A stretch of 47,348 bases of DNA, taken from IMG/VR virus record IMGVR_UViG_3300037796_000062, positions 1-47,348 of that record. The stretch is one strand, 5' to 3'. The position numbers were made by a program, and so were the translations under genes. The notes beneath the pieces were generated by a model. That model made no database searches. It had not been told where the DNA came from and saw only the letters and a list, made by a program, of their open reading frames with translations. This document shows positions 1-47,348 of the stretch, in pieces. Source of the stretch: a virus. Each line of letters starts with the position of its first letter. Positions within the stretch are counted from its first letter, which is position 1.

Positions 1-298
1 CCATTCGCTGGATAGTGTCTGCTGAGATGTTGCGCCCATTTGCCAGGTCACGCGCCCGCGCAATGCCAACATCAGTGCCGCCGCGCCCGTACTCGTCTCG
101 CCAGTCCAGCGCACGTTGTGCGGCGTCTCGAACACCTTGCGGCGGTGTGTAACTCTCGGCCTCTTGCGACGTGACGTTGATGTTGAGCGCGGTTTTCTGA
201 TCATCAGCAGCGTCGCGGCTGTCGTGCCTACCCACAATCTCACCATCGTCCTTCACAACGCACCACTCATCATCACACTGGCGGACGGTATAGGGCAT
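1..298 (-). CDS. Head-morphogenesis protein near the prohead protease, N-terminal part (cut by window edge)
   Basis: The frame opens with ATG just after the stop of the cement gene and stays open to the window edge, giving 99 codons without a stop. The N-terminus is a small beta-like domain (MPYTVRQCDDEWCVV). From about residue 58 it carries GVRDAAQRALDWRDEYG, then GGTDVGIARARDLANG and ISADTIQRM. I associate this pattern with the domain fused to, or encoded beside, phage head-maturation proteases. Its place between the cement protein and the presumed capsid gene fits. The protease core is not in the window, so enzymatic identity is inferred from position and pattern only. Confidence 0.6.
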   Translation of the reverse strand, partial: MPYTVRQCDDEWCVVKDDGEIVGRHDSRDAADDQKTALNINVTSQEAESYTPPQGVRDAAQRALDWRDEYGRGGTDVGIARARDLANGRNISADTIQRM

Positions 299-299
299 T

Positions 300-704
300 C
301 TATTGGATGTGCCACACCGAAATTTCAGCGCCCGCGCTGCCTGCCGCCGATGCAACGCTACTCACAGCGTAGCCGAAAAAGACGCCGTCGGTATTGAGGT
401 TCAGCGCGCTGCTTTCGGTGGCGCTCTGCGTACTGTCGTAATAAATGGCGTCCCCAACTGCGACCGTCGTCTCCACGCGCCCATCATTCGGGCCGCTGAA
501 CGGCACAACGCGCAATGTCGCAACGTAATCGCCAAATAGCACGCTCGTGTCGGTTGCATCATTCTGCCCATCGCCCTCATCCGTAATCGCAACGCCGGTG
601 ATACTATTCCACAGCACCGGGTCGCCGCTGGCGGGCGTCGCCGGGTGCGTCACCGTCACCGACCGTCCGTAATCGCTCAGGTACTCAGTGATGTTTGTTG
701 CCAT
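300..704 (-). CDS. DUF2190-type capsid cement/decoration protein
   Basis: This is a 134-residue, Ala/Thr/Asp-rich beta protein. Its order of blocks (SVTVTHPATPASGDPVLW, ITGVAITDEG, VETTVAVGDAIYYD, GVFFGYAVSS) matches DUF2190 proteins, which form small beta-barrel caps or cement on capsids. A longer in-frame start exists upstream, but it lies in the terminator hairpin. The ATG chosen here follows a strong GGGAGG site. The gene sits between the MuF-type gene and the head-maturation gene, where decoration proteins usually lie. Expression probably depends on the promoter/terminator element immediately upstream. Confidence 0.8.
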   Translation of the reverse strand: MATNITEYLSDYGRSVTVTHPATPASGDPVLWNSITGVAITDEGDGQNDATDTSVLFGDYVATLRVVPFSGPNDGRVETTVAVGDAIYYDSTQSATESSALNLNTDGVFFGYAVSSVASAAGSAGAEISVWHIQ

Positions 705-721
705 GTTCCCTCCCAGAGAAC

Positions 722-762
722 AAAAAAAGCGGCGCACTCCCCCGAAGGAGAATGCACCGCTT
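722..762 (-). terminator. Rho-independent terminator ahead of the capsid genes
   Basis: On the minus strand a GC-rich stem (5' arm AAGCGGTGCATTCTCC, loop about TTCGG, 3' arm GGAGTGCGCCGCTT with one or two mismatches) is followed directly by seven T residues. It lies downstream of a consensus promoter and upstream of the cement-protein start. It would therefore stop most transcripts from that promoter before the capsid genes unless read-through is regulated. Confidence 0.85.
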
Positions 763-776
763 ACGTTTCCGCATTC
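750..776 (-). promoter_or_regulatory. Possible antiterminator pairing in the capsid leader RNA
   Basis: In the leader RNA, GAATGC (776 to 771) is complementary to GCATTC (755 to 750). The latter belongs to the 5' arm of the terminator stem, so the two pairings exclude each other. This is the usual layout of an attenuator. A smaller hairpin, ACGC...GCGT, lies upstream at about 791-810. The competing stem is only six base pairs, so this is suggestive. Confidence 0.4.
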
Positions 777-821
777 AGTGAATATATAAAACGCCTAAAG
801 GTTTAAGCGTAGACTATCCTC

Positions 822-850
822 ATTATAAGCGTGTGGGTATGTGTTGTCAA
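822..850 (-). promoter_or_regulatory. Consensus sigma70 promoter for the capsid genes
   Basis: The minus strand reads TTGACA (850-845), a 17-bp spacer, then TATAAT (827-822). Both hexamers are perfect. The -35 box overlaps the stop codon of the upstream 71-residue gene. Transcription would start near 815, about 50 bases before the terminator stem. It is the best promoter match I found in the window. Confidence 0.85.
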
Positions 851-1062
851 TACGGGCTAATACAGCCCTCAATCTCGCCGTCGCGCCGTTCGCGCCTGGT
901 GAGCAGGGTACGGGGCAGATCGTAATGCCGTTCGATGAGCACCGCCAGCGATATGACTTGCGGGCGGATGCGCTGCTCAGACGTGGGTAGGAGTTGCGCA
1001 CATTCCACAAGCGGCGGGTGCAGTTTGAGTAGCGCCTCGCGGACCTTCTGCTGATCACTCAT
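847..1062 (-). CDS. Small hypothetical protein in the head operon (71 aa)
   Basis: This 71-residue soluble protein, rich in Arg, Leu and Glu, starts with MSDQQKVREALLKLHPP and is likely alpha-helical. Its ATG overlaps the stop of the MuF gene (ATGA) and a GGAGGG site precedes it, which supports translation. I do not recognise the family. A longer overlapping frame on the same strand (to 795) has an Arg/Ser/Tyr-rich composition typical of a shadow. Confidence 0.6.
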   Translation of the reverse strand: MSDQQKVREALLKLHPPLVECAQLLPTSEQRIRPQVISLAVLIERHYDLPRTLLTRRERRDGEIEGCISPY

Positions 1063-1858
1063 CGCGTGCCCTCCTGTGTTGTACGGCGCAGCGACAACCG
1101 GGGAAGCGTGGCTCGTGATAGTCGCCCGACGGGAACGCTTGCGCCATCGGTATCCAACCCACCGCTGCGTTTTGCCTACACCCGTCGCTCACCCGATCAT
1201 CCCCCGTCGTAATCCAGCGATGCTGCATGCGGATGCCCTCCCGCTGAATGCGCTCCGCTGCCTGTCGTTGTGCGGTACCGTATGCGTTCGCGGTTTCGGT
1301 CACGGCTACCAGTTCAGCGCGATTGCGCAGGTGTCGCTGCGGTTTGGGCGCGCTGAACTCGGCAAAGCGGGCGCGCAACTGGCGTGCCATCTCGGTATAT
1401 GACGTGCCCTGCTCCATTCCTTCAACCATCAACGTGCGGATGTAATCCCGCGTCGTGTCGTTGATCATCGTGACGCGTTGCGCCCCGTAGTCGCGTAGGA
1501 ATTGCACAGCCTCCGGATTGTCAATATCGAACGCAATGCGTAGGCCTGCTTCCCGCTGAATGTCTTCATTGCCAACAATCCAGGACGCCCGCGCCGCCGC
1601 CTCTATCGGAGCCGTCATGGCCTGCTGTGTCAGGCGCACGGTATCGAGCCAGGCAGTAATCCAAATGTTTTCTGGCACACTCTCCTGGAGTGGTGCCGGG
1701 AACGCGTCTCGCAGTTTCCGCAACTCTCGCAAGAATGTATTCGATTGGCGCTTGAATGCATTAGCCATAGCCCGCGACAGGCGGCGCTCAATCGGACGGA
1801 GCCGCCGATCACGCTCGTTCGTGCCAAGTGCCTCGGCAATGCATTCAACGGTAGTCAT
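1055..1858 (-). CDS. Phage Mu gpF-like head morphogenesis (minor capsid) protein
   Basis: The N-terminal half of this 267-residue protein is helical. The C-terminal half has the MuF signature: an ELVAVTETANAYGTAQRQA helix, then W-x-T-x-DDRVSDGCRQN, GWIPMAQAFPSG and the terminal FPGCRCAV. In the family this minor capsid protein acts in procapsid assembly and enters the head near the portal. It lies downstream of the portal, with a run of small genes between them, and its stop overlaps the next start. Confidence 0.85.
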   Translation of the reverse strand: MTTVECIAEALGTNERDRRLRPIERRLSRAMANAFKRQSNTFLRELRKLRDAFPAPLQESVPENIWITAWLDTVRLTQQAMTAPIEAAARASWIVGNEDIQREAGLRIAFDIDNPEAVQFLRDYGAQRVTMINDTTRDYIRTLMVEGMEQGTSYTEMARQLRARFAEFSAPKPQRHLRNRAELVAVTETANAYGTAQRQAAERIQREGIRMQHRWITTGDDRVSDGCRQNAAVGWIPMAQAFPSGDYHEPRFPGCRCAVQHRRARDE

Positions 1859-2103
1859 GTGGAAGGTTCCCGTTCTGGTGGATCCGGCAAACGACGCCAG
1901 TGCGAGACAGGTATGTCAGAAATTGCGCAGCCGTTGCTATCAGCTATGAAAGACAGTCCAACCCAAAAACGCTCTTGCCCATATTGCCCTCTGTGAGCAT
2001 AACGTGCCAGATTGCACCCTGCATGAAAGCTATCAACACACCAGGCCAAAACGGTTTCACCCGGTTCTGGCAAAGCATCATGCACGCTAATCCATTCCAT
2101 CAT
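1855..2103 (-). CDS. DUF551-like small protein, tandem copy 2
   Basis: The start is taken at MMEWISVHDALPEPGE, where ATG overlaps the upstream stop and follows GGGAGAAGG. The resulting 82 residues hold the DUF551 pattern: a WISVHDALP opening, VLAWC, an aromatic/Gly middle, and a closing VSHWRRLPDPP. Function in this family is unknown to me. It is a tandem paralogue of the gene just upstream, with the same N- and C-terminal motifs. A long in-frame extension upstream is Arg/Cys-rich and looks non-coding. Confidence 0.65.
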   Translation of the reverse strand: MMEWISVHDALPEPGETVLAWCVDSFHAGCNLARYAHRGQYGQERFWVGLSFIADSNGCAISDIPVSHWRRLPDPPEREPST

Positions 2104-2405
2104 GCCTTCTCCCGTTTCGGCGGCTTGGGTAGATGTTGCCAGTGCGAGACTTGTACGCCAGTCATCGCACATCCTTCTTCTCCGAGGAGATGCGATACCC
2201 CTATCCAGGCGTAATCTTGCGGCCCCGGCCCTTGCCGCACACAACGCGCAAGGCTGTAGCCTTCGGCGCCCCACGTGAGTACAATTTTATGCGCTTCTGG
2301 CAGGGCATCATGGACGCTAATCCAGCCGGACACCTCTGGCTCATGTTTGGGTGGCGGCGGGGTAGCCGCTCTTTTCTCAGGATTATTCCACCACTCCCAC
2401 GACAT
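2100..2405 (-). CDS. DUF551-like small protein, tandem copy 1
   Basis: This 101-residue protein starts at MSWEWWNNPEK, after a strong GGGAGGTG site and two bases past the upstream stop. After a Pro-rich linker it has the DUF551 blocks WISVHDALPEAHK, VLTWG, GCAMTGVQVSHW and LPKPPK. It is about 20 residues longer at the N-terminus than its downstream paralogue. The pair sits between portal and MuF genes, a place where extra genes are often inserted. Role unknown. Confidence 0.65.
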   Translation of the reverse strand: MSWEWWNNPEKRAATPPPPKHEPEVSGWISVHDALPEAHKIVLTWGAEGYSLARCVRQGPGPQDYAWIGVSHLLGEEGCAMTGVQVSHWQHLPKPPKREKA

Positions 2406-2406
2406 T

Positions 2407-2715
2407 CTACACCTCCCGCGCCGCTTCTCTGCCGTCCATATAGCCCTGTATCCAGGCAGCAAGTTCCTTAAAAGGAAAATCTTCATTTCCTGCAACTCTA
2501 ACAGTATAAAATGTAATTATATCTATAACTTCAAATGGAACATCAGGAAATCTTTTTTCTAGCGCATGCAAAGCAATGCACGCATCTTCATGTGATTTCA
2601 TCCCGATCAAATGACGCTTGCGATCACCGATAATCCTATTTATCTTAGAAATCGTTTCGCGCCTTCTTTTATTTGTGTATGCCTGTGCCAGTTCCTCGAA
2701 TGCAGATGTGTCCAT
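2407..2715 (-). CDS. Hypothetical protein, AT-rich insertion in the head operon (102 aa)
   Basis: The start is MDTSAFEELAQAYTN, whose ATG overlaps the portal stop (TGATG) behind GGGAGGGG. The protein is mixed alpha/beta and charged in its first half, with a KRRRETISKINRIIGDRKR stretch. The coding DNA is clearly richer in A and T than the portal and MuF genes around it, which suggests separate acquisition. I do not recognise the family. It may be an accessory (moron-type) gene rather than a structural one. Confidence 0.6.
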   Translation of the reverse strand: MDTSAFEELAQAYTNKRRRETISKINRIIGDRKRHLIGMKSHEDACIALHALEKRFPDVPFEVIDIITFYTVRVAGNEDFPFKELAAWIQGYMDGREAAREV

Positions 2716-4307
2716 CACCCCTCCCGCACCGCTTCTACTATTCGCCGCGCTACCTCTTCCATATCCGGCGGTGTGCCATCTCCAAAGTCGCCGGGCGCCC
2801 AATCGTCAGGATACATCGCGTCGAGTTCCTTATCTACATCCTCAACACCGAGCGCAACGAGGAGCAGCCGCGCCACCGTGCGGGCGCTCACCGTCTGCGA
2901 TTGGTACGCCGTCGTGATCGCCTCGACACGCTCTTTGACATCGATGTTAATGATCTCTGGGAAGTCAATTACGATGCTGCTGTCGTATGGCTCGCCCGTT
3001 TCGGGGTTCGTTTCCCAATCCAGGGTGATGGTGTCTTGCCCCGGATCGGCCTCGTCTGGATCTTGCTTCACATCCGCCATATCTGCCAGCGCGCCCTGTG
3101 GCGATGTAACGGCGTTCTTCACGACGTAGCCGAGGATGTCTTGCAGCACGTTGCGCCACATCTCCTGCCGGTTGCGCATCATCAGTTCAGTCGGCCTGTC
3201 CAGGCTCTTTGCTGTGGCGTGGTTGCCGACATCGGCGTCGCCATAAAATACCTCAGGAATACCCGCTGCTGCCGCGACCATCAGGAGGAAACGGCGCCCA
3301 TCCTCAGGCGCAACCGACAGCCCGCGAATGTTCAGCGGCTCATAATCGGAGTCCGGGTTTGCTCGAATGAACGCGCTGCCGGTTGCGGTTGCCGGTTTGG
3401 TTTCGCGCCGATCATGGCTGCTAATGGTAGAGGCAAGTTTGCTCTTGGCCTTCGCCACGCCGCCCGCGCCGCCACCCGTCGTAACCTTGACAGCAATGCG
3501 GCTCACGGCTTGCGTGTAGCTGTGGATACTCTCCAGGAATACCTTGTACGCCTTTGCCCAATCCATCTGGGCATACACCGTTGACAATCCGAACTGCCAC
3601 CATGACATGCCGCCCACCTTGACGTGATAGATCGGCGCGTCCCATTCGATAGCGATACCATTGTGGGCATCGGGTTTCTGTCGCGGTGTATAGCGCCAGT
3701 CGGGATAGTACGCGGCGCGGTAGCCGCCTTGCATACCCGTCTGCGTCCAGCGACGCAGGTAGTACCACGGTTCTTTTACATCGTCGGGGTTGCACACGAT
3801 TTCCTGTATCTCAGCAAGCGGTACACTGCGCACGCGGACGCGCCCAGAGCGCTGGTTGGTGAAGAGCACGAAGAAGAGGTTGCCCGACACTTGCAGATCA
3901 ACATCCTTCCCCATCATCGCCTGTGTTCGGGTGAGTTCGGCCTGGTTTCGCTCATCATCCCAGAACGCCTGGAGCACGTCGTTGATCTCAGGGTTTGGCG
4001 CGCTCACCTGCACGCCCTGGCCGAAGGTGTAGAAGGTTTTGATGTTGATGCCACGTTGGATTAGCGGGTTTTTGAGGTACATCACCTCAGCAAGGTTCGC
4101 TACTTCCTGGATAGATTGCCGCGTGAACTGGTCGCCGCTGCCGTGCAGTTGCTCCCATCGCGCATCCGGGCCGTACAACTCAAGCTCAAGCTCACCGATG
4201 CGGCTTTCCAGAAGCGCCGCGAGCGCCTCGAAGTACGCACCCTCATTCGTTGGTTGCTGCGGTTGTGTTTGATACGGCATGCCGTTCGGCAATACAAGCG
4301 TGCTCAT
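2715..4307 (-). CDS. Portal protein
   Basis: This 530-residue protein sits directly downstream of the large terminase, apart from one small gene. Recognisable portal features are IQEVANLAEVMYLKNPLIQRGINIK (about 66-90), followed by the QGVQVSAP region, the clip/wing segment with LAEIQEIVCNPDD, and a long C-terminal helical region with GIPEVFYGD and ATAKSL. This last order (FYGD then a Lys/Ser helix) is typical of portal stem-crown regions. It forms the dodecameric DNA channel at one capsid vertex and binds the terminase. Confidence 0.85.
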   Translation of the reverse strand: MSTLVLPNGMPYQTQPQQPTNEGAYFEALAALLESRIGELELELYGPDARWEQLHGSGDQFTRQSIQEVANLAEVMYLKNPLIQRGINIKTFYTFGQGVQVSAPNPEINDVLQAFWDDERNQAELTRTQAMMGKDVDLQVSGNLFFVLFTNQRSGRVRVRSVPLAEIQEIVCNPDDVKEPWYYLRRWTQTGMQGGYRAAYYPDWRYTPRQKPDAHNGIAIEWDAPIYHVKVGGMSWWQFGLSTVYAQMDWAKAYKVFLESIHSYTQAVSRIAVKVTTGGGAGGVAKAKSKLASTISSHDRRETKPATATGSAFIRANPDSDYEPLNIRGLSVAPEDGRRFLLMVAAAAGIPEVFYGDADVGNHATAKSLDRPTELMMRNRQEMWRNVLQDILGYVVKNAVTSPQGALADMADVKQDPDEADPGQDTITLDWETNPETGEPYDSSIVIDFPEIINIDVKERVEAITTAYQSQTVSARTVARLLLVALGVEDVDKELDAMYPDDWAPGDFGDGTPPDMEEVARRIVEAVREG

Positions 4308-4322
4308 GTGCTCACCATCCTG

Positions 4323-4685
4323 CTACGCTGTGAACCTTTCAATGTCTACACTCTCGCTATAATACCCGTTACTTTCCCCTAACCAGCGAATAGTTACATA
4401 CCCTTTAATTGTAGCCAGATGGTAAAATGTCCAAGTCCAACTGTCTTCATGACCCGCGTATGGCAATTCATCTGAACTGCTTTCATAAGCCTTTACGATA
4501 GGCACCCCCTCTATCATCTCTAAATCTCCACAAATGTCTACAATGCGTACATACTCACAACATTCTTGGCGATGTATCATACAATAAATATATGTAGCAC
4601 CGTAGAACCATAACTCTTCATTATCTTTATTTTCTACTCTGTAGAACGTCTTTCCTACCATATCACTAATATCTACTCGCCCCAT
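4323..4685 (-). CDS. Hypothetical AT-rich accessory protein between terL and portal (120 aa)
   Basis: The ATG (MGRVDISDMVGKTFYRV) follows AAAGGAG with good spacing. A GTG eight codons upstream would overlap the terminase stop. The protein is rich in Tyr, Glu and Asp, with a cluster around YCMIHRQECCEYV, and looks like a small beta-rich fold. The coding DNA is much more AT-rich than the flanking terminase and portal genes, the mark of a recent insertion. Family not recognised. Confidence 0.6.
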   Translation of the reverse strand: MGRVDISDMVGKTFYRVENKDNEELWFYGATYIYCMIHRQECCEYVRIVDICGDLEMIEGVPIVKAYESSSDELPYAGHEDSWTWTFYHLATIKGYVTIRWLGESNGYYSESVDIERFTA

Positions 4686-4702
4686 CCTGTGTGCTCCTTT
4701 GC

Positions 4703-6115
4703 TCACCACCCTGATATTCCCGGTATGTCATCGGTATAGTTGATGACATAGCCGACTGGCGGGTGCGCTGTGAGATGATACGCGCCTATTGCCAAACTCA
4801 TCACGCAGTCTTGCACCAGGTTGCGATCATCCCATTGGTACCCCATCAGTTCGCGACGCTCCTGTTCTGTCCATTCGGCCTTCAGTGTGCCCTGTTCGAG
4901 CAACAATTGCAACGCCTGAATAGCCTGCACCTTGCTCTTGCTACTCGTGACAAACGGATCAGCAGGCACGGCAAGATTTTCAATTAGCGGGTCGCCGATG
5001 CCGTTGCTTTCAATCACGAGTTTTCCAGGATAGTGGTTCCATGCCTGCTCTATGTGCTGCTGTATGACCGGATACGGCAGACGCTCAAGGCGCTCGTGAT
5101 AGACGCGCTGCACCGGCTGTACTGACACGTCGAACACGTTGATCACGGTAGCATCCTGCCTACGCCCAACGTCTACACTCAACAGGTACAGACCGCCAGA
5201 GTAAAATGGCTGCTCGCCCACGGCGCCGTGCGTGGCATTAGCGATGCCCTCTTCGCTGAACACCGCCAGCCCGGACATCACGAAATCGCATTCAAACTCC
5301 GCCGCCCATTGCTGAGAGGTGTACTTCGGACGCTCCTCAAGGTACCAAGCGGCCTGCTCGTGCGGTACGCCCGCCGCCTGCTCTTCTGGCGTGTAATAGC
5401 GTGGGCAATGATGCCAGGGATGCACGAAGTAATGAAAGCCGCTCTGCTGCCCATACAACTCGCTAAACAGGTTGCCGCGCCCGTTCGGCGTGCTACCGAC
5501 CACCAGGCGCCCGCCCTGGGCTAGTGCCGGGCTGATGGATTGGTATATCTCCTCGTCATACGCAGCATAGGCAAACTCGTCAAGGTAGACGATGTTGGCT
5601 GCGTAGCCACGGCCCGCTGATGGGTTGGCAGGTAGTGAGAGGATGCGCGAACCATTCGCGAACTCCATCTCGCTCTGGTTCCGCTTGCGGAGTGCAGGCG
5701 GGTTCCTCAAGTTGTGATAGGCCACAAAGCAATAGCGCAGCATGTTGACGGCGAGCGCCTGATTACGGCTCACCAGGAGTACCGTGCTTTGCGCGTCGTG
5801 AATAGCGGTGTACAACGCCTCGATTGCGAACACCTGAGAGAAACCGATCTGGCGCGCCTTGAGCACGAACCGGCGCGGCTCCTCGTAGGCATCGAGGTAT
5901 GCCGCCTGATAGTCGTATGGCTCGAAGGGTATCAAACCACGCACCGGGTGCACGAGCATCGCCTCATTGCGCGCCCATTCCAGAGGCGTAGGCACACTCT
6001 CACCCGTCGCCTGTAGTGCGGCGCTGTTCGTTAGCGGCAATAATGGCGCCGATGGTTTCGCCCGGTAGGAGCTTGTGGAGGAGTTCAATTGATTTGGTAA
6101 CGCTATCAAAGTCAT
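4703..6115 (-). CDS. terL: Terminase large subunit
   Basis: This is the ATP-driven packaging motor and nuclease. In the 470-residue frame the Walker A-like motif is ARQIGFS (87-93), Walker B is IVYLDE (175-180) and the coupling motif is VGSTPNG (206-212). The C-terminal RNase H-type nuclease has candidate acidic residues in LLSVDVG (D315), LVIESNG (E369) and LVQDCV (D436). The first 40 residues overlap the small-terminase gene and are low-complexity. A GTG at codon 41 (VPTPLEWARNEAM), just past the small-subunit stop, is a credible alternative start. Confidence 0.92.
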   Translation of the reverse strand: MTLIALPNQLNSSTSSYRAKPSAPLLPLTNSAALQATGESVPTPLEWARNEAMLVHPVRGLIPFEPYDYQAAYLDAYEEPRRFVLKARQIGFSQVFAIEALYTAIHDAQSTVLLVSRNQALAVNMLRYCFVAYHNLRNPPALRKRNQSEMEFANGSRILSLPANPSAGRGYAANIVYLDEFAYAAYDEEIYQSISPALAQGGRLVVGSTPNGRGNLFSELYGQQSGFHYFVHPWHHCPRYYTPEEQAAGVPHEQAAWYLEERPKYTSQQWAAEFECDFVMSGLAVFSEEGIANATHGAVGEQPFYSGGLYLLSVDVGRRQDATVINVFDVSVQPVQRVYHERLERLPYPVIQQHIEQAWNHYPGKLVIESNGIGDPLIENLAVPADPFVTSSKSKVQAIQALQLLLEQGTLKAEWTEQERRELMGYQWDDRNLVQDCVMSLAIGAYHLTAHPPVGYVINYTDDIPGISGW

Positions 6116-6443
6116 CAGGCTCTACACCTGTCTGATCTAAGAATGAATACAGACGTTCGATGTATTTTTCGACAACACCCATGTACAAGGTTGCGGCCCG
6201 CTCACCCTGTCCGAGTAGGTTGTCAACATCCCACGCGGTTGCGCGATCACGCCAGTTGAATTTTGTGCTATCGTTTGCCCACTGTTGAGTAAACGATTTT
6301 GTTTTATTTCGTTTTGTTTCAGGCTGTGTGGACTGATACGCCTTCTCAAGGGTTCGTGTCGGCCCCAGGTTGCGATACGCCAGAAACCGCGCATAGGCCG
6401 CGTTGCTCTCATTATCAAGTTGATCCCATGGTTTGCGCGCCAC
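6000..6443 (-). CDS. terS: Terminase small subunit
   Basis: This 147-residue protein has the pattern of one small-terminase family: PWDQLDNESNAAYARFLAYR, a charged helix-turn-helix-like middle, then QQWANDSTKFNWRDRATAWD (a W-x-x-x-x-x-FNW-x-x-RA-x-A-x-D block). The C-terminus is helical, consistent with oligomerisation. It lies immediately upstream of and overlaps the large subunit. The family recognises viral DNA and stimulates cutting by the large subunit. Confidence 0.8.
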   Translation of the reverse strand: MARKPWDQLDNESNAAYARFLAYRNLGPTRTLEKAYQSTQPETKRNKTKSFTQQWANDSTKFNWRDRATAWDVDNLLGQGERAATLYMGVVEKYIERLYSFLDQTGVEPDDFDSVTKSIELLHKLLPGETIGAIIAANEQRRTTGDG

Positions 6444-6449
6444 ACCTAT

Positions 6450-6662
6450 CTACCCCACCCCATACTCAATATACTCATCTACCGACGCCCGCCGCCACGT
6501 CCCACGCGGCCCCATACGGAACTCAATCACTACCACCAGGCACGCAACCAGGCGCGCCAGCGCAAAGCCAACACGCGACGGCAAATAGTGAGCAAGCCAG
6601 ACGGCGACGTGAAAAATCCAGAGCCGTCGGGCGCGGTATTCGATGTTCAATGGTTCACTCAT
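6450..6662 (-). CDS. Small basic membrane protein (70 aa)
   Basis: The sequence has one hydrophobic stretch, VGFALARLVACLVVVIEF (about 31-48), and a second weaker one (LWIFHVAVWLAHYL). Arg residues flank them and the tail is polar. The start overlaps the stop of the upstream gene. It lies between lysis and packaging genes, so a lysis or membrane role is possible but not shown. Confidence 0.5.
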   Translation of the reverse strand: MSEPLNIEYRARRLWIFHVAVWLAHYLPSRVGFALARLVACLVVVIEFRMGPRGTWRRASVDEYIEYGVG

Positions 6663-6844
6663 AGTTGATCCGTTGGTCGCATATGCGCGATGAGCATCTG
6701 TATCTCTCGGAGCAGCATCAACTGCTCATTGACGGCGTACACCGCTTTCAGGTACTCGCCGCGGCGCTCCACTGGCAGCAGTTCGGCATAGGTAACGAGC
6801 CTGTCCATAGCGTGCTCCGGCGTGATGTGCGTAGCCTGTGTCAC
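6659..6844 (-). CDS. Small hypothetical protein (61 aa, GTG start)
   Basis: The chosen start is a GTG (VTQATHITPEHAMDRLV) behind AAGGAG. The in-frame sequence further upstream is the out-of-frame reading of a micro-gene and is unlikely to be translated. The product is helical, with LLPVERRGEYLKAVYAVNEQLMLLREIQMLI suggesting a coiled coil. Its stop overlaps the next start. Function unknown. Confidence 0.5.
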   Translation of the reverse strand: MTQATHITPEHAMDRLVTYAELLPVERRGEYLKAVYAVNEQLMLLREIQMLIAHMRPTDQL

Positions 6845-6848
6845 TCCG

Positions 6849-6941
6849 CTACTTCTCCTTACGCCACCAGTCCACAACGACAAACACAACAACACAGGCA
6901 ACACAAAGCCCACCAACGCCAAAATAGAACAGTTCGAACAT
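6849..6941 (-). CDS. Membrane micro-protein (30 aa)
   Basis: A 30-codon frame begins two bases after the upstream stop and follows a GGAG site. It encodes MFELFYFGVGGLCV, then a run of Val/Phe/Cys and a WWRKEK tail. That is a single membrane helix with a short basic cytoplasmic end. Its size and place behind the endolysin genes would suit a lysis accessory protein. The small size limits confidence. Confidence 0.5.
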   Translation of the reverse strand: MFELFYFGVGGLCVACVVVFVVVDWWRKEK

Positions 6942-6943
6942 AC

Positions 6944-7522
6944 TCACTCCGATACCACTCCGCCATAAGCGGGAATTAACCCGCGTTCGGCAGCCTCATG
7001 CAGCAACGAGCGCAGATAACTCTCCGTGACAGGGTGTAGCACCATATTCTGCCGATTTTTGGCGTACCATGTGCGTGTGTCACGGTTTCCGTAGGTGCAC
7101 CCGGCGCCGATCCAGTCGGCGACCATCTCACGTGCGTACGTCTCTGGGATGCGTAGCGGTTTGAGTTCGCCGCCGTCGCCGATGACTACCCATGCCTGCC
7201 AGTGATGGCGATTGCGCTGGTGATGGAGCCAGGCGTAATCAAACTGTTCGCTGATAGCAGCCGGATTGTACGCGCCTGTGCTGTCTCGCACATCACGCTT
7301 GCTGCCGTCTGAATGATAAAAGGTGTGCACGTATCCAGTCCACTCTGCCGCGGTGAATTTTGACCAGTCGTGCATGATTGCGCGGTGTAACGGCACGCCC
7401 ATGCCGCGGCAGGCATGGAAAACATGCCATTTGTGGCGCAACAAATCTCGCAAATGGAACAGGTGTGCACGCATCCTATTGTCTTCTTTCTGCCTGCGTG
7501 GGTGTCGTGGTTTCGTCGTCAC
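6944..7522 (-). CDS. DUF5662-like protein
   Basis: The 192-residue product has a His-rich helical core: HLFHLRDLLRHKWHVFHACR, AIMHDWSKFTAAEW, then FDYAWLHHQRNRHHWQAWV and a RETYAREMVADWIGAG-like segment. The order HD-x-SKF, AW-x-x-H-x-x-N-x-HHW is how I recognise DUF5662, a family of uncharacterised phage and bacterial proteins. The conserved His and Asp residues suggest metal binding. The GTG start overlaps the endolysin stop (GTGA). An ATG at codon 17 is the alternative. Confidence 0.65.
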   Translation of the reverse strand: MTTKPRHPRRQKEDNRMRAHLFHLRDLLRHKWHVFHACRGMGVPLHRAIMHDWSKFTAAEWTGYVHTFYHSDGSKRDVRDSTGAYNPAAISEQFDYAWLHHQRNRHHWQAWVVIGDGGELKPLRIPETYAREMVADWIGAGCTYGNRDTRTWYAKNRQNMVLHPVTESYLRSLLHEAAERGLIPAYGGVVSE

Positions 7523-8250
7523 TCCGCTACCACTCCGCTGCTATGGACATAGTACGTACTCTCTGACAGGCGACCCCACTGCCCACCGTATACCTCATCA
7601 GTCCAGTCGCACCACTCTGCAATATGCAGGCGGCTTCCGGGCATGAGGATCTGCGCAACGTTCGCATATGGCAGCTCTGGCACTTCAGGCGCGTACCGCA
7701 CATAGGCCGTGATACCATCAGGCACGACGTACCAATGTGGTGCACGTCGCTCCGGCGGCGGCCCATAGACGGCAGAGACGAATGCATCCCAGTCGAGGCC
7801 CTGCGGGTCGCTCTTACGGCCCGGCGAGATGTCGCTATGGCGTACGAGTTGGGATTGTGGGATGTTGTAGTCGCTCACGAGTTGACGCACGAGCCACACG
7901 GCGGCATCGAGTTGACGCGCATCGTGCGGCGTGGTGTTGTTGGGATGCGACAACTCAATACCGATGCTGTGATCGTTAAGGTTGCTCATCTGCACGCCGT
8001 CTACAATCCAGGAGGAGGCGCCAGCGTGCCAGGCGCGGTTCGTATCGTGCACGAATTGGGTGATCTCTCCAGACGGAGAGATGTAATAGTGCGTAGAGAC
8101 GGGCGCGGCAGGATTGCCGCCCTGCCGCAGCCACTCATAATCGCTCGGATAGCTTCCGGCGGTCGCGTGCATGACGACCATACGGCGGGAGTTGCCGCCG
8201 CTGTAGTAGTGCGGCTGCGTCATTTCCACGCGATGAATGAGATACGTCAT
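7519..8250 (-). CDS. Endolysin: N-acetylmuramoyl-L-alanine amidase with SH3-like tail
   Basis: The 243-residue product has an Amidase_2 (PGRP-like) domain in its first 165 residues. Zinc ligands are probably H28 (VVMHATAG), H138 (VRHSDISPG) and D148 (KSDP), with the SIGIEL segment at about 95-100. After a PPPERR linker the last 70 residues form an SH3b-like wall-binding module. The enzyme cuts the bond between muramic acid and the stem peptide. The ATG overlaps the upstream stop and no signal peptide is seen, so it probably needs a holin. Confidence 0.88.
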   Translation of the reverse strand: MTYLIHRVEMTQPHYYSGGNSRRMVVMHATAGSYPSDYEWLRQGGNPAAPVSTHYYISPSGEITQFVHDTNRAWHAGASSWIVDGVQMSNLNDHSIGIELSHPNNTTPHDARQLDAAVWLVRQLVSDYNIPQSQLVRHSDISPGRKSDPQGLDWDAFVSAVYGPPPERRAPHWYVVPDGITAYVRYAPEVPELPYANVAQILMPGSRLHIAEWCDWTDEVYGGQWGRLSESTYYVHSSGVVAE

Positions 8251-8597
8251 TCCACTTCCCCCATCTGTGCCGCTGCTTTTTCGATGCGGCGCCACCATTG
8301 CGCCCACTCCAGAACACCGTCAATCCATGTGCGATAGGCGACAAGTCCCGCGTAAAAGTAATATCCATGCCCGTCGCCGCGTGTTGAAGGAACGTGACCG
8401 ACATTGCGCGTCAGGCCCGCATTGCCACGCTTGCCATAGTCATTCAGATCTTGCCAATAGGCGAGCGCCCATGCCGGATCAATGCCGTAGCTCACGAGGA
8501 TCCTATATACCTCGCTGGCCTCGGGCGCGAGCGGCGATTGTGCCATCTCCAGAATGGCTGTGAAACGTTCTGAAGTAATGCGCGACGGGTCATGCAT
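8247..8597 (-). CDS. Glucosaminidase-like murein protein, possibly inactive
   Basis: This 116-residue product resembles the core of the beta-N-acetylglucosaminidase/lysozyme-like fold: APEASEVYRILVSYGIDPAWALAYW, GNAGLTRNVGHV, then YAGLVAYRTWIDGVLEWAQWW. Active members usually have a catalytic Glu near the first helix end. Here that area reads YWQDLNDYG, so the residue may be replaced. The gene lies between the holin-like gene and the amidase, overlapping both by one to four bases, which supports a role in lysis or wall binding. Confidence 0.55.
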   Translation of the reverse strand: MHDPSRITSERFTAILEMAQSPLAPEASEVYRILVSYGIDPAWALAYWQDLNDYGKRGNAGLTRNVGHVPSTRGDGHGYYFYAGLVAYRTWIDGVLEWAQWWRRIEKAAAQMGEVE

Positions 8598-9058
8598 CAG
8601 GCGTCCGGCTCCTCTTTTGTATAATCGCTTGCACGCGTGCGGGTTGACGGTGATCTGTTCAAAATTTGCATCGCCGGGCAGTTCTGGGTACCACACTCTG
8701 CCGTGTCGCTGCGAACAGCCGCCAGAATAGCCATAGACTGCTCAAGGCGATTGATCTGCGCAGCCATGTGCTGCTGCCATGCCGCCTGCTCTTCGAACGT
8801 CTCCTTCTGCTGCTGCACCATTGTTACGAGCGACGCATCAAGACGTTGGAGGATGCCCGTGGTACCGAGCAAGCTGGTTTGCGTCGACTGCGCTAATGCA
8901 ATTTGCGCGTCAAACCATTTCAGCACTCGCGGCCCAATGGCACGAGCCGCCCACACCACGCCTACTAGCACAAGAACAGTGATGGTAAACGCAAAACCAT
9001 GATCTGCAATTTGTTCAACGAGAGACATGTACGAGCCAGACGCTATCTGATACACCAT
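8597..9058 (-). CDS. Holin-like membrane protein with coiled coil
   Basis: Starting at MVYQIASGSYMSLVEQ, the 153-residue product has one strong membrane segment, FAFTITVLVLVGVVWAA. A long helical, Gln/Glu-rich region follows (VTMVQQQKETFEEQAAWQQH) that looks like a coiled coil, then a polar tail. It lies immediately upstream of the two murein genes. One-helix, coiled-coil proteins in this place are often holins or holin partners. An ATG ten codons later is an alternative start. Confidence 0.55.
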   Translation of the reverse strand: MVYQIASGSYMSLVEQIADHGFAFTITVLVLVGVVWAARAIGPRVLKWFDAQIALAQSTQTSLLGTTGILQRLDASLVTMVQQQKETFEEQAAWQQHMAAQINRLEQSMAILAAVRSDTAECGTQNCPAMQILNRSPSTRTRASDYTKEEPDA

Positions 9059-9062
9059 CGTG

Positions 9063-9071
9063 ATTATAACA
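9063..9071 (-). promoter_or_regulatory. Extended -10 promoter before the lysis genes
   Basis: The minus strand reads TGTTATAAT, a perfect TGn-TATAAT, ending just before the holin-like start. No good -35 box is visible. The site overlaps the end of the 73-residue gene. If active, the transcript would start near the ATG at 9058, which would favour the later ATG at 9028 as the translation start. Confidence 0.4.
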
Positions 9072-9285
9072 TATATTCTTCCTTTTTGGTATCCCTCCCC
9101 AGCACGCGCCGCACATCCTCTTTCAATCCAGGGCGGGCACCGCGCCAGTCGTGCGCGTCGTTGAGGCTGGCACACTCAGCAAGGAGCAGCCACAATTGCC
9201 TGGTGTAGTGTGGGTTGTGGCGGCGGATGTAAGCCGTGTCGGTTTCGATAGCACGGCGCAGTGTTTCGATGGTTGCGGTGTCCAT
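9064..9285 (-). CDS. Hypothetical helical protein (73 aa)
   Basis: The product starts MDTATIETLRRAIETDTAY and is helical and charged, with no clear motif. The ATG follows GGAGAGGAG, which also forms the end of the methyltransferase gene three bases upstream, so translation is probably coupled. Function not recognised. Confidence 0.6.
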   Translation of the reverse strand: MDTATIETLRRAIETDTAYIRRHNPHYTRQLWLLLAECASLNDAHDWRGARPGLKEDVRRVLGRDTKKEEYML

Positions 9286-9288
9286 AGG

Positions 9289-10593
9289 TTACTCCTCTCC
9301 AAACATATCCAACTGTCGCGGCCTATTCTGCTCCTCGGTAATGCGCTGCTGCGCAATAGCGAAATAGGTTGCGTCCATTTCAATACCAACGAACTGGCGC
9401 CCCGCTCGTAGCGCCGCGACGCCGGTTGTGCCAGAGCCCATGAAGCAATCCAGGACGATCTGATCAGGCGCCGTGATCAGTTTGACAAGCCATTCCATCA
9501 GTGCCAGGCTCTTCTGCGTCGGGTGCGTACTCCCGGCCCGCTCGGACGGTGGCGGCTTGGCCTGGTAGCGGAAGCAGGGAAAGAAACGGGCGGCGGTGCC
9601 TGTGTCGCCTGCATACTGTGTCTCAGTTGTTTTTACACCTGTCGATATGAAACTTGTTGTGGTTTTACGGTATGGCATACCTATGTTATGTCCGCCGTTT
9701 TTTGTCACCCCGCTCTGCTCACCCAACTCCCGCACCGGGCAACCCTCCACGCACGCGGCCTCGGTGCAGTCGGGCGCGTGGCTGAACACGACGTGCGGCG
9801 GGTAGCGGCCTGCTGAATTATGGCGAACACTATCAGGGTGATGGTTGGCTACAGGGGTTTTTGTAGTGTCATGTACACCAGAAAAAGGTATGTGATACCC
9901 AGTGGCAGTTTTCCTAAATCCAGGATCGCCCCTCGAAATTGGCACCCGACACGCATCGATGTTCAGGCCGCCTGTGCCGTGCTGTAGGACGTTGCGCGCC
10001 ACATTGCGCTCGCTGATCGGCTTGCGTACCAATATCCACTCTTCAGCGGCGGGCTTGAGTGCGGTTTTGTAGCCGTCCCATTGCTGCGCCTCTGGCGTGG
10101 CGGGAGTGGTAATATCACGCTCGTAGGCTTTTGTCTTCTCGCCAGCGTACATGCCCGACCCGTACTCGCGCCCATGCCCGTTGCGAATGTCGTGGGCGAT
10201 GCGCTCGGTGCCAACCACCTCCCGCTCTGCGCCCAATTCCTGATCAATCGCCTTGTTGATGTCGAGTGCTTTCGGGAAGCCAGAGCCGAATAAGTGGTAC
10301 ACTTTTTCGCGTATCTCGAACCCGGCATCCTCCAGAGCACACGCCGTCCAGTGCGAGGTACGCGGCAAGGCCCATACCAGACCGTGCGCGCCCGGTTTCA
10401 GGACGCGGTACGCCTCGCTCATAATCTCAGTAAGCCAGGCAACCCATTGCGCCCGCCCACCGCGATCATCGTCCCATGCCATATTCATGAATGCGATGCC
10501 CGACGGCGGATCGCACACGAGCGCGTGTATACTGTCGCTCTCTAGTGCCCTCAGCACGTCAAGTGCATCGCCGTGGTACAGTTGTGTGATCAT
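9289..10593 (-). CDS. DNA N6-adenine/N4-cytosine methyltransferase (beta-class order)
   Basis: The catalytic motif IV, DPPSGIAFM, lies near the N-terminus. The SAM-binding motif I block, DCFMGSGTTGVAALRAGRQF followed by VGIEMD, lies near the C-terminus, which is the beta-class arrangement. The long middle region (about 130-330) is probably the target-recognition domain. DPPS differs from the more usual DPPY, so whether the target is adenine or cytosine N4 cannot be told. The ATG overlaps the stop of the C5 methyltransferase. No restriction enzyme accompanies it, which suits an anti-restriction role. Confidence 0.88.
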   Translation of the reverse strand: MITQLYHGDALDVLRALESDSIHALVCDPPSGIAFMNMAWDDDRGGRAQWVAWLTEIMSEAYRVLKPGAHGLVWALPRTSHWTACALEDAGFEIREKVYHLFGSGFPKALDINKAIDQELGAEREVVGTERIAHDIRNGHGREYGSGMYAGEKTKAYERDITTPATPEAQQWDGYKTALKPAAEEWILVRKPISERNVARNVLQHGTGGLNIDACRVPISRGDPGFRKTATGYHIPFSGVHDTTKTPVANHHPDSVRHNSAGRYPPHVVFSHAPDCTEAACVEGCPVRELGEQSGVTKNGGHNIGMPYRKTTTSFISTGVKTTETQYAGDTGTAARFFPCFRYQAKPPPSERAGSTHPTQKSLALMEWLVKLITAPDQIVLDCFMGSGTTGVAALRAGRQFVGIEMDATYFAIAQQRITEEQNRPRQLDMFGEE

Positions 10594-11639
10594 TGCGCCT
10601 CCATCACCCGCTGCATCAGGAGCGGCGGCACGGCATTGCCGATAATCCTGCACGCCAGTGATGCGCGCTCCGGCAGTTCGTACCAGTCAGGGGACGATTG
10701 AAAACGCGCCAGGGCACGCGGCGTCATTTTCACGACGCGGCCTTGCGCCAACACCGCCCGCGTCGCGTGTCGAGCACCCGTCTGGGCCTTGACCGCAAAC
10801 GCAGGCGCGCAATCAGCGACGCTCGTGCAGGTTGTGCCATTGGTGTTGGCTTGCCCGTCCAGAAGCAGGGCGCGTGATCTCCCACCGAACTGTGTTGTCA
10901 CGGTTGGCATCGGGAACCGTGACAACACATAATCAGGCGCATCCTTACCATCACGTTTCTGGTTGCCGAATACCACACTCTCACGCACATCCGCAGGCAG
11001 GCGTGCCAGTTGCCACGGCGCGAACTCGCTCTCTGGCAGTGTGTCTATGATGTCCTGTATCGCCTCATACCATCCCACCCACGGCAGCAGCCCGCCGAAC
11101 ATATCGTTGCGCCCGCCCCGGCAATGCGTGGCAGCAGGCCGCACCACGCGCCCATTACGACATGCCACCAGGATGAGACGGCGGCGCGTCTGCGGTACGC
11201 CGTAGTCGGCGGCGTTCAGATGCCACCATTGCACGTCATAGCGTAGTGTACGCAATGCCTGCACAATCAGCGCAAATGACACACTTTCGCGATATCCATA
11301 GACCTGCTCCAGACTAAACACAGGCGGCTGCTGTTCCTGGATTGCTCGCACCGTGCCACGTGCCATCTCGATATCGAGTTCGGTTTCAGCAGCGTCGTCT
11401 TTCGCAACGCTGAAATTCGGACATGGCGGGCTTGCGTGTAGCCAGACCACACGCGGCAGCGCGCTATAATCCACATCCTGCACAGGCGCTATGAGCATCC
11501 GTGTATGAGGCAGGTTACGCGTGTGCCACGCAGCCATAGCTGCGTCATACTCGACCGCCCACAGCGGCGCGTAGTCTGCCTGAAGCGCGCCGATATCAGC
11601 GCCGCCGCCGCCGCTAAAGAGCGAGGCAAATGTACCCAT
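10590..11639 (-). CDS. DNA C5-cytosine methyltransferase
   Basis: All main motifs are visible: motif I SLFSGGGGADIGA, motif IV ASPPCPNFS with the catalytic Cys at about residue 73, motif VI as SLEQV (E111), motif VIII QTRRRLILVA and motif X RIIGNAVPPLLMQRV. The enzyme methylates cytosine C5 in a short target. Its start overlaps the upstream stop (TGATG). It is paired with an amino-methyltransferase immediately downstream, so the phage probably guards its DNA against more than one host system. Confidence 0.92.
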   Translation of the reverse strand: MGTFASLFSGGGGADIGALQADYAPLWAVEYDAAMAAWHTRNLPHTRMLIAPVQDVDYSALPRVVWLHASPPCPNFSVAKDDAAETELDIEMARGTVRAIQEQQPPVFSLEQVYGYRESVSFALIVQALRTLRYDVQWWHLNAADYGVPQTRRRLILVACRNGRVVRPAATHCRGGRNDMFGGLLPWVGWYEAIQDIIDTLPESEFAPWQLARLPADVRESVVFGNQKRDGKDAPDYVLSRFPMPTVTTQFGGRSRALLLDGQANTNGTTCTSVADCAPAFAVKAQTGARHATRAVLAQGRVVKMTPRALARFQSSPDWYELPERASLACRIIGNAVPPLLMQRVMEAQ

Positions 11640-11974
11640 CACTCACTCCCCTCCACTTGCTGCCTTGCATCCCATTTTTTATGTCGAGATGGGTCTTGGA
11701 GCAGGTGCCAGCGCATAGGCATGTATGCGCTGGTAGGGTACACAGGGATAATGTAAACCTCCGGCAGATACACATAGATACACGGCACAAATTTTCCATA
11801 GAGCGGCGTCTTTTCTATGCTGCATTGCGGCTCACTCCAAACAATCGCTGTTGGCAAATAGCCATGATCGAGCACATAGCAACGCAGGAAATATTCAAGA
11901 TCTTCCGGGATCGGCTCTCCATTTGGGAACGCAAATCCTGGAAAACTCATCTCAGCAGGCCATTCAAAATTCAT
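11639..11974 (-). CDS. Hypothetical protein (111 aa)
   Basis: Starting at MNFEWPAEMSFPGFAFPNGE, the product is rich in Pro, Tyr and Trp and looks like a small beta-rich globular protein (VPCIYVYLPEVYIIPVYP). The ATG overlaps the upstream stop (ATGA) and follows GGAGGGG. No family recognised. It lies between the initiator-linked small gene and the methyltransferases. Confidence 0.6.
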   Translation of the reverse strand: MNFEWPAEMSFPGFAFPNGEPIPEDLEYFLRCYVLDHGYLPTAIVWSEPQCSIEKTPLYGKFVPCIYVYLPEVYIIPVYPTSAYMPMRWHLLQDPSRHKKWDARQQVEGSE

Positions 11975-12204
11975 CCCATCCCCTCCACTCGCTCGCGCAG
12001 CCGCTCCACGGCTTGCGGCAGACTGTACCACGGCGGCGCGTCTGTGTCGTCCAGTGTCCAGTATGACGCCGTGGGTACATCGATGCCGAGCGTAGTTGAC
12101 AGGCGCTCCAATTCGGCGTACAAGGCGCGGCGCTGTTCGGCCCGCGCTGCCAGTTCAGGCTGGTCAGGGTAGTGGCGTTGCGTGTCGAGCTTGCGGCGTG
12201 CCAT
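11971..12204 (-). CDS. Hypothetical helical protein downstream of the initiator (77 aa)
   Basis: The ATG shares a base with the PrimPol-helicase stop (TAATG), so the two are translationally coupled. The product is helical and charged (PELAARAEQRRALYAELERL), with a short Trp/Tyr-rich centre and a second helix (LPQAVERLRERVEG). It could be a small coiled-coil partner, but no function can be assigned from sequence. Confidence 0.6.
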   Translation of the reverse strand: MARRKLDTQRHYPDQPELAARAEQRRALYAELERLSTTLGIDVPTASYWTLDDTDAPPWYSLPQAVERLRERVEGMG

Positions 12205-14534
12205 TAGTAGCCCTCCAGTTTAGAGAAGCCTGCTTCAGGCGGACGCTGGCGAGATGCAACAACGGCAGCATTCGCCTCATCAGCACTTCGGAATGCACGC
12301 ATCACAATCGGCACATCATTCACATCGGCAAGCACAAAACCTTGCTCGGTTTCAATGATGTAGATATCATCACCGGAAGTCCTTGCAAGTGTTCGATATT
12401 CATCCTCGCTAAGTTCCGGGCTTTGGTTCCGCCCCCCCCTCTTATAGAGGGGGGGGGCGGAACTTAACTTTGCCGTTGGTTCCGAACCTCCCGGAACCAT
12501 ACCGGAACCATGTGGAACCATGTTGTTATTTCCCTTTGCAGACACATCTGCAAATGAAACTTTGTCGGAACTTTGATCACGCTCTGGAACCACCCAATTG
12601 AGATGGTTCCGCATGGTTCCGGGGGCATTTTCGGGCGCCGCTTCATTCTTATTCTGCTGCTCTACCTCCCGCTTTCCCGCATCAGTAAGCCGAATTGACA
12701 AAGCCCGCGAACCCTCTTTTTTATCCCGAAACACGAGGGATTGTTCCATAAGTTTCGAGACCATCGAAGAGACGCGACCTTTGTTCGCATCGGGCAGTCC
12801 GAGTTCATTTGTAAGGTCTTTATTACTGATACCATCGGCATAAAACGGCTTTGCGAGAATATCGAGGATCTCACGTTCGCGAGCGGTGAGCGGAGATTGA
12901 TAATCGTGCGCAATTTTGTGCGTAGGAATAGGAACCGCGCTGGTCACGGGTTCGCCGTGACGGTTCAGGAGTTCGGAACCATCCGAACCACGCAACCCGA
13001 CGGTGATCAGTTTGAAATAGCGCGGTTCGAAATCGGCACCCATGCGATTTTTGCGGCTCGACATGGTAACGATTTCATTCGCATCGATGCTAATCTCAAT
13101 CATCTGATCGCAATCGTTATAGAGCACACTGGCACCACGCGGCCCCCGGCTCGCGTCCTTACCGGGATGATGCACCAGGACGACGGTACAGCCCAGTTCT
13201 TCACGTATACGCATCGCATTGCGCGTTGCGTGTTGCATATCCTCGTTGCTATCCGTGTCACCATTCATACATGGCGAGAGAGTGTCAAAGACAATCACAG
13301 ACAAGTTTCGCGGCCTGAATAACTCAATAAAAACCGCAATATCGTGCTCACTCATCAAATTGATTGCTGCGCTCCAGAAGCCAAGATGACCTTCCAGGGC
13401 GGTCGGTGCAATGCGATGATGCTGGCACCAGGCGTGCAAACGTGCCTGATAAATATAAACTGCTTCTGCCGCCACATACAGCGCATTGACCCCCTGGGCT
13501 GCGAGGCTTGCCATCATGTCGAGCATCAGGAATGATTTCCCGACACCGCTAGCACCGTACACCGTCACGACGGCGCGATCTTTCAGGTAACCCTGAAGTA
13601 AATCGGTAGGCGGCTCCATAGCGAGCACCTGACTGACTGACATATAGCATCCGCTCAGGTTGCTCATGGTTCCGTTGGTTTCGTTGGTTCCGGAATGTTC
13701 CACATGGTTCCGCCCTGGTTCCCTGGTTCCATTGTGCCGGTTGGCCTGGGGCCTACCAGTATCCTCAGGCGTGCCACCATTGCGAGCGCTCGCGATGGTG
13801 CGCGTAACCTCTCGGACAGTCAGCCCGGTGCGAACTGCAACCATTTCAACCGTTTCGAATGCATCCTCTGGCAACCGGCCCGCCTCGACAAATTCATTCA
13901 CGCGCCGTGCGACGCGGAAGAGCGTCGCATTTCGTGTACCCTCGCGTGCCTGCGATAATTCGACGATCAACGCATCATAGGCGCGCCGTGCATAGGCGTC
14001 GTTTTCGGGTACGCTGCTGGTGTTGGGTGTTTGCTTTCGCTCCTGCTCCGGCTTGCGCGTCACCCATTCCGGCAGCGGTGCCAGGTCGCTGTCATTTTCC
14101 CAGGCATACACCGCGCCGGTGGGATGCACAGACGGCGCAGCGACGATGTAGCCGCCGTCGCCTCGCACGTCCAGCCCGGCTACGTCATGCAGGTCTGTGT
14201 CGTTGCGGATGTGGGTTCCGGGGTGTTTGTAGAGCCTGTGGCGTCCCCTAGCGGTGGCCTGGCAGCGAGTTGAGGTGTCGCCTTGCAGCAACACATACTC
14301 TTCAGCGTCGGGGTTGTCAGTGTCAACAACGACAAAGCCGGATACCGCTCCAGTCGCAATGCCGATGTTATAGTGTGGGTTTTTCGACCACCAGGCGCGG
14401 ATCTGTTCGGGGTCGGTTGTAGCATCCAGGCAACCGTGCTCTGTAACAGGCTTCTTGCCGCGTGCCCTCAGCGGGAAAACGTGCCAGCCCCGGCTGGCGT
14501 AGTCGAGTGCTGTATTTAAAAATGTCCTACCCAT
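12204..14534 (-). CDS. PrimPol-helicase replication initiator
   Basis: From the ATG behind GAGGAGAC the protein has 776 residues. Residues 1-160 form a bifunctional primase/polymerase domain with VVVDTDN (D71, D73), ARGRH (about 95-99) and LDVRGDGGYIVAAPSVHPTG. Residues 300-530 are a RepA/RecA-like ATPase with Walker A GASGVGKS (327-334), Walker B LSVIVFD (411-417) and VVLVHHPGKD. Residues 545-625 look like a winged helix. A separate small domain ends the protein. The two linkers (about 265-292 and 635-703) are encoded by DNA packed with GGTTCC repeats. The likely role is origin melting, unwinding and priming. Confidence 0.88.
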   Translation of the reverse strand: MGRTFLNTALDYASRGWHVFPLRARGKKPVTEHGCLDATTDPEQIRAWWSKNPHYNIGIATGAVSGFVVVDTDNPDAEEYVLLQGDTSTRCQATARGRHRLYKHPGTHIRNDTDLHDVAGLDVRGDGGYIVAAPSVHPTGAVYAWENDSDLAPLPEWVTRKPEQERKQTPNTSSVPENDAYARRAYDALIVELSQAREGTRNATLFRVARRVNEFVEAGRLPEDAFETVEMVAVRTGLTVREVTRTIASARNGGTPEDTGRPQANRHNGTREPGRNHVEHSGTNETNGTMSNLSGCYMSVSQVLAMEPPTDLLQGYLKDRAVVTVYGASGVGKSFLMLDMMASLAAQGVNALYVAAEAVYIYQARLHAWCQHHRIAPTALEGHLGFWSAAINLMSEHDIAVFIELFRPRNLSVIVFDTLSPCMNGDTDSNEDMQHATRNAMRIREELGCTVVLVHHPGKDASRGPRGASVLYNDCDQMIEISIDANEIVTMSSRKNRMGADFEPRYFKLITVGLRGSDGSELLNRHGEPVTSAVPIPTHKIAHDYQSPLTAREREILDILAKPFYADGISNKDLTNELGLPDANKGRVSSMVSKLMEQSLVFRDKKEGSRALSIRLTDAGKREVEQQNKNEAAPENAPGTMRNHLNWVVPERDQSSDKVSFADVSAKGNNNMVPHGSGMVPGGSEPTAKLSSAPPLYKRGGRNQSPELSEDEYRTLARTSGDDIYIIETEQGFVLADVNDVPIVMRAFRSADEANAAVVASRQRPPEAGFSKLEGY
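12425..12620. repeat. GGTTCC/GGAACC iteron-like cluster A (candidate origin)
   Basis: Eight exact copies of GGTTCC or its complement start at 12425, 12478, 12493, 12504, 12514, 12586, 12605 and 12615. Several are 10-11 bp apart, one helical turn. Near-copies (CGGAACT, CCGAACC) lie between them. The cluster falls in the region encoding the linker after the winged helix of the initiator. Two more copies occur at 12931 and 12975. Confidence 0.7.
12426..12463. repeat. C8/G9 inverted repeat inside the initiator gene
   Basis: Arms GTTCCG plus eight C, and nine G plus CGGAAC, enclose a short TCTTATAGA centre. This gives a 14-bp nearly perfect stem able to form a cruciform or a strong RNA hairpin. 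The outer six bases are the GGTTCC repeat in opposite orientations. It is read through in frame as SSAPPLYKRGGRN. Confidence 0.75.
13668..13730. repeat. Phased GGTTCC iteron cluster B
   Basis: Exact copies start at 13668, 13686, 13706, 13717 and 13725. One-base variants at 13677 (GGTTTC) and 13696 (TGTTCC) fill the gaps. Together they make seven units in the same orientation every 8-11 bp. The cluster encodes the linker between the primase and ATPase domains. Confidence 0.7.
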
Positions 14535-14560
14535 CGGTGTCTCCTCATCAACTCTCCACA

Positions 14561-14600
14561 ACAAAAACACCGCGCCCGGCAGTTACCCACCAGGCGCGGT
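14561..14600 (-). terminator. Rho-independent terminator after ssb
   Basis: On the minus strand the arms ACCGCGCC and GGCGCGGT enclose a 16-base loop, followed by GTTTTTGTTG. It separates the SSB stop from the initiator start, so it probably reduces transcription of the initiator and later genes relative to erf and ssb. Confidence 0.75.
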
Positions 14601-14608
14601 CGTCTCGG

Positions 14609-15013
14609 CTAAAACGGCATGTCGCCTTCACCCTCGTGTACAAGTTTCGGGCGATTGCGGCGGGCAAGCTGTGGTTCGTCCTCGGTTGTGTCGCTCCGGC
14701 CACTGAGTAACAGAAAATCACGCACCGTCAATTCTGTGCTATAGCGCGTGGTGCCCTCTTTATCCTCATACGAGCGCGTTTTGAGTGTACCTACACATTG
14801 CACGCGGGTGCCCTTTGCAGCATACTCATTGACGATCTCTGCGAGGCGTTCCCATGCCTGGCACTTAAACCACTCGGTATGCTCATAGTCGCCACTCCCT
14901 GTAGTGACGGCCACACTGAACGTCGTGACTGTCTTGCCGCCCTGTGTAAAGCGCATCTCAGGATCGCGCCCAAGGTTGCCAACGATAATAGTTTGCTGGA
15001 ATCCTTTACCCAT
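14609..15013 (-). CDS. ssb: Single-stranded DNA-binding protein
   Basis: This 134-residue OB-fold SSB begins with QQTIIVGNLGRDPEMRFTQG, then TFSVAVTTG, TEWFKCQAWERLAEIV, KGTRVQCVGTLKTRSYED and TELTVRDFLLL. The acidic tail ends in GDMPF, the usual docking tip for partner proteins. It coats single strands during replication and recombination. It lies one base after erf, consistent with co-expression, and a terminator follows it. Confidence 0.95.
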   Translation of the reverse strand: MGKGFQQTIIVGNLGRDPEMRFTQGGKTVTTFSVAVTTGSGDYEHTEWFKCQAWERLAEIVNEYAAKGTRVQCVGTLKTRSYEDKEGTTRYSTELTVRDFLLLSGRSDTTEDEPQLARRNRPKLVHEGEGDMPF

Positions 15014-15014
15014 A

Positions 15015-15653
15015 CTATGCCTCCTCTGCTTCTGCCGTTACATCACCATACACCAGTTTGCGCGTTTCCTCAATCGCCGCCTCGACTTCCTCGGCGGTCA
15101 TGGCGTTGACCTGCCCGCTCGTCATTTCAGGCAATGCTACCCCACGGCGCCGACCCTCATCGCGGGCGCGCTTCAGTTTTTGCACTAACTGCGCGCCCGC
15201 CTTCGGTGTGCCGTTGCGTTTGTCTGTGTCCTTAGATGGCTGGTGATTGGCGCCGCGTGGCGGTTGTGCGGCGTTGGCATCGTCGTCATCGTCGGCAACA
15301 ATACCGAGCAGAGCCGCGAGCGAGTAGCGGCGCAAATATGTCAGGGCCGAACCATAACCCTGCGGCTCGTTTTTACCGAGCGGGATCTGGGCGGTGCTGC
15401 TGATAAACTCCCCGCTGACATGTAGCAGGATTGTTTCCAGGCCACAGTAGCCCGGCTCGGCTGTCGTGGGCAGTTGCAGCACGCTAAGTTCGTTCTCTGC
15501 GAGCGCATCGCGACAGGCGTCCCACACGGCGCCCAAATCGGCGTAGCGGCTGCGAAAATGCGGATTAAGGCTGTCCTTCGCGGCAGGCTTCACGGCAGCC
15601 TGCGCCTTAGTCAGGGCCGGGGCTATGTTTGTGATCGTCTCACTACGTTGCAT
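15015..15653 (-). CDS. erf: ERF-family single-strand annealing recombinase
   Basis: The 212-residue product has the ERF core: ALTKAQAAVKPAAKDSLNPH, FRSRYADLGAVWDACRDAL, GYCGLETILLHVSGEFI and GYGSALTYLRRYSLAALLGI, followed by an Asp-rich stretch and a Lys/Gln linker. Family members form rings on single strands and promote annealing, useful for circularising or repairing phage DNA. A basic helical C-terminal domain follows. The ATG is preceded by GGGAGG, placed just after a perfect hairpin. Confidence 0.92.
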   Translation of the reverse strand: MQRSETITNIAPALTKAQAAVKPAAKDSLNPHFRSRYADLGAVWDACRDALAENELSVLQLPTTAEPGYCGLETILLHVSGEFISSTAQIPLGKNEPQGYGSALTYLRRYSLAALLGIVADDDDDANAAQPPRGANHQPSKDTDKRNGTPKAGAQLVQKLKRARDEGRRRGVALPEMTSGQVNAMTAEEVEAAIEETRKLVYGDVTAEAEEA

Positions 15654-15665
15654 CTCTCAACCTCC

Positions 15666-15686
15666 CGCCGGGCATCGCGCCCGGCG
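15666..15686 (-). promoter_or_regulatory. Perfect GC hairpin beside the erf ribosome-binding site
   Basis: Arms CGCCGGGC and GCCCGGCG with a five-base loop end immediately before GGGAGG of erf. No T run follows on the minus strand, so it is not a typical terminator. It could stabilise the messenger or modulate erf translation. Confidence 0.5.
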
Positions 15687-15700
15687 CTCTTGTGCGATTA

Positions 15701-15784
15701 TTACGGCTTCGGTTGCGGCCTGGGTGGTTGTGGCGCAGGCAGCGGCATGGGCGGGTAGTGAACGGTGTCATCGATGTACATCAT
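15701..15784 (-). CDS. Proline-rich micro-protein, IDDT-YPP type (27 aa)
   Basis: A 27-codon frame overlaps the zinc-ribbon stop (ATGA) and follows AGGAGG at ideal spacing. It begins MMYIDDTVHYPPMPLP and ends in a Pro/Gln/Lys-rich tail. The IDDT-x-x-YPP-x-PL core also occurs in the micro-protein at 17545 on the other strand, which argues that both are real genes. Function unknown. Confidence 0.55.
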   Translation of the reverse strand: MMYIDDTVHYPPMPLPAPQPPRPQPKP

Positions 15785-16002
15785 AGTGGTACCTCCTCTT
15801 CGTCTACGCCCTGCGGCGCTTCCGGTTCAGGTTCCCAGATAATCATGTGGCACTCTGGGCAGAACACCACATCATCATAATCGACCTCCGGTACAATCAT
15901 CGCGCCGCAATGTGGGCACTCTTCTTCTTCGGCATAGTCGCCTTCACAGACGTCATACATACCGAGCCACTGGCATACCTGTTCGTGGTCAAACTTACTC
16001 AT
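15781..16002 (-). CDS. Zinc-ribbon protein (73 aa)
   Basis: Starting at MSKFDHEQVCQWLGMYDVC behind GGAGGCAGG, the product carries ECPHCGAMIVPE and VVFCPECHMIIWE. These are two CxxC knuckles that should bind one zinc. The C-terminus is acidic (EPEPEAPQGVDEEEVPL). Such small ribbons in early phage operons often bind nucleic acid or host proteins, but no specific role can be read here. Confidence 0.65.
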   Translation of the reverse strand: MSKFDHEQVCQWLGMYDVCEGDYAEEEECPHCGAMIVPEVDYDDVVFCPECHMIIWEPEPEAPQGVDEEEVPL

Positions 16003-16208
16003 ACCTGCCTCCGATCTTGCCACCCCCGTGACAACCTCCAGTTTTTGATCGTTCGCCATTCACCTGCTTTCCGTTCTTGGATAGCACAGTAATACACCGC
16101 ATCGGACAAAACGCCCTTGATCTCGCCTGATTGCATCCAGCGCCTACGATGAATGCGGGTGTGTCCCTCATAGCGCGGTGGTAATTTTTCATACGTGTCG
16201 GTTGTCAC
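15999..16208 (-). CDS. Small basic hypothetical protein (69 aa, GTG start)
   Basis: The GTG (VTTDTYEKLPPRYEGHTR) overlaps the upstream stop. The product is basic and rich in Trp and Arg (KNWRLSRGWQDRRQV), with a Cys/Tyr segment (AVYYCAIQERK). Its stop overlaps the zinc-ribbon start. Function unknown. Confidence 0.5.
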   Translation of the reverse strand: MTTDTYEKLPPRYEGHTRIHRRRWMQSGEIKGVLSDAVYYCAIQERKAGEWRTIKNWRLSRGWQDRRQV

Positions 16209-16513
16209 ATCGTCACCACCTGCCAGCGATACCACGTTGGAATGCGCCGATCTTTGTGCATCTCGTATGCGATATCCGAGTTACTGCCGCCAATCTCAAG
16301 GACGGTTTCCCAGTCCTCTGTGGCTATCGCGGCTTCCAGTTCGGCGCGCAACTGGCTTAGTTCGGCGCCGCGCAACTCGTCGGTTGTCTGGACGCCGAGC
16401 GTTTGCATGGCCGCCACCATGTTCCGCCACTCTTGCGCCAGAAAATACTGGTCGCGTCCAGCCTTCTCCTCTTCTGCGATAAGTTGCAGCAGTTGTGTTA
16501 TGTCCACGCTCAT
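16205..16513 (-). CDS. Helical hypothetical protein (102 aa)
   Basis: A good AGGGAGAAG site precedes MSVDITQLLQLIAEEEKAGR. The product is mostly helical (ELSQLRAELEAAIATEDWETVLEIG), with an aromatic tail (PTWYRWQVVTM). It is chained to its neighbours by four-base overlaps on both sides. Family not recognised. Confidence 0.6.
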   Translation of the reverse strand: MSVDITQLLQLIAEEEKAGRDQYFLAQEWRNMVAAMQTLGVQTTDELRGAELSQLRAELEAAIATEDWETVLEIGGSNSDIAYEMHKDRRIPTWYRWQVVTM

Positions 16514-16647
16514 GACTTCTCCCTATCCTTCTGTTGTTCCTGGTGCGCCTGTGCAAGCGCCTGTCCGCTATTACACCCCCGTTCCCGCTGTATCTCGTCT
16601 GCCCGCTCCAAAAGGCGGACGGCTTCTTCTCGTGTGGTGTCTGCCAT
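16510..16647 (-). CDS. Small helical protein (45 aa)
   Basis: A 45-codon frame follows GGAGGATTAGTC and ends in an ATGA overlap with the next gene. It starts MADTTREEAVRLLERADEI, continues with an amphipathic, Gln-rich helix and ends QQKDREKS. The tight coupling on both sides supports it as a gene. Function unknown. Confidence 0.55.
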   Translation of the reverse strand: MADTTREEAVRLLERADEIQRERGCNSGQALAQAHQEQQKDREKS

Positions 16648-16649
16648 GA

Positions 16650-16868
16650 CTAATCCTCCACCCATGCCGCGTCAACGATGCGACAGAGGTGATTATAAAA
16701 TTGATGCGACCCCCAATTCGGCAAACAGTTGTGCCAATCGCCTGCCTTATTAGCGAGTTTGCGTGCCAATGCCTCCAGATGATCGCGGCTACTCTGACCA
16801 TTTTCGATGAGGTAGTTGGCCTTGTCTACATCTGACATCTGCCAGAAACTGAAAATAGTGCGGTTCAT
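16650..16868 (-). CDS. First gene of the leftward early operon (72 aa)
   Basis: This product (MNRTIFSFWQMSDVDKAN) has a strong AGGAGGAG site and lies just downstream of the leftward early promoter. It is small, helical and rich in Asn, His and Trp (AGDWHNCLPNWGSHQFYNHL). Its position as the first leftward gene suggests very early expression, for example a host-takeover or regulatory factor, but nothing in the sequence proves that. Confidence 0.6.
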   Translation of the reverse strand: MNRTIFSFWQMSDVDKANYLIENGQSSRDHLEALARKLANKAGDWHNCLPNWGSHQFYNHLCRIVDAAWVED

Positions 16869-16912
16869 CGATACTCCTCCTGATGTAGCGCCGCCCCTTG
16901 CGACGTACTGTT

Positions 16913-16941
16913 ATTGTATCACACTATCATCGTTCTGTCTA
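16913..16941 (-). promoter_or_regulatory. Leftward early promoter
   Basis: The minus strand reads TAGACA (16941-16936), a 17-bp spacer and TACAAT (16918-16913). It faces the leftward operon. Its -35 box lies five bases from the -35 box of the rightward promoter, so one bound protein could block both. Confidence 0.75.
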
Positions 16942-16946
16942 GGATA

Positions 16947-16975
16947 TTGACAAAACGAATACAAACCTTTACAAT
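16947..16975 (+). promoter_or_regulatory. Rightward early promoter
   Basis: TTGACA, a 17-bp spacer and TACAAT lie upstream of the Xre-type regulator gene. The sequence TGTCTAGGATATTGACA (16936-16952) across both -35 boxes is an imperfect inverted repeat and a candidate operator for that regulator. Confidence 0.8.
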
Positions 16976-17011
16976 GGACGTGTACAGAGACATAGAGAGA
17001 GGGGAGGGGAT

Positions 17012-17257
17012 ATGACGAAGGTTGTGAATAGGTTAAAGGAGTTTCGATTGAGACAGTCAGTAAAGACGGGTGTTTATCTATCGGTGGCAGACGTAGCGCG
17101 TGAAATCGGCTACAGCCGCACCAACCTGTTTCATTTCGAAACCAGGACGGATCGCATACCGACGGCTGAAATGCTGGGACGCCTCGCGGATTTTTACGGC
17201 GTTCATCCGGGTGTCCTCATCGGGCGTATCGAGGATATTGTAACAGAGGAGGAATAA
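17012..17257 (+). CDS. Xre/Cro-CI-like helix-turn-helix regulator
   Basis: The 81-residue product has the Xre fold: LKEFRLRQSV, then SVADVAREIGYSRTNLFHFE (helices 2 and 3), RIPTAEMLGRLADFYGVHP and VLIG at the end of helix 5. It lacks a C-terminal dimerisation or cleavage domain, so it is more Cro-like than a LexA-type CI. It is the first rightward gene and lies 37 bases behind the -10 box. It probably represses the divergent early promoters. Confidence 0.85.
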   Translation: MTKVVNRLKEFRLRQSVKTGVYLSVADVAREIGYSRTNLFHFETRTDRIPTAEMLGRLADFYGVHPGVLIGRIEDIVTEEE

Positions 17258-17258
17258 C

Positions 17259-17486
17259 ATGGGTTGGTTTTGGGGACGCATTAAGACCAGCAGCCAGGAC
17301 GTGACGCAAGGGGTGGATGTGACGGGCGAACACTCACGTGTCAGTGGGCACTATGACTACTGTGAGTATGCCAGTGACCCGGCTACAGGGCGCTATGTGT
17401 ACTACGGCGCAGGTGGGCAGATCATCTACGAGGCTGGCACCTGGACTCACTATGATATCCATGGCAATGAAATCGGTAGGGCATGA
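17259..17486 (+). CDS. Hypothetical Tyr/Gly-rich protein (75 aa)
   Basis: It starts at the base after the regulator stop region, behind GAGGAGG. The sequence has a beta-repeat look (GHYDYCEYASDPATGRYVYY, then GAGGQIIYEAGTWTHYDIHG), resembling short beta-hairpin repeats. Co-expressed with the regulator. Family not recognised. Confidence 0.6.
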   Translation: MGWFWGRIKTSSQDVTQGVDVTGEHSRVSGHYDYCEYASDPATGRYVYYGAGGQIIYEAGTWTHYDIHGNEIGRA

Positions 17487-17544
17487 CCTAACGACACGCG
17501 GCCTGGGCAGCCTGGGCCGCACACCATACAACAGGAGTATTACA

Positions 17545-17652
17545 ATGATAGACGACACAACCATCTACCCGCCCCTGCCGCTCGACGACGGCCCGCCGCG
17601 AGAGGAACCGGAAGACAGCAACGACGAAGAAGAAGAGGAGACAGAGCAGTGA
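17545..17652 (+). CDS. Acidic micro-protein, IDDT-YPP type (35 aa)
   Basis: The ATG follows CAGGAG. The 35 residues begin MIDDTTIYPPLPLDDGPP and end in a strongly acidic run. The IDDT-x-x-YPP-x-PL core is shared with the 27-residue protein encoded at 15784-15701. A hairpin (GCGGCC...GGCCGC, 17498-17520) precedes it. A longer in-frame upstream start is out of context. The acidic tail could mimic DNA or bind a host protein; this is a guess. Confidence 0.55.
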   Translation: MIDDTTIYPPLPLDDGPPREEPEDSNDEEEEETEQ

Positions 17653-18161
17653 CCACACTCGAAAACGCCATCACCACTGCCCGCCAGGCCCTGGCCGAGC
17701 AGCGCGCTACCGAGAAGGCACAGCACGACGCAGAACACGCCCGACAATGTGACCTGCACCAGGCCGCGCAGGCAGACCTGGAATCCTGGCTCTATAAACT
17801 GCCAAACGGGATGGCAGACCGCGCTGATTACAATGTCCCGTTTCCGCTGCCAACACACGTATTTGATGTCATCGTCTCATTTGACCTGAGCGATTACGGC
17901 GCCGCGCCGGTGTCGGCCCGCCTCGAATGGCGCGGCGACCGCTGGTTTTTCAAAAAGTGGCACGTGGCGCACCACGAACTGGGCGTTTTCACGGGTGATC
18001 CGCAGGAGTGGCGCGTCGTCGTGTCGAACGAATGTACGCCATACACAACGCTCGAACAGGCACTCGTGGCGGCACTGGCAGAGCACGAGCGCACAACCGG
18101 CCCGCTGGTAGCGGAGGCCCGCGCCCGCACGGAGCAGGCGCGAAAGGACTGGGTAGCATGA
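17649..18161 (+). CDS. Hypothetical protein (170 aa, GTG start)
   Basis: The GTG overlaps the upstream stop (GTGA). The product has an N-terminal coiled-coil-like helix (ITTARQALAEQRATEKAQHD), a beta-rich centre (PTHVFDVIVSFDLSDYG, RLEWRGDRWFFKKWHVAHHE) and a C-terminal helix. No motif recognised. It belongs to the rightward early operon of overlapping small genes. Confidence 0.6.
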   Translation: MTTLENAITTARQALAEQRATEKAQHDAEHARQCDLHQAAQADLESWLYKLPNGMADRADYNVPFPLPTHVFDVIVSFDLSDYGAAPVSARLEWRGDRWFFKKWHVAHHELGVFTGDPQEWRVVVSNECTPYTTLEQALVAALAEHERTTGPLVAEARARTEQARKDWVA

Positions 18162-18376
18162 CCCACCGACGGCCCTGGCTGCGCTTTTCAGACAAGTCAT
18201 TATGTCCGAATTTTTACCGCGGCTCGGCACTACTGCTGCATCTCGACACGGGCATTGCTGACGTGTGGTGTGATGATATGGTCATCGGCACCACGCGACG
18301 GATGGAAGAGGCCAAGAGGATTGTGGAGCGGTATGTGCAGTTTAGTGAAGTGACAAAGGAGACGACCAATGAGTGA
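18158..18376 (+). CDS. Hypothetical protein (72 aa)
   Basis: The ATG overlaps the stop of the 170-residue gene. The sequence starts MTHRRPWLRFSDKSLCPNFY, has a beta-hairpin-like centre (ALLLHLDTGIADVWCDDMVI) and ends in a helix (MEEAKRIVERYVQFSEV). Longer in-frame starts upstream would run deep into the previous gene. Family not recognised. Confidence 0.55.
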   Translation: MTHRRPWLRFSDKSLCPNFYRGSALLLHLDTGIADVWCDDMVIGTTRRMEEAKRIVERYVQFSEVTKETTNE

Positions 18377-18680
18377 CCACAAGAACGCTGATTTTATCGA
18401 GGACGCCGAACGCCGAGCTGGTGCCCGTTGGGACGATCCCGACAATCCGGCAGGGTTGTACACGCTGCTCGCCAGTGTTGCCCGCGCAATGGGCACCAAC
18501 CCGCACGACGAACGCGATGATTACGCAGCCGGAATGCTGCTAGCACAACAGATACAGGATGAAATGACTGGAGAGGCGGCGCGCAAGCGCGCTGCTGATG
18601 ACATGCTTGTAGCCATGTTGACGACTGGCATGTCGCCCGACGCGTTGGGCGCCTTGCTCGGCAAGAAAGAAGAAGGATAA
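18369..18680 (+). CDS. Helical hypothetical protein (103 aa)
   Basis: MSDHKNADFIEDAERRAG opens an acidic, helical protein ending MLTTGMSPDALGALLGKKEE. It overlaps its upstream neighbour by eight bases and has a GGAG-like site. The C-terminal SPDALGALLG resembles a short helix-turn-helix. No family recognised. Confidence 0.55.
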   Translation: MSDHKNADFIEDAERRAGARWDDPDNPAGLYTLLASVARAMGTNPHDERDDYAAGMLLAQQIQDEMTGEAARKRAADDMLVAMLTTGMSPDALGALLGKKEEG

Positions 18681-18684
18681 GGCA

Positions 18685-18996
18685 ATGACACTGGAGAACA
18701 CACAGACGGGAGATTGGCTTCACATCAGCAATGGCCGCACATCCACTATTTCGCGTGTCGCGCGCGTCACAAAGACACAGGTGCACGCGGCATTACGCAA
18801 GTTTTGGCGCGATGGGAGCGAGATCGGTGCCGATATATGGAGCCGCTACCACGCCAGACCTGCCACCGAGAAGGATATCATGGAGCACAGGCGGCGGATG
18901 CTGGCAGGCGATTTGCGCCGAGTGGAGTATCTGGATTTGTCGCTCGATCAATTGCAGCGTATCTGGAATATTACAAAGGAGGGGGCTAATGAGTGA
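18685..18996 (+). CDS. Early-region tandem paralogue A (103 aa)
   Basis: The product runs TLENTQTGDWLHISNGRTST, ISRVARVTKTQVHAALRKFW, GSEIGADIWSRYHARPATEKDI, and a helical tail (VEYLDLSLDQLQRIWNITKEG). The next gene encodes a close copy throughout. The region ISRVARVTKTQVHAA suits a small DNA-contacting fold, but this is inference. Function unknown. Confidence 0.65.
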   Translation: MTLENTQTGDWLHISNGRTSTISRVARVTKTQVHAALRKFWRDGSEIGADIWSRYHARPATEKDIMEHRRRMLAGDLRRVEYLDLSLDQLQRIWNITKEGANE

Positions 18997-19363
18997 ACCG
19001 CGCAACCCACTGGAGAACACACAGACGGGCGACCTGCTTTACATCAGCAATGGCCGCACATTCACCATTTCGCGTGCCACGCACGTCACAAAGACACAAG
19101 TACATGCAGCCTCGCGTAAATTCAGTCGTGATGGGAGCGAGATCGGTGCCGATATATGGAGCCGCCACTATGCCCGTCCTGCTTCCGAGGAGGATATAAG
19201 TATATGGAGCCGCCACTATGCCCGTCCTGCTTCCGAGGAGGATATAAGAGAAGACAGGCGGCGCGCGCTGGCACGTAATTTATACCAAGTAGAATATATC
19301 GATTTGTCGCTCGATCAACTCGAACGTATCTGGGGTATTGTAGAGGAGGGCACCAATGAATAA
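18989..19363 (+). CDS. Early-region tandem paralogue B with internal duplication (124 aa)
   Basis: Starting at MSEPRNPLENTQTGDLLYIS, it aligns end to end with the preceding gene (ISNGRT, ISRATHVTKTQVHAASRKF, GSEIGADIWSRHYARPASEEDI, VEYIDLSLDQLERIWGIVEEG). It is longer by 16 residues because IWSRHYARPASEED plus two residues is repeated by an exact 48-bp tandem duplication. The frame is kept, so the product may still fold. Confidence 0.65.
   Translation: MSEPRNPLENTQTGDLLYISNGRTFTISRATHVTKTQVHAASRKFSRDGSEIGADIWSRHYARPASEEDISIWSRHYARPASEEDIREDRRRALARNLYQVEYIDLSLDQLERIWGIVEEGTNE
19153..19248 (+). repeat. Exact 2 x 48-bp tandem duplication
   Basis: Positions 19153-19200 and 19201-19248 are identical. 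The unit is 16 codons, so the gene stays in frame. With no base differing between copies, the event is recent or the repeat is unstable. Confidence 0.95.
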
Positions 19364-19592
19364 CCCACCACGGGCCCCGGCAGAGACGCGCAAAGAGATG
19401 CGCGCCACTAACCTGGCATTTGATATGGCAACACAGGCGGGCGCAGAGGCGGCGACAGGGCCGCGTGAGCAACTGTACTCATTCTTGGCATCAAAGGGCT
19501 GGGAGTGGAATGAGCATAATTGGGTGAAGATGCCGCCCGTCTCGCCACAGACGGGGTACGCCTATGATGATGTGGAAAGGTTCCCAGGATGA
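19356..19592 (+). CDS. Hypothetical protein (78 aa)
   Basis: The ATG overlaps the previous gene by eight bases behind GAGGAGG. The product starts MNNPPRAPAETRKEMRATNL, then has SFLASKGWEWNEHNWVKMPP in the second half, an aromatic segment like a small beta sheet. Family not recognised. Confidence 0.55.
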   Translation: MNNPPRAPAETRKEMRATNLAFDMATQAGAEAATGPREQLYSFLASKGWEWNEHNWVKMPPVSPQTGYAYDDVERFPG

Positions 19593-19786
19593 GTGAACGC
19601 GCCCGCGCATACCGGGTGCGCCATCCAGAGCGCGTCAAGGCGTCCCAACGGCGCTGGCGAGAGTGCAACCGCGAGCGGCGCCGCGAATACAGCCGCGAGT
19701 ATAAGCGGCGAACGCAGAAAGACTACCGCCAACGCCGCAAAGTTGAGTTATGGAATAGCATTGTAGGGGTGTATGATCGTGAATGA
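19589..19786 (+). CDS. Very basic small protein (65 aa)
   Basis: The ATG overlaps the stop of the previous gene. The product is dominated by Arg, Lys and Tyr (HPERVKASQRRWRECNRERR, REYSREYKRRTQKDYRQRRK), giving a strongly positive helix. This pattern occurs at the N-terminus of some phage HNH or DNA-binding proteins. No Cys/His knuckle is present here, so nucleic-acid binding is the most that can be proposed. Confidence 0.55.
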   Translation: MSERARAYRVRHPERVKASQRRWRECNRERRREYSREYKRRTQKDYRQRRKVELWNSIVGVYDRE

Positions 19787-20546
19787 CTATAGAACGAACG
19801 TCTTAAGTTATGGCGGCGGTGTGCAGAGTGTTGCTATGTGTGTTCTGGTAGCACGCGGCGTCCTGGAGCGGCCTGATTACATCGTATGTGCCGACACCGG
19901 GCGCGAGGCTACGTCAACATGGGACTACCTCACAGAGGTGATGCAGCCGTTCCTGGAGTGCTACGGGTTGCGCGTGGACATCGCGCCGCACGACCTGAGT
20001 ACGGTTGACTTGTACTCGCACAAAGGCGACGTGCTGATGCCGATGCACACCAGCACGGGGCAACTGCGGACGTATTGCAGTGTAGAGTGGAAACGTCGTG
20101 TTGTGCTACGTTGGCTGCGAGCGCAAGGCGCGCAGCAGGCTGTCAAGTGGATTGGATTCAGCTTGGATGAGCGACGCCGCGCCACACTAAAACCGGATGC
20201 ACAATGGTTCGAGTACCGCTATCCTCTGCTCGAACTCAACCTGACCCGGCAGGATTGTTTGAACATTATCCAGGCAGAGGACTTGCCAGAGCCGCCGAAG
20301 TCGGCGTGCTGGATGTGTCCGCATCGGCACAATAGTGAGTGGCGCCACATCCGCGACAACTACCCAGAGGACTGGCAAGCGGCGATTGAGTTAGACGAAG
20401 AATTGAGAGACGCCGCGCCTCTTGAAACAATGGACGATGACCGCTTGTGGTTGCACCGTGACCGCGTGCCGCTGGCAGAAGCCGACATCGATACACCTGA
20501 TCGGGGTGAGAATAGGCAATGTGGTATGGGGATGTGTTTTGTATAG
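19773..20546 (+). CDS. PP-loop ATPase, PAPS-reductase-like (first of a pair)
   Basis: The 257-residue product has an N-terminal PP-loop SYGGGVQS (12-19), then VCADTGREATSTWDYL. This is the adenine-nucleotide alpha-hydrolase fold of PAPS reductases and their phage relatives. Cysteines at 102, 179 and 182 (CWMC) and 250/255 (CGMGMC at the C-terminus) could hold a metal or Fe-S cluster. The family activates a substrate by adenylation or reduces sulfur compounds; the substrate here is unknown. It overlaps the upstream gene by 14 bases and is followed by a second family member. Confidence 0.8.
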   Translation: MIVNDYRTNVLSYGGGVQSVAMCVLVARGVLERPDYIVCADTGREATSTWDYLTEVMQPFLECYGLRVDIAPHDLSTVDLYSHKGDVLMPMHTSTGQLRTYCSVEWKRRVVLRWLRAQGAQQAVKWIGFSLDERRRATLKPDAQWFEYRYPLLELNLTRQDCLNIIQAEDLPEPPKSACWMCPHRHNSEWRHIRDNYPEDWQAAIELDEELRDAAPLETMDDDRLWLHRDRVPLAEADIDTPDRGENRQCGMGMCFV

Positions 20547-20558
20547 AAGTGTACGAGC

Positions 20559-21464
20559 ATGACGAAACAACAGACATTTGTAGAGACACCTGAGCCCGAA
20601 GCCATCCTGCGCGCTGCCGTAGCCGCGTATGAGCCACGTATTGTCGTGGCTGCGGTGTCAGGCGGGCGCGATAGTATTGCAGCCGCGCACGTCGCCAGTC
20701 GGCACCCGCGTTTTGCAGGCGTTTTGCACCTCAATACAGGCATCGGCATTGAGGAAACACGCCGATTTTTGCGTGATGTGTGTCAGGATCGCGGCTGGCA
20801 GCTCTGGGAGTATCGGGCCGTGGATAACTGCCGCGCTGATGGCACACCCGACCCGATGGTATACGAGCGCCTCTGTATTGAACACGGGTTCCCCGGCCCG
20901 GATCAGCATCGCAAAATGTACAGCAAACTGAAACAACGCCCGCTCGCTATGTTTTTGCGGCATATGAAAAAGCGGCGCGGTGACAGGATTATGATTGTAG
21001 ATGGCATCCGTAGTCAAGAAAGTGTTCGGCGGATGGGCACTGCGGCATTGCATCGCCGCGACGTGAAAACTGGTTGCTACTGGTCATCGCCGCTATACTA
21101 TTTCGACAAAGGCCAACGCGACGAATACACAGCAGCCTATGACTTGCCTGTCAACCCGGTGTCGGAGCGGTTGTGCATGTCGGGTGAATGCAAATGCGGC
21201 GCGTATGCCACGATAGGTGAGCGCGATGTGGATAGGTTTTTCTACCCTGATTTTGCTGCCGATCTAGATAGGATTGAAGAGGCAGTACAGGCAGCCCGCA
21301 ACGACTACAACGTCTGGGGATGGGCAGCCACACCAGAGCACGCCCGCCGTTGGGCGCGTCGCAGTGTGCCAGAGGGACAATCTGATTTTTTGCCGCTCTG
21401 TGTTGGCTGTGACAATCGGATGGCGATACAGGCTGAAGTGATAGGAGGTCAGGGTGCAGATTGA
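20559..21464 (+). CDS. PP-loop ATPase, PAPS-reductase/DndC-like (second of a pair)
   Basis: The 301-residue product has PP-loop SGGRDS (34-39), HLNTGIGIEETRRFL, MIVDGIRSQESVRR, and a Cys cluster (C206, C211, C213, then CVGC 281-284) of the kind that ligates an Fe-S cluster in sulfur-handling members such as DndC. The ESVRRMG block after the loop is typical. No cysteine desulfurase or other Dnd gene lies nearby, so DNA phosphorothioation is only one possibility. The rusA-like gene begins before its stop. Confidence 0.8.
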   Translation: MTKQQTFVETPEPEAILRAAVAAYEPRIVVAAVSGGRDSIAAAHVASRHPRFAGVLHLNTGIGIEETRRFLRDVCQDRGWQLWEYRAVDNCRADGTPDPMVYERLCIEHGFPGPDQHRKMYSKLKQRPLAMFLRHMKKRRGDRIMIVDGIRSQESVRRMGTAALHRRDVKTGCYWSSPLYYFDKGQRDEYTAAYDLPVNPVSERLCMSGECKCGAYATIGERDVDRFFYPDFAADLDRIEEAVQAARNDYNVWGWAATPEHARRWARRSVPEGQSDFLPLCVGCDNRMAIQAEVIGGQGAD

Positions 21465-21876
21465 ACTACCATTCCCGCCATCGTCCAATACGGCATACCC
21501 GACCGACAAGAGCGGAGGGAGACGCCTGGGCAAGAAAGGCCGTGCCTGGAAGGAAACAGCAGCACAGTTGCTCGCCATTGCATTGCGCGGCTACACGGTG
21601 CCTGATGACAAGGCCATCATTATCACAATGTACGCCTATTTGCCGAACAACGCACTGCGAGACCTGGCAAACCACGAAAAACTACCAATCGACGCGTTGT
21701 GCGAGCACTTACACATCGATGATAATTGGCAGCGTGTCACGGGCAATGCCATCTATCTGGCAGGTATTGAGCCGGATAACCCGCGCCTCGTGATCAGGTT
21801 GCAGCAGGTGCCGCGCCCGCTGCCAGTGGTGCGCCGTAGGAAACGGCGCAAGATTGTAAAGGAGGAGAAGCAATGA
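21454..21876 (+). CDS. rusA: RusA-like Holliday junction resolvase
   Basis: The GTG start follows AGGAGG. The 140-residue product has the RusA signature: PFPPSSNTAYP near the N-terminus, then RDLANHEKLPIDALCEHLHI and DDNW, with a C-terminal Arg/Lys tail. In the well-known enzyme the motif is D-x-D-N and both Asp residues bind metal. Here the second is Ala (DLAN), so activity may be changed. RusA cleaves four-way junctions, which fits with Erf-mediated annealing in this phage. Confidence 0.75.
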   Translation: MQIELPFPPSSNTAYPTDKSGGRRLGKKGRAWKETAAQLLAIALRGYTVPDDKAIIITMYAYLPNNALRDLANHEKLPIDALCEHLHIDDNWQRVTGNAIYLAGIEPDNPRLVIRLQQVPRPLPVVRRRKRRKIVKEEKQ

Positions 21877-22022
21877 AACCATACCAGGAATACCGCACAT
21901 GCCAGTGCGGAACCGTGTATATCATCAGTCGACGCAGCCAGCGCCACCGCTGTAAACGATGCCACGAAACGGCAATGCAACGCGAACGACGCGAGTTGAG
22001 GAAGGAGCGGAATAATGGGTGA
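21873..22022 (+). CDS. Mini zinc-finger protein (49 aa)
   Basis: A 49-codon frame overlaps the rusA stop (ATGA) and follows GGAGGAG. The product has RTCQCG and HRCKRCHE, giving four cysteines spaced as a zinc knuckle, and a basic, Arg-rich tail (MQRERRELRKERN). Size, spacing and coupling support a real gene. Nucleic-acid binding is likely but unproven. Confidence 0.6.
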   Translation: MKPYQEYRTCQCGTVYIISRRSQRHRCKRCHETAMQRERRELRKERNNG

Positions 22023-22092
22023 TTGGAAGTGGTTGATATTGGCTGGCTTTCTTGCCTACATCGCGTTGTGGGGGCTGGGGGTGTTCGGATGA
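22015..22092 (+). CDS. Membrane micro-protein (25 aa)
   Basis: A 25-codon frame overlaps the upstream stop and ends in an ATGA overlap with the next gene. The product is MGDWKWLILAG followed by FLAYIALWGLGVFG, a single hydrophobic helix. The coupling on both sides and the AAGGAG site argue for translation. Role unknown. Confidence 0.45.
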   Translation: MGDWKWLILAGFLAYIALWGLGVFG

Positions 22093-22439
22093 CTACTACT
22101 CGAAGGGTAGCGAGCATCCTGGGCATCAGCGAACGCACTGTTCAGCGATGGACGCAACACGGCATACTGTCGTGCCAGAAGCGCTCGCCTGCGTACATCA
22201 GCGCAGATGATATTATCGAATTCCTGCGCAATCCTGATCACTGGCATCGGTGGAGCGCAGAGAACATAGCCAATGCGGATGTACAGGAGTACGCGCAACG
22301 CGTGCGTGAGAAATGGGTTCGTAATGCAGTGTGGGCACGCCAGCACGACATATCGGAATCCACATTACGGGAGTGGCTCATAGATGGCAAGGTGGAGGGG
22401 AGGAAATTCGGCGGCGTCTGGTACATCTGGGATGATTGA
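22089..22439 (+). CDS. Regulator with two MerR/excisionase-type HTH domains
   Basis: The ATG overlaps the micro-protein stop. The 116-residue product has two similar HTH units: RRVASILGISERTVQRWTQH at the N-terminus with a DIIEFL wing, and WARQHDISESTLREWLIDGK with GRKFGGVWYIWDD at the C-terminus. The HTH_17-like repeat suggests binding to two half-sites by one chain. It is the last gene before the G-rich pentamer array and could act on it or on the promoter there. Confidence 0.75.
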   Translation: MTTTRRVASILGISERTVQRWTQHGILSCQKRSPAYISADDIIEFLRNPDHWHRWSAENIANADVQEYAQRVREKWVRNAVWARQHDISESTLREWLIDGKVEGRKFGGVWYIWDD

Positions 22440-22462
22440 AACTATGCAAACAAAGGTTGATA

Positions 22463-22471
22463 TGCTATTAT
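22463..22471 (+). promoter_or_regulatory. Extended -10 promoter before the G-rich repeat
   Basis: TGCTATTAT is a good extended -10 (TGn plus TATTAT). No convincing -35 lies 17 bp upstream. If active, the pentamer array would be the 5' leader of the messenger for the next two genes. Confidence 0.4.
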
Positions 22472-22495
22472 GAGTATACATCTACTTATGATGTA

Positions 22496-22711
22496 GGCAG
22501 GCGTGGCTAGGTATGGCTAGCCTTTGGTGAGGTGTGGCAAGGCTAGGCAAGGCATGACAGGCAGGGCAAGGCGTGGCTAGGTTAGGTTAGGCGAGCCGAC
22601 GGAACGGCATGGTTAGGTTGGGCTTGGCTTGGCGTGGATTTATAACGGCAGGCAGGCAGGGCGTGGCGTGGCTTGGCGGCCCCCGGCATGGCGGGGCGGG
22701 GCAAGGCTTGG
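22496..22711 (+). repeat. G-rich degenerate pentamer array 1 (YNNGG)
   Basis: About 216 bp without a gene consist of roughly 43 five-base units fitting YNNGG, for example CAAGG, CTAGG, TTAGG, CGTGG and CTTGG, with a few slips. G is heavily concentrated on the plus strand. The array ends in GGCAAGGCTTGG followed by ATTTTATT. A second array with the same units lies at 24020. Confidence 0.85.
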
Positions 22712-22738
22712 ATTTTATTCACAATAGGAGGTAACACG

Positions 22739-23347
22739 ATGGCAACAACAGCCAAGAAGGATGCAGGGGTAGTAGAGGTACCGGGGATTGATATTCTTCG
22801 GGTGAATGTTCGGATTGTCGGTATGTCGGAACTGGTCATGCATGCGTGGAGTGAAAAAGCCAAAAAGGCGATGCTCGATAAGCAGATGGGGAAGGCGGCC
22901 CAGAAGCGGGAGACGAAAGACCCTCAGCGGGATTATGAGGAGGCGTTCTACCGGCTCCCCGACGGGCGCCCGTGTTTCCCATCCATTGCTTTCAAGGCGG
23001 CTATCGTGAGCGCAGCTCGGCAGGTGGACGGGCTGCCGATGACGTTTCTGCGTGGCGCGCTCCATATCGATGGCGAGTTTGTGCCGATTGAAGGCGAGCC
23101 GCGTATGAGGGAGGACACGGTGCGCGTGGGACAGGGCACCGCCGATCTGCGCTACCGGCCTGGCTTCCCAGAGTGGAGCGCCACGCTACCCATCCGCCTC
23201 AATCGCCGGGCCTTGACGCTTGAGCAACTTCTGGCACTGATTGATCAGGCGGGGTTCTCGGTTGGGGTTGGGGAGTTTCGCCCAGAGAAAGACGGCGCGT
23301 GGGGCATGTTCCGCGTTGACAGCGTGGAAGTAGAGGAGGGGCAATGA
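22739..23347 (+). CDS. Conserved-looking phage protein of unknown function (202 aa)
   Basis: The ATG follows AGGAGG. The product has a beta-rich core: VNVRIVGMSELVMHAWSEKA, RPCFPSIAFKAAIVSAARQV, ALHIDGEFVPIEGEP, ADLRYRPGFPEWSATLPIRL and a C-terminal GFSVGVGEFRPEKDGAWGMF. I have the impression that this last pattern is shared by a widespread group of phage proteins, possibly with a ferredoxin-like RAMP (Cas7-like) fold. I cannot confirm that. It is coupled to the next gene, and both lie between the two pentamer arrays. Confidence 0.6.
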   Translation: MATTAKKDAGVVEVPGIDILRVNVRIVGMSELVMHAWSEKAKKAMLDKQMGKAAQKRETKDPQRDYEEAFYRLPDGRPCFPSIAFKAAIVSAARQVDGLPMTFLRGALHIDGEFVPIEGEPRMREDTVRVGQGTADLRYRPGFPEWSATLPIRLNRRALTLEQLLALIDQAGFSVGVGEFRPEKDGAWGMFRVDSVEVEEGQ

Positions 23348-24015
23348 TGACCACACAACACACACCAGTATATGTGAAGTACGGCTATGGCTGGCTTGAT
23401 ACATCCTGGATTGACAAGACAATGGACGCCGATCTCATCGGGGGTGCGTTGGAACGCTACCAGGATGCAGGCGGCAAGATTGACGGCGATGCGATCATTG
23501 ACGATGCTGAGAATGACCCATCGCACCCGCTGCATGAGTACCTTACCAAAGAGAGCCTTGAGGAGGCAGTACGCCAGCGCCGCCGCGAACAGTTGCGGCA
23601 AATCTTCCGTTCGCTTGCTATCGTGTGGCGCAACCCGCAAACCGGCGAGATCCTCAAGGATAGCGAGCGCGCCTATGCTGCTCTTGGGGCGGGCAACCGT
23701 GAGCAGGCAGGAAAGTTTCAGATGCTCGAAGTGAAGCGGCTCCCTGCACCAAAGGCAAGCACCACGCGCACGTATGAGGTATCGACCATCAAACAGGAGG
23801 CGGCGCAACCCGAACCGCAGCCAGCGCCAGAGGCGGGCGCCGCCTCTGGTAGTGTTCGGTTGCCGCCGCCCCCGCCGCCTGCCATGCTTGAGGGTATACC
23901 AGAGAGGCATCGTGAGTCACTTCGCAACCTGAAGAAGTGGGCAGACGGGTTTCGCCGCTATGATTACTTCGCAACGATTGTAGCAGCCATTGATACATAC
24001 CCCGACCCGGATTAG
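23344..24015 (+). CDS. Hypothetical protein with Pro-rich linker (223 aa)
   Basis: The start overlaps the upstream stop (ATGATGA). The N-terminal 110 residues are helical and acidic, with KESLEEAVRQRRREQLRQIF. A long Pro/Ala/Glu linker follows (QPEPQPAPEAGAASGS, then a run of Pro), and the C-terminus is a short helical module (RHRESLRNLKKWADGFRRYD). This looks like an adaptor joining two interaction domains. The likely partner is the coupled upstream protein. Family not recognised. Confidence 0.55.
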   Translation: MMTTQHTPVYVKYGYGWLDTSWIDKTMDADLIGGALERYQDAGGKIDGDAIIDDAENDPSHPLHEYLTKESLEEAVRQRRREQLRQIFRSLAIVWRNPQTGEILKDSERAYAALGAGNREQAGKFQMLEVKRLPAPKASTTRTYEVSTIKQEAAQPEPQPAPEAGAASGSVRLPPPPPPAMLEGIPERHRESLRNLKKWADGFRRYDYFATIVAAIDTYPDPD

Positions 24016-24019
24016 ACAC

Positions 24020-24085
24020 GGCAGGCAGGGTTAGGCAGGGCGCGGCGCGGCCGGGCCAGGCAAGGCTAGGCAAGGCTTGGCTAGG
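24020..24085 (+). repeat. G-rich degenerate pentamer array 2
   Basis: About 13 units of the same GG-spaced pentamer (GGCAG, GGTTA, GGCGC, GGCAA, GGCTA, GGCTT) fill the gap after the 223-residue gene and end in seven T. The last part, AGGCAAGGCTTGG, matches the end of array 1. The two arrays bracket a two-gene unit. Confidence 0.85.
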
Positions 24086-24111
24086 TTTTTTTACAGAAGG
24101 GAGAGGGAAGT

Positions 24112-24240
24112 ATGAAAATCAATCGCAAGGTCTGGCGTGCATTGGCACGCGCTCTGAGTGAGGGCACGCATAGTGCATGGGCGCGGTATGATTGGTATGT
24201 GGAGCAGAACTCACGTCGATTTTTCGGGAGGATATCATGA
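24112..24240 (+). CDS. Small basic protein ahead of dcd (42 aa)
   Basis: A 42-codon frame follows GGGAGAGGGAAG and overlaps the dcd start (ATGA). The product starts MKINRKVWRALARALSEG and continues with HSAWARYDWYVEQNSRRFF. It is basic and aromatic. Its stop overlaps the dcd start, so it may serve in translational coupling. Function unknown. Confidence 0.5.
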   Translation: MKINRKVWRALARALSEGTHSAWARYDWYVEQNSRRFFGRIS

Positions 24241-24839
24241 CACCACTCGCAGATCATCAAATTCGGGCACTCGCTCACGGCGGCATGATCACGCCGTATA
24301 GTGAGGCGGTTGGCGCTCCGGCTGTTTCGTACGGACTCACGTCCTACGGCTACGATATGCGGATTGACGCCGTATTTCGCTATCCACAGCGCGGTGTGGC
24401 GCTCGACCCGAAACGACCCGACCTGGCACAATGGTTTCCTATTTATGCGTATGATTATGATGTCCCATACGCCATAGATCCGTATGTCAAGACAACAGAC
24501 GGGCAGCCGATCTTTCTGGTCATGCCGCCATACTCGTTTGTGCTAGGGCGCTCTGTAGAGCGGTTCCGCATCCCGCGCAACGTGACGTGCACGGTGCTTG
24601 GAAAGAGCACGTATGCTCGCAATGGTACCATCGTCAACGTGACACCGCTCGAGCCCGAATGGGAGGGCCATGTCACGATTGAGATTAGCAACACCGCGCC
24701 GCTGGCGTCAATTATCCACATTGGGGAGGGTATTGCACAGGTGCAGTTCTGGCAAGCCGATGCGACGTGCGAGGTGTCGTATGCAGATAAAAAGGGCAAG
24801 TACCAGGGGCAAACCGACGTAACAGAAGCGAGGATGTAA
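24237..24839 (+). CDS. dcd: dCTP deaminase
   Basis: The 200-residue trimeric enzyme converts dCTP to dUTP for thymidylate synthesis. Visible motifs are SYGLTSYGYDMRID near the N-terminus, VLGKSTYARNGTIVNVTP (the Ser and Arg of the active site), then LEPEWEGHVTIEISN with the catalytic Glu, and GIAQVQFWQ followed by SYADKKGKYQGQ. The start is set by the ATG behind GGGAGG that overlaps the previous stop. Its stop overlaps the clamp gene. No dUTPase or thymidylate synthase is seen in the window. Confidence 0.93.
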   Translation: MTPLADHQIRALAHGGMITPYSEAVGAPAVSYGLTSYGYDMRIDAVFRYPQRGVALDPKRPDLAQWFPIYAYDYDVPYAIDPYVKTTDGQPIFLVMPPYSFVLGRSVERFRIPRNVTCTVLGKSTYARNGTIVNVTPLEPEWEGHVTIEISNTAPLASIIHIGEGIAQVQFWQADATCEVSYADKKGKYQGQTDVTEARM

Positions 24840-25948
24840 TGACGAACGAACTGCAAGCCATCGTACCACAACCCGAACTAAGGCACGCTATAGCCACTGT
24901 GCGCCCTGCTGTGGCAGGTAAATCATCTATCCCTAGTCTCACTCACATTCTTCTGACGGTAGGCGCTGACGGGCTTACACTGGCTGCCACAAACCTGGAA
25001 ATGAGCATCATCACCCGCGTCCCGGCGAATGTCGAGACGCACGGCAGTATCAGCGTTCCCGCTCGCCTGCTGGCGGATGTGGTGGGCGGGTTGCCGAATG
25101 AGCCAGTAACACTCCAGATGCATAGCGCGTCTCTGCGTCTGGAATGCGGGCGTTTCGTAACCAACATCGTCGGGTTAGACGCTGATGAGTTTCCGCGCAT
25201 TCCTACCACAACCGGGGAGGGTATCCCATTCCAGGCGCCCGCATTGCGTGACGCGATAGAGTGCACCGCATTCGCCGCCGCCACAGACGAGAGCCGCCCG
25301 GTGCTGACAGGCGTCTATGTTGGCATTGGCCCGGAAGGCGTCAAACTCGCGGCAGCAGACGGGTACCGCCTGGCTAAATACGTATTGGACACAGAGAGTA
25401 TGCAGCCCCGTCCAGATCTGATCATCCCTGCCCGCGCATTGCGCGAGTTGACTGGCATCATCGGGGATACAGAAGGTGCCATCAGGATGGCAGCTAGCGA
25501 CAATCAGGTTGTTTTTGAGACAGGCGCAACCACACTTGTCTCGCGTCTGATTGACGGCCAGTTCCCAGACTTTGAGCGCATCATCCCCGAAGAGCACGCC
25601 ACGGGTTGCCTTGTGGACACACGCGAACTGGCGAAAGCCGTCAAGCTCGCGTCTCACTTTGCGCTCGCCAGTCAGGGCATCTTGAAGGTTCAGGTGCAGG
25701 AGAAAGAAGGATTAACACTCAGCGCCAATGCCGCCGACGTCGGCGATAACCAGGGCACCATCGGCGCGACAATCATCGGCAGAGATAACGAGATCGCCGT
25801 CAATGTGCGGTTTCTCGCTGATGTGTTGGAGGCGATAGAGACGCAGCAGGTAGCGTTGGAGTTGATAGGGCCGCACGCCCCGCTCGTGCTGCGTCCTGTC
25901 GGGGATGATCGCTACACGCACGTCATTATGCCGATGTCCATGCGGTAG
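24839..25948 (+). CDS. dnaN: DNA polymerase III sliding clamp (beta subunit)
   Basis: The 369-residue length matches cellular beta clamps. Three-domain features are visible: SLTHILLTVGADGLTLAATN in domain 1, ECTAFAAATDESRPVLTGVY and AAADGYRLAKY in domain 2, and LSANAADVGDNQGTIGATI and the terminal VIMPMSMR in domain 3. The clamp ring tethers a C-family polymerase to DNA. No phage polymerase is present, so it probably binds host polymerase III. A terminator follows. Confidence 0.95.
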   Translation: MTNELQAIVPQPELRHAIATVRPAVAGKSSIPSLTHILLTVGADGLTLAATNLEMSIITRVPANVETHGSISVPARLLADVVGGLPNEPVTLQMHSASLRLECGRFVTNIVGLDADEFPRIPTTTGEGIPFQAPALRDAIECTAFAAATDESRPVLTGVYVGIGPEGVKLAAADGYRLAKYVLDTESMQPRPDLIIPARALRELTGIIGDTEGAIRMAASDNQVVFETGATTLVSRLIDGQFPDFERIIPEEHATGCLVDTRELAKAVKLASHFALASQGILKVQVQEKEGLTLSANAADVGDNQGTIGATIIGRDNEIAVNVRFLADVLEAIETQQVALELIGPHAPLVLRPVGDDRYTHVIMPMSMR

Positions 25949-25982
25949 TTTCTAAGTAATCTCCTATCATATCTCCCGAACC

Positions 25983-26012
25983 CCTTGACATATCGATACA
26001 CAATTGACAAGG
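25983..26012. promoter_or_regulatory. Inverted repeat with two TTGACA boxes
   Basis: CCTTGACA and TTGACAAGG face each other around a short centre between the clamp gene and its terminator. No suitable -10 box lies 16-18 bp downstream of either TTGACA, so a protein-binding site or part of a centromere is more likely than a promoter. Confidence 0.35.
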
Positions 26013-26049
26013 TGTGGGAGCGCTAAAAGACATCCGCCCATATCTCGCA

Positions 26050-26076
26050 GCCCCGCTTCGGCGGGGTTTCGTTTTG
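26050..26076 (+). terminator. Rho-independent terminator after dnaN
   Basis: CCCCGC, a TTCG tetraloop and GCGGGG are followed by TTTCGTTTT. It closes the replication operon ahead of the actin-module promoter. Confidence 0.9.
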
Positions 26077-26094
26077 TCTGGATTGTGCTACACG

Positions 26095-26125
26095 TGTTGC
26101 ACGTTTGTTGCACATATGCTATAGT
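26095..26125 (+). promoter_or_regulatory. Promoter with direct repeats before the actin-like gene (candidate parC)
   Basis: TTGCAC (26097), a 17-bp spacer and TATAGT (26120-26125), preceded by TGC, form an extended -10 promoter. TGTTGCAC occurs twice exactly 11 bp apart (26095, 26106), over and beside the -35 box. This is how ParR-type proteins bind repeats in their own promoter, so this may be both operator and centromere. Confidence 0.6.
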
Positions 26126-26161
26126 AGCAGCAGCGAATACGAACTGACACGAGGAGAGAGT

Positions 26162-27118
26162 ATGCACGCGTATGGGTATAATGGCGGCTATGGGTACACC
26201 AAACTGATCAGCCTGAGCAATGGAGAGGAGGTCTTCAACGTCTCGTTTCCCTCGATGATCGCTCCCGCGTCGCGTGCGGTTGCAGGCGCCCTGGAACGGG
26301 CTACAACCGTCACGGTGGGCGGGTCTGAGTATTGGGTGGGGATAGACGCCGAAATGGCTGCACACCCGCTCACAGACCTGTCTGAAGCGCGCTTGACAAG
26401 TCCCGTGCTTATCCCCGCGATGGTCAAGCACGCGACGGCGGGAATAAGCGATGCGGGCACCCTGGTGACGGGCCTACCAGCGCATCAGGCAGAGAATGAG
26501 GAGTACGGGCGGGCGCTGGCAGCACGATTGCGCGAGGCGAGTGCTCTGTGGGAGGGCGATATCACGGTCATCGCCGAGCCGGTTGGGTTGCTGTATAGCC
26601 TACTCCTGGATAATCACGGCAAAATGACGGGCGATACAGCACTCAAGGGCAGCGTCGCCGTTGCCGATATCGGGCACCTCACGCTGGACGTGTCCGAGGT
26701 GCAGAAAATGCGCCCCGTGAGCACGGGTATGGACGCCCGCGAACTTGGCACAGCGCAGCCGCTCAAGGCTATCCGCTCGTTTCTATCGAGTGCGTTAGGC
26801 CGTGAATTGACACTCTACCAGACTGATCAGGCAATACGGACGGGCGGCGTCACGATTGCAGGCCAGTTTGTGAAACTGCCGTCTGGATGGGATACGCCGC
26901 TCTATAGGCACGCCGAAACCATCGTATCCTATTTAACTGAACGATGGGGCAATGGCAAGCGGTACGACGCGATTGTTATCGGCGGCGGCGGTGCAGAACT
27001 GCCGCAACTCACGACAGCAATCCAGGCGAGATACGGGCACGCCGTCATCGTGCCAGAGCCGCAAATGGCAGTCGCTCGCGGGTATGCGCGGCTCGCGGCC
27101 CGGATTGCGGCGCAATGA
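26162..27118 (+). CDS. ParM/Alp-like actin homologue
   Basis: The 318-residue product has the actin-fold ATPase motifs: phosphate 1 YNGGYGYTK at the N-terminus, phosphate 2 VAVADIGHLTLDV in the middle, and the adenosine motif DAIVIGGGGAELPQL near the C-terminus. Such proteins polymerise to segregate plasmids or to position phage DNA. The usual Asp of phosphate 1 is replaced by Asn (N7), which may slow ATP hydrolysis. The start downstream of the -10 box was chosen; a longer frame would begin inside the promoter. The gene overlaps its partner gene by four bases. Confidence 0.82.
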   Translation: MHAYGYNGGYGYTKLISLSNGEEVFNVSFPSMIAPASRAVAGALERATTVTVGGSEYWVGIDAEMAAHPLTDLSEARLTSPVLIPAMVKHATAGISDAGTLVTGLPAHQAENEEYGRALAARLREASALWEGDITVIAEPVGLLYSLLLDNHGKMTGDTALKGSVAVADIGHLTLDVSEVQKMRPVSTGMDARELGTAQPLKAIRSFLSSALGRELTLYQTDQAIRTGGVTIAGQFVKLPSGWDTPLYRHAETIVSYLTERWGNGKRYDAIVIGGGGAELPQLTTAIQARYGHAVIVPEPQMAVARGYARLAARIAAQ

Positions 27119-27414
27119 TAACAGGATTCCGGCTCTCTCCAGAGATGCGCGCATTGTTACGCCGCATCGGCGGTGGGAACATTGCAGCCGGATTGCGGGC
27201 GCTTGTGGTCATTGGCGCGCATCACGCTGGGCAACCTATCCAGGGGCTTGATAGAGAGGCGGCACACGCATTGAAAGAGCCGCTAGACGACGCCACACGC
27301 ACCGAATTGAAGCGCGTCATGAGTGCGCCACAGCGCTACACAGCGCCACAGGCAGCGACCGAACAGCACGACGATGATGATGATTTCCCTATCGATGTGG
27401 GGATGCGATACTAG
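27115..27414 (+). CDS. ParR-like partner of the actin homologue (99 aa)
   Basis: The ATG overlaps the actin-gene stop (ATGA). The product starts MITGFRLSPEMRALLRRIGG and continues GLRALVVIGAHHAGQPIQGL, a layout similar to small ribbon-helix-helix or StbB-type adaptors, then has an acidic tail with an Asp run. A paralogue (28430) follows a truncated actin remnant, so the pairing is seen twice. It probably binds the TGTTGCAC repeats and represses the promoter. Direct homology to ParR is not certain. Confidence 0.6.
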   Translation: MITGFRLSPEMRALLRRIGGGNIAAGLRALVVIGAHHAGQPIQGLDREAAHALKEPLDDATRTELKRVMSAPQRYTAPQAATEQHDDDDDFPIDVGMRY

Positions 27415-27424
27415 AAGAGGTATC

Positions 27425-27649
27425 ATGAGCGAACACACACAACACCTGTACGCTGCTGCATTGTTGGCACGAAACATGGACACAAACGATGCTGGATTTG
27501 CAGTTATCCTATTTATATCAGCGAATGACACAGACGCGCATAAACACGCGATACAACAAGCATATGCGTCGTTCCCACCCACAGAGGGGTATGCGTATCA
27601 TAATGTAAGGGTCATTCAGGCTCCTGATCACATGGTAAACTTGGATTAG
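27425..27649 (+). CDS. Hypothetical protein (74 aa)
   Basis: The start at MSEHTQHLYAAALLARN follows AGAAGAGG. The product is a compact alpha/beta protein (GFAVILFISANDTDAHKHAI). No motif recognised. It lies between the two copies of the segregation module. Confidence 0.5.
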   Translation: MSEHTQHLYAAALLARNMDTNDAGFAVILFISANDTDAHKHAIQQAYASFPPTEGYAYHNVRVIQAPDHMVNLD

Positions 27650-27661
27650 CGGGAGGGGACT

Positions 27662-27859
27662 ATGATAGAAGATCTATACAACAAATTGGACGAACATCAG
27701 GAGGAGTCCGGTAGGTTATGGGATGCATTCCGCGCCGAGCCATATGCGCACGATTTGATGGAAGCGGCAGAGTTGCAAGACTGGTATGTCGCGGTGTACC
27801 GGGGCGCAATATTTGTCTGCTCTGCGCTGATTGAGCCAGGCATATTGGTTCCTGTTTAA
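27662..27859 (+). CDS. Hypothetical acidic protein (65 aa)
   Basis: MIEDLYNKLDEHQEESGRLW opens an acidic helical protein with an AELQDWYVAVYRGAIFVCSA beta segment. Its leader GCGGGAGGGGACT is nearly the same as those of the next two genes. Family not recognised. Confidence 0.5.
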   Translation: MIEDLYNKLDEHQEESGRLWDAFRAEPYAHDLMEAAELQDWYVAVYRGAIFVCSALIEPGILVPV

Positions 27860-27877
27860 TTGAGGCGGGAGGGGACT

Positions 27878-28150
27878 ATGGAAGTATTTTCAAGTGCTAT
27901 TGTAGCCACCGGGCTAGACGAAGAGATGGCAAATGAAGTGAGGTTCGTGCTTATGAAGCAATTTGGGGGTGTTAATTCTAGGGGCTTTGGGTTTGCAATC
28001 GTTCAACTTCATGACGAGCCTAAATTCTCTATCATTGCAATGGATAAATCGAAGGAATCAGATCCTCATCTTGGGCGCTTTATATCGCTGCACGATGTGA
28101 AATTCTGGTGCGATGGGTATCTGGCGGCATGGGGACGAGGCGACAACTAG
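27878..28150 (+). CDS. Hypothetical protein (90 aa)
   Basis: The start at MEVFSSAIVATGLDEEMANE follows GCGGGAGGGGACT; an earlier in-frame start lacks such a site. The product is alpha/beta, with GFGFAIVQLHDEPKFSIIAM and a C-terminal helix (HDVKFWCDGYLAAWG). Function unknown. Confidence 0.5.
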   Translation: MEVFSSAIVATGLDEEMANEVRFVLMKQFGGVNSRGFGFAIVQLHDEPKFSIIAMDKSKESDPHLGRFISLHDVKFWCDGYLAAWGRGDN

Positions 28151-28166
28151 AGGCGGGAGGGACACT

Positions 28167-28430
28167 ATGCACCTACAGCACAAAGAGGCCACCGCAACGC
28201 AGGCCGTGCAGGAACTCGCAGCTGAACGGCTGTATATTGACGCGAAACAAACCATGCTCACGGCGGGCGCATCTACCGTTATTGGTGGTGGCGGCGCCAA
28301 TCTGCATCAACTGACCGCCCCTATTCTGCGGACATTCCCCCACGCCACCATTGCACCCGACCCGCAGAGCGCCATACCACGCGGTTATGCGCGCTATACG
28401 CGGCGCCTTGAGCAGCAGGAGGATGTGTGA
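28167..28430 (+). CDS. Truncated actin-like remnant (C-terminal part, 87 aa)
   Basis: The second half aligns with the C-terminus of the actin homologue at 26162: VIGGGGANLHQLTAPILRTF and PDPQSAIPRGYARYTRRLE against VIGGGGAELPQLTTAIQARY and PEPQMAVARGYARLAARIA. The first 45 residues (MHLQHKEATATQAVQELAAE) are helical and not clearly derived from actin. Phosphate motifs 1 and 2 are missing, so it cannot be a normal ATPase. A clean start with GGGAGGGACACT and an overlap with an intact partner gene suggest it is still expressed. Confidence 0.7.
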   Translation: MHLQHKEATATQAVQELAAERLYIDAKQTMLTAGASTVIGGGGANLHQLTAPILRTFPHATIAPDPQSAIPRGYARYTRRLEQQEDV

Positions 28431-28786
28431 TGGCAAAGCGCAAAAACGCGGCGTATTTTTATGCGAGCGAGGAATTGCGCGCTGTGCTCTGCGAGGCCGG
28501 GAGCGAACTGAGCGCCGCCGCTCGTGCACTGATCGTCGTCGGGGCCTATCATGCCGGGATGGATGTGTCAGGCTTGAGGCGCGAGTTTCACGCGGCGCTG
28601 GCTGCTGACCTGGCGCCAAATGTGCGAGACCACATCGCGCAGGTTGCGCGGCGAATTGACGAAGGCCGCCCGCCGCCGCGAGAGATCACGCTCGGGCCTC
28701 CCGCGAGCCCCCGCGAGCCCCCGCGAGCCCCCGTAAGGCCGGAGGATGACCCGTTGAGCGATGTAGGGATTGATGTTGACGAGTAG
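28430..28786 (+). CDS. Paralogue of the ParR-like protein (118 aa)
   Basis: The ATG follows AGGAGG and overlaps the upstream stop (TGATG). ASEELRAVLCEAGSELSAAA and ARALIVVGAYHAGMDVSGLR match the RALLRRIGG and LRALVVIGAHHAGQPIQGL parts of the protein at 27115. Both end in acidic tails containing D-x-G. A Pro/Arg linker (PASPREPPRAPVRP), encoded by short DNA repeats, separates the parts. It likely binds DNA as its paralogue may. Confidence 0.6.
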   Translation: MAKRKNAAYFYASEELRAVLCEAGSELSAAARALIVVGAYHAGMDVSGLRREFHAALAADLAPNVRDHIAQVARRIDEGRPPPREITLGPPASPREPPRAPVRPEDDPLSDVGIDVDE

Positions 28787-28787
28787 A

Positions 28788-28890
28788 GCTATGCTATGCT
28801 AGTCCACAGAGAGGCGTGCTGCCCTGCGTGACCAGGGCACTGCCGGAGGGACACACCGGCAGCTGCGCACCAGCCCCATCATAGCATAGA
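28788..28890 (+). other. Multi-branched RNA/DNA structure upstream of a membrane-protein gene
   Basis: Arms CTATGCTATG (28789-28798) and CATAGCATAG (28880-28889) form a 10-bp closing stem. Inside are GTGC/GCAC (28816-28819 with 28867-28870) and two hairpins: TGCCCTG/CAGGGCA (28820-28839) and CTGCCGG/CCGGCAG (28840-28862). The loop of the last contains GGAGGGACAC, an exact copy of the downstream gene's ribosome site. It could be a leader riboregulator or a recombination or protein-binding site. Confidence 0.55.
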
Positions 28891-28904
28891 TACGGAGGGA
28901 CACT

Positions 28905-29597
28905 GTGCAACTCAACAACGTCGAGTACTCGAAACAACAGAGCGTTTATGAACTGGCACAGGAGCCGCCGCGCCTTGACGCCCGTGAAGCCGCGCTCGCG
29001 GTGGGTGTGACGTGCCTTGCTGCCCTGGTGGGCGCCCTAGGCGTGCTCCTGTTCGGCGCGTCGTTTCCGATGCATGGCCCCGGCGGTGCGCTTCAGTTCG
29101 CGGGGATGCTCGCGGGAAGCACGTGTTTGCTCGCGTGGTGCTTTGTGATGCTGTTTGTGTGGCATCATATTGAGAAATGGCGCGCTGATCTACGCTACGA
29201 ACGTGAGCGCCGCGAAGCGGTTCTGGAGGCGCATTGGAATACTCAGGGAGTTGTGACAACAGAGGTATTGAGCGAGACGACGATCACTGCCGACAATCCA
29301 GGCCAGATCATCCTTGCCGCGCTCGCTCTACACCAGCGCCGCAACGACGCCACGCGCCCGTATAGCGTGCGAGCGCTCCAGAAGCCGCTGTTTCTCTCGC
29401 TCAACGCGCCTGCCTTCGGCGGCACGCGACAACTGCGCATCGGGCAGGCTGCCAGCGAGCAGGAAGCGCAGCGCCTTGCAGAGTTATTCGCCCGCTGTGG
29501 CCTGATTAGCGGGCGCCGTGAGAAGGCAGCAGGCGAATGGACGGCACAAACAGTATCAGACGTGCTCAATAAATTGCTACCGGAGTATACCGTATGA
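28905..29597 (+). CDS. Two-helix membrane protein with cytoplasmic domain (230 aa)
   Basis: The GTG start follows GGAGGGACACT. Two membrane segments are seen: AALAVGVTCLAALVGALGVL (about 27-48) and MLAGSTCLLAWCFVMLFVW. A charged helix (HHIEKWRADLRYERERREAV) and a soluble C-terminal domain of about 120 residues follow, including LAELFARCGLISGRREKAAG. It overlaps the next gene, which is also membrane-anchored, so the two may form a complex. Function unknown. Confidence 0.6.
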   Translation: MQLNNVEYSKQQSVYELAQEPPRLDAREAALAVGVTCLAALVGALGVLLFGASFPMHGPGGALQFAGMLAGSTCLLAWCFVMLFVWHHIEKWRADLRYERERREAVLEAHWNTQGVVTTEVLSETTITADNPGQIILAALALHQRRNDATRPYSVRALQKPLFLSLNAPAFGGTRQLRIGQAASEQEAQRLAELFARCGLISGRREKAAGEWTAQTVSDVLNKLLPEYTV

Positions 29598-30454
29598 GTG
29601 ACGAATTGTTGACTATTGCCCGTGCTGAACTCCCTGAAGAGTGGCGCCGCGTTGACCTGGTGCAGGCGCTCTCTGTCCACGGAGTAGACATAACAGACAG
29701 GCAGGCGAACGAAAAAATCAAGGTATGGAAAACGGCGGGCTACATTGATCATATTGTAGACGGCAAGCAGCACCGCTACGCGTGGCGGGAGGAAAGCGCC
29801 GTGTCAGCGACAAGCCAGACAGAACCACAGATGAGCGCACACGCGCCCGCGAGCGTGCACACGCAACGCACGTACCGCATCCCTATGCCCTGGATTGTAG
29901 CAGGCATCGCGTGTGCGCTCGTGGTAGCTGCTGTGGCGTCGTTCGCGGCGCTCACTCGACAGAATGAGCCAGTATCCGTACAATCGACACCCACAACGGC
30001 GCCCACCGCTACCCCGACAAATGTGCCGATGGTCGCGGCATACTACGCACCAGGCGGGGAGTATGCACAGGATATCCCCATCGGCGGGCCCGTGACTGGG
30101 ACATACGGGCACTATGTCCAGATTGACGGCCATCTCTGGATAGAGGCGCCCGATCTCACAGAGCCGACGCCAGCGCCAACACAGACGCCGCACATTGTTG
30201 TGGTAGGGCAGCCTGCACCGCCTGTGGAGGCACCCGCGCCAACCACTACCGCCGCGCCAATACTGCCGCCCGACACCGTGCGAACATCAGCAGGCGTTGA
30301 GGTTGAGGTAGCGGCGACGGCAACGTCGCATGGCTGGACGATTGCATGCAATGCTGATGAGTGCCGGTGCTTCAGCGGCGCTGTGCCAGATGGCTACGGC
30401 ATAGCACGCCAGAACATTGTGCCAGAGATATGCATGCTGGCTGTGAAGCCGTAA
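29594..30454 (+). CDS. Membrane-anchored protein with N-terminal winged-helix-like domain (286 aa)
   Basis: Residues 1-70 (LPEEWRRVDLVQALSVHGVD, then ANEKIKVWKTAGYIDHIVDG) resemble a small winged helix. A single membrane segment, PWIVAGIACALVVAAVASFA, lies at about 97-118. The outer part is Thr/Pro-rich (STPTTAPTATPTNVP and similar), with a Cys-containing C-terminal end (CNADECRCFSGAVPDGYG). This is the topology of ToxR-like one-component regulators. The acidic residues and lack of a tested HTH leave other readings open. Confidence 0.55.
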   Translation: MSDELLTIARAELPEEWRRVDLVQALSVHGVDITDRQANEKIKVWKTAGYIDHIVDGKQHRYAWREESAVSATSQTEPQMSAHAPASVHTQRTYRIPMPWIVAGIACALVVAAVASFAALTRQNEPVSVQSTPTTAPTATPTNVPMVAAYYAPGGEYAQDIPIGGPVTGTYGHYVQIDGHLWIEAPDLTEPTPAPTQTPHIVVVGQPAPPVEAPAPTTTAAPILPPDTVRTSAGVEVEVAATATSHGWTIACNADECRCFSGAVPDGYGIARQNIVPEICMLAVKP

Positions 30455-30466
30455 AGAGAGGAACAT

Positions 30467-30622
30467 ATGAAACTTGTAACGACGGTTGGAATAGCATCAC
30501 ATATCATCCTGATGGGTTGCTGGATTTATGTGGTTTTTACGTATGATCTGCCACTAGAGGTGTCGCTGTTGGCTGCCATTGCCTGGCTCGGCATTGGTTT
30601 TGCTTATGGAAGTAGGACGTAG
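30467..30622 (+). CDS. Small membrane protein (51 aa)
   Basis: A 51-codon frame follows AGAGAGGAAC. The product has two hydrophobic helices: VGIASHIILMGCWIYVVF and VSLLAAIAWLGIGFAYG, joined by TYDLPLE. It directly follows the two membrane-protein genes and precedes a terminator, so the three form one unit. Function unknown; a holin-like or immunity role cannot be told apart. Confidence 0.55.
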   Translation: MKLVTTVGIASHIILMGCWIYVVFTYDLPLEVSLLAAIAWLGIGFAYGSRT

Positions 30623-30641
30623 CCCGCTGCCCACCGCCACC

Positions 30642-30668
30642 GCCCGCCACTCCGGCGGGCTTTTTTTG
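30642..30668 (+). terminator. Rho-independent terminator
   Basis: GCCCGCC, a five-base loop and GGCGGGC are followed by seven T. It ends the membrane-protein operon. Confidence 0.92.
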
Positions 30669-30694
30669 TTGCCTGAAAACTCGCACGATCTGGC

Positions 30695-30712
30695 TTTGCA
30701 AAGCTTTGCAAA
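30695..30712. promoter_or_regulatory. Perfect 18-bp palindromic operator
   Basis: TTTGCAAAGCTTTGCAAA is identical to its reverse complement and overlaps the -35 box of the promoter that follows. A dimeric repressor bound here would block RNA polymerase. The HTH protein at 31063, in the same operon, is a candidate. Confidence 0.75.
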
Positions 30713-30734
30713 AATGACGAACGTGTGCTACAAT
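30706..30734 (+). promoter_or_regulatory. Promoter of the 30779-31251 operon
   Basis: TTGCAA, a 17-bp spacer and TACAAT, with TGC just before the -10 box. The -35 box lies in the right half of the palindrome. Confidence 0.75.
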
Positions 30735-30778
30735 TAGATCAGTTGAGAAAGACAAGCGATGAGCAAGGAGACAGGACA

Positions 30779-31066
30779 ATGATTACCAATGGCAACCGCC
30801 GACAAATAGCCGAAGCCGCAGTCTGTACACTATTGAACGAATGCAGGGCACACCAGAAAGAGGGTACACTGACCTGGGGTGCTGGTGATGGAAAGGTGCA
30901 GGTTGGCGTGTATGGCTATGATGAGGCAAGCAATTCATATGGTTTTTATGTGCTACATTCCTGCGGGGAGTATCATGATACTGCATCGTGGTCAACGGCA
31001 ATGATAACCATGTCGGACGCCCTACGCGGCGCGGACACAGGCTTTCCACAAAAAGGCAGGAGATGA
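30779..31066 (+). CDS. Hypothetical protein (95 aa)
   Basis: The ATG follows CAAGGAGAC. A longer in-frame start would fall inside the promoter -10. The product starts MITNGNRRQIAEAAVCTLLN and has a beta-rich centre (GDGKVQVGVYGYDEASNSYG, FYVLHSCGEYHD). It overlaps the HTH gene by four bases. Family not recognised. Confidence 0.6.
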   Translation: MITNGNRRQIAEAAVCTLLNECRAHQKEGTLTWGAGDGKVQVGVYGYDEASNSYGFYVLHSCGEYHDTASWSTAMITMSDALRGADTGFPQKGRR

Positions 31067-31251
31067 CTACACACCACACCACTCAGGAGGCCGCCCGCCT
31101 CCTGAGGCTTACCCAACAAGGCGTACTCGCAGCCATCAGGCGCGGCAAGTTGAACGCTGAAAAGCACGGGCGCGATTGGGTGATATCGGACGAAGAGATC
31201 GAGCGCTATCGACAAGAGCCGCGGCAGCGCGGGAGACCCAAGAAACAGTAG
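31063..31251 (+). CDS. Excisionase-type HTH DNA-binding protein (62 aa)
   Basis: The product is a single HTH_17/MerR-like domain: TTQEAARLLRLTQQGVLAAI, RRGKLNAEKHGRDWVISDEE, IERYRQEP, with an RQRGRPKK tail. Such proteins act as small repressors or as recombination directionality factors. No integrase is present, so autoregulation through the upstream 18-bp palindrome is the more likely role. Coupled to the upstream gene by ATGA. Confidence 0.8.
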   Translation: MTTHHTTQEAARLLRLTQQGVLAAIRRGKLNAEKHGRDWVISDEEIERYRQEPRQRGRPKKQ

Positions 31252-31254
31252 ACA

Positions 31255-31287
31255 ACACAAAACGCGGCGGTCACATTTCCCGCCGCG
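31255..31287 (-). terminator. Minus-strand terminator 2 after the tail operon
   Basis: On the minus strand CGCGGCGG, a nine-base loop and CCGCCGCG are followed by TTTTGTGTTG. It is the second of two terminators facing the rightward early region, where the opposed operons converge. Confidence 0.7.
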
Positions 31288-31332
31288 CCCTGCTTTCCAC
31301 ATGCATTGCGCCATATCCGATGGCACAGCCCC

Positions 31333-31341
31333 ATTATAACA
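31333..31341 (-). promoter_or_regulatory. Extended -10 element between the two terminators
   Basis: The minus strand reads TGTTATAAT, a perfect TGn-TATAAT, directly after the T tract of terminator 1. A start near 31326 would give a transcript of about 70 bases ending at terminator 2. Confidence 0.4.
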
Positions 31342-31372
31342 CAAAACGCCGCCCCAGAGAGAGGGGCGGCGT
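31341..31372 (-). terminator. Minus-strand terminator 1 after the tail operon
   Basis: On the minus strand ACGCCGCCCC, a seven-base loop (TCTCTCT) and GGGGCGGCGT lead into TTTGTGTT, with no mismatch in the stem. It ends leftward transcription from the tail genes. Confidence 0.8.
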
Positions 31373-31416
31373 CTCGCGGTGAAGGTAGCATCAGGAAGTA
31401 TCATCCACACGCGCCC

Positions 31417-31425
31417 ATTATACCA
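31417..31425 (-). promoter_or_regulatory. Extended -10 element at the end of the tail operon
   Basis: The minus strand reads TGGTATAAT at the stop of the last tail gene. The arrangement promoter, short body, GC-rich hairpin and TTTTGTGTT is then repeated by the next unit. Confidence 0.4.
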
Positions 31426-31708
31426 CACTTCGCACGACGTTGAGCGTGGCCGAATAATCTGCCGGTGTCGTTGCCTGCCCTTCCATCAGGTTGTTTAACT
31501 GCTCTGCAAACGTCACCAGGCTTCCCAACTGCGCCGCCGTGAACGGGAACCCTGCGCCTGTTAAATCGGCGTCGCTGATCGGAAGCGCGCCCCCACTGTT
31601 GTAGCCGTTATCGAAATAGATTGCATACGCTGCCTGGAGTGCCTCGTGTGCCTGTGCAATCGCCGTGCCTGCGTCAACCATCGATTGCACCAATGTTGCC
31701 TTATCCAT
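31418..31708 (-). CDS. Helical protein after the tail fibre (96 aa)
   Basis: Starting at MDKATLVQSMVDAGTAIAQA behind AAAGGATC, the product is helical with Ala-rich repeats and LGSLVTFAEQLNNLMEGQA. Such small proteins at the end of tail operons sometimes act as fibre tips or chaperones. A much longer frame in the same phase has a Ser/Arg-rich start and is not credible. Confidence 0.55.
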   Translation of the reverse strand: MDKATLVQSMVDAGTAIAQAHEALQAAYAIYFDNGYNSGGALPISDADLTGAGFPFTAAQLGSLVTFAEQLNNLMEGQATTPADYSATLNVVRSVV

Positions 31709-31931
31709 AGATCCTTTCCCTCTGATAGAACTCCCGCGCCACACCAGCCGGGCGCGCCACCTGGAACGGTTGCGGCTCGCGCACGGCAGACGGCGCCAGT
31801 TCCGGCGTGTTGCCTGCTGCGAGCCATCGCTGATACTCCTGCCAGTGTCGATTGCCAGGAGCGTCTGGAATGTGACGCCCGCTTGGAACGTGGTACACGC
31901 CGCCGCTGTCGAGTAGTTTATAGTCTGCCAT
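31701..31931 (-). CDS. Small tail-fibre-associated protein (76 aa)
   Basis: The ATG abuts the fibre stop. The product starts MADYKLLDSGGVYHVPSG and contains RHIPDAPGNRHWQEYQRWLA followed by AAGNTPELAP. The D-x-GNR-x-WQEYQ-x-WLAAGNTP-x pattern is familiar from short proteins encoded at the end of fibre genes. Function unknown; a fibre cap or chaperone is possible. Confidence 0.65.
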   Translation of the reverse strand: MADYKLLDSGGVYHVPSGRHIPDAPGNRHWQEYQRWLAAGNTPELAPSAVREPQPFQVARPAGVAREFYQRERIYG

Positions 31932-33305
31932 CTATAACTCGCTGTCCAGATAAGCCCGATATGCCGTGCCGAATGTTGCCCTACCAACATCACCAGCAGA
32001 AGCACCGGCGAAGTCATCCGGCGTTGATTCATAGATAAACGATAACGTCATCACAGATGTTTCATACACGACATCAAACGTCCCCACTGTCGTTATATAT
32101 GCCCCCGGTGCAGGCGCATAGAATGACGCGTTATTGCCTGTGCCTGGAAAACCTGCCGACCACGACGGATTGGTGTCCGTCACGGTTGGTGCTGCACGCA
32201 TCTGCACAGGCAATAGCACAGTCTGCGCATAAATCTCATTGAGGCCCGCCCACATATACGCGACAAAGTAGGCATTCCCCGGATTGAATACCTGAAAATA
32301 CCGTTGACACAGCGCAAGATCCATACCAATCGGGCGCGTCTCGAATGGTGTTTTATACGGCCCCTGCTCCAGTTGCGCGGCTTCAATTCTTATGAAATCC
32401 GTATTTGCAACAGTATCCCCACTCCAAATGAATACAACGAGATTGTTAAACGTCGAACCGAGTGTTACCGTATGTTCGATGTCTGTCCATGTCGATCCCA
32501 CGGATGTACTACCAACACTCCCGGCAGGTGCTACATTTGTCACCCACGTCGGTGTGGTGCCCCAGGTTGCTACTACATCCGATGTAACTGCATCTTCGGT
32601 ATCTGTCCACTCTAGGACGGCGTATCGAACATCCTGTGTTGTGTCACACAATATTCGAAACGAAAAGGTGACGCTCTGGCCGCGTAGGTGACGGCAGTTG
32701 ACACCCTCTACAATCTGAGCCATGCCAATCCGTTGCGCTGCGAGTTGCACCTGAATGAGCACCGCTGCGTAGCGTCGTGTATCCCCTGTAATGGATCCTG
32801 TGTCAATCCTGTCTGTTTCGGTTAGGACATACCAGCGATCAGCAATATACTCATCATCTGCTGTATCAATAATAGAACCACTCAACCGCTGCCAGATAGC
32901 AAAATCGCCGTTGATCAGGACGTTACGCAGCGCGTACACATCGGCCCATTCCGGCGCCGTCTCTGCGCTGTTGACGGTGAGCCGCTGCCCTGCTGTGCCG
33001 ATGCCAAGCCGTTGCAATCCAGAGCCGTCGCGGTAAATAACATCCCCTTCGGTTGTCGTCGGGTCTGTTAAACTTGATGCGTCATCGGGCACCCACTCGC
33101 CTGCTACGGCGTCCCACGTGACCACCTGGCCCGCTGTGGCGCCTGTCTGGAGGAGTTGGTCGAGCCGGATATCGGCAGAGTTAACGACGTTTTCAGCGAT
33201 ATCGTTTGCCTGTGCTAACACCGCGTCGGTTTGCTCGTCCTGATCGCGCTGAATGCGCTGTTGCCTTTTGCGCTCAATCTCAGCAGCGCGTTGTTGAAAA
33301 TCCAT
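31932..33305 (-). CDS. Tail fibre / receptor-binding protein
   Basis: The 457-residue product has an N-terminal helical anchor (QQRAAEIERKRQQRIQRDQD), a short beta repeat region (GQVVTWDAVAGEWVPD, VIYRDGSGLQRLGIG) and a C-terminal jelly-roll-like domain beginning RNVLINGDFAIWQRL, then YIADRWYV, IVEGVNCRHLRGQSVTFSF, and AAQLEQGPYKTPFETRPIG with LALCQRYFQ. This NGDF-x-IWQR architecture is common in phage fibres that bind sugars. It lies just after the hub gene and sets host range. Confidence 0.85.
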   Translation of the reverse strand: MDFQQRAAEIERKRQQRIQRDQDEQTDAVLAQANDIAENVVNSADIRLDQLLQTGATAGQVVTWDAVAGEWVPDDASSLTDPTTTEGDVIYRDGSGLQRLGIGTAGQRLTVNSAETAPEWADVYALRNVLINGDFAIWQRLSGSIIDTADDEYIADRWYVLTETDRIDTGSITGDTRRYAAVLIQVQLAAQRIGMAQIVEGVNCRHLRGQSVTFSFRILCDTTQDVRYAVLEWTDTEDAVTSDVVATWGTTPTWVTNVAPAGSVGSTSVGSTWTDIEHTVTLGSTFNNLVVFIWSGDTVANTDFIRIEAAQLEQGPYKTPFETRPIGMDLALCQRYFQVFNPGNAYFVAYMWAGLNEIYAQTVLLPVQMRAAPTVTDTNPSWSAGFPGTGNNASFYAPAPGAYITTVGTFDVVYETSVMTLSFIYESTPDDFAGASAGDVGRATFGTAYRAYLDSEL

Positions 33306-36300
33306 TATTGTTTGACAACCTCCACCAGCGCCGCGATATTCGAGAGTGACGACACGTCAACCCGCGACACTGTGGCGCCGTTCCAAATCCCGACTTCCGG
33401 CGTGCCGGAGAAATCGAGCATGAGCGACACCAGGCTATTCGTCGCTCTGTCCGCTCGTATCCACCCAATGGTTTCGCCTGACAGCGCTACAATGCTATAG
33501 CCTGGCGACGCGCTGAACGGGTTTGTTACCTCGTAAATGCCCGATGCTGTCGGCCCGGCTGATCCCGCCGCGTACACGAGACGGTTGTTGATCGTTGTCG
33601 GGATGGTAAATGCCGCCGGTGCCGATGATGTAGAGGATGACGGCCATGTTGCAACCTCGACAAAAGCAAATGGAAAGAATGCTGTCAGATTGATAACCGC
33701 GGCGCTCCCGCGATAATCTTCTTTTGCTAATAAATTGCCCTCGTCATCAGTAAACACCATCTGGCGATTGTCCGGGTATCGATCTGCCAGGAACCATGCA
33801 TTATCCGCTCCGCCTGCTGGCGATGGCTCTACGAGCGTACCGCTTGACGTGAGATATGCAACCCGATCGAGCGGGAAATTTTGACTGAGCACCAGATCGC
33901 CATCCTGGCCGGGGCCGAATGAGAGATAGCGCAGCGGCGATGTTGCCGCGACCGTTGTTTCGCTGCCTGTAAGATCTGTGCCAATAAGCGCGTACACGTC
34001 ATAACCTGTCGTTTCCACGTGAGAAACCCACCGCCCAAGCGTCTCTGGGTCGTAATCAGCACGGTACAGATTACCAGACACAATAGACGAAACAGAAATG
34101 ACGATCTCACTCCACGTCTGCGTACTGATCGTATAGCGCCACAGCGGGCTGTGCGACGTGGTGCCTGTTCGTAGTTTGCCGCCGCTATCGCTGACACTGG
34201 CAGCAGCGCCGGCATGGATAACGGCGATCAATTCATCAGTGTTGATCGGATTGCCAGAGAGCCAGAGCACATGCGTGAGCGCCGCCGGGATGCCGCTATT
34301 GCGTAGCGTCGGTGTGCCGCCCGTTGCGCTGTTATACTCATAGACGCCCGCCGATGCAACGCCCTGCTGTGCAAGGAAAAACATGTATGCAAATTCGAGC
34401 TTCGTTGTCCCCACTGGCAGGTACCCGATGGCGGTGGTAGCGGTGCTCACATCGTCAATCCGCAACAGCGTCGTAATGTCGTTGTTGATGATCTTCAGTG
34501 TGCCCTGGTTCGTTCCTGTGCCAACATCCCCAATGTAGCAGAGATCGTTAAACGGGCTGTCGCCCCCGACGGCGCCGTCTCGCAGTAGCGATGCAGTATT
34601 CCCGCTTGTGTTCGTGCCAATATCAGTCGCGTCAAAATTGACACCGCTTTGCAGCAACAGGTAAAGGTTGCCCGACGCGTCCCCGGCGATGTAGCCCGGC
34701 TCGGTAGCGAGCGGCGTGATCGCCGTGAGTGACGTAGGCGCGGCGCCCACCGCGCTCCAATCCACAGTATAGCCCTGCTGAATTTTGAGCGCATCCGCGC
34801 TACTTCCAGCACTGCTGAATACTGCCGCGTTACCCCACGGCGCGTCTGCGAGTTGCTCGGCTGTGCTGCCCCCAGCCCCAGCGATTGCGGTAGCCCACGA
34901 CGCGCCGCCGTCGAAACTCTCCAGCACATTAGCACCCTCGCAAATACGAATGTAGTCTGCATTGTCAGGTGGCGTGCTCACGTCGGCAATGGCAGCATTC
35001 GAGCGCAACAGTGTGAACGATGCGCCCTCATCAGTCGAGAGGTACAGGTCACTCCCTGCTGCAACAAGCACAATGGTCTGCTCTTCTTCAGGTATCCAGA
35101 TAACGTTAATCTGCGTATTCGATGGGTGCGTCCATATGAGCGCGGTAGGGTCTGGATACAGCCATTGGTAGAGCGCGCCGTCATCCCAACCCGACCACGC
35201 GCCGTTCGGGTTGAATTTTGACACCGCCGTGCAGGTTTGCCCCGCCCTGGTATGCGCCGTCCAGCCATCTACCGTTAGGAGCCGATGTCCGTTGCTACCT
35301 GTTGCGGTTGAGAGTGGTCTGAACAATGATTGTACATCAACGGTGTCAAGTGACTTGCTGATGCTTTGTGGTGTTTTTACACCGTCGTCAACCTCCAGAC
35401 TGATCGTGACACTGGTAGGATCACCTGTGTCGAGCACGAATGATGCCGTGTTGCCCGTCACGGGTGTGGAAGGCGTCGGCGTGGCACCCGTGACCGTCCA
35501 TGTGCGTGTGCCATCGTCTGATTGCGTTGCGTCAACGTGCACGAACAATCTATCTGCCAGGCCCGCGCCTGTGTCGATGGGTTCGGTGTCCACGGTGAGC
35601 GTGAAATCAACAAACAGCGGCGGCTCCTCAGGGTAGCCAGGATCGGTGATACCAATTTTTTCCTTGTCATCGTCGCTGAACCCGGTGCCTGTCAAATCTG
35701 GAACGCCGAGCGAGCAGTTCAAGGTCATTGTTCCCTGACTGGTATCGGCGCTCCTGACAATTGCCGTCGTTGCGACAACATAGCCCTGTCGGTTGGGAAT
35801 GTCCAGTGTAATCGTTGTCGCTGGCAGCAGATCGGCATCCATCGCGCACGGGATTTGGATGGTGCGTTTTGCTCGAATACCCTTCGCTGTCTCGCGTTTT
35901 GCAATCAACTCACAGACTGCATTAGACTGCGCAAAGCGATACGTCCCGCTGCCTGTCTTACCTGACACACCTGTCGCGGTAAAGGTGAAATTCGGCGTCG
36001 TGCCATCGCTCAACTTGCGGCCCCGCGCTACCCATCCGGCAACAACGCTCTCGAAGCTGCCCGCCTCGTCACTATAGCCCGCATAGATGCCGCGCTCGTC
36101 CCCTGTCGGATCGCCATAGACATAGGTGTGCGCGCCTGTCTCTTGTGGAATGTCCAGATCATACGAGACACGAATGACGCCGCCGGGCGTTACCCAGATG
36201 GCACACGACGCGAATTTCATTAGTTCGTCTATCAACTTCGCGACGTTTTCGGCGCCCGCCTCCAGCGTGATACTCTCCACTGGGCAAAGGTTGAAGTCGG

Positions 36301-36745
36301 TGCCTGGGTCGTAAATATCGCCTATTAACGCACTATCAATGCCTGCATCGGTGAGCAGATCCGTAACGGCGTCGGTAAACGGGCGATCATTCCAGGTCAG
36401 GTCACTACTTAGAGGTTTGTCGATTTGCCCCAAGATATCAATCAATGTCAACCGAAACCCGAACGGTGCCACGCTCACCACGGGCTGATCGGCAAACCCG
36501 GTAAAAAACCGACGCCGCGCCGTCACTCCATCAACACCCGCCGCATTGATCACGACGTAGGCAGAGAGCGGCTCGCCTGTCGTGATCTCGACATATCTGT
36601 CAAGTACCACCGTGCAATTGCTGCGCTGCTGATTGTAGCCGATGCGGCGCCGTGGGAACGTCACGCAACGATAGTACACGCCGTCAATATAGACGGCAGC
36701 ATTCCAGTTAACGTGCCTGTCGGTGACGGGAAATGGAATAGTCAC
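33305..36745 (-). CDS. Tail hub protein with Ig-like insert and BNR propeller
   Basis: The first 370 residues resemble a tail hub: RHVNWNAAVYIDGVYYRCVT, FFTGFADQPVVSVAPFGFRL, IDELMKFASCAIWVTPGGVI, and a long beta region. Residues about 385-470 look like an Ig/PKD-type domain (VHVDATQSDDGTRTWTVTGA). The C-terminal 650 residues carry Asp-box repeats (DLYLSTDEGASFTLL, VLESFDGGASWATA) as in beta-propellers of sialidase-like proteins. At 1146 residues it is the largest gene in the window. Glycan binding or cleavage by the propeller is inference. Confidence 0.75.
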   Translation of the reverse strand: MTIPFPVTDRHVNWNAAVYIDGVYYRCVTFPRRRIGYNQQRSNCTVVLDRYVEITTGEPLSAYVVINAAGVDGVTARRRFFTGFADQPVVSVAPFGFRLTLIDILGQIDKPLSSDLTWNDRPFTDAVTDLLTDAGIDSALIGDIYDPGTDFNLCPVESITLEAGAENVAKLIDELMKFASCAIWVTPGGVIRVSYDLDIPQETGAHTYVYGDPTGDERGIYAGYSDEAGSFESVVAGWVARGRKLSDGTTPNFTFTATGVSGKTGSGTYRFAQSNAVCELIAKRETAKGIRAKRTIQIPCAMDADLLPATTITLDIPNRQGYVVATTAIVRSADTSQGTMTLNCSLGVPDLTGTGFSDDDKEKIGITDPGYPEEPPLFVDFTLTVDTEPIDTGAGLADRLFVHVDATQSDDGTRTWTVTGATPTPSTPVTGNTASFVLDTGDPTSVTISLEVDDGVKTPQSISKSLDTVDVQSLFRPLSTATGSNGHRLLTVDGWTAHTRAGQTCTAVSKFNPNGAWSGWDDGALYQWLYPDPTALIWTHPSNTQINVIWIPEEEQTIVLVAAGSDLYLSTDEGASFTLLRSNAAIADVSTPPDNADYIRICEGANVLESFDGGASWATAIAGAGGSTAEQLADAPWGNAAVFSSAGSSADALKIQQGYTVDWSAVGAAPTSLTAITPLATEPGYIAGDASGNLYLLLQSGVNFDATDIGTNTSGNTASLLRDGAVGGDSPFNDLCYIGDVGTGTNQGTLKIINNDITTLLRIDDVSTATTAIGYLPVGTTKLEFAYMFFLAQQGVASAGVYEYNSATGGTPTLRNSGIPAALTHVLWLSGNPINTDELIAVIHAGAAASVSDSGGKLRTGTTSHSPLWRYTISTQTWSEIVISVSSIVSGNLYRADYDPETLGRWVSHVETTGYDVYALIGTDLTGSETTVAATSPLRYLSFGPGQDGDLVLSQNFPLDRVAYLTSSGTLVEPSPAGGADNAWFLADRYPDNRQMVFTDDEGNLLAKEDYRGSAAVINLTAFFPFAFVEVATWPSSSTSSAPAAFTIPTTINNRLVYAAGSAGPTASGIYEVTNPFSASPGYSIVALSGETIGWIRADRATNSLVSLMLDFSGTPEVGIWNGATVSRVDVSSLSNIAALVEVVKQ

Positions 36746-37107
36746 CCTTCAAACCTCAGTGTGCCTGCATACTCATAATCCGTGCAACTCGCGAGCAATT
36801 CGGTGAGCGTCACGCCGACCAACGTCACGTCATACGTGTTTGTTCCATCGCTGAGTTGCCCCGGATTGCCATACAGTTGCGAGACGTTGCGCAACTTCAG
36901 CGCGTCGGCAGTCGAGCAACGGATCTGAAAGTCGCCACCTTTAAACACAAGCGGGCCGTATCCGAACACATCAACGCGCCCCGCGATGCCGCCAATGAAC
37001 ATATTCGTTTCGTAGCGCGCCTCTCGCTGCGGTGTCAGCTTCGCATTATCGCCTGCCTGTGGTTCAAATGTTGCGGTTGTGCTACCCACGGTGAATGTCC
37101 ACGCCAC
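36742..37107 (-). CDS. Distal tail-type protein (121 aa)
   Basis: It begins with MAWTFTVGSTTATFEPQAGD and continues GGIAGRVDVFGYGPLVFKGG, GQLSDGTNTYDVTLVGVTLT. It is a small beta-sandwich-like protein between the tape measure and hub, where distal tail proteins lie. It overlaps both neighbours by one to four bases. It is much shorter than typical Dit proteins, so the assignment is positional. Confidence 0.6.
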   Translation of the reverse strand: MAWTFTVGSTTATFEPQAGDNAKLTPQREARYETNMFIGGIAGRVDVFGYGPLVFKGGDFQIRCSTADALKLRNVSQLYGNPGQLSDGTNTYDVTLVGVTLTELLASCTDYEYAGTLRFEG

Positions 37108-39314
37108 TAGCGCACCCCTTGCTTCAGCACATCATCCTGCCCGTATTCGAGCGCGGCCATAATGCGCGCCGCTGCCATGTCCGCAACCTGCTGCGCTCGC
37201 TCAGCACTATCCACGCTACCTATGTTCATACTCATAGACACACTTGCATTCCCGCCCATCGCACTGCCAGTCACGCCCGCCGGAAGTACCGCCGATGCCC
37301 GCCCAAGGTTGACAAGTTCCGGCCCCTGCTCCCCGACGACCGTCCAGCCGGAACCTGTGCCGCCCATAGCACGCTGATCAAATTGCGACGCCACAACCCC
37401 GGCACCCTCTCGAAGATCAGTTCCCCACTGGCTTAGCCACTCAGGTGGTTTGATGTTGCGTAACTTCTCGCCCAAATTGAGGATGTTCCCAATAGCGTTT
37501 TGAATAGCCTGCCCGATGGCGTTGAATGCATTGATGATCGGGTCGATAAAATTGGCACGAAAAATAGCAAAACCATCCTCGGCAGCCTGGAATGCCTCGT
37601 CAATATCAATGCCGAACGCGTCCATGACCAGACCCACGATCTTGAGGAGCATATTAAAGCCATTTTCGAACAGTTGTTGAAACGTGGTAATAAACTCTTC
37701 CGAAAACTCTTCAATCGTGTTCCAGGCGCCGCGCCAGTCCCCGTCAATAAGTTGAAGTGCCAGTGTTAACGCAGACTGGATAGCAGTCAATGCCAGCCCA
37801 ATAACGTTGGTGATCTGGTTCCAGGCCATTGTCAGGATATCGACAATCTCATCACGATGTTCTGATATAAATGTCGCGATACCTTGCAGTGTTGGTACAA
37901 TTGTGTCGTTTATCAATTGGATGGCGAGTGAGATGATATTCGTAATCTGGTTCCATGTCTCTTGAAAAAACAGCCGGATACTGTCGCCGTTTTCCTCAAG
38001 AAATTGCTGAATGATACTAAAAACACCAGTGATGATCGGTTGCAACGCATTCACAATGTTTGTGACCGTCTCTGATGCCTGGCTCCATAACGTTTTGAAT
38101 GTCTCTATTCCGGCGCCGATGTTCTCAGTGATCAATCGCCTGAAATCCAGAATGAATGTGATGGCGGGGTGATCCTCGTCAAAATCAAATATAGTTCCCA
38201 GCCCCTCATAATCACCAGTGAACAGCATCTTGATAGCATTAGCCACACTGGTAATAATCGGTGAGATTTTATCAAACGCCTCCACTGCCATGTCAATCCA
38301 GCCAGGCGCGTTCGTGCCGAACCACTCAATAGCCGATATGATATGTGGCATGGCCTGGTTCGCAATTTCGAGGAGTTTATCCCCAAGCGGTGCCAGCGCA
38401 GCCGTGGTTTCGCTCGTGATGCCTGCCCATAGCGCACCGAATGTGCCATACTGCCGCCCGCTCTCCTCGATCTCTGTACCGAGCGCCTCTACCCCTTCGA
38501 GCGCCTCCCCAAGCGCGAACGTAGCATCGGCGCCGAAGTCTTCAAACGTGGTGCCGAACGCCTGCACGCCCGCCTCTTGCCGGAGTAGAGGATCTTCGAT
38601 ACTCTCAATGCTATCTGCAATGCGCTCGAACGCTTGTCGCTGCGTAATCTCGCCGCGTGCGAACTGATCAAAGAGATCGGCGGTGCTCTCGTCAATGTCA
38701 CGGATGTTTTTAACAACTGCCGGATCGCGAAGGCGGATGCTGAATTCATTGAAGGCGTCCCCGACTTTGTCGGTGTTCATAAATCCGGCCTCAAGCCCCT
38801 CGTTGATCAATGCGAGGGAGTCAAAGCCAGTGACACCGAGATCGGCAAAATCATCGGAGTATTCGTTCAGCGTGTCATTAAGATCGCCGAACCGATCAAG
38901 GCCAAGCTCTTGCCCTTCGGTGAGCACCAGGAACGCTTCTTCTGCCGATGTCCCGAACTCATCCTGCACACGCTGTGCGCTGCGTGCCGCCTCTGTGAGA
39001 TCCTGATCATACGCATCGGCAAGAAACAGCGCATCCGCCGTCGCCTCGTCAAGCGCGCCGCCGAAGGCCTTTTCGAGCGTTGCAACGCGCCCTTGTGCTG
39101 AGATTGCCGCCGCGCCGATGCCCGCAATGGCGCCCACGGCAATGGTCGCACTTGCTGCGATGCCTGTTGCCGCCGCGCCCATCCCAGCAGACAGCGCGCC
39201 GCTGATGCGGTTGCCGCTGCGCTCCGCACGGTTGGCAACATCACGCGTCCCTCGGTCAAACTCGGACGCGTCCAGAGAAAGTAGGACATTTAGTTGTTCT
39301 AACACATCAGCCAT
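37107..39314 (-). CDS. Tail tape measure protein
   Basis: The 735-residue product has an N-terminal amphipathic segment, a hydrophobic region (GMGAAATGIAASATIAVGAI), a TP901-type part (GRVATLEKAFGGALDEATAD, VQDEFGTSAEEAFLVLTEGQ), and long helical repeats with hydrophobic faces (TWNQITNIISLAIQLINDTI and AWNQITNVIGLALTAIQSAL). The C-terminus (MGGNASVSMSMNIGSVDSAE) is typical of tail-end connection. It sets tail length and enters the host with DNA. The length suggests a medium-length tail. Confidence 0.93.
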   Translation of the reverse strand: MADVLEQLNVLLSLDASEFDRGTRDVANRAERSGNRISGALSAGMGAAATGIAASATIAVGAIAGIGAAAISAQGRVATLEKAFGGALDEATADALFLADAYDQDLTEAARSAQRVQDEFGTSAEEAFLVLTEGQELGLDRFGDLNDTLNEYSDDFADLGVTGFDSLALINEGLEAGFMNTDKVGDAFNEFSIRLRDPAVVKNIRDIDESTADLFDQFARGEITQRQAFERIADSIESIEDPLLRQEAGVQAFGTTFEDFGADATFALGEALEGVEALGTEIEESGRQYGTFGALWAGITSETTAALAPLGDKLLEIANQAMPHIISAIEWFGTNAPGWIDMAVEAFDKISPIITSVANAIKMLFTGDYEGLGTIFDFDEDHPAITFILDFRRLITENIGAGIETFKTLWSQASETVTNIVNALQPIITGVFSIIQQFLEENGDSIRLFFQETWNQITNIISLAIQLINDTIVPTLQGIATFISEHRDEIVDILTMAWNQITNVIGLALTAIQSALTLALQLIDGDWRGAWNTIEEFSEEFITTFQQLFENGFNMLLKIVGLVMDAFGIDIDEAFQAAEDGFAIFRANFIDPIINAFNAIGQAIQNAIGNILNLGEKLRNIKPPEWLSQWGTDLREGAGVVASQFDQRAMGGTGSGWTVVGEQGPELVNLGRASAVLPAGVTGSAMGGNASVSMSMNIGSVDSAERAQQVADMAAARIMAALEYGQDDVLKQGVR

Positions 39315-39676
39315 TATGCAGCCTGTGTCCTATCTTCGCCGCCGAGTGCCTGTACCCACATCCGTAAAATTGCAGCCTGCTCCTCAGGCGTCTGCGGTTG
39401 CGGCGCTGGCCTGTCGAATTCAGGCATAAATTCCTTCGGTGTGTACGGCTTGCGACGTTTTTTCTTGTCGCGGTTTGTCTCGGCGATCACCGCCGCGATC
39501 ATTCCAGAGCGAAGATCGGCGCGCTCTTCACCCCACGGATCGAGATCGTAGTACAACTGCCACAGCACCCACGCCTCTGCACTCATCTCCTCTAGCAACG
39601 CGTATGGATTGACGATGTAGTGCCCGCCCGCCTGCAACGCTAGTCGGTAGAGGAGACGCCGTTGAGGCTCGCGGAT
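39314..39676 (-). CDS. Tail assembly chaperone, frameshift extension (T part)
   Basis: This frame has no good start of its own; the first usable codon at 39637 is TTG. It opens exactly at an A7 slippery run in the upstream gene and reads IREPQRRLLYRLALQAGGHY, then ALLEEMSAEAWVLWQLYYDL, DPWGEERADLRSGMIAAVIA and KKKRRKPYTPKEFMPEFDRP. The pattern matches C-terminal parts of GT-type chaperones. It is probably made only as a fusion of about 232 residues with the upstream product and binds the tape measure during assembly. Confidence 0.75.
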   Translation of the reverse strand: MREPQRRLLYRLALQAGGHYIVNPYALLEEMSAEAWVLWQLYYDLDPWGEERADLRSGMIAAVIAETNRDKKKRRKPYTPKEFMPEFDRPAPQPQTPEEQAAILRMWVQALGGEDRTQAA

Positions 39677-40011
39677 TTTTTTGCTAGCTCTTCCTGGCGC
39701 GCCTTATCGACGCCGCTGAACTCCAAAATCTCCGGCAGCAGTGTTGCCATAACCGCCGCTGTGCCTGGCAGGCTGTAAAGTAAGTCAACGTCTTTATCAG
39801 AGTAAAGCCGCTCACCATCTGCGCCGATCATGACGCGTGCAAGTACCTGCACGCCCGCCCGCGCCACATCGCCGCCTTCTTTCGCCTTCAGGAATACTTG
39901 TAGATCCGCCGCTGACATCGGCACAATGCGAACATCCCCGCCCCATTCAGGGACAGGGATATCGCGGTACCGCTGCTCTCGTGTCTCAATTTGCTCGCGT
40001 GTGAGCAGCAT
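39640..40011 (-). CDS. Tail assembly chaperone (G part)
   Basis: The 123-residue product begins MLLTREQIETREQRYRDIPV and PEWGGDVRIVPMSAADLQVF, characteristic of short tail chaperones, then a helical part with LPGTAAVMATLLPEILEFSG and the slippery AKK at residues 110-112. It lies between the tail tube and tape measure genes. The 0-frame product ends SSTD; a -1 shift gives the GT form. Confidence 0.8.
   Translation of the reverse strand: MLLTREQIETREQRYRDIPVPEWGGDVRIVPMSAADLQVFLKAKEGGDVARAGVQVLARVMIGADGERLYSDKDVDLLYSLPGTAAVMATLLPEILEFSGVDKARQEELAKKSASLNGVSSTD
39676..39682 (-). other. Slippery site for -1 frameshifting in the tail chaperone genes
   Basis: The minus strand reads GCA AAA AAA TCC in the G frame, so A-AAA-AAA fits X-XXY-YYZ exactly. 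A shift of -1 leads without a stop into the downstream chaperone frame. Confidence 0.8.
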
Positions 40012-40019
40012 GGTTCCTC

Positions 40020-40469
40020 CTATAGTAGCGTTGGTTTGCCCGACGGCTTGAGCGTGATGTTTGCCACAGCCCGGCCATCGATGGGCGTTTCAGTGCTGAA
40101 TGACATGACGAACGCCGTTACTTCAAACGTTGCAATCACGCTCTCGTTACTCTTGACTTCAACTTTCCAATCGCGGTTGCATCCCGCAATCCAGTCGTTA
40201 TAAAGCATCTGGTGTGACGTTTCGGTCGGTTGCCAGTTGACTACCATTTCGATATCGTCTGTGGTTTTTAATCCACTGATGAACGTCGTGAAACCGTCCG
40301 GGGTATCGTGGTGTGTTGTCTCGATCTCTGCGGTCGTGCCGCCGGGCGGATTGATCTGATTGATATATGTGACACGCTCCCATTGGGGGTTATTGGCGTC
40401 ACCATCAGAGCGCCATAGCGTCGTGCCGTATGCCCAGATAGCATCCCCTGTTGTTGGGCAGTTTGCCAT
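40020..40469 (-). CDS. Major tail tube protein
   Basis: The 149-residue product has the order GDAIWAYGTTLWRS, WERVTYINQINPPGGTTAEI, ETTHHDTPDGFTTFISGLKT, TDDIEMVVNWQP and VTAFVMSFSTETPIDGRAVA with ITLKPSGKPTLL at the end. The pattern I-x-P-x-x-T-x-x-x-IE-TH-x-S/D, GLK, and a late A-x-V-x-FK-x-SG is typical of lambda gpV-like tube proteins. It lies before the chaperone pair, as expected. Confidence 0.88.
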   Translation of the reverse strand: MANCPTTGDAIWAYGTTLWRSDGDANNPQWERVTYINQINPPGGTTAEIETTHHDTPDGFTTFISGLKTTDDIEMVVNWQPTETSHQMLYNDWIAGCNRDWKVEVKSNESVIATFEVTAFVMSFSTETPIDGRAVANITLKPSGKPTLL

Positions 40470-40480
40470 GATGCCCTCCC

Positions 40481-40864
40481 TTAGCCCTGGTTCGGGCGGA
40501 ATACTACCGCCTTCGCCGTTGCGGCGCCGCTTTCTTCAACTGTCAGGTACACGAGCGAGCCGCCGTCGGGTACCCACCCTTCGAGTACCTCAAGTTCAAA
40601 GATGCAGAAGTCCATACCGTTGACCTCTGTCACCTTGTCGGCCTGCACACCATAGGGATTGTTGGTACCTTCCACGGTCGCGCTAATGGTATCACCAGAC
40701 GATGCTGCGTCATTCCAGACGATCAGCACGTCGCCCTTCTTAGCGCTGAAACTGTTCGCGCTGGCGCCCGTGTCCAGGTCAACCCACGTGCCTGTGGCCG
40801 CGCCATTTGCCGACGCCAGCGACGGGTACGTCCCTACGCCCTCCACTACGGTAATCGTTGCCAT
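40481..40864 (-). CDS. Beta-rich structural protein beside the tail tube gene (127 aa)
   Basis: MATITVVEGVGTYPSLASAN opens a Ser/Thr/Ala/Gly-rich beta protein with LDTGASANSFSAKKGDVLIV and FCIFELEVLEGWVPDGGSLV. This composition suits a virion surface protein. It is placed between the glycosyltransferase genes and the tube protein gene, so it may be decorated or decorate the tail. Family not recognised. Confidence 0.6.
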   Translation of the reverse strand: MATITVVEGVGTYPSLASANGAATGTWVDLDTGASANSFSAKKGDVLIVWNDAASSGDTISATVEGTNNPYGVQADKVTEVNGMDFCIFELEVLEGWVPDGGSLVYLTVEESGAATAKAVVFRPNQG

Positions 40865-40868
40865 GCTA

Positions 40869-41978
40869 TTAACCCTCCTTACGAGCTTCTACATAGAATG
40901 AATGATCAGTTCTGAATGGGTCATCGATATCGATGCGACTGTCGAACGCGACCGGCTCCGCTGTGGCAAAGCCCGCCGCCCGCAGCACATCACAGAGGCG
41001 CGGCACATCCCAGACATAGCGATGCGGATCACGCGCCACGTTAAAAATGACAGCGTTGACGTAATCAATCGGCTGCGGCTCCTCCACGCCGGGAATGGCA
41101 GAGCAGACGAACTGCGTGAAGCCTGCCCAGTCCGACACATCCCCACGCACATAATCAGCGAGGAGGCGCGGCACATCTGGCAGCACAAGCCGCACGACGC
41201 CGCCAGGTAGCAGCGCCCGATGACACTCGTCAATCAGTTTCAACGCGACGGCATAGTCGAGATGTTCCAGGACGTGACTAGCATAGATGTAGTCAACGCT
41301 GTTGTTAAAAAACGGTAAGCCCTGTCGGATGTCGTGCGCCTTGACGCCTGCACGGGGCGCACTGTCAATGTTAATCCAGCCATCACGCACGTCGCTACCA
41401 CACCCCAGATTGACCATCACGTGACGCGGCGCGCCGTGAGACAGGCGATTGAAATAGCACAAAACTTCGTCTATGAAGCGGAAGTCTTCCGGATATTGTT
41501 CGTACAATTCCTGAATAAAAATACCGTCATGCACGGGCAGTTCGCACCATCGCATATCGCCGATCAGATCGCGGCGGAGAACGAATTGCGCTGTATCGAT
41601 GCTGCCGATGCGGACGTTCTCTGGCGACGCCTGCAACAGACGCCGCTCGTCGGCGCGCTCCTGCGAAAACACGAACGCCCGCGCCTCCGGCTGCGCTGCG
41701 ATTTCCTCCTCTAGCCGCCGAAAGAACGATGGATGCACACTGTTGTCATCGTCCAAAATCCAGACCCACCCATCGCAGATACTGGAGAGAGCCGCGTCAA
41801 CGTTGCGCGCCATATCGGCCCGCCCATTACCGGGGTGTGTGGCGCCGTGCGGATGAATGATGTAATGCCGGATATCCAGGTTGTGGCCTTCGGCTGCGTT
41901 CAGACTGTCGAATATGCCCGGCAGATACTCCGGCCTGCTCAGTGCAGTGATGATTGTCAGTGTTGGGTACTCGCTCAT
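40869..41978 (-). CDS. Fusion of glycosyltransferase and SAM-dependent methyltransferase
   Basis: The N-terminal 180 residues are a GT-A glycosyltransferase: LTIITALSRPEYLPGIFDSL, an NGRADMARN segment and the metal-binding ILDDDNS (76-79). From residue 186 there is a class I methyltransferase: MVNLGCGSDVRDGWINIDSA (motif I at 190-195), YIYASHVLEHLDYAVALKLI and LLPGGVVRLVLPDVPRLL. A sugar could be transferred and then methylated by one protein. The start overlaps the upstream glycosyltransferase stop. The target, virion protein or host envelope, cannot be read. Confidence 0.85.
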   Translation of the reverse strand: MSEYPTLTIITALSRPEYLPGIFDSLNAAEGHNLDIRHYIIHPHGATHPGNGRADMARNVDAALSSICDGWVWILDDDNSVHPSFFRRLEEEIAAQPEARAFVFSQERADERRLLQASPENVRIGSIDTAQFVLRRDLIGDMRWCELPVHDGIFIQELYEQYPEDFRFIDEVLCYFNRLSHGAPRHVMVNLGCGSDVRDGWINIDSAPRAGVKAHDIRQGLPFFNNSVDYIYASHVLEHLDYAVALKLIDECHRALLPGGVVRLVLPDVPRLLADYVRGDVSDWAGFTQFVCSAIPGVEEPQPIDYVNAVIFNVARDPHRYVWDVPRLCDVLRAAGFATAEPVAFDSRIDIDDPFRTDHSFYVEARKEG

Positions 41979-42670
41979 GCCTCAATCCTGTGCATTTTCT
42001 CCTCGTTGATGTCCGGCCACAGTGTGACAAACGCGCCGCCCTGCTGATCAATATGCCCACACACAATGGACGTATCGCACACCTGTTTGATGCCCGCTAT
42101 CTGGCAGTCAAAAGCGAAATACGTATCCTGCGAACTATGCGCACCTTCGCCGATGCGATGTTCGACGCGGTAGCGGATGCGCTCCAGGACGCAGCGGCGA
42201 ATGAGGGTAAAGCCGTTGCCCTGGCCCTCGCACTCGATAACCTTGCCCCACGCGGCCCGCGCCCGCTCTGGGAAAAATGAGAGCGATTGACCTGTGAACG
42301 TGACGCTATCCATTGCGGGGAACGCATTCCAGCGATAGAACGGTGGCTGCCGGAAACAGTAGAGGGCATAGCCGACATCGGCGTCGTGCTCGTCTAGCGT
42401 GGCAAGCATCCGCGTGAGCGCGTCTTTCTCGAATACAATGTCCTGCTCAACCGTTAGCAGATAGTCATAGTTGCCGCGTAGACAAAGATCCCGTGCCTGG
42501 TTGTATTTCCAGGCGATGCGCGTTTTTGCGTCGGCGATGTGCTCGTCACCACCTCGCAGCATCACAATGTCAGACTGGTATGCGCGGCTGTGCTGCAACT
42601 GGAACAGACTATCTAGGGTGCGGCGATGAATGCCCGTATGGATGGGAACGGCGATCAGGACATTAGACAT
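41975..42670 (-). CDS. Glycosyltransferase, GT-A type
   Basis: The 231-residue product begins NVLIAVPIHTGIHRRTLDSL, then IADAKTRIAWKYNQARDLCL and DYLLTVEQDIVFEKDALTRM. The latter has E-x-D at the usual DxD place. IECEGQGNGFTLIRRCVLER is a typical acceptor-loop block. It forms a pair with the following fusion enzyme. Both lie inside the tail operon between connector and tube genes, so they are made late together with virion proteins. Confidence 0.8.
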   Translation of the reverse strand: MSNVLIAVPIHTGIHRRTLDSLFQLQHSRAYQSDIVMLRGGDEHIADAKTRIAWKYNQARDLCLRGNYDYLLTVEQDIVFEKDALTRMLATLDEHDADVGYALYCFRQPPFYRWNAFPAMDSVTFTGQSLSFFPERARAAWGKVIECEGQGNGFTLIRRCVLERIRYRVEHRIGEGAHSSQDTYFAFDCQIAGIKQVCDTSIVCGHIDQQGGAFVTLWPDINEEKMHRIEA

Positions 42671-43052
42671 AGCGGCACACCACCTCTACCCCGGCGTGCT
42701 GCCAGTCCAGTTTGAACTGCCCCCGAATGACGGCGCGGAGGGCAATGGTTGAGGCTGGCACATCATCCGCCCGCGTCATATCAATATATGCCGTCTCGCC
42801 CGCGTTCGTTGTCTGGTACACGAGCGGCGGCTCGTATGCGTACCAGGTTTCGCCGTCTGGGCTGTGCTCAATCTCCACTGAGACGTGCCCGCTGTTCGCA
42901 TTCCGCCCGACGCTGATGACCCATTTGAGCGCATCATACACCGCGTCAACCGGCCCAACGACGCGCCCGCTTGTGCCGTTCATCAGCGCGAATGGCTTCT
43001 GGCGTGCCACAATGCCGAGCCGCTCCAGTTGTGCTGTTGATACTGCGATCAT
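42663..43052 (-). CDS. Beta-rich protein near tail completion genes (129 aa)
   Basis: MIAVSTAQLERLGIVARQKP opens a beta-sandwich-like protein with VSVEIEHSPDGETWYAYEPP and VPASTIALRAVIRGQFKLDW. S-x-DG-x-TW resembles an Asp-box-like turn. It lies directly after the DUF3168-type tail completion protein, with a four-base overlap. It may belong to the tail terminator or be a decoration protein. Family not certain. Confidence 0.55.
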   Translation of the reverse strand: MIAVSTAQLERLGIVARQKPFALMNGTSGRVVGPVDAVYDALKWVISVGRNANSGHVSVEIEHSPDGETWYAYEPPLVYQTTNAGETAYIDMTRADDVPASTIALRAVIRGQFKLDWQHAGVEVVCRYV

Positions 43053-43426
43053 CCCCGTCCTATGATGTAATCCTGCCTGGATACGTAATAATCCACATCC
43101 GGCTCGTAACTCGCTACCTGATTACGCAGGAACACGCGCCCCACTCGAACCCCGCCCATATCGCCAGAGAACCCCGACAACTTTTCGCGTATCTTGTCAA
43201 GCAACCCATCGGCATCGATACGGCGCACACCGAACGCGCTGATCTGAATGCGCACATCATCGGTGCACGTATCGCCGTCGTGCGTGTAAGACGGCGCGGT
43301 GCTGATGCGCTGATAGATGGCAGCAGGCAGATCGGGCTGCTGCGGTAGTCTATCTGGATAGAGCCGCAGATCCGTGATGCTGCTCTTTAGGTATGTCCAC
43401 AATCCTTGCTCAATCGATGGCGTCAT
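43049..43426 (-). CDS. Tail completion/terminator protein (DUF3168-like)
   Basis: The 125-residue product shows the DUF3168 order: N-terminal helix SIEQGLWTYLKSSITDLRLY, PDRLPQQPDLPAAIYQRIST, then DDVRIQISAFGVRRIDADGL and LLDKIREKLSGF, with a C-terminal YEPDVDYYVSRQDYIIGRG. In the family it caps the head-proximal end of the tail. It overlaps HK97 gp10-like and downstream genes. Confidence 0.8.
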   Translation of the reverse strand: MTPSIEQGLWTYLKSSITDLRLYPDRLPQQPDLPAAIYQRISTAPSYTHDGDTCTDDVRIQISAFGVRRIDADGLLDKIREKLSGFSGDMGGVRVGRVFLRNQVASYEPDVDYYVSRQDYIIGRG

Positions 43427-43820
43427 TTATCGCATCCCGTAGCGCGTCCTGGATTTCCAGGTAGGCGTTCTCGCGTTCCTGATCAAACGCCGGGCGTAGA
43501 TACGGCTGCGCTGGCTGGCTGTAGAGCCGTCCAAGTTTGTCGCGCCCGTTAAAGCCGAACTCGATACGCCGCGCATAGGCCAGGTTCGTACCAATGGCTG
43601 CGCTGGCACTCGTGGCGCTACTCTCGCTGATCTGCACGGTGATGGAGCGGCGAAGTGTGCCAGTCTTGACAGGCGCTCTGACTTGCGCCTCGTTTTTGAT
43701 GAGTTGCCCGCCCGTGAGCACCGCCGCCTCCAGTTTCGCCTGCCGCATCTCTTCGGACATGTCTAGCAACTTGCGCTTGAGTTCGGGCAATCCCTCAATT
43801 GTCACGGTGCGCTTTGCCAT
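43410..43820 (-). CDS. HK97 gp10-like head-tail/neck protein
   Basis: The 136-residue product matches the HK97 gp10 family: VTIEGLPELKRKLLDMSEEM, GGQLIKNEAQVRAPVKTGTL followed by RRSITV, then LAYARRIEFGFNGRDKLGRL and QPYLRPAFDQERENAYLEIQ. The family completes tail or neck assembly. Upstream of it, the operon is interrupted by a plus-strand cassette. A TATAAT on the minus strand in that cassette's operator could supply its promoter. Confidence 0.88.
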   Translation of the reverse strand: MAKRTVTIEGLPELKRKLLDMSEEMRQAKLEAAVLTGGQLIKNEAQVRAPVKTGTLRRSITVQISESSATSASAAIGTNLAYARRIEFGFNGRDKLGRLYSQPAQPYLRPAFDQERENAYLEIQDALRDAINDAID

Positions 43821-43850
43821 AAACTACTCACTATTCCGCATCACAAAGCC

Positions 43851-43879
43851 TTGACAAAAACACTTGCTTATGGTATGAT
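43851..43879 (+). promoter_or_regulatory. Promoter of the inserted three-gene cassette
   Basis: TTGACA, a 17-bp spacer and TATGAT precede the plus-strand cassette. The -10 box lies between the arms of a palindrome, so promoter and operator are one unit. Confidence 0.85.
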
Positions 43880-43890
43880 TATAAGCAAGT
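43862..43890. promoter_or_regulatory. Palindromic operator around the cassette -10 box
   Basis: ACTTGCTTAT (43862-43871) and ATAAGCAAGT (43881-43890) are perfect inverted repeats with a 9-bp centre. A right half-site, ATTATAAGCAAG, occurs again at 44468-44479, at the end of the ribbon-helix-helix-like gene. This suggests autoregulation by that protein. The minus strand holds TATAAT in the right arm, so a divergent promoter is possible. Confidence 0.8.
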
Positions 43891-43921
43891 TAGACATACA
43901 CATTACTGAAAGGACACGGCA

Positions 43922-44281
43922 ATGGCAAACGGTAAAGCAAAGGCAGGCGGACAGCACGGTAAGAACGGCGAGTTTTATAAAGGCGGTCAGTTCCTTCCCA
44001 GCAGCGAGAACACAATCAAAGGCGAGTTCGGCAGCACGAGCAAAAAGACCCGCGCCCCGCGTGTGCATCGCCAGAAAATTGGCCTGCGCGAATGGGCCGA
44101 GGTTCCCGAAGGCAAGCGTTCGATTTACCAGGAAGTGGCAGGTATTTTCGCCAAGCCCGATTGGGACACTGGCAAGCTGGTTTTGCACACAAACCCGCAG
44201 ACGTTGAAGTATTTCAACAAAACAGAAGCGGAAGTACAGGAATTGGTGGATCGTTGGAATGCAGGCGAACGGTGGATGTAG
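43922..44281 (+). CDS. Cassette gene 1: Gly/Lys-rich protein (119 aa)
   Basis: The ATG follows AAAGGAC. The product has a Gly/Lys-rich N-terminus (KAKAGGQHGKNGEFYKGGQF) and the phrase YKGGQFLPSSENTIKGEFG, then KIGLREWAEVPEGKRSIYQE and a helical C-terminus. The YKGGQFLPS pattern looks like a sequence shared by some short mobile-element proteins, but I cannot name a family. It is the first gene of the operator-controlled cassette. Confidence 0.6.
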   Translation: MANGKAKAGGQHGKNGEFYKGGQFLPSSENTIKGEFGSTSKKTRAPRVHRQKIGLREWAEVPEGKRSIYQEVAGIFAKPDWDTGKLVLHTNPQTLKYFNKTEAEVQELVDRWNAGERWM

Positions 44282-44488
44282 ATGACCAAACGAACCCACG
44301 GCGGGCGGCGTCCTAACCAGACGGGGCGCCCGCCCAAACCAGAGGCGCGCTACGTGCGCAAAACCATCACCGTGCCCCCTGACATTGCCGCTGCGGTTAA
44401 AGACGCACAGAAGCCCGGTGAGAGCTTCAGTGAATGCGTTGTCAGGTTGTGTCGTCACTCGTTGCATATTATAAGCAAGGAGATGTAG
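44282..44488 (+). CDS. Cassette gene 2: ribbon-helix-helix/CopG-like regulator (68 aa)
   Basis: It starts directly after the stop of gene 1. A basic Arg/Gly/Pro tail (TKRTHGGRRPNQTGRPPKPE) precedes ARYVRKTITVPPDIAAAVKD, which looks like the beta strand and helix 1 of a ribbon-helix-helix fold, followed by GESFSECVVRLCRHSL as helix 2. RHH dimers bind short inverted repeats such as ACTTGCTTAT in the promoter. It could be an antitoxin or simply the cassette repressor. Confidence 0.65.
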   Translation: MTKRTHGGRRPNQTGRPPKPEARYVRKTITVPPDIAAAVKDAQKPGESFSECVVRLCRHSLHIISKEM

Positions 44489-44491
44489 TAC

Positions 44492-44980
44492 ATGTTTTTT
44501 AACACCAACCCCGAAAGCCGGTACTGGTTGGAAGAACTGAGTAAAGCTCGAAACGGATATGGCTCCTGCGTTGATCGCCCAGCGCATTATGGTCGAGCAC
44601 TCCAACAACTGTATGGCTCTGCGTATGAATGCCTGGCTGGTATCAGTTGTGCACGTCACTTTGCCAATGTAGAACGCTTGCCCTTTATGCGGCGACACTA
44701 CCGCAACCTTGAAGCCCTTGGTAAGGCGATGTTTAGCACACGCGACCGAGATAAAGTTATCCAGGACGCCCATTATGCTCTGGATAATTGGCGCAATTGC
44801 AATCGACGCGAGGCAATGGAAGACCTTGATGCCGACACACGTGACTACCTCAGGCGACGTGATGAAATGGAATTGCAACGTATGGGCGCGGCGCTGGACT
44901 GTTTGAAGGAAATCGGCATGGACACCCCCGAAAGCAACGAACTGTTGCAGCAGATAGAAGATGCTTTTTTGAACAGTTAG
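44492..44980 (+). CDS. Cassette gene 3: helical protein of unknown function (162 aa)
   Basis: The ATG follows GGAGATG. The product is helical and Arg/Asn/Cys-rich, with NPESRYWLEELSKARNGYGS, FANVERLPFMRRHYRNLEAL and LRRRDEMELQRMGAALDCLK. If gene 2 is an antitoxin this could be the toxin, but no known toxin motif is seen and it is long for one. It ends ten bases before the minus-strand gene, with no clear terminator. Confidence 0.6.
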   Translation: MFFNTNPESRYWLEELSKARNGYGSCVDRPAHYGRALQQLYGSAYECLAGISCARHFANVERLPFMRRHYRNLEALGKAMFSTRDRDKVIQDAHYALDNWRNCNRREAMEDLDADTRDYLRRRDEMELQRMGAALDCLKEIGMDTPESNELLQQIEDAFLNS

Positions 44981-44990
44981 GTTGATCATA

Positions 44991-45170
44991 TCACTTCCGC
45001 CGAACCCACATAACGATCAACACCAGAAGCAGCGGCACAATCGACACCCAGTGCCGCTGAAACATTTGCATTTCGGTTGCCTCTGGATTGCGTATCCAGT
45101 CTGCCAGGATGATAAGTGCGACCATATTCAGCAGCGCAACTTGTATGATGATTGTGGTTCTTTGTGTCAT
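44991..45170 (-). CDS. Small membrane protein in the head-tail operon (59 aa)
   Basis: The ATG overlaps the upstream stop (TGATG). Two hydrophobic helices are visible: TIIIQVALLNMVALIILADW and VSIVPLLLVLIVMWV, with a basic C-terminus (RRK). It faces the cassette convergently. Its place among connector genes is odd for a membrane protein, and it may be an extra lysis or immunity gene. Function unknown. Confidence 0.5.
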   Translation of the reverse strand: MTQRTTIIIQVALLNMVALIILADWIRNPEATEMQMFQRHWVSIVPLLLVLIVMWVRRK

Positions 45171-46228
45171 CACGTCACCACCTTCAGCGTACCGCTATCG
45201 TTCCAGAACGCCCCGGTGGGCAGGCCGCTTGCCGACGTGGGCAGTGACGGCGCAACGATGTAGTTATCCGTAAAGGCGACTTGCGGCACGCCGATGTAAC
45301 TACCCTGCGTATCTGGACAGACAATCCTGAGATTGCGATTGACGTTGACGTCCCAGACGGTATTAGCAATGATCTGTGTGCCCACGGCATAGCAGTCGCC
45401 CGAACTGCCCATCTTGATGCCCACCGTACCGCTATGGCTGCCTGTTTCCAGGATGTGCCCAAACCGCACGATCAGGCTGCTGTTGACGATGTTCCCCGCG
45501 ATACCAAGCGCGTTGTCGCCTGCCAGGTACAAGTCTTCCACATTGACATGCAGATGCCCCTGCCCGACCGTGCTGTCGCCGATGCCCTCCCCATTGGCAG
45601 GCACCCATATCTTCGGCGTGAACAGAAAAAAGATACCCGGGCTAGACGTGTTCTTGACGCAGAACGTGTTGACGATGCTACCCTGTCCGGGCTGCTCGCT
45701 ACCAATCGCGCCCGTCCCGTCCACCTCGTTGATGTAGCAGAACGATGTGTTATCACCAGATGTTTTATCCAGCAGCGTTGTGCCGTTCGCGGTCGCTGAG
45801 ATGCGAAACAGCCGAAGCTGTACCTCATCCCCAAGCGTGACCGTGCCGCGTACCGTGGCGAGCGGCCCGTCAATATCCACATAGTCCGGCTGTGCGATGT
45901 TCTCGGTGTACTCGCCGCTATCCACGATCACAATCGACACGCGACTATACAGCCCTGGTGAGAGTGCCGACGCTGCGGTAATCGCCGCGCCGATGGTGAG
46001 AAATGCCGTTTGCGGGTTCGTGCCATCGTTTGTGTCGGCACCGTGTTTCCCGACGAACAGCGTCCGTTGATACGTGGCAAATGATACGCCATCACGGATG
46101 GCAGCAATGGACGTGCGCTTCGTGCTGCCAGTGCCACCCGCGAGCGCCTGAATGGGCAGGTAGTCATCATCCGCAGGCGTCAGGCTCTCGGTGAGTTCGA
46201 TGATTTGTGTGAGTTCGTTCTCTGCCAT
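45170..46228 (-). CDS. Beta-helix virion protein (352 aa)
   Basis: Starting at MAENELTQIIELTESLTPAD, it has the N-terminal phrase LPIQALAGGTGSTKRTSIAA seen in fibre or spike proteins, then RTLFVGKHGADTNDGTNPQT and a long repeated beta region (DVDIDGPLATVRG-like and SIVNTFCVKNTSSPGIFFLF). A parallel beta-helix is likely. The end (GLPTGAFWNDSGTLKVV) is typical of structural proteins of this kind. It lies inside the connector genes, so it could be a head fibre or neck appendage. Confidence 0.65.
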   Translation of the reverse strand: MAENELTQIIELTESLTPADDDYLPIQALAGGTGSTKRTSIAAIRDGVSFATYQRTLFVGKHGADTNDGTNPQTAFLTIGAAITAASALSPGLYSRVSIVIVDSGEYTENIAQPDYVDIDGPLATVRGTVTLGDEVQLRLFRISATANGTTLLDKTSGDNTSFCYINEVDGTGAIGSEQPGQGSIVNTFCVKNTSSPGIFFLFTPKIWVPANGEGIGDSTVGQGHLHVNVEDLYLAGDNALGIAGNIVNSSLIVRFGHILETGSHSGTVGIKMGSSGDCYAVGTQIIANTVWDVNVNRNLRIVCPDTQGSYIGVPQVAFTDNYIVAPSLPTSASGLPTGAFWNDSGTLKVVT

Positions 46229-46713
46229 CACACCACCCACAAGCCGACGCCGCCGTCGGTTACGATGATCGTGTCGCCGTCCGTTGCAAGCGTCGGAATG
46301 CTCGCCAGTGTTACGGTATCCGGCTCGCCGCGTACAATCTCAGTATCCAGATAGGTGCTACGGGTCTGCGGATCTGTCTGGACGCCCTGGATATCGTATG
46401 CTTGCCCGTCTGACACAAAGCGCATCCGCTCGTCAATCTCTGGATAGGCGCCGCGCAATGCGATGCGATGCGTGACCCTTCCATACGTTTGTTCAGCGGT
46501 TTTTATCTCGCTCACAGCACCAGGCGAGCCACCGCCAGGCGAGACACGACACGGAATATTGATCAGACGGCTGCTGATCAGTTGCCACGCCTCTACCGGT
46601 TGCCCATAGGTGTCTTGCGCGGCATTCAAACGCTGCACCGTGCCGGTTTGCGGATAGAAGTCTGCAAGGTTTCGCAGTAATTTCGGATGTATCAGGTGAC
46701 GTCGCGCAGCCAT
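46228..46713 (-). CDS. Head-tail joining (stopper-like) protein (161 aa)
   Basis: The N-terminus LRNLADFYPQTGTVQRLNAA and QDTYGQPVEAW, then LINIPCRVSPGG and YGRVTHRIALRGAYPEIDER with RFVSDGQAYDIQGV, follow the layout of phage head-tail joining proteins. The last 35 residues (TLATDGDTIIVTDGGVGLWV) are an addition. It overlaps the upstream connector by 22 bases. In the family it closes the capsid exit after packaging. Confidence 0.72.
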   Translation of the reverse strand: MAARRHLIHPKLLRNLADFYPQTGTVQRLNAAQDTYGQPVEAWQLISSRLINIPCRVSPGGGSPGAVSEIKTAEQTYGRVTHRIALRGAYPEIDERMRFVSDGQAYDIQGVQTDPQTRSTYLDTEIVRGEPDTVTLASIPTLATDGDTIIVTDGGVGLWVV

Positions 46714-47084
46714 TCATTCATCCATATCTCACGAGCGGCAAACTCGCTCACGTTCTGCTCGGCAATGTCCCAGGCGGTACCCTCGCGTGCCTCTTCTTCG
46801 TCTGCCAGCCGCCGTTGGTGTTTTGCCTGTTCCCGAAACTCCTCCGCCAGTTGCGCGCCATCGGTCGTAATGTCCAGAAGTTTAATAACCTTCTGAATAT
46901 ACAACTCACTCCCGGCCACCGTCTCATAAATGCGGGCAATAGCGCGCCGCATATTACTGCCTTCGAAGCTGAAAAACACACCATACTCCTCATCCGTAAA
47001 AACCGGATCAGTCGTGTCCGTGTCCTTGAGTGCCAGAAGGCGAAGATTTCCGACGGTTGTTCCTGGTACGTACGTTGCTGCCAT
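46692..47084 (-). CDS. Head-tail connector/adaptor protein (130 aa)
   Basis: The ATG follows CAGGAG. The product shows VGNLRLLALKDTDTTDPVFT, DEEYGVFFSFEGSNMRRAIA, ARIYETVAGSELYIQKVIKL and LDITTDGAQLAEEFREQAKH, a pattern I link with gp6/gp15-type adaptors that bind below the portal. It directly follows the presumed capsid region in transcription order, as usual. Confidence 0.75.
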   Translation of the reverse strand: MAATYVPGTTVGNLRLLALKDTDTTDPVFTDEEYGVFFSFEGSNMRRAIARIYETVAGSELYIQKVIKLLDITTDGAQLAEEFREQAKHQRRLADEEEAREGTAWDIAEQNVSEFAAREIWMNEWLRDVT

Positions 47085-47229
47085 CGCGTGCAGGCTCCTG
47101 TAGTCTTATCTGCCCTTCGGGCGGTTCGGGCGGCGCTGGTTTCAACGCCGCCACTGCTGCCTTGAGCGCCTGGAGTTCTGTGAGTATGGCGTCCAGACGC
47201 TCATCAGTGCCGTTCGTTGCGGGCTGCAT
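47008..47229 (-). CDS. Small protein after the capsid gene (73 aa)
   Basis: The ATG shares a base with the upstream stop (TAATG). The N-terminal DERLDAILTELQALKAAVAA is a short coiled coil, then a Pro-rich and basic tail. It overlaps the connector gene by 77 bases, more than most neighbours, so the real C-terminus or the gene itself is less certain. Confidence 0.45.
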   Translation of the reverse strand: MQPATNGTDERLDAILTELQALKAAVAALKPAPPEPPEGQIRLQEPARDGSNVRTRNNRRKSSPSGTQGHGHD

Positions 47230-47348
47230 TACGAGCCGCTTCCGTTACTAGCCACCGTGCAGCGAAAGTCCGCCAATTGCCCACCGAAGACGTGCATCAC
47301 ACCCCATTCGTAACTATTGCTATCGAATGAGCCGATGGGGATTTCGGT
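47229..47348 (-). CDS. Probable major capsid protein, C-terminal end (cut by window edge)
   Basis: An open frame enters from the window edge and ends after 39 codons with TAATG overlapping the next gene. It reads TEIPIGSFDSNSYEWGVMHV followed by FGGQLADFRCTVASNGSGS. Position alone (after the head-maturation gene and before connectors, in one minus-strand operon) makes a major capsid protein likely. The fragment is too short to prove it. Confidence 0.45.
   Translation of the reverse strand, partial: TEIPIGSFDSNSYEWGVMHVFGGQLADFRCTVASNGSGS

Follow-up and report, generated by a model that had tools for sequence, protein, structure and literature searches.

Why should a phage place a consensus promoter and, shortly after it, a strong terminator directly ahead of its head genes? 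The locus that raises this question lies in an uncultured-virus record (IMGVR_UViG_3300037796_000062, positions 1-47,348), and "the window" denotes the whole stretch of DNA that was analysed, 47,348 nt in length. In our reading, to which we give a probability of roughly 0.5, the 5' leader of the head operon spans 815-705 and works by attenuating transcription, for which it would need a stabilising factor. What is known of late-gene timing in phages comes mainly from Q-type antitermination and phage polymerases. If our reading is true, a conserved cis-acting attenuator directly before the decoration and capsid genes would add to the known means of timing capsid synthesis. The motif is short enough for in vitro transcription tests, which do not require the uncultured host.

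Promoter, terminator and gene order

The first-pass annotation had described a perfect TTGACA-N17-TATAAT promoter on the minus strand, followed after about 50 transcribed bases by a strong hairpin with seven T, and both features are present (Table 1). The two hexamers (850-845 and 827-822, with a 17-nt spacer) form the sole promoter in the window that matches at 12 of 12 positions; the mean of 200 dinucleotide shuffles gives an expectation of 0.005 perfect TTGACA-N16-18-TATAAT sites per window, and a scan allowing one mismatch found 3 sites in the window versus 0 in 100 shuffles. Counting from 815, the hairpin stem begins after about 53 nt, within a leader of about 110 nt. The hairpin comprises 16 pairs (762-727) and has the makeup of an intrinsic terminator, being rich in G+C and immediately followed on its 3' side by a U run; two of the seven T are able to pair in the stem. 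For the 100-nt leader the folding energy is -40.2 kcal/mol (z -5.4), a value equalled by none of 200 shuffles.

The ATG of the decoration gene lies at 704, 17 nt past the terminator. Cement, maturation and capsid genes had been placed behind the terminator: the decoration gene is indeed complete there and the maturation gene starts near 298, but the capsid gene does not adjoin them in the window, because about 2.5 kb is missing between positions 1 and 47348 compared with the relatives. Judging from those relatives, the missing DNA holds the remainder of the maturation protease gene and the capsid gene, the latter being mostly absent from the record; L003 has the complete succession of decoration, maturation protease and major capsid genes. 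In leaders of the window type, GUUCUC could pair with GGGAAC across the ribosome-binding stretch (705-721), a pairing that is changed in L019 and that might possibly provide a second, translational control.

Table 1. Features of the leader and its surroundings, in window coordinates.
Feature	Coordinates	Strand	Remarks
71-aa upstream gene	847..1062	-	no family match; stop codon 849-847 inside the -35 hexamer
sigma-70 type consensus promoter TTGACA-N17-TATAAT	822..850	-	start expected near 815
small 5' hairpin ACGCTTAAACCTTTAGGCGT	791..810	-	only in relatives with the window's promoter type
conserved element, the proposed antiterminator	755..780	-	CACUG 780-776, AA 775-774, hairpin, AG 761-760, CGGUG 759-755
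apical hairpin of the element	U773-G770 / GAAA loop 769-766 / C765-A762	-	
intrinsic terminator	722..762	-	stem 762-747 with 742-727, UUCG loop 746-743, T728-T722
ribosome-binding stretch GGGAGGG, between terminator and start codon	705..721	-	
head decoration (cement) gene, 134 aa, complete	300..704	-	phrog_122, E 1.8e-7
start of head maturation protease gene, cut by window edge	1..298	-	L003 copy matches phrog_15531

A conserved 26-nt element and its predicted folds

A scan with the decoration protein kept 18 loci from 26 candidate stretches, and all 18 carry a single copy of the motif CTGAAT-N3-GNRA-N3-AAGCGG ahead of the decoration gene, together with a terminator hairpin. Comparisons were made on the 15 distinct sequences, 14 of which are close relatives, with L019 as the most distant. 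Within 160 nt upstream of the element, the best promoter-like site scores at least 9.5 in 13 of these 15, versus a maximum of 9.2 among 300 mononucleotide-shuffled stretches; the best score is lower in L019 (8.7) and in L017 (7.7), the latter showing, by eye, a TATAAT further upstream.

In RNA terms, the motif reads ACUGAA-[U NNN GNRA NNN A]-AGCGGU and stands directly before the terminator. A covariance check in related phages, as the first-pass annotation had suggested, shows that the small apical stem covaries while remaining paired in 15/15 sequences. Three of its four pairs change on both sides, the inner stem appearing as GCG/CGU, AUC/GAU, GUC/GAC, GUC/GAU or UUC/GAA under a GAAA or GCAA loop (GNRA in 15/15), and none of 500 shuffles reached its covariation score. 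Not a single column varies in ACUGAA (0/6) or AGCGGUG (0/7); elsewhere, variable columns number 8/8 in the upstream flank, 6/8 in the small stem and 10/21 in the upper terminator, and 111 of the 134 third codon positions of the decoration gene are variable.

The two flanks can form a stem with one another, (C)ACUG/CGGU(G), which we term P1, around a 2x2 AA/AG internal loop, giving the conserved 26-nt fold CACUG-AA-[GNRA hairpin]-AG-CGGUG. Truncated transcripts are predicted to adopt this antiterminator in all 15 sequences. Since CGGUG also constitutes the 5' arm of the terminator, antiterminator and terminator are mutually exclusive, and in the antiterminator state the upper hairpin that remains is predicted to be parted from the U run. 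The leader thus has the predicted anatomy of an attenuator, that is, exclusive folds that share the 5' arm of the terminator, with invariant arms.

Attenuation had been proposed to operate through a different pairing, GAATGC with GCATTC. Both segments exist (776-771 and 755-750), the second within the terminator stem, but their pairing is not favoured: 94.3% of the cells are paired, which 146 of 500 shuffles also reach, one pair fails in 4/15 sequences, and covariation is no greater than in shuffles. The broader idea fared better, with a terminator in 18/18 relatives, a promoter-like site in at least 13 of 15 and an exclusive antiterminator fold predicted in every sequence. A leader peptide was also considered, since window-type leaders have a reading frame that begins with an ATG at 774-772, and was set aside because the ATATCG and TTTCG types lack that ATG.

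How far does this evidence bear on P1 itself? Because its four inner pairs (ACUG/CGGU) are invariant and only the fifth varies, covariation neither supports nor refutes P1, and the covarying GNRA hairpin also fits the terminator state. When the upstream part was shuffled, between 0 and 28 of 500 shuffles matched the sequestration of the 5' arm, the weakest result (28/500) coming from L019, where the fifth P1 pair is lost. Such sequestration is common, with P of at least 0.9 at 13 of 44 other terminator-like sites and between 0.82 and 1.0 at the lineage's own 11 distinct sites; this control weakens any argument for the antiterminator that is drawn from sequestration in a single sequence. Moreover, in the four sequences for which energies were computed, the terminator fold has an advantage of 10 to 14 kcal/mol over the antiterminator, so a switch would need a factor.

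From these folds and energies we infer the following course of events. RNA polymerase would start at the strong promoter, near the expected start, and the first RNA to emerge would form P1 and fold into the 26-nt hairpin that holds the 5' arm of the terminator, as predicted in all 15 sequences. Once the full leader is out, the far more stable terminator would displace the antiterminator, and transcription would stop after about 90 nt. A phage or host factor may bind the invariant AA/AG internal loop and the GNRA hairpin and hold the antiterminator in place, leaving the terminator stem shortened and parted from the U run; read-through would then allow transcription of the decoration, maturation protease and capsid genes and of those that follow.

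Lineage distribution and the variable upstream slot

Only a single narrow lineage of phages has the motif, and the sequences are therefore not independent. A generalised motif pattern matched 21 stretches among 2.9 million viral contigs, of which 18 are contigs of the lineage and the remaining three (L055, L056 and L059) lack the terminator stem; likewise, a narrower pattern gave 10 matches, eight in the lineage and two (L022 and L029) without the stem. A covariance model, R1, run on 16 records, recovered one real copy per lineage record; in scans of 83 sources (counting the window and the lineage records) and of 26 sources, it gave no convincing match outside the lineage. The other R1 matches were rejected: some lay on the opposite strand of this palindrome, others, among them those in two large genomes, were terminators alone, and in L166 the match was an inverted hairpin. 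In this last genome, the terminator hairpin at about 7094-7124 is inverted and devoid of a U run, and it sits beside a tRNA-like cluster and before another terminator.

Among more remote relatives, a fecal phage with a 44% decoration-protein match (MT835568.1) has no intergenic region at that place, the covariance model found no element in the capsid relatives and prophages L065-L165, and a scan with the maturation protein returned no intermediate relatives. In those prophage relatives that were inspected, decoration follows protease, has no leader and stands directly before the capsid gene; the leader thus belongs to this lineage, in which decoration precedes protease.

The DNA upstream of the element differs between relatives. 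Six sequences share the window's promoter type (the window, L003, L006, L011, L014 and L018), five have a second type (L002, L004, L005, L012 and L016), and L013, L015, L017 and L019 have others. The five sequences of the second type, L015 and L017 become homologous to the window again at 781, which is the 5' edge of the element, indicating that unlike upstream DNA has been joined to one element. Between the motif and the 71-aa gene lies a variable slot, which contains ORFs in L002, L004, L005, L012 and L016, and in L003 (2745-2885) and L014 (2740-2875) a second unit of promoter, short RNA and terminator lies in tandem just upstream of the window-type promoter. In L017 (1565-2050) and L019 (2873-2934) the slot holds tRNA-like stretches, which also occur in L166 (7150-7475, minus strand). 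They show a T-arm-like GGGTGCAAGTCCC and acceptor-like CGCAACT...GTTGCGACCA ends, and those of L017 and L019 end in the T-arm-like sequence and CCA. With normal settings ARAGORN reported no tRNA in L017 and L019, and relaxed settings gave noise; the tRNA-like stretches had no Rfam match above cut-off, and the L017 copy folds no better than shuffles. Two L017 stretches, of 215 and 123 nt, recur at another genome place in L166 at 96% and 93%.

The contents of the slot and the copies shared by L017 and L166 point to an exchange hot spot, and this is the main ground for an alternative that we consider unlikely, yet far from negligible. Here, much as in the first-pass suggestion that the RNA of about 90 bases could be an sRNA, the promoter-to-terminator unit would be an RNA moron, a gene for a short trans-acting RNA inserted at the hot spot and exposing ACUGAA as its seed; its terminator would end the RNA and insulate the head genes, which a longer late transcript would reach by read-through. 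ACUGAA is indeed single-stranded between the hairpins in the terminator state, and an sRNA with an exposed seed would show similar conservation, so that ACUGAA could be either a seed or a protein site. However, in L013 transcription is expected to start about 3 nt ahead of the element, leaving no RNA before it, and the ACUG/CGGU pairing across a symmetric loop would have to be a coincidence. The seed complement TTCAGTG occurs 6 times in the window (one being the element itself), with none evidently placed at gene starts, and no pair in the terminator's lower stem has changed on both sides.

Known antitermination systems and a putative regulatory factor

In a second alternative, which we judge improbable, the element would serve processive antitermination by recruiting a LoaP-, Q- or N-like protein of phage or host, or by acting alone like put RNA, so that the modified polymerase would ignore this terminator as well as later ones. 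There are precedents for its plan: in operons under Q or AlpA control a terminator stands just behind the promoter (PMC9371919), and in the LoaP dfn leader a small hairpin precedes an intrinsic terminator (PMC12691694). Minus-strand terminator-like sites are nevertheless weak in 28000-47348, which covers part of the downstream late genes, leaving little there for a processive system to overcome.

The anatomy differs as well. The first-pass annotation had likened the locus to lambda pR'-tR' and to put-type RNAs, and neither likeness is supported beyond the general layout. The window shares with pR'-tR' (Q) and AlpA the succession of promoter, short RNA, intrinsic terminator and late or lysis genes, but the loading site of Q and AlpA is a DNA element inside the promoter (PMC9371919), whereas here, by eye, the promoters are unlike and the RNA is kept, and no common Q binding element or -10-like pause site was seen among the relatives. 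HK022 put is also an RNA element near a phage promoter, but its two stem-loops span about 70 nt and it affects terminators at a distance (PMC9378689), while the part conserved here is a single stem-loop of 26 nt and L013 offers no upstream room for another. In the LoaP system, the dfn hairpin has a UNCG loop and is bound by a NusG-family protein (PMC12691694), unlike the GNRA loop of our 15 sequences.

The search for a protein factor covered 50 of the 383 ORFs listed in the window, scanned against PHROGs, and ten of those against Pfam; no antitermination family was found among them. In five phage records, which may be fragments, there was no match to NusG, CAT_RBD (PF03123), Phage_antitermQ or Antiterm (PF06530, PF03589), the Q proteins being a diverse group, and no ANTAR domain above cut-off, the one sub-threshold ANTAR match lying inside a 977-aa frame of the L019 record. 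It is possible that the factor comes from the host.

Rfam gave no match above the gathering cut-off in the window and 12 relatives (the best below it being NrrF, E 0.014, with 21.8 of 60 bits), and our literature search found no paper on such an element. RAT sites (BglG/SacY/LicT) precede sugar-uptake genes, whereas the present leader precedes phage head genes; the CAT RNA-binding protein of BglG and LicT was among the families without a match in the five records, and the motif sequence presumably differs from that of RAT. RAT and ANTAR leaders share their design with the head-operon leader (PMC3369936). In the ANTAR leaders (AmiR, NasR), a small stem leaves a shorter terminator that is separated from its U run (PMC3369936), as the antiterminator is predicted to do here. 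ANTAR leaders have two stems, P1 and P2; here one stem suffices in L013, the upstream hairpin being absent from L013 and from the L002 type, and the loop is GNRA. The evidence does not support placing the leader in any of the put, Q, LoaP, ANTAR and LicT systems. Since the defining proteins were not found in the five phage records, nor the two-stem form or an Rfam match in the sequences compared, and put, Q/AlpA and LoaP differ in anatomy, we favor a new motif within a known design: the general on/off scheme is familiar, the RNA motif appears new, and the locus looks like such a switch.

That the locus is just an ordinary insulating terminator behind a strong promoter, conserved through recent common descent only, is improbable. 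In its favour, 14 of the 15 sequences are closely related and the terminator is unremarkable; against it, 111/134 third codon positions of the adjacent gene vary but 0/13 columns in the hairpin flanks, and the compensatory changes in the small stem show that it is under selection.

The attenuator reading can be carried further, into a tentative and rather doubtful proposal. The 26-nt GNRA-capped antiterminator with its invariant AA/AG loop might define a hitherto undescribed class of RNA switch controlling structural genes in phages, sensing a ligand or protein during infection (for example a head protein or a host factor) and timing capsid synthesis, with promoters and RNA inserts being exchanged while the switch stays.

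Elsewhere in the window, the plus strand carries at 43851-43924 a promoter, TTGACA-N17-TATGAT, which is oriented against the late genes. Its -10 hexamer is covered by an inverted repeat, TTGCTTAT...ATAAGCAA, and a ribosome-binding site and an ATG at 43922 follow, so that this unit is possibly a regulated moron gene.

Follow-up and report, generated by a model that had tools for sequence, protein, structure and literature searches.

A probable iteron-type replication origin inside the coding sequence of a phage Prim-Pol/RepA-like initiator

The initiator gene of the phage analysed here very probably carries its own replication origin within its coding sequence. The window, which comprises the whole 47,348-base IMG/VR viral record IMGVR_UViG_3300037796_000062, holds an array of short bidirectional repeats (array A), an AT-rich spacer and a hairpin near the 3' end of this gene, and judged from sequence and comparison these three elements together would form the origin. 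By type it would be an iteron origin with a PICI-like layout, placed in coding sequence. The preliminary description of this DNA had proposed a candidate origin in the initiator gene from two repeat clusters. For array A the proposal gained comparative evidence, with arrays in 56 of 70 related loci and motif switches among relatives, while the second cluster, array B, had no counterpart elsewhere.

The initiator gene was located on the minus strand, adjoined by the genes for SSB and Erf. Its product combines three domains and a tail:

12204-14570, minus strand: initiator gene, 788 aa, with Prim-Pol, RepA-like ATPase, winged-helix-like domain (wHTH) and a small C-terminal tail
14064-14510, minus strand: Prim-Pol (archaeo-eukaryotic-type primase/polymerase) domain, aa 21-169 (Pfam PF09250, 5e-42)
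12996-13616, minus strand: ATPase of the RepA-like hexameric-helicase type, approximately aa 319-525 (Pfam AAA_25, 1.8e-27, aa 319-473; RSF1010 RepA fold)
12651-12884, minus strand: winged-helix-like domain, approximately aa 563-640 (AlphaFold2 model of moderate confidence; weak Pfam winged-helix matches, best E 0.011)
12204-12407, minus strand: C-terminal tail, approximately aa 722-788, translated beyond array A (modelled as helix-strand-strand-helix with low to moderate confidence)

The annotated start is GTG at 14570; ATG at 14534, behind GAGGAG, is a plausible alternative. Residues D83 and D85 of the Prim-Pol domain were nearly invariant in the alignment, and the best-fitting PHROGs annotation of the initiator was DNA polymerase/primase (2.6e-36). 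The ATPase showed an intact Walker A motif, GASGVGKS, and in Foldseek RSF1010 RepA (1nlf/1olo) was top by target-normalised TM-score (0.64) among the matches listed. Searches for solved structures matching the initiator by sequence returned none. An AlphaFold2 model built from an alignment of 37 sequences was used in place of a poor single-sequence fold. In this model the wHTH consisted of helices 563-577, 586-589 and 594-609, strands 613-616 and 624-628 and a final helix 630-640. It is the proposed reader of the iterons, a domain assignment that itself comes from the moderate-confidence model and the weak profile matches. Both repeat clusters had been placed in linkers of the protein, and the model agreed, with low-confidence, disordered stretches at aa 270-324 and 643-733. 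The linker can hold array A because the encoded peptide is unstructured. Elsewhere, the window encodes a terminase large subunit, large phage structural-type ORFs and, at 26105-27118, a match to the partition-protein family phrog_691.

The repeats and associated DNA elements were distributed along the gene as follows (no strand assigned):

12412-12621: array A, unit CGGAACCA in both orientations, with eight exact GGAACC cores; proposed origin, between the wHTH and the C-terminal tail
12426-12463: 38-nt hairpin GTTCCGCCCCCCCC ... GGGGGGGGCGGAAC with a TAT tip and 14-nt arms, 100% complementary, at one end of array A
12502-12622: two iteron blocks in inverted orientation, whose 20-nt arms (95% complementary) are separated by 81 nt; a stem-loop is possible
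12526-12565: AT-rich spacer (65% AT) between two iteron sets, candidate melting site
12974-12990: isolated exact CGGAACCA (12974) followed by a copy with one mismatch (12983), both lying between arrays A and B
13667-13731: array B, seven units of the same orientation (five exact, two carrying one mismatch) spaced by 8-11 bp, located in the linker that joins Prim-Pol to ATPase

Exact copies of GGTTCC/GGAACC numbered 16 in the initiator gene, and 15 of these lay within 12425-13730, bearing out the earlier count of at least 15 in 1.3 kb. When the protein was held fixed and synonymous codons were shuffled, 3.3 ± 1.6 copies were expected in the whole gene, with a maximum of 10 among 5000 shuffles. 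The two clusters exceeded this null individually, with eight copies in 12425-12620 (shuffle maximum 7) and five in 13650-13740 (shuffle maximum 4). In the whole window 35 copies were present against 17.9 ± 4.4 in dinucleotide shuffles. A density like that of the gene was not seen elsewhere in the window, the rate outside it being 0.42 per kb. At the 1.3 kb scale GGAACC was the top clustered 6-mer of the window, together with its overlapping neighbour GAACCA. The repeat is better described by the unit CGGAACCA, for which 17 sites with at most one mismatch were found in the gene and 1.8 were expected from the rate in the rest of the window. Copies of GGTTCC/GGAACC occupied all three codon frames and both strands of the gene, and the peptide therefore does not force them. 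The constraint on these sites was thus observed at the level of the DNA.

The copies of array A followed the order + + - - -, then, after a 66-bp gap, - + +. Steps were 10, 11, 15 and 19 bp and gaps 53 and 72 bp. Within blocks of the gene, steps of 8-11 bp set the direct repeats at roughly one turn of the helix, as in iteron-type origins generally. The phasing of 8-11 bp claimed for both clusters did not hold throughout 12425-12620, where orientation was mixed and steps were uneven; it held for 13668-13730 when mismatched units were counted. Likewise, the seven same-orientation units described for 13668-13730 comprised five exact copies, the other two, GGTTTC at 13677 and TGTTCC at 13696, carrying one mismatch each. 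The 40-nt spacer falls within the 66-bp gap and is the part of array A richest in AT. Its AT-richness was reached by only 0.9% of the 40-mers of the gene, and the spacer contained an inverted repeat, TTTGCAGA-CACA-TCTGCAAA, at 12535. The tip of the 38-nt hairpin reads CCCCCCCCTCT-TAT-AGAGGGGGGGG and its outer stem is an iteron pair. As single-stranded DNA, 12400-12640 folded far better than its shuffles (z = -7.7). An intrinsic terminator was considered for the hairpin and rejected, as the window and most relatives lack a T-run behind it; the hairpin of phage 16-3 does have TTTT behind it, and there a terminator role is possible. No DnaA boxes were found near array A of the window. The GC skew, named in the preliminary description as a check, turned near 17 kb, where gene direction switches, and not at 12.5 kb; it tracks gene direction and was uninformative.

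Related loci were surveyed by protein alone. An alignment of the window protein and the RepA of Manatee Spring phage retrieved 80 viral loci, of which 70 had complete genes with enough downstream sequence. Arrays were located with a motif-agnostic detector written for this case, which reports the most repeated 6-mer on both strands in 350 bp. The best array of the whole locus started between -300 and +100 of the stop codon in 56 of the 70 loci, always bidirectional, compared to 4.2 expected under uniform placement, a contrast inflated by shared descent among the related loci; viral contigs may also be fragments or misassembled. Counted as protein clusters, arrays were present in 21 of 31 at 90% identity, 9 of 15 at 70% and 2 of 6 at 50%. 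In these relatives the array was usually situated just behind the gene, outside the reading frame. The motif was (T/C)GGGACA(A) in most loci; CGTAAC, GGGAAC, GGAACA, CGATAC, GGGGCA, AATACC, GAACAA and ACGTAC were also found. Relatives with other initiators thus carry other motifs at the same place. Further array cases were Rhizobium phages 16-3 and RHph_X2_25 (CGTGACA), Manatee Spring phage (TGGGACA), Arthrobacter phage Potatoes (GGTTACA) and phage ST231. In two of these, which are cultured phages, the array is outside the gene: it occupies L141 5122-5449 for p101 of phage 16-3 and L232 6592-6885 for gene 45 of Potatoes. An in-gene array was found in L263, a Gammaproteobacteria MAG contig, with three TGGACA copies per orientation in three frames. 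In the wider family, a 3'-end array was absent in BFK20, BcepGomr, Sour, Wanda, H40/1, KLB5, CRP-810, Shagrat and BIP-1.

Hairpins with a C-rich/TWA/G-rich tip were concentrated in the array DNA, with 36 in 19.5 kb and 11 in the remaining 529 kb of the same loci. Common descent links many of these 36; the outer stems agree with the iteron of the respective locus. For perfect DnaA boxes a similar concentration was seen. In the 59 array loci, 20 lay within array regions and 2 elsewhere, and in 19 of the 59 the box sat at a fixed distance of about 40 bp behind the array. Iterons and the C-terminal part of the protein varied together. Among survey pairs with an ATPase identity of 0.8-0.9, C-terminal identity was 0.77 when the iteron was the same and 0.48 when the iterons differed. 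Other ATPase-identity bands holding both kinds of pair pointed in the same direction, the pairs not being independent.

The hexamer of the window is not unique. Among the matches listed for viral contigs, bidirectional arrays were present in 19 of 119 for GGTTCC, in 10 of 120 for GTGTCC and in 3 of 120 for GTCGTC. A shared GGTTCC ancestry with L045, which has the same hexamer, was rejected since the C-terminal domains do not match, and the common hexamer may therefore be convergence or selection by the scan. Searches for close relatives of the window's own initiator gave no match in viral contigs, none that was confirmed in genome contigs, and none in a further set of 15 related contigs.

Relatives of the phage itself were found by a terminase scan, and five were compared (L125, L126, L128, L134 and L135). 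Their aligned flanks were mostly 84-94% identical to the window at the DNA level, and homology broke off at 12217/12218, where the initiator gene has its 3' end. One segment was replaced as a unit:

12218-16205, no strand assigned: replication/recombination module (initiator, SSB, Erf), swapped wholesale in approximately 90% identical relatives, delimited by the homology breaks of L135

In L135, homology ended at 12217 on a side of 88% identity and resumed at 16205 on a side of 82% identity, with the 4 kb between replaced. The replacement initiator of the relatives is of another RepA-like type, consisting of a Toprim-like domain, AAA_25 and an HTH. It carries an in-gene array in the same place, behind the HTH, with GGCAGAGT forward and then ACTCTGCC copies, 9-20 bp apart. 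For the C-terminal tails of the window and of L126, homology extending further than the final residues was considered, and BLASTP gave no support for it.

Further relatives of this second, Toprim-like initiator were gathered, among them L252. Compared to the second initiator, L252 was 84-100% identical in the ATPase region (25-column windows) and approximately 48% in the HTH region, where other relatives keep approximately 94%. The gene portion behind the HTH was likewise more divergent. The array of L252 kept its layout and orientation pattern, but units of GTCACTCT, some of them GTTACTCT, replaced GGCAGAGT in both orientations. As HTH, array and tail have all diverged, a single recombination event bringing all three would be the simple explanation. 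The co-variation of iterons and DNA-binding domain was thus seen directly in the relatives.

The co-variation fits an origin, and it could also be produced by an autoregulatory operator or a copy-control site acting by handcuffing or titration, which the wHTH reads to repress or count and not to start replication, since the pairing of wHTH and iterons demonstrates reading, not initiation. Array B, which has one orientation, lies far from the tail and lacks a counterpart in other genes, could well be such a site. Against this reading, which is improbable, the arrays are positioned at the 3' end of the gene and not at a promoter, and the AT-rich spacer, the recurring hairpin and the DnaA box at fixed distance in many relatives fit an origin better. 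Less credible still is growth of a low-complexity Gly-Thr/Met-Val-Pro linker by slippage, with repeats at the peptide level and DNA sites without a role. Both arrays are indeed coded in model-disordered linkers, and unrelated viral-contig genes have GGTTCC repeats in one frame; but the copies here are in three frames and both orientations, relatives retain the array behind the gene, outside the reading frame, and the concerted switch of sites in both orientations in L252 is not expected from slippage. A partition, packaging or recombination site (parS-, pac- or Erf/SSB-related) located by chance in the initiator gene is similarly hard to maintain despite the encoded phrog_691 partition-family protein and the neighbouring Erf and SSB, as the motif tracks the C-terminal domain of the initiator across phages and the array travels with the initiator module and not with terminase or partition genes.

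An origin at array A could operate in four steps. The wHTH of the Prim-Pol/RepA-like protein would bind the CGGAACCA iterons in both orientations. The bound initiator would then multimerise and melt the AT-rich spacer. The RepA-like ATPase, going by its fold family, would load itself and unwind the DNA. Finally, the Prim-Pol domain might prime on the exposed hairpin and single strands, the weakest of the four steps. The Prim-Pol of NrS-1 begins synthesis at defined template motifs (PMC8718748), which sets a precedent for site-specific priming by Prim-Pol enzymes. A likely advantage of the arrangement is that the DNA-binding domain lies beside its sites and both are exchangeable by one recombination event. 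A second in-gene array was not found in other members, where 60 motif copies in 59 gene bodies, compared to 38 expected, formed no clusters. As nothing corresponding to array B was seen in the other genes examined, comparison does not support a part for it in the origin.

Several known replication systems share features with the window. Lambda O lacks primase and helicase functions and acts together with P and the host's DnaB. The preliminary description had likened the window to lambda, and the likeness holds for position, with iterons inside the coding sequence of the phage's own initiator. It does not extend to mechanism, as lambda O is without a Prim-Pol or RepA domain whereas the initiator of the window has both. 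With its own primase and RepA-like helicase domains, the protein is expected to resemble P4 alpha, PICI Pri-Rep, pRN1 ORF904 or the RepABC set of RSF1010 in its action more than lambda O. P4 works with a pair of repeat regions, ori and crr, which arrays A and B resemble. Array B may accordingly be a second binding region comparable to crr, or else a control site. In P4 the primase is of Toprim type and the repeat regions are not inside the gene, whereas the window combines a Prim-Pol with in-gene repeats. The alpha protein of this satellite phage is a multifunctional primase-helicase whose C-terminal winged helix binds the origin repeats (PMC4234260). The origin of lambda lies within gene O (PMC6022878).

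A comparable layout is that of the pri-rep-ori segment of PICIs and SaPIs, in which the origin is near the 3' end of the initiator gene and two sets of short iterons flank an AT-rich stretch (PMC6092414). PICI origins directly follow their initiator gene on its 3' side and can sustain the replication of a plasmid (PMC6092414). The PICI initiator also combines primase-like and helicase functions. In contrast, the two iteron sets and the AT-rich DNA of the window are inside the gene, before its last approximately 70 codons, its helicase is RepA/RecA-like and its primase a Prim-Pol. Moreover, the gene content of the window, with a terminase and further virion genes, is not that of a satellite. 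ORF904 of the crenarchaeal plasmid pRN1 unites Prim-Pol, helicase and a C-terminal winged helix in one protein, as does the window initiator, whose own winged helix is weakly supported. The pRN1 origin needs a stem-loop just 3' of this gene and has no iterons according to its authors (PMC4234260). Stem-loops are matched in the window by the 38-nt hairpin and the 20-nt arms closing an 81-nt loop. The helicase of pRN1 belongs to SF3, whereas the window has a RepA-like ATPase (AAA_25), iterons and the element inside the gene. In RSF1010, RepC acts on iterons, RepA unwinds and RepB' primes at ssi hairpins (PMC4234260). This functional set of helicase, Prim-Pol-type primase and iteron binder, with origin iterons and hairpins, is like that of the window, but RSF1010 distributes it over three separate proteins, whereas one polypeptide with three domains and its own proposed origin carries it here. 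No paper on iterons in Prim-Pol phages was found in a literature search of incomplete coverage.

A broader reading, for which the chances appear evenly balanced, is that of a self-contained one-gene replicon. One polypeptide would unite the functions of RSF1010 RepA, RepB' and RepC, with the origin in the disordered linker behind the winged helix, and domain and sites would form one exchangeable specificity cassette. More widely, phages of the Prim-Pol/RepA type would share an origin signature of bidirectional iterons at the 3' end of the initiator gene and a hairpin with an iteron-pair stem. Such a shared signature would run against the published view that the PICI-like origin layout is unique to PICIs.

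Among phages known only from metagenomes, most have an unmapped origin. The rule of a bidirectional short-repeat array with a hairpin at the 3' end of a Prim-Pol/RepA initiator gene pointed to a candidate origin in 56 of the 70 loci, without prior knowledge of the motif. Close relatives in which winged helix and iterons have changed as a pair form a natural set for studying the evolution of origin specificity, and the pairing would allow compatibility groups among phages and phage-plasmids to be predicted from their sequences. Read as an origin, array A extends the PICI-like layout to full-size phages and into coding DNA.

The replication and recombination genes of the window phage formed a module at 12218-16205, comprising Erf, SSB and the Prim-Pol initiator. 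In phages approximately 90% identical to it, this module was swapped out for a RecT/Bet-like annealing protein and a Toprim/RepA-like initiator, joined in L126 by a UvrD-like helicase. The module exchange is clean, with its boundary where the initiator gene has its 3' end. Other genes of the phage were as follows.

Further features of the window phage
9289-11642: two adjoining genes of DNA methyltransferase-like appearance, from sequence motifs only
18685-19363: two adjoining reading frames resembling a tandem duplication
24839-25948: sliding clamp (DNA polymerase III beta subunit) encoded by the phage, 3/3 Pfam domains present
26105-27118: match to the phage partition family phrog_691 (6e-34)

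Based on the partition-family match, the phage may be maintained as an extrachromosomal prophage. Both reading frames at 18685-19363 had SNGRT...ISR...KTQVHAA...DGSEIGADIWSR in common, and there was an additional internal duplication of SIWSRHYARPASEEDI.

Of the 59 array-bearing Prim-Pol/RepA survey loci, 19 had a perfect DnaA box at a distance of about 40 bp behind the iterons, as did L140; elsewhere in those survey loci such boxes were almost absent. Loci with a DnaA box behind the array were L140, L158, L162-L167, L172, L183, L198, L207-L211 and L216-L223. A hairpin of the array type, CCACCCCC-TTTA-GGGGGTGG, was located on the Polaromonas plasmid pPNAP03 (L237, 4078-4100), 44 bp behind a RepA helicase gene, with neither iterons there nor a T-run after it.

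Among the matches listed, bidirectional GGTTCC arrays also lay in or beside genes without a recognised primase or helicase family.

Bidirectional GGTTCC arrays at such genes
L061: 2627-2853, almost mirror-symmetric
L024: 3140-3386
L027: 1631-1878
L077: 4058-4373
L113, L053, L028, L023 and L054

These genes are possibly unrecognised initiators. VapE-type (PICI-like) primase-helicase genes with a GGTTCC array at or directly behind them were likewise among the matches listed (L068, L078, L070 and L117).

In L252, a close relative of the second initiator, the iterons of the in-gene array (5776-5980) were changed jointly with the HTH domain. This switch offers a natural pair suited to specificity tests.

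Follow-up and report, generated by a model that had tools for sequence, protein, structure and literature searches.

In ParMRC systems of the R1 type, a gene for an actin-family ATPase is followed directly by a small adaptor gene, and iterons (~11 bp in R1 parC) lie upstream. Partition proteins of the actin family are also encoded by Bacillus phages such as SPO1 and Troll (PHROG 691). The CGP3 prophage of Corynebacterium glutamicum carries the AlpC/AlpA/alpS system, in which the adaptor AlpA is reported to inhibit AlpC polymerisation and, when bound to DNA, to stabilise AlpC filaments (PMC5539076). Phage mosaicism by illegitimate or homeologous recombination is among the questions discussed in PMC2327257. 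A literature search on orphan ParR or truncated ParM found nothing relevant in the library searched.

The locus described here lies in a virus record of 47,348 bases (the whole stretch analysed; hereafter, the window, in whose numbering positions are given). The window and its phage relatives are probably phages of Chloroflexota, because the cellular relatives found are in that group. Likeness to R1-type ParMRC consists of the gene order, the ~11-bp upstream repeats, and ParM structures that are matched by the profile of the ALP family, whereas the locus differs in being phage-borne, in the small membrane-protein gene that follows in the phage cluster, and in its adaptors, for which no sequence or fold match to ParR was detected using Pfam, PHROG, and Foldseek. 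With AlpC/AlpA/alpS (PMC5539076) it shares a phage-borne actin, a DNA-binding adaptor (a putative role for the partners P1 and P2), and an operon promoter with repeats that are known or candidate binding sites. This likeness is one of arrangement, and a membrane gene is not described in CGP3. The actin ALP1 belongs to PHROG 691 ('partition protein'; 7e-34, spanning residues 5–316), although it is only 24–26% identical to these phage proteins in a comparison made by the actin protein alone. We consider the window to carry a putative new ParMRC/Alp-like phage locus, with putative filament-driven segregation. As in phage mosaicism, a module swap appears to have combined one low-homology junction with one in diverged homologous sequence and to have left a chimeric frame; here, however, it is a segregation module and a membrane-protein module that meet at the scar, and no new mechanism is implied.

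The ALP1-P1 operon and its upstream repeats

ALP1 (26162..27118, plus strand, as are all genes below) encodes an intact actin-like partition ATPase of 318 aa that scored over the Pfam cut-offs for ALP_N (6e-10) and MreB-like_C (4e-10), and the profile of its family reached ParM 3js6 (2e-8) and Ta0583 (5e-8). Judged by this full-length signature, ALP1 is a true actin-family partition protein. The gene directly downstream, P1 (27115..27414), overlaps ALP1 in an ATGA (27115–27118) and encodes a small adaptor partner of 99 aa with an acidic tail (DDDDDFPIDVGMRY). An adaptor gene directly 3' of the actin was also found in other operons (L018, L020, L022, L024, L028, and others), where the two genes overlap or almost do so. 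ALP1 showed an omega of 0.125 when compared to the related phage contig L008, and the omega of P1 was 0.11. Three small frames of the recipient lineage follow (27426..28150; 27426–27649, 27662–27859, and 27878–28150), with blastn matches to L004, L016, and L003/L007, respectively.

Beside the actin promoter lies an 11-bp direct repeat (TGTTGCACGTT/TGTTGCACATA; 26095..26116). Among periods of 8–15, the 11-bp period exceeded all others in the window and in all six close phage relatives tested, a result that shuffled sequences matched in 0–1.6% of cases. Repeats of this period are present upstream of ALP1 and of ALP3, the actin of other phages in the cluster, and their sequences differ by actin type. 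The 26095–26116 repeats are candidates for centromere-like iterons at the operon promoter, to which P1 would bind. Type-specific repeats were seen 5' of each actin of the phage cluster (e.g., L005, 6690–6735), and 11-bp-period repeats also occur upstream of the actin in L018 and L020.

Two origins of the 28167–28430 frame

The original prediction described the segregation module as duplicated, with a whole second partner gene and a second actin cut to a 45-residue C-terminal piece on a new N-terminus. The four frames concerned (starting at 26162, 27115, 28167, and 28430) are present on the plus strand, with starts and overlaps as described, i.e., the ATGA between ALP1 and P1, and a TGATG at 28428–28432 (an overlap of one base) between the 28167 frame and the second partner gene, P2.

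The 28167–28430 frame comprises 87 codons. A search with the 87-residue protein returned four viral contigs that matched only its first 53 residues (76–78%), and in these contigs the matching residues are the start of MP1, which is encoded behind the actin and partner genes. MP1 is a protein of ~223 residues (longer with an upstream start) with two hydrophobic segments, and its gene is complete at the same place in five related phage contigs (L003/L008, L004/L006, L005, L007, and L016). Positions 28164–28279 are 91–94% identical at the nucleotide level to the MP1 5' end of L005 and L004, with L003/L008 and L007 aligned likewise, and in four of the four relatives compared base by base through the locus, the alignment to the window ends at exactly 28279. 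The first 37–38 residues are nearly letter-identical between the chimera and MP1. Thus, the N-terminus is not new: 37 residues are the head of the neighbouring MP1 gene, and the 5' half of the frame (28167..28279) corresponds to MP1 codons 1–38 preceded by MP1's own ribosome site. Compared to L008, this head carries two non-synonymous and no synonymous changes over 37 codons, too few to separate selection from drift; the lack of synonymous differences suggests recent sharing of this stretch, albeit over only 37 codons.

The 3' half (28280..28430), which we call the ALP2 tail, consists of ~50 codons starting from IGGGGA. Translated positions 28272–28418 are 53% identical to ALP1 residues 270–318 (E 2e-10, far beyond chance), the tail shows ~40–60% identity to actin tails in general, and the IGGGGA and RGYAR motifs are retained. 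The part of the original prediction that recognised the C-terminal tail of an actin therefore stands, with a length of ~50 residues instead of 45. The ATPase core (phosphate-1, connect-1, and phosphate-2 motifs) is absent from the chimera, which has the adenosine-motif tail only, and by its motif content the chimera is derived from an ALP/ParM ATPase and is not a member of the family. At the join (marked by a slash), the window reads ...GCATCTACC-GT/TATTGGTGGTGGCGG..., MP1 continues as GT/GCTTGCATTCC, and ALP1 has ATT-GTTATCGGCGGCGG; MP1 and the actin tails have ~2 bases in common at this junction. On these alignments, the chimeric frame is MP1 codons 1–38 joined in frame to an actin tail.

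Given its ribosome sites (GGAGGG before 28167, and AGGAGG for P2 just before 28430, inside the chimera), the chimera may well be translated. Good ribosome sites and overlapping genes had been taken as signs that the remnant is still produced; however, the first site was inherited with the MP1 head, and the presumed donor operon would have contributed the overlap with P2, so that neither is a sign of retention for a function. A chimera that works as a regulator, the tail of which caps ALP1 filaments, titrates P1/P2 as a decoy, or controls the intact copy, would be consistent with the open frame, the plausible ribosome sites, and the two motifs retained in the tail. Its N-terminus, taken from MP1, argues against such a role, as does the AlphaFold prediction (run on an alignment of both parental families), which contains helices only, without actin strands or a stable fold (pLDDT 62.9, pTM 0.34). 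Residues 30–43 scored <50, and the junction and the IGGGGA stretch were poorly predicted. The tail also departs from the family consensus at 6 of 22 well-conserved sites, including one invariant alanine replaced by proline, compared to 0–4 sites in most intact members and to 7 and 9 sites in the two most divergent ones; these departures would fit either decay of the tail or a divergent parent. In addition, a comparable tail elsewhere (L030, see below) has no start codon. No positive evidence for a cap, decoy, or control role emerged, and we regard a working regulator as very improbable; most likely, the chimera simply records an ordinary episode of gene shuffling.

The structure prediction of the 28167 protein had been set beforehand as a refuting check. 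In the sense that no actin subdomain forms, this check went against the original prediction, and the chimera as a folded actin subdomain is unsupported, even though the sequence of the tail is actin-derived.

Homology breaks around P2 and MP2

Homology to the four relatives, lost after 28279, returns at 29799–29816 (blastn), inside the gene that starts at 29594. Between these breaks, the window has, in place of most of MP1, a block (28280..29798, ~1.5 kb) that spans the ALP2 tail, P2, MP2 with its leader, and the beginning of the gene at 29594. P2 (28430..28786; 118 aa, tail EDDPLSDVGIDVDE) is an intact second adaptor that matches P1 with 41% identity over 64 residues (E 2e-8, likewise far beyond chance), and the earlier description of a second, related, and whole partner gene was confirmed. 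Accordingly, the proposed alignment of the two actins and the two partners found both pairs to be related (53% for the tail, 41% for the partners). P1, P2, and distant partners all have an acidic C-terminus that closes with a D-x-G-(I/M)-like motif. In the AlphaFold model of the P2 monomer, residues 1–9 are disordered and are followed by helices at 14–23 and 29–41, two more helices, and a disordered acidic tail. The adaptors had no Pfam or PHROG match, and a Foldseek search with the P2 fold gave no significant match; the predicted fold is compatible with a ParR-like ribbon-helix-helix adaptor.

A tandem duplication within this phage was rejected: the synonymous sites of P1 and P2 are saturated (identity ~40%), and residue identity between the tails of ALP1 and ALP2 is only 53%. 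The module that had appeared to be duplicated is better described as an imported block with a different actin.

MP2 (28905..29597; 230 aa) is a two-helix membrane protein, 36–38% identical to MP1 along its whole length and 97% identical to a protein of L009. Upstream of it is a leader of 118 bp (28787..28904) with an inverted repeat (CTATGCTATG/CATAGCATAG). In L009, MP2 and the same leader (5884–6000) sit behind a different actin/partner pair (ALP3/P3), and MP2 is again beside the 286-aa gene. P2 and MP2 are both open, full-length genes. The 29594 gene (29594..30454) encodes a one-helix membrane protein of 286 aa, the N-terminal ~70 residues of which are only 37–44% identical to the relatives, whereas the remainder shows 85–90% DNA identity. 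This gene is itself mosaic, with ~70 foreign N-terminal codons and a resident remainder. Across sister phages, its N-terminal part is variable, and the membrane segment and the Pro/Thr-rich remainder are kept. In the MP2 leader, the ribosome-site sequence of MP2 (CGGAGGGACAC) is present twice (28844 and 28893), and some GC-rich stretches resemble hairpins; the leader gave no match to Rfam in the window and is possibly a translational control element.

Seven phage contigs (including the window) carry either ALP1 (window, L003, and L004) or ALP3 (L005, L007, L009, and L016) in the actin slot and either MP1 or MP2 in the membrane slot, in several combinations. As these combinations indicate, the locus is a site of module exchange, at which actin/adaptor pairs and membrane-protein modules are swapped independently. 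Relative to the sister phages, homology is sharply lost and then regained, and the two halves of the junction frame trace to separate genes. The 28167–28430 frame is thus very probably the left scar of such an exchange, i.e., ordinary phage mosaicism with the chimera as a by-product. The recipient would have had the order ALP1 - P1 - small genes - MP1 - 286-aa gene and would have recombined with a donor operon of the order ALP2 - P2 - MP2 - 286-aa-type gene; since distant relatives regularly have the actin gene first and the partner second, we interpret the block as the last portion of such an operon. The left crossover would have been illegitimate, joining MP1 codon 38 (GT/G) to the ALP2 codon before IGGGGA (GT/T) with little sequence match, and the right crossover would have occurred in homologous sequence, where the 286-aa gene is conserved. 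Assuming this direction of exchange, the body of MP1 would have been lost and P2 and MP2 gained, both presumably still in use. The MP1 start would now drive the chimera in frame into the old end of ALP2, which would provide P2 with its ribosome site and start overlap, and the chimera would be idle except perhaps in aiding P2 translation. Against a plain scar, only one join in three would be in frame by chance, and a functional chimera would likewise be expected to show an open frame and good ribosome sites, as this one does. No intact ALP2 donor was found among the viral contigs, phages, and genomes searched. A tempting story of a domesticated actin fragment is nevertheless replaced by a traceable event.

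The chimera junction had no second copy among the viral contigs searched, so that the event is known from one contig. A metagenome assembly error that joined two phages would account for this single occurrence, and the right junction, being in homologous sequence, would be the easier one to misjoin. However, the visible match at the left junction (~2 bases in common) is too short to cause a k-mer misjoin, and MP2 is found next to the 286-aa gene in L009 too; we therefore consider an assembly error quite improbable.

Actin tails elsewhere and the orphan adaptor

Other shortened actins were found by search among Chloroflexota genomes (L030, L027, and L047). In the Chloroflexaceae MAG SM2_1_1, an actin tail of 179 bases (L030, 3934–4112) without an in-frame start codon stands before a different intact partner. 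Over these 179 nt, 98% of its bases match the actin of L028 (3578–3756), which is intact and comes from the same MAG, and the partner genes of the two loci differ. The AGGAGG site lies within the actin tail both in the window and in L030. In L027, the actin lacks everything before residue ~145 and precedes a partner, and L047 is an actin tail alone. In L060, the actin is split, apparently by one missing base. Actin tails ahead of intact partners thus occur more than once, and the L030 tail, which has no start codon, shows that their formation is not confined to the window and that translation of them is not required. The simplest reason for keeping them would be that they hold the ribosome site of the partner.

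A special breakpoint at the GGGG-coding stretch was also considered. Several truncations fall near it (window, L030, and L047, with the one-base frameshift in L060), but tails of this length are close to the lower limit of detection and the cases are very few, and we treat the proximity as an observation only.

Beyond its origin in an exchange, P2 could be a functional orphan adaptor that either binds ALP1 and thereby alters its filaments or suppresses a competing type-2 system, with the actin tail kept only for P2's ribosome site. This proposal is compatible with the scar interpretation and adds a function to it. The gene is complete and has the C-terminal acidic DxGI-type motif common to P1 and distant partners, the AGGAGG site recurs in the L030 tail, and the CGP3 adaptor AlpA is reported to affect AlpC filaments (PMC5539076). 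On the other hand, P2 could be a mere passenger of the MP2 exchange, and its identity to P1 is only ~40%, which makes a function of this kind conceivable but rather unlikely. By analogy with AlpA, an orphan P2 that contacts ALP1 would be the most interesting possibility. A broader proposal, which we regard as a long shot, is that actin tails are repeatedly retained before intact unpaired adaptors (window, L030, and perhaps L027) because orphan adaptors are useful, binding the filament of a co-resident or rival actin and blocking or re-routing it. If true, orphan adaptors would represent interference between segregation systems. The modular locus, with its independently swapped actin/adaptor pairs and membrane-protein modules, provides natural material for asking whether actins and adaptors can substitute for one another and whether a resident filament system is disturbed by an orphan adaptor.

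A small membrane-protein gene is often located 3' of the actin/partner pair (window 28905–29597, L020, L021, and L060), which hints that the three genes form a membrane-linked unit. In Candidatus Viridilinea mediisalina (L027, 912–1622), the N-terminally shortened actin is followed by what appears to be a fusion of a partner-like domain with a multi-helix membrane protein.
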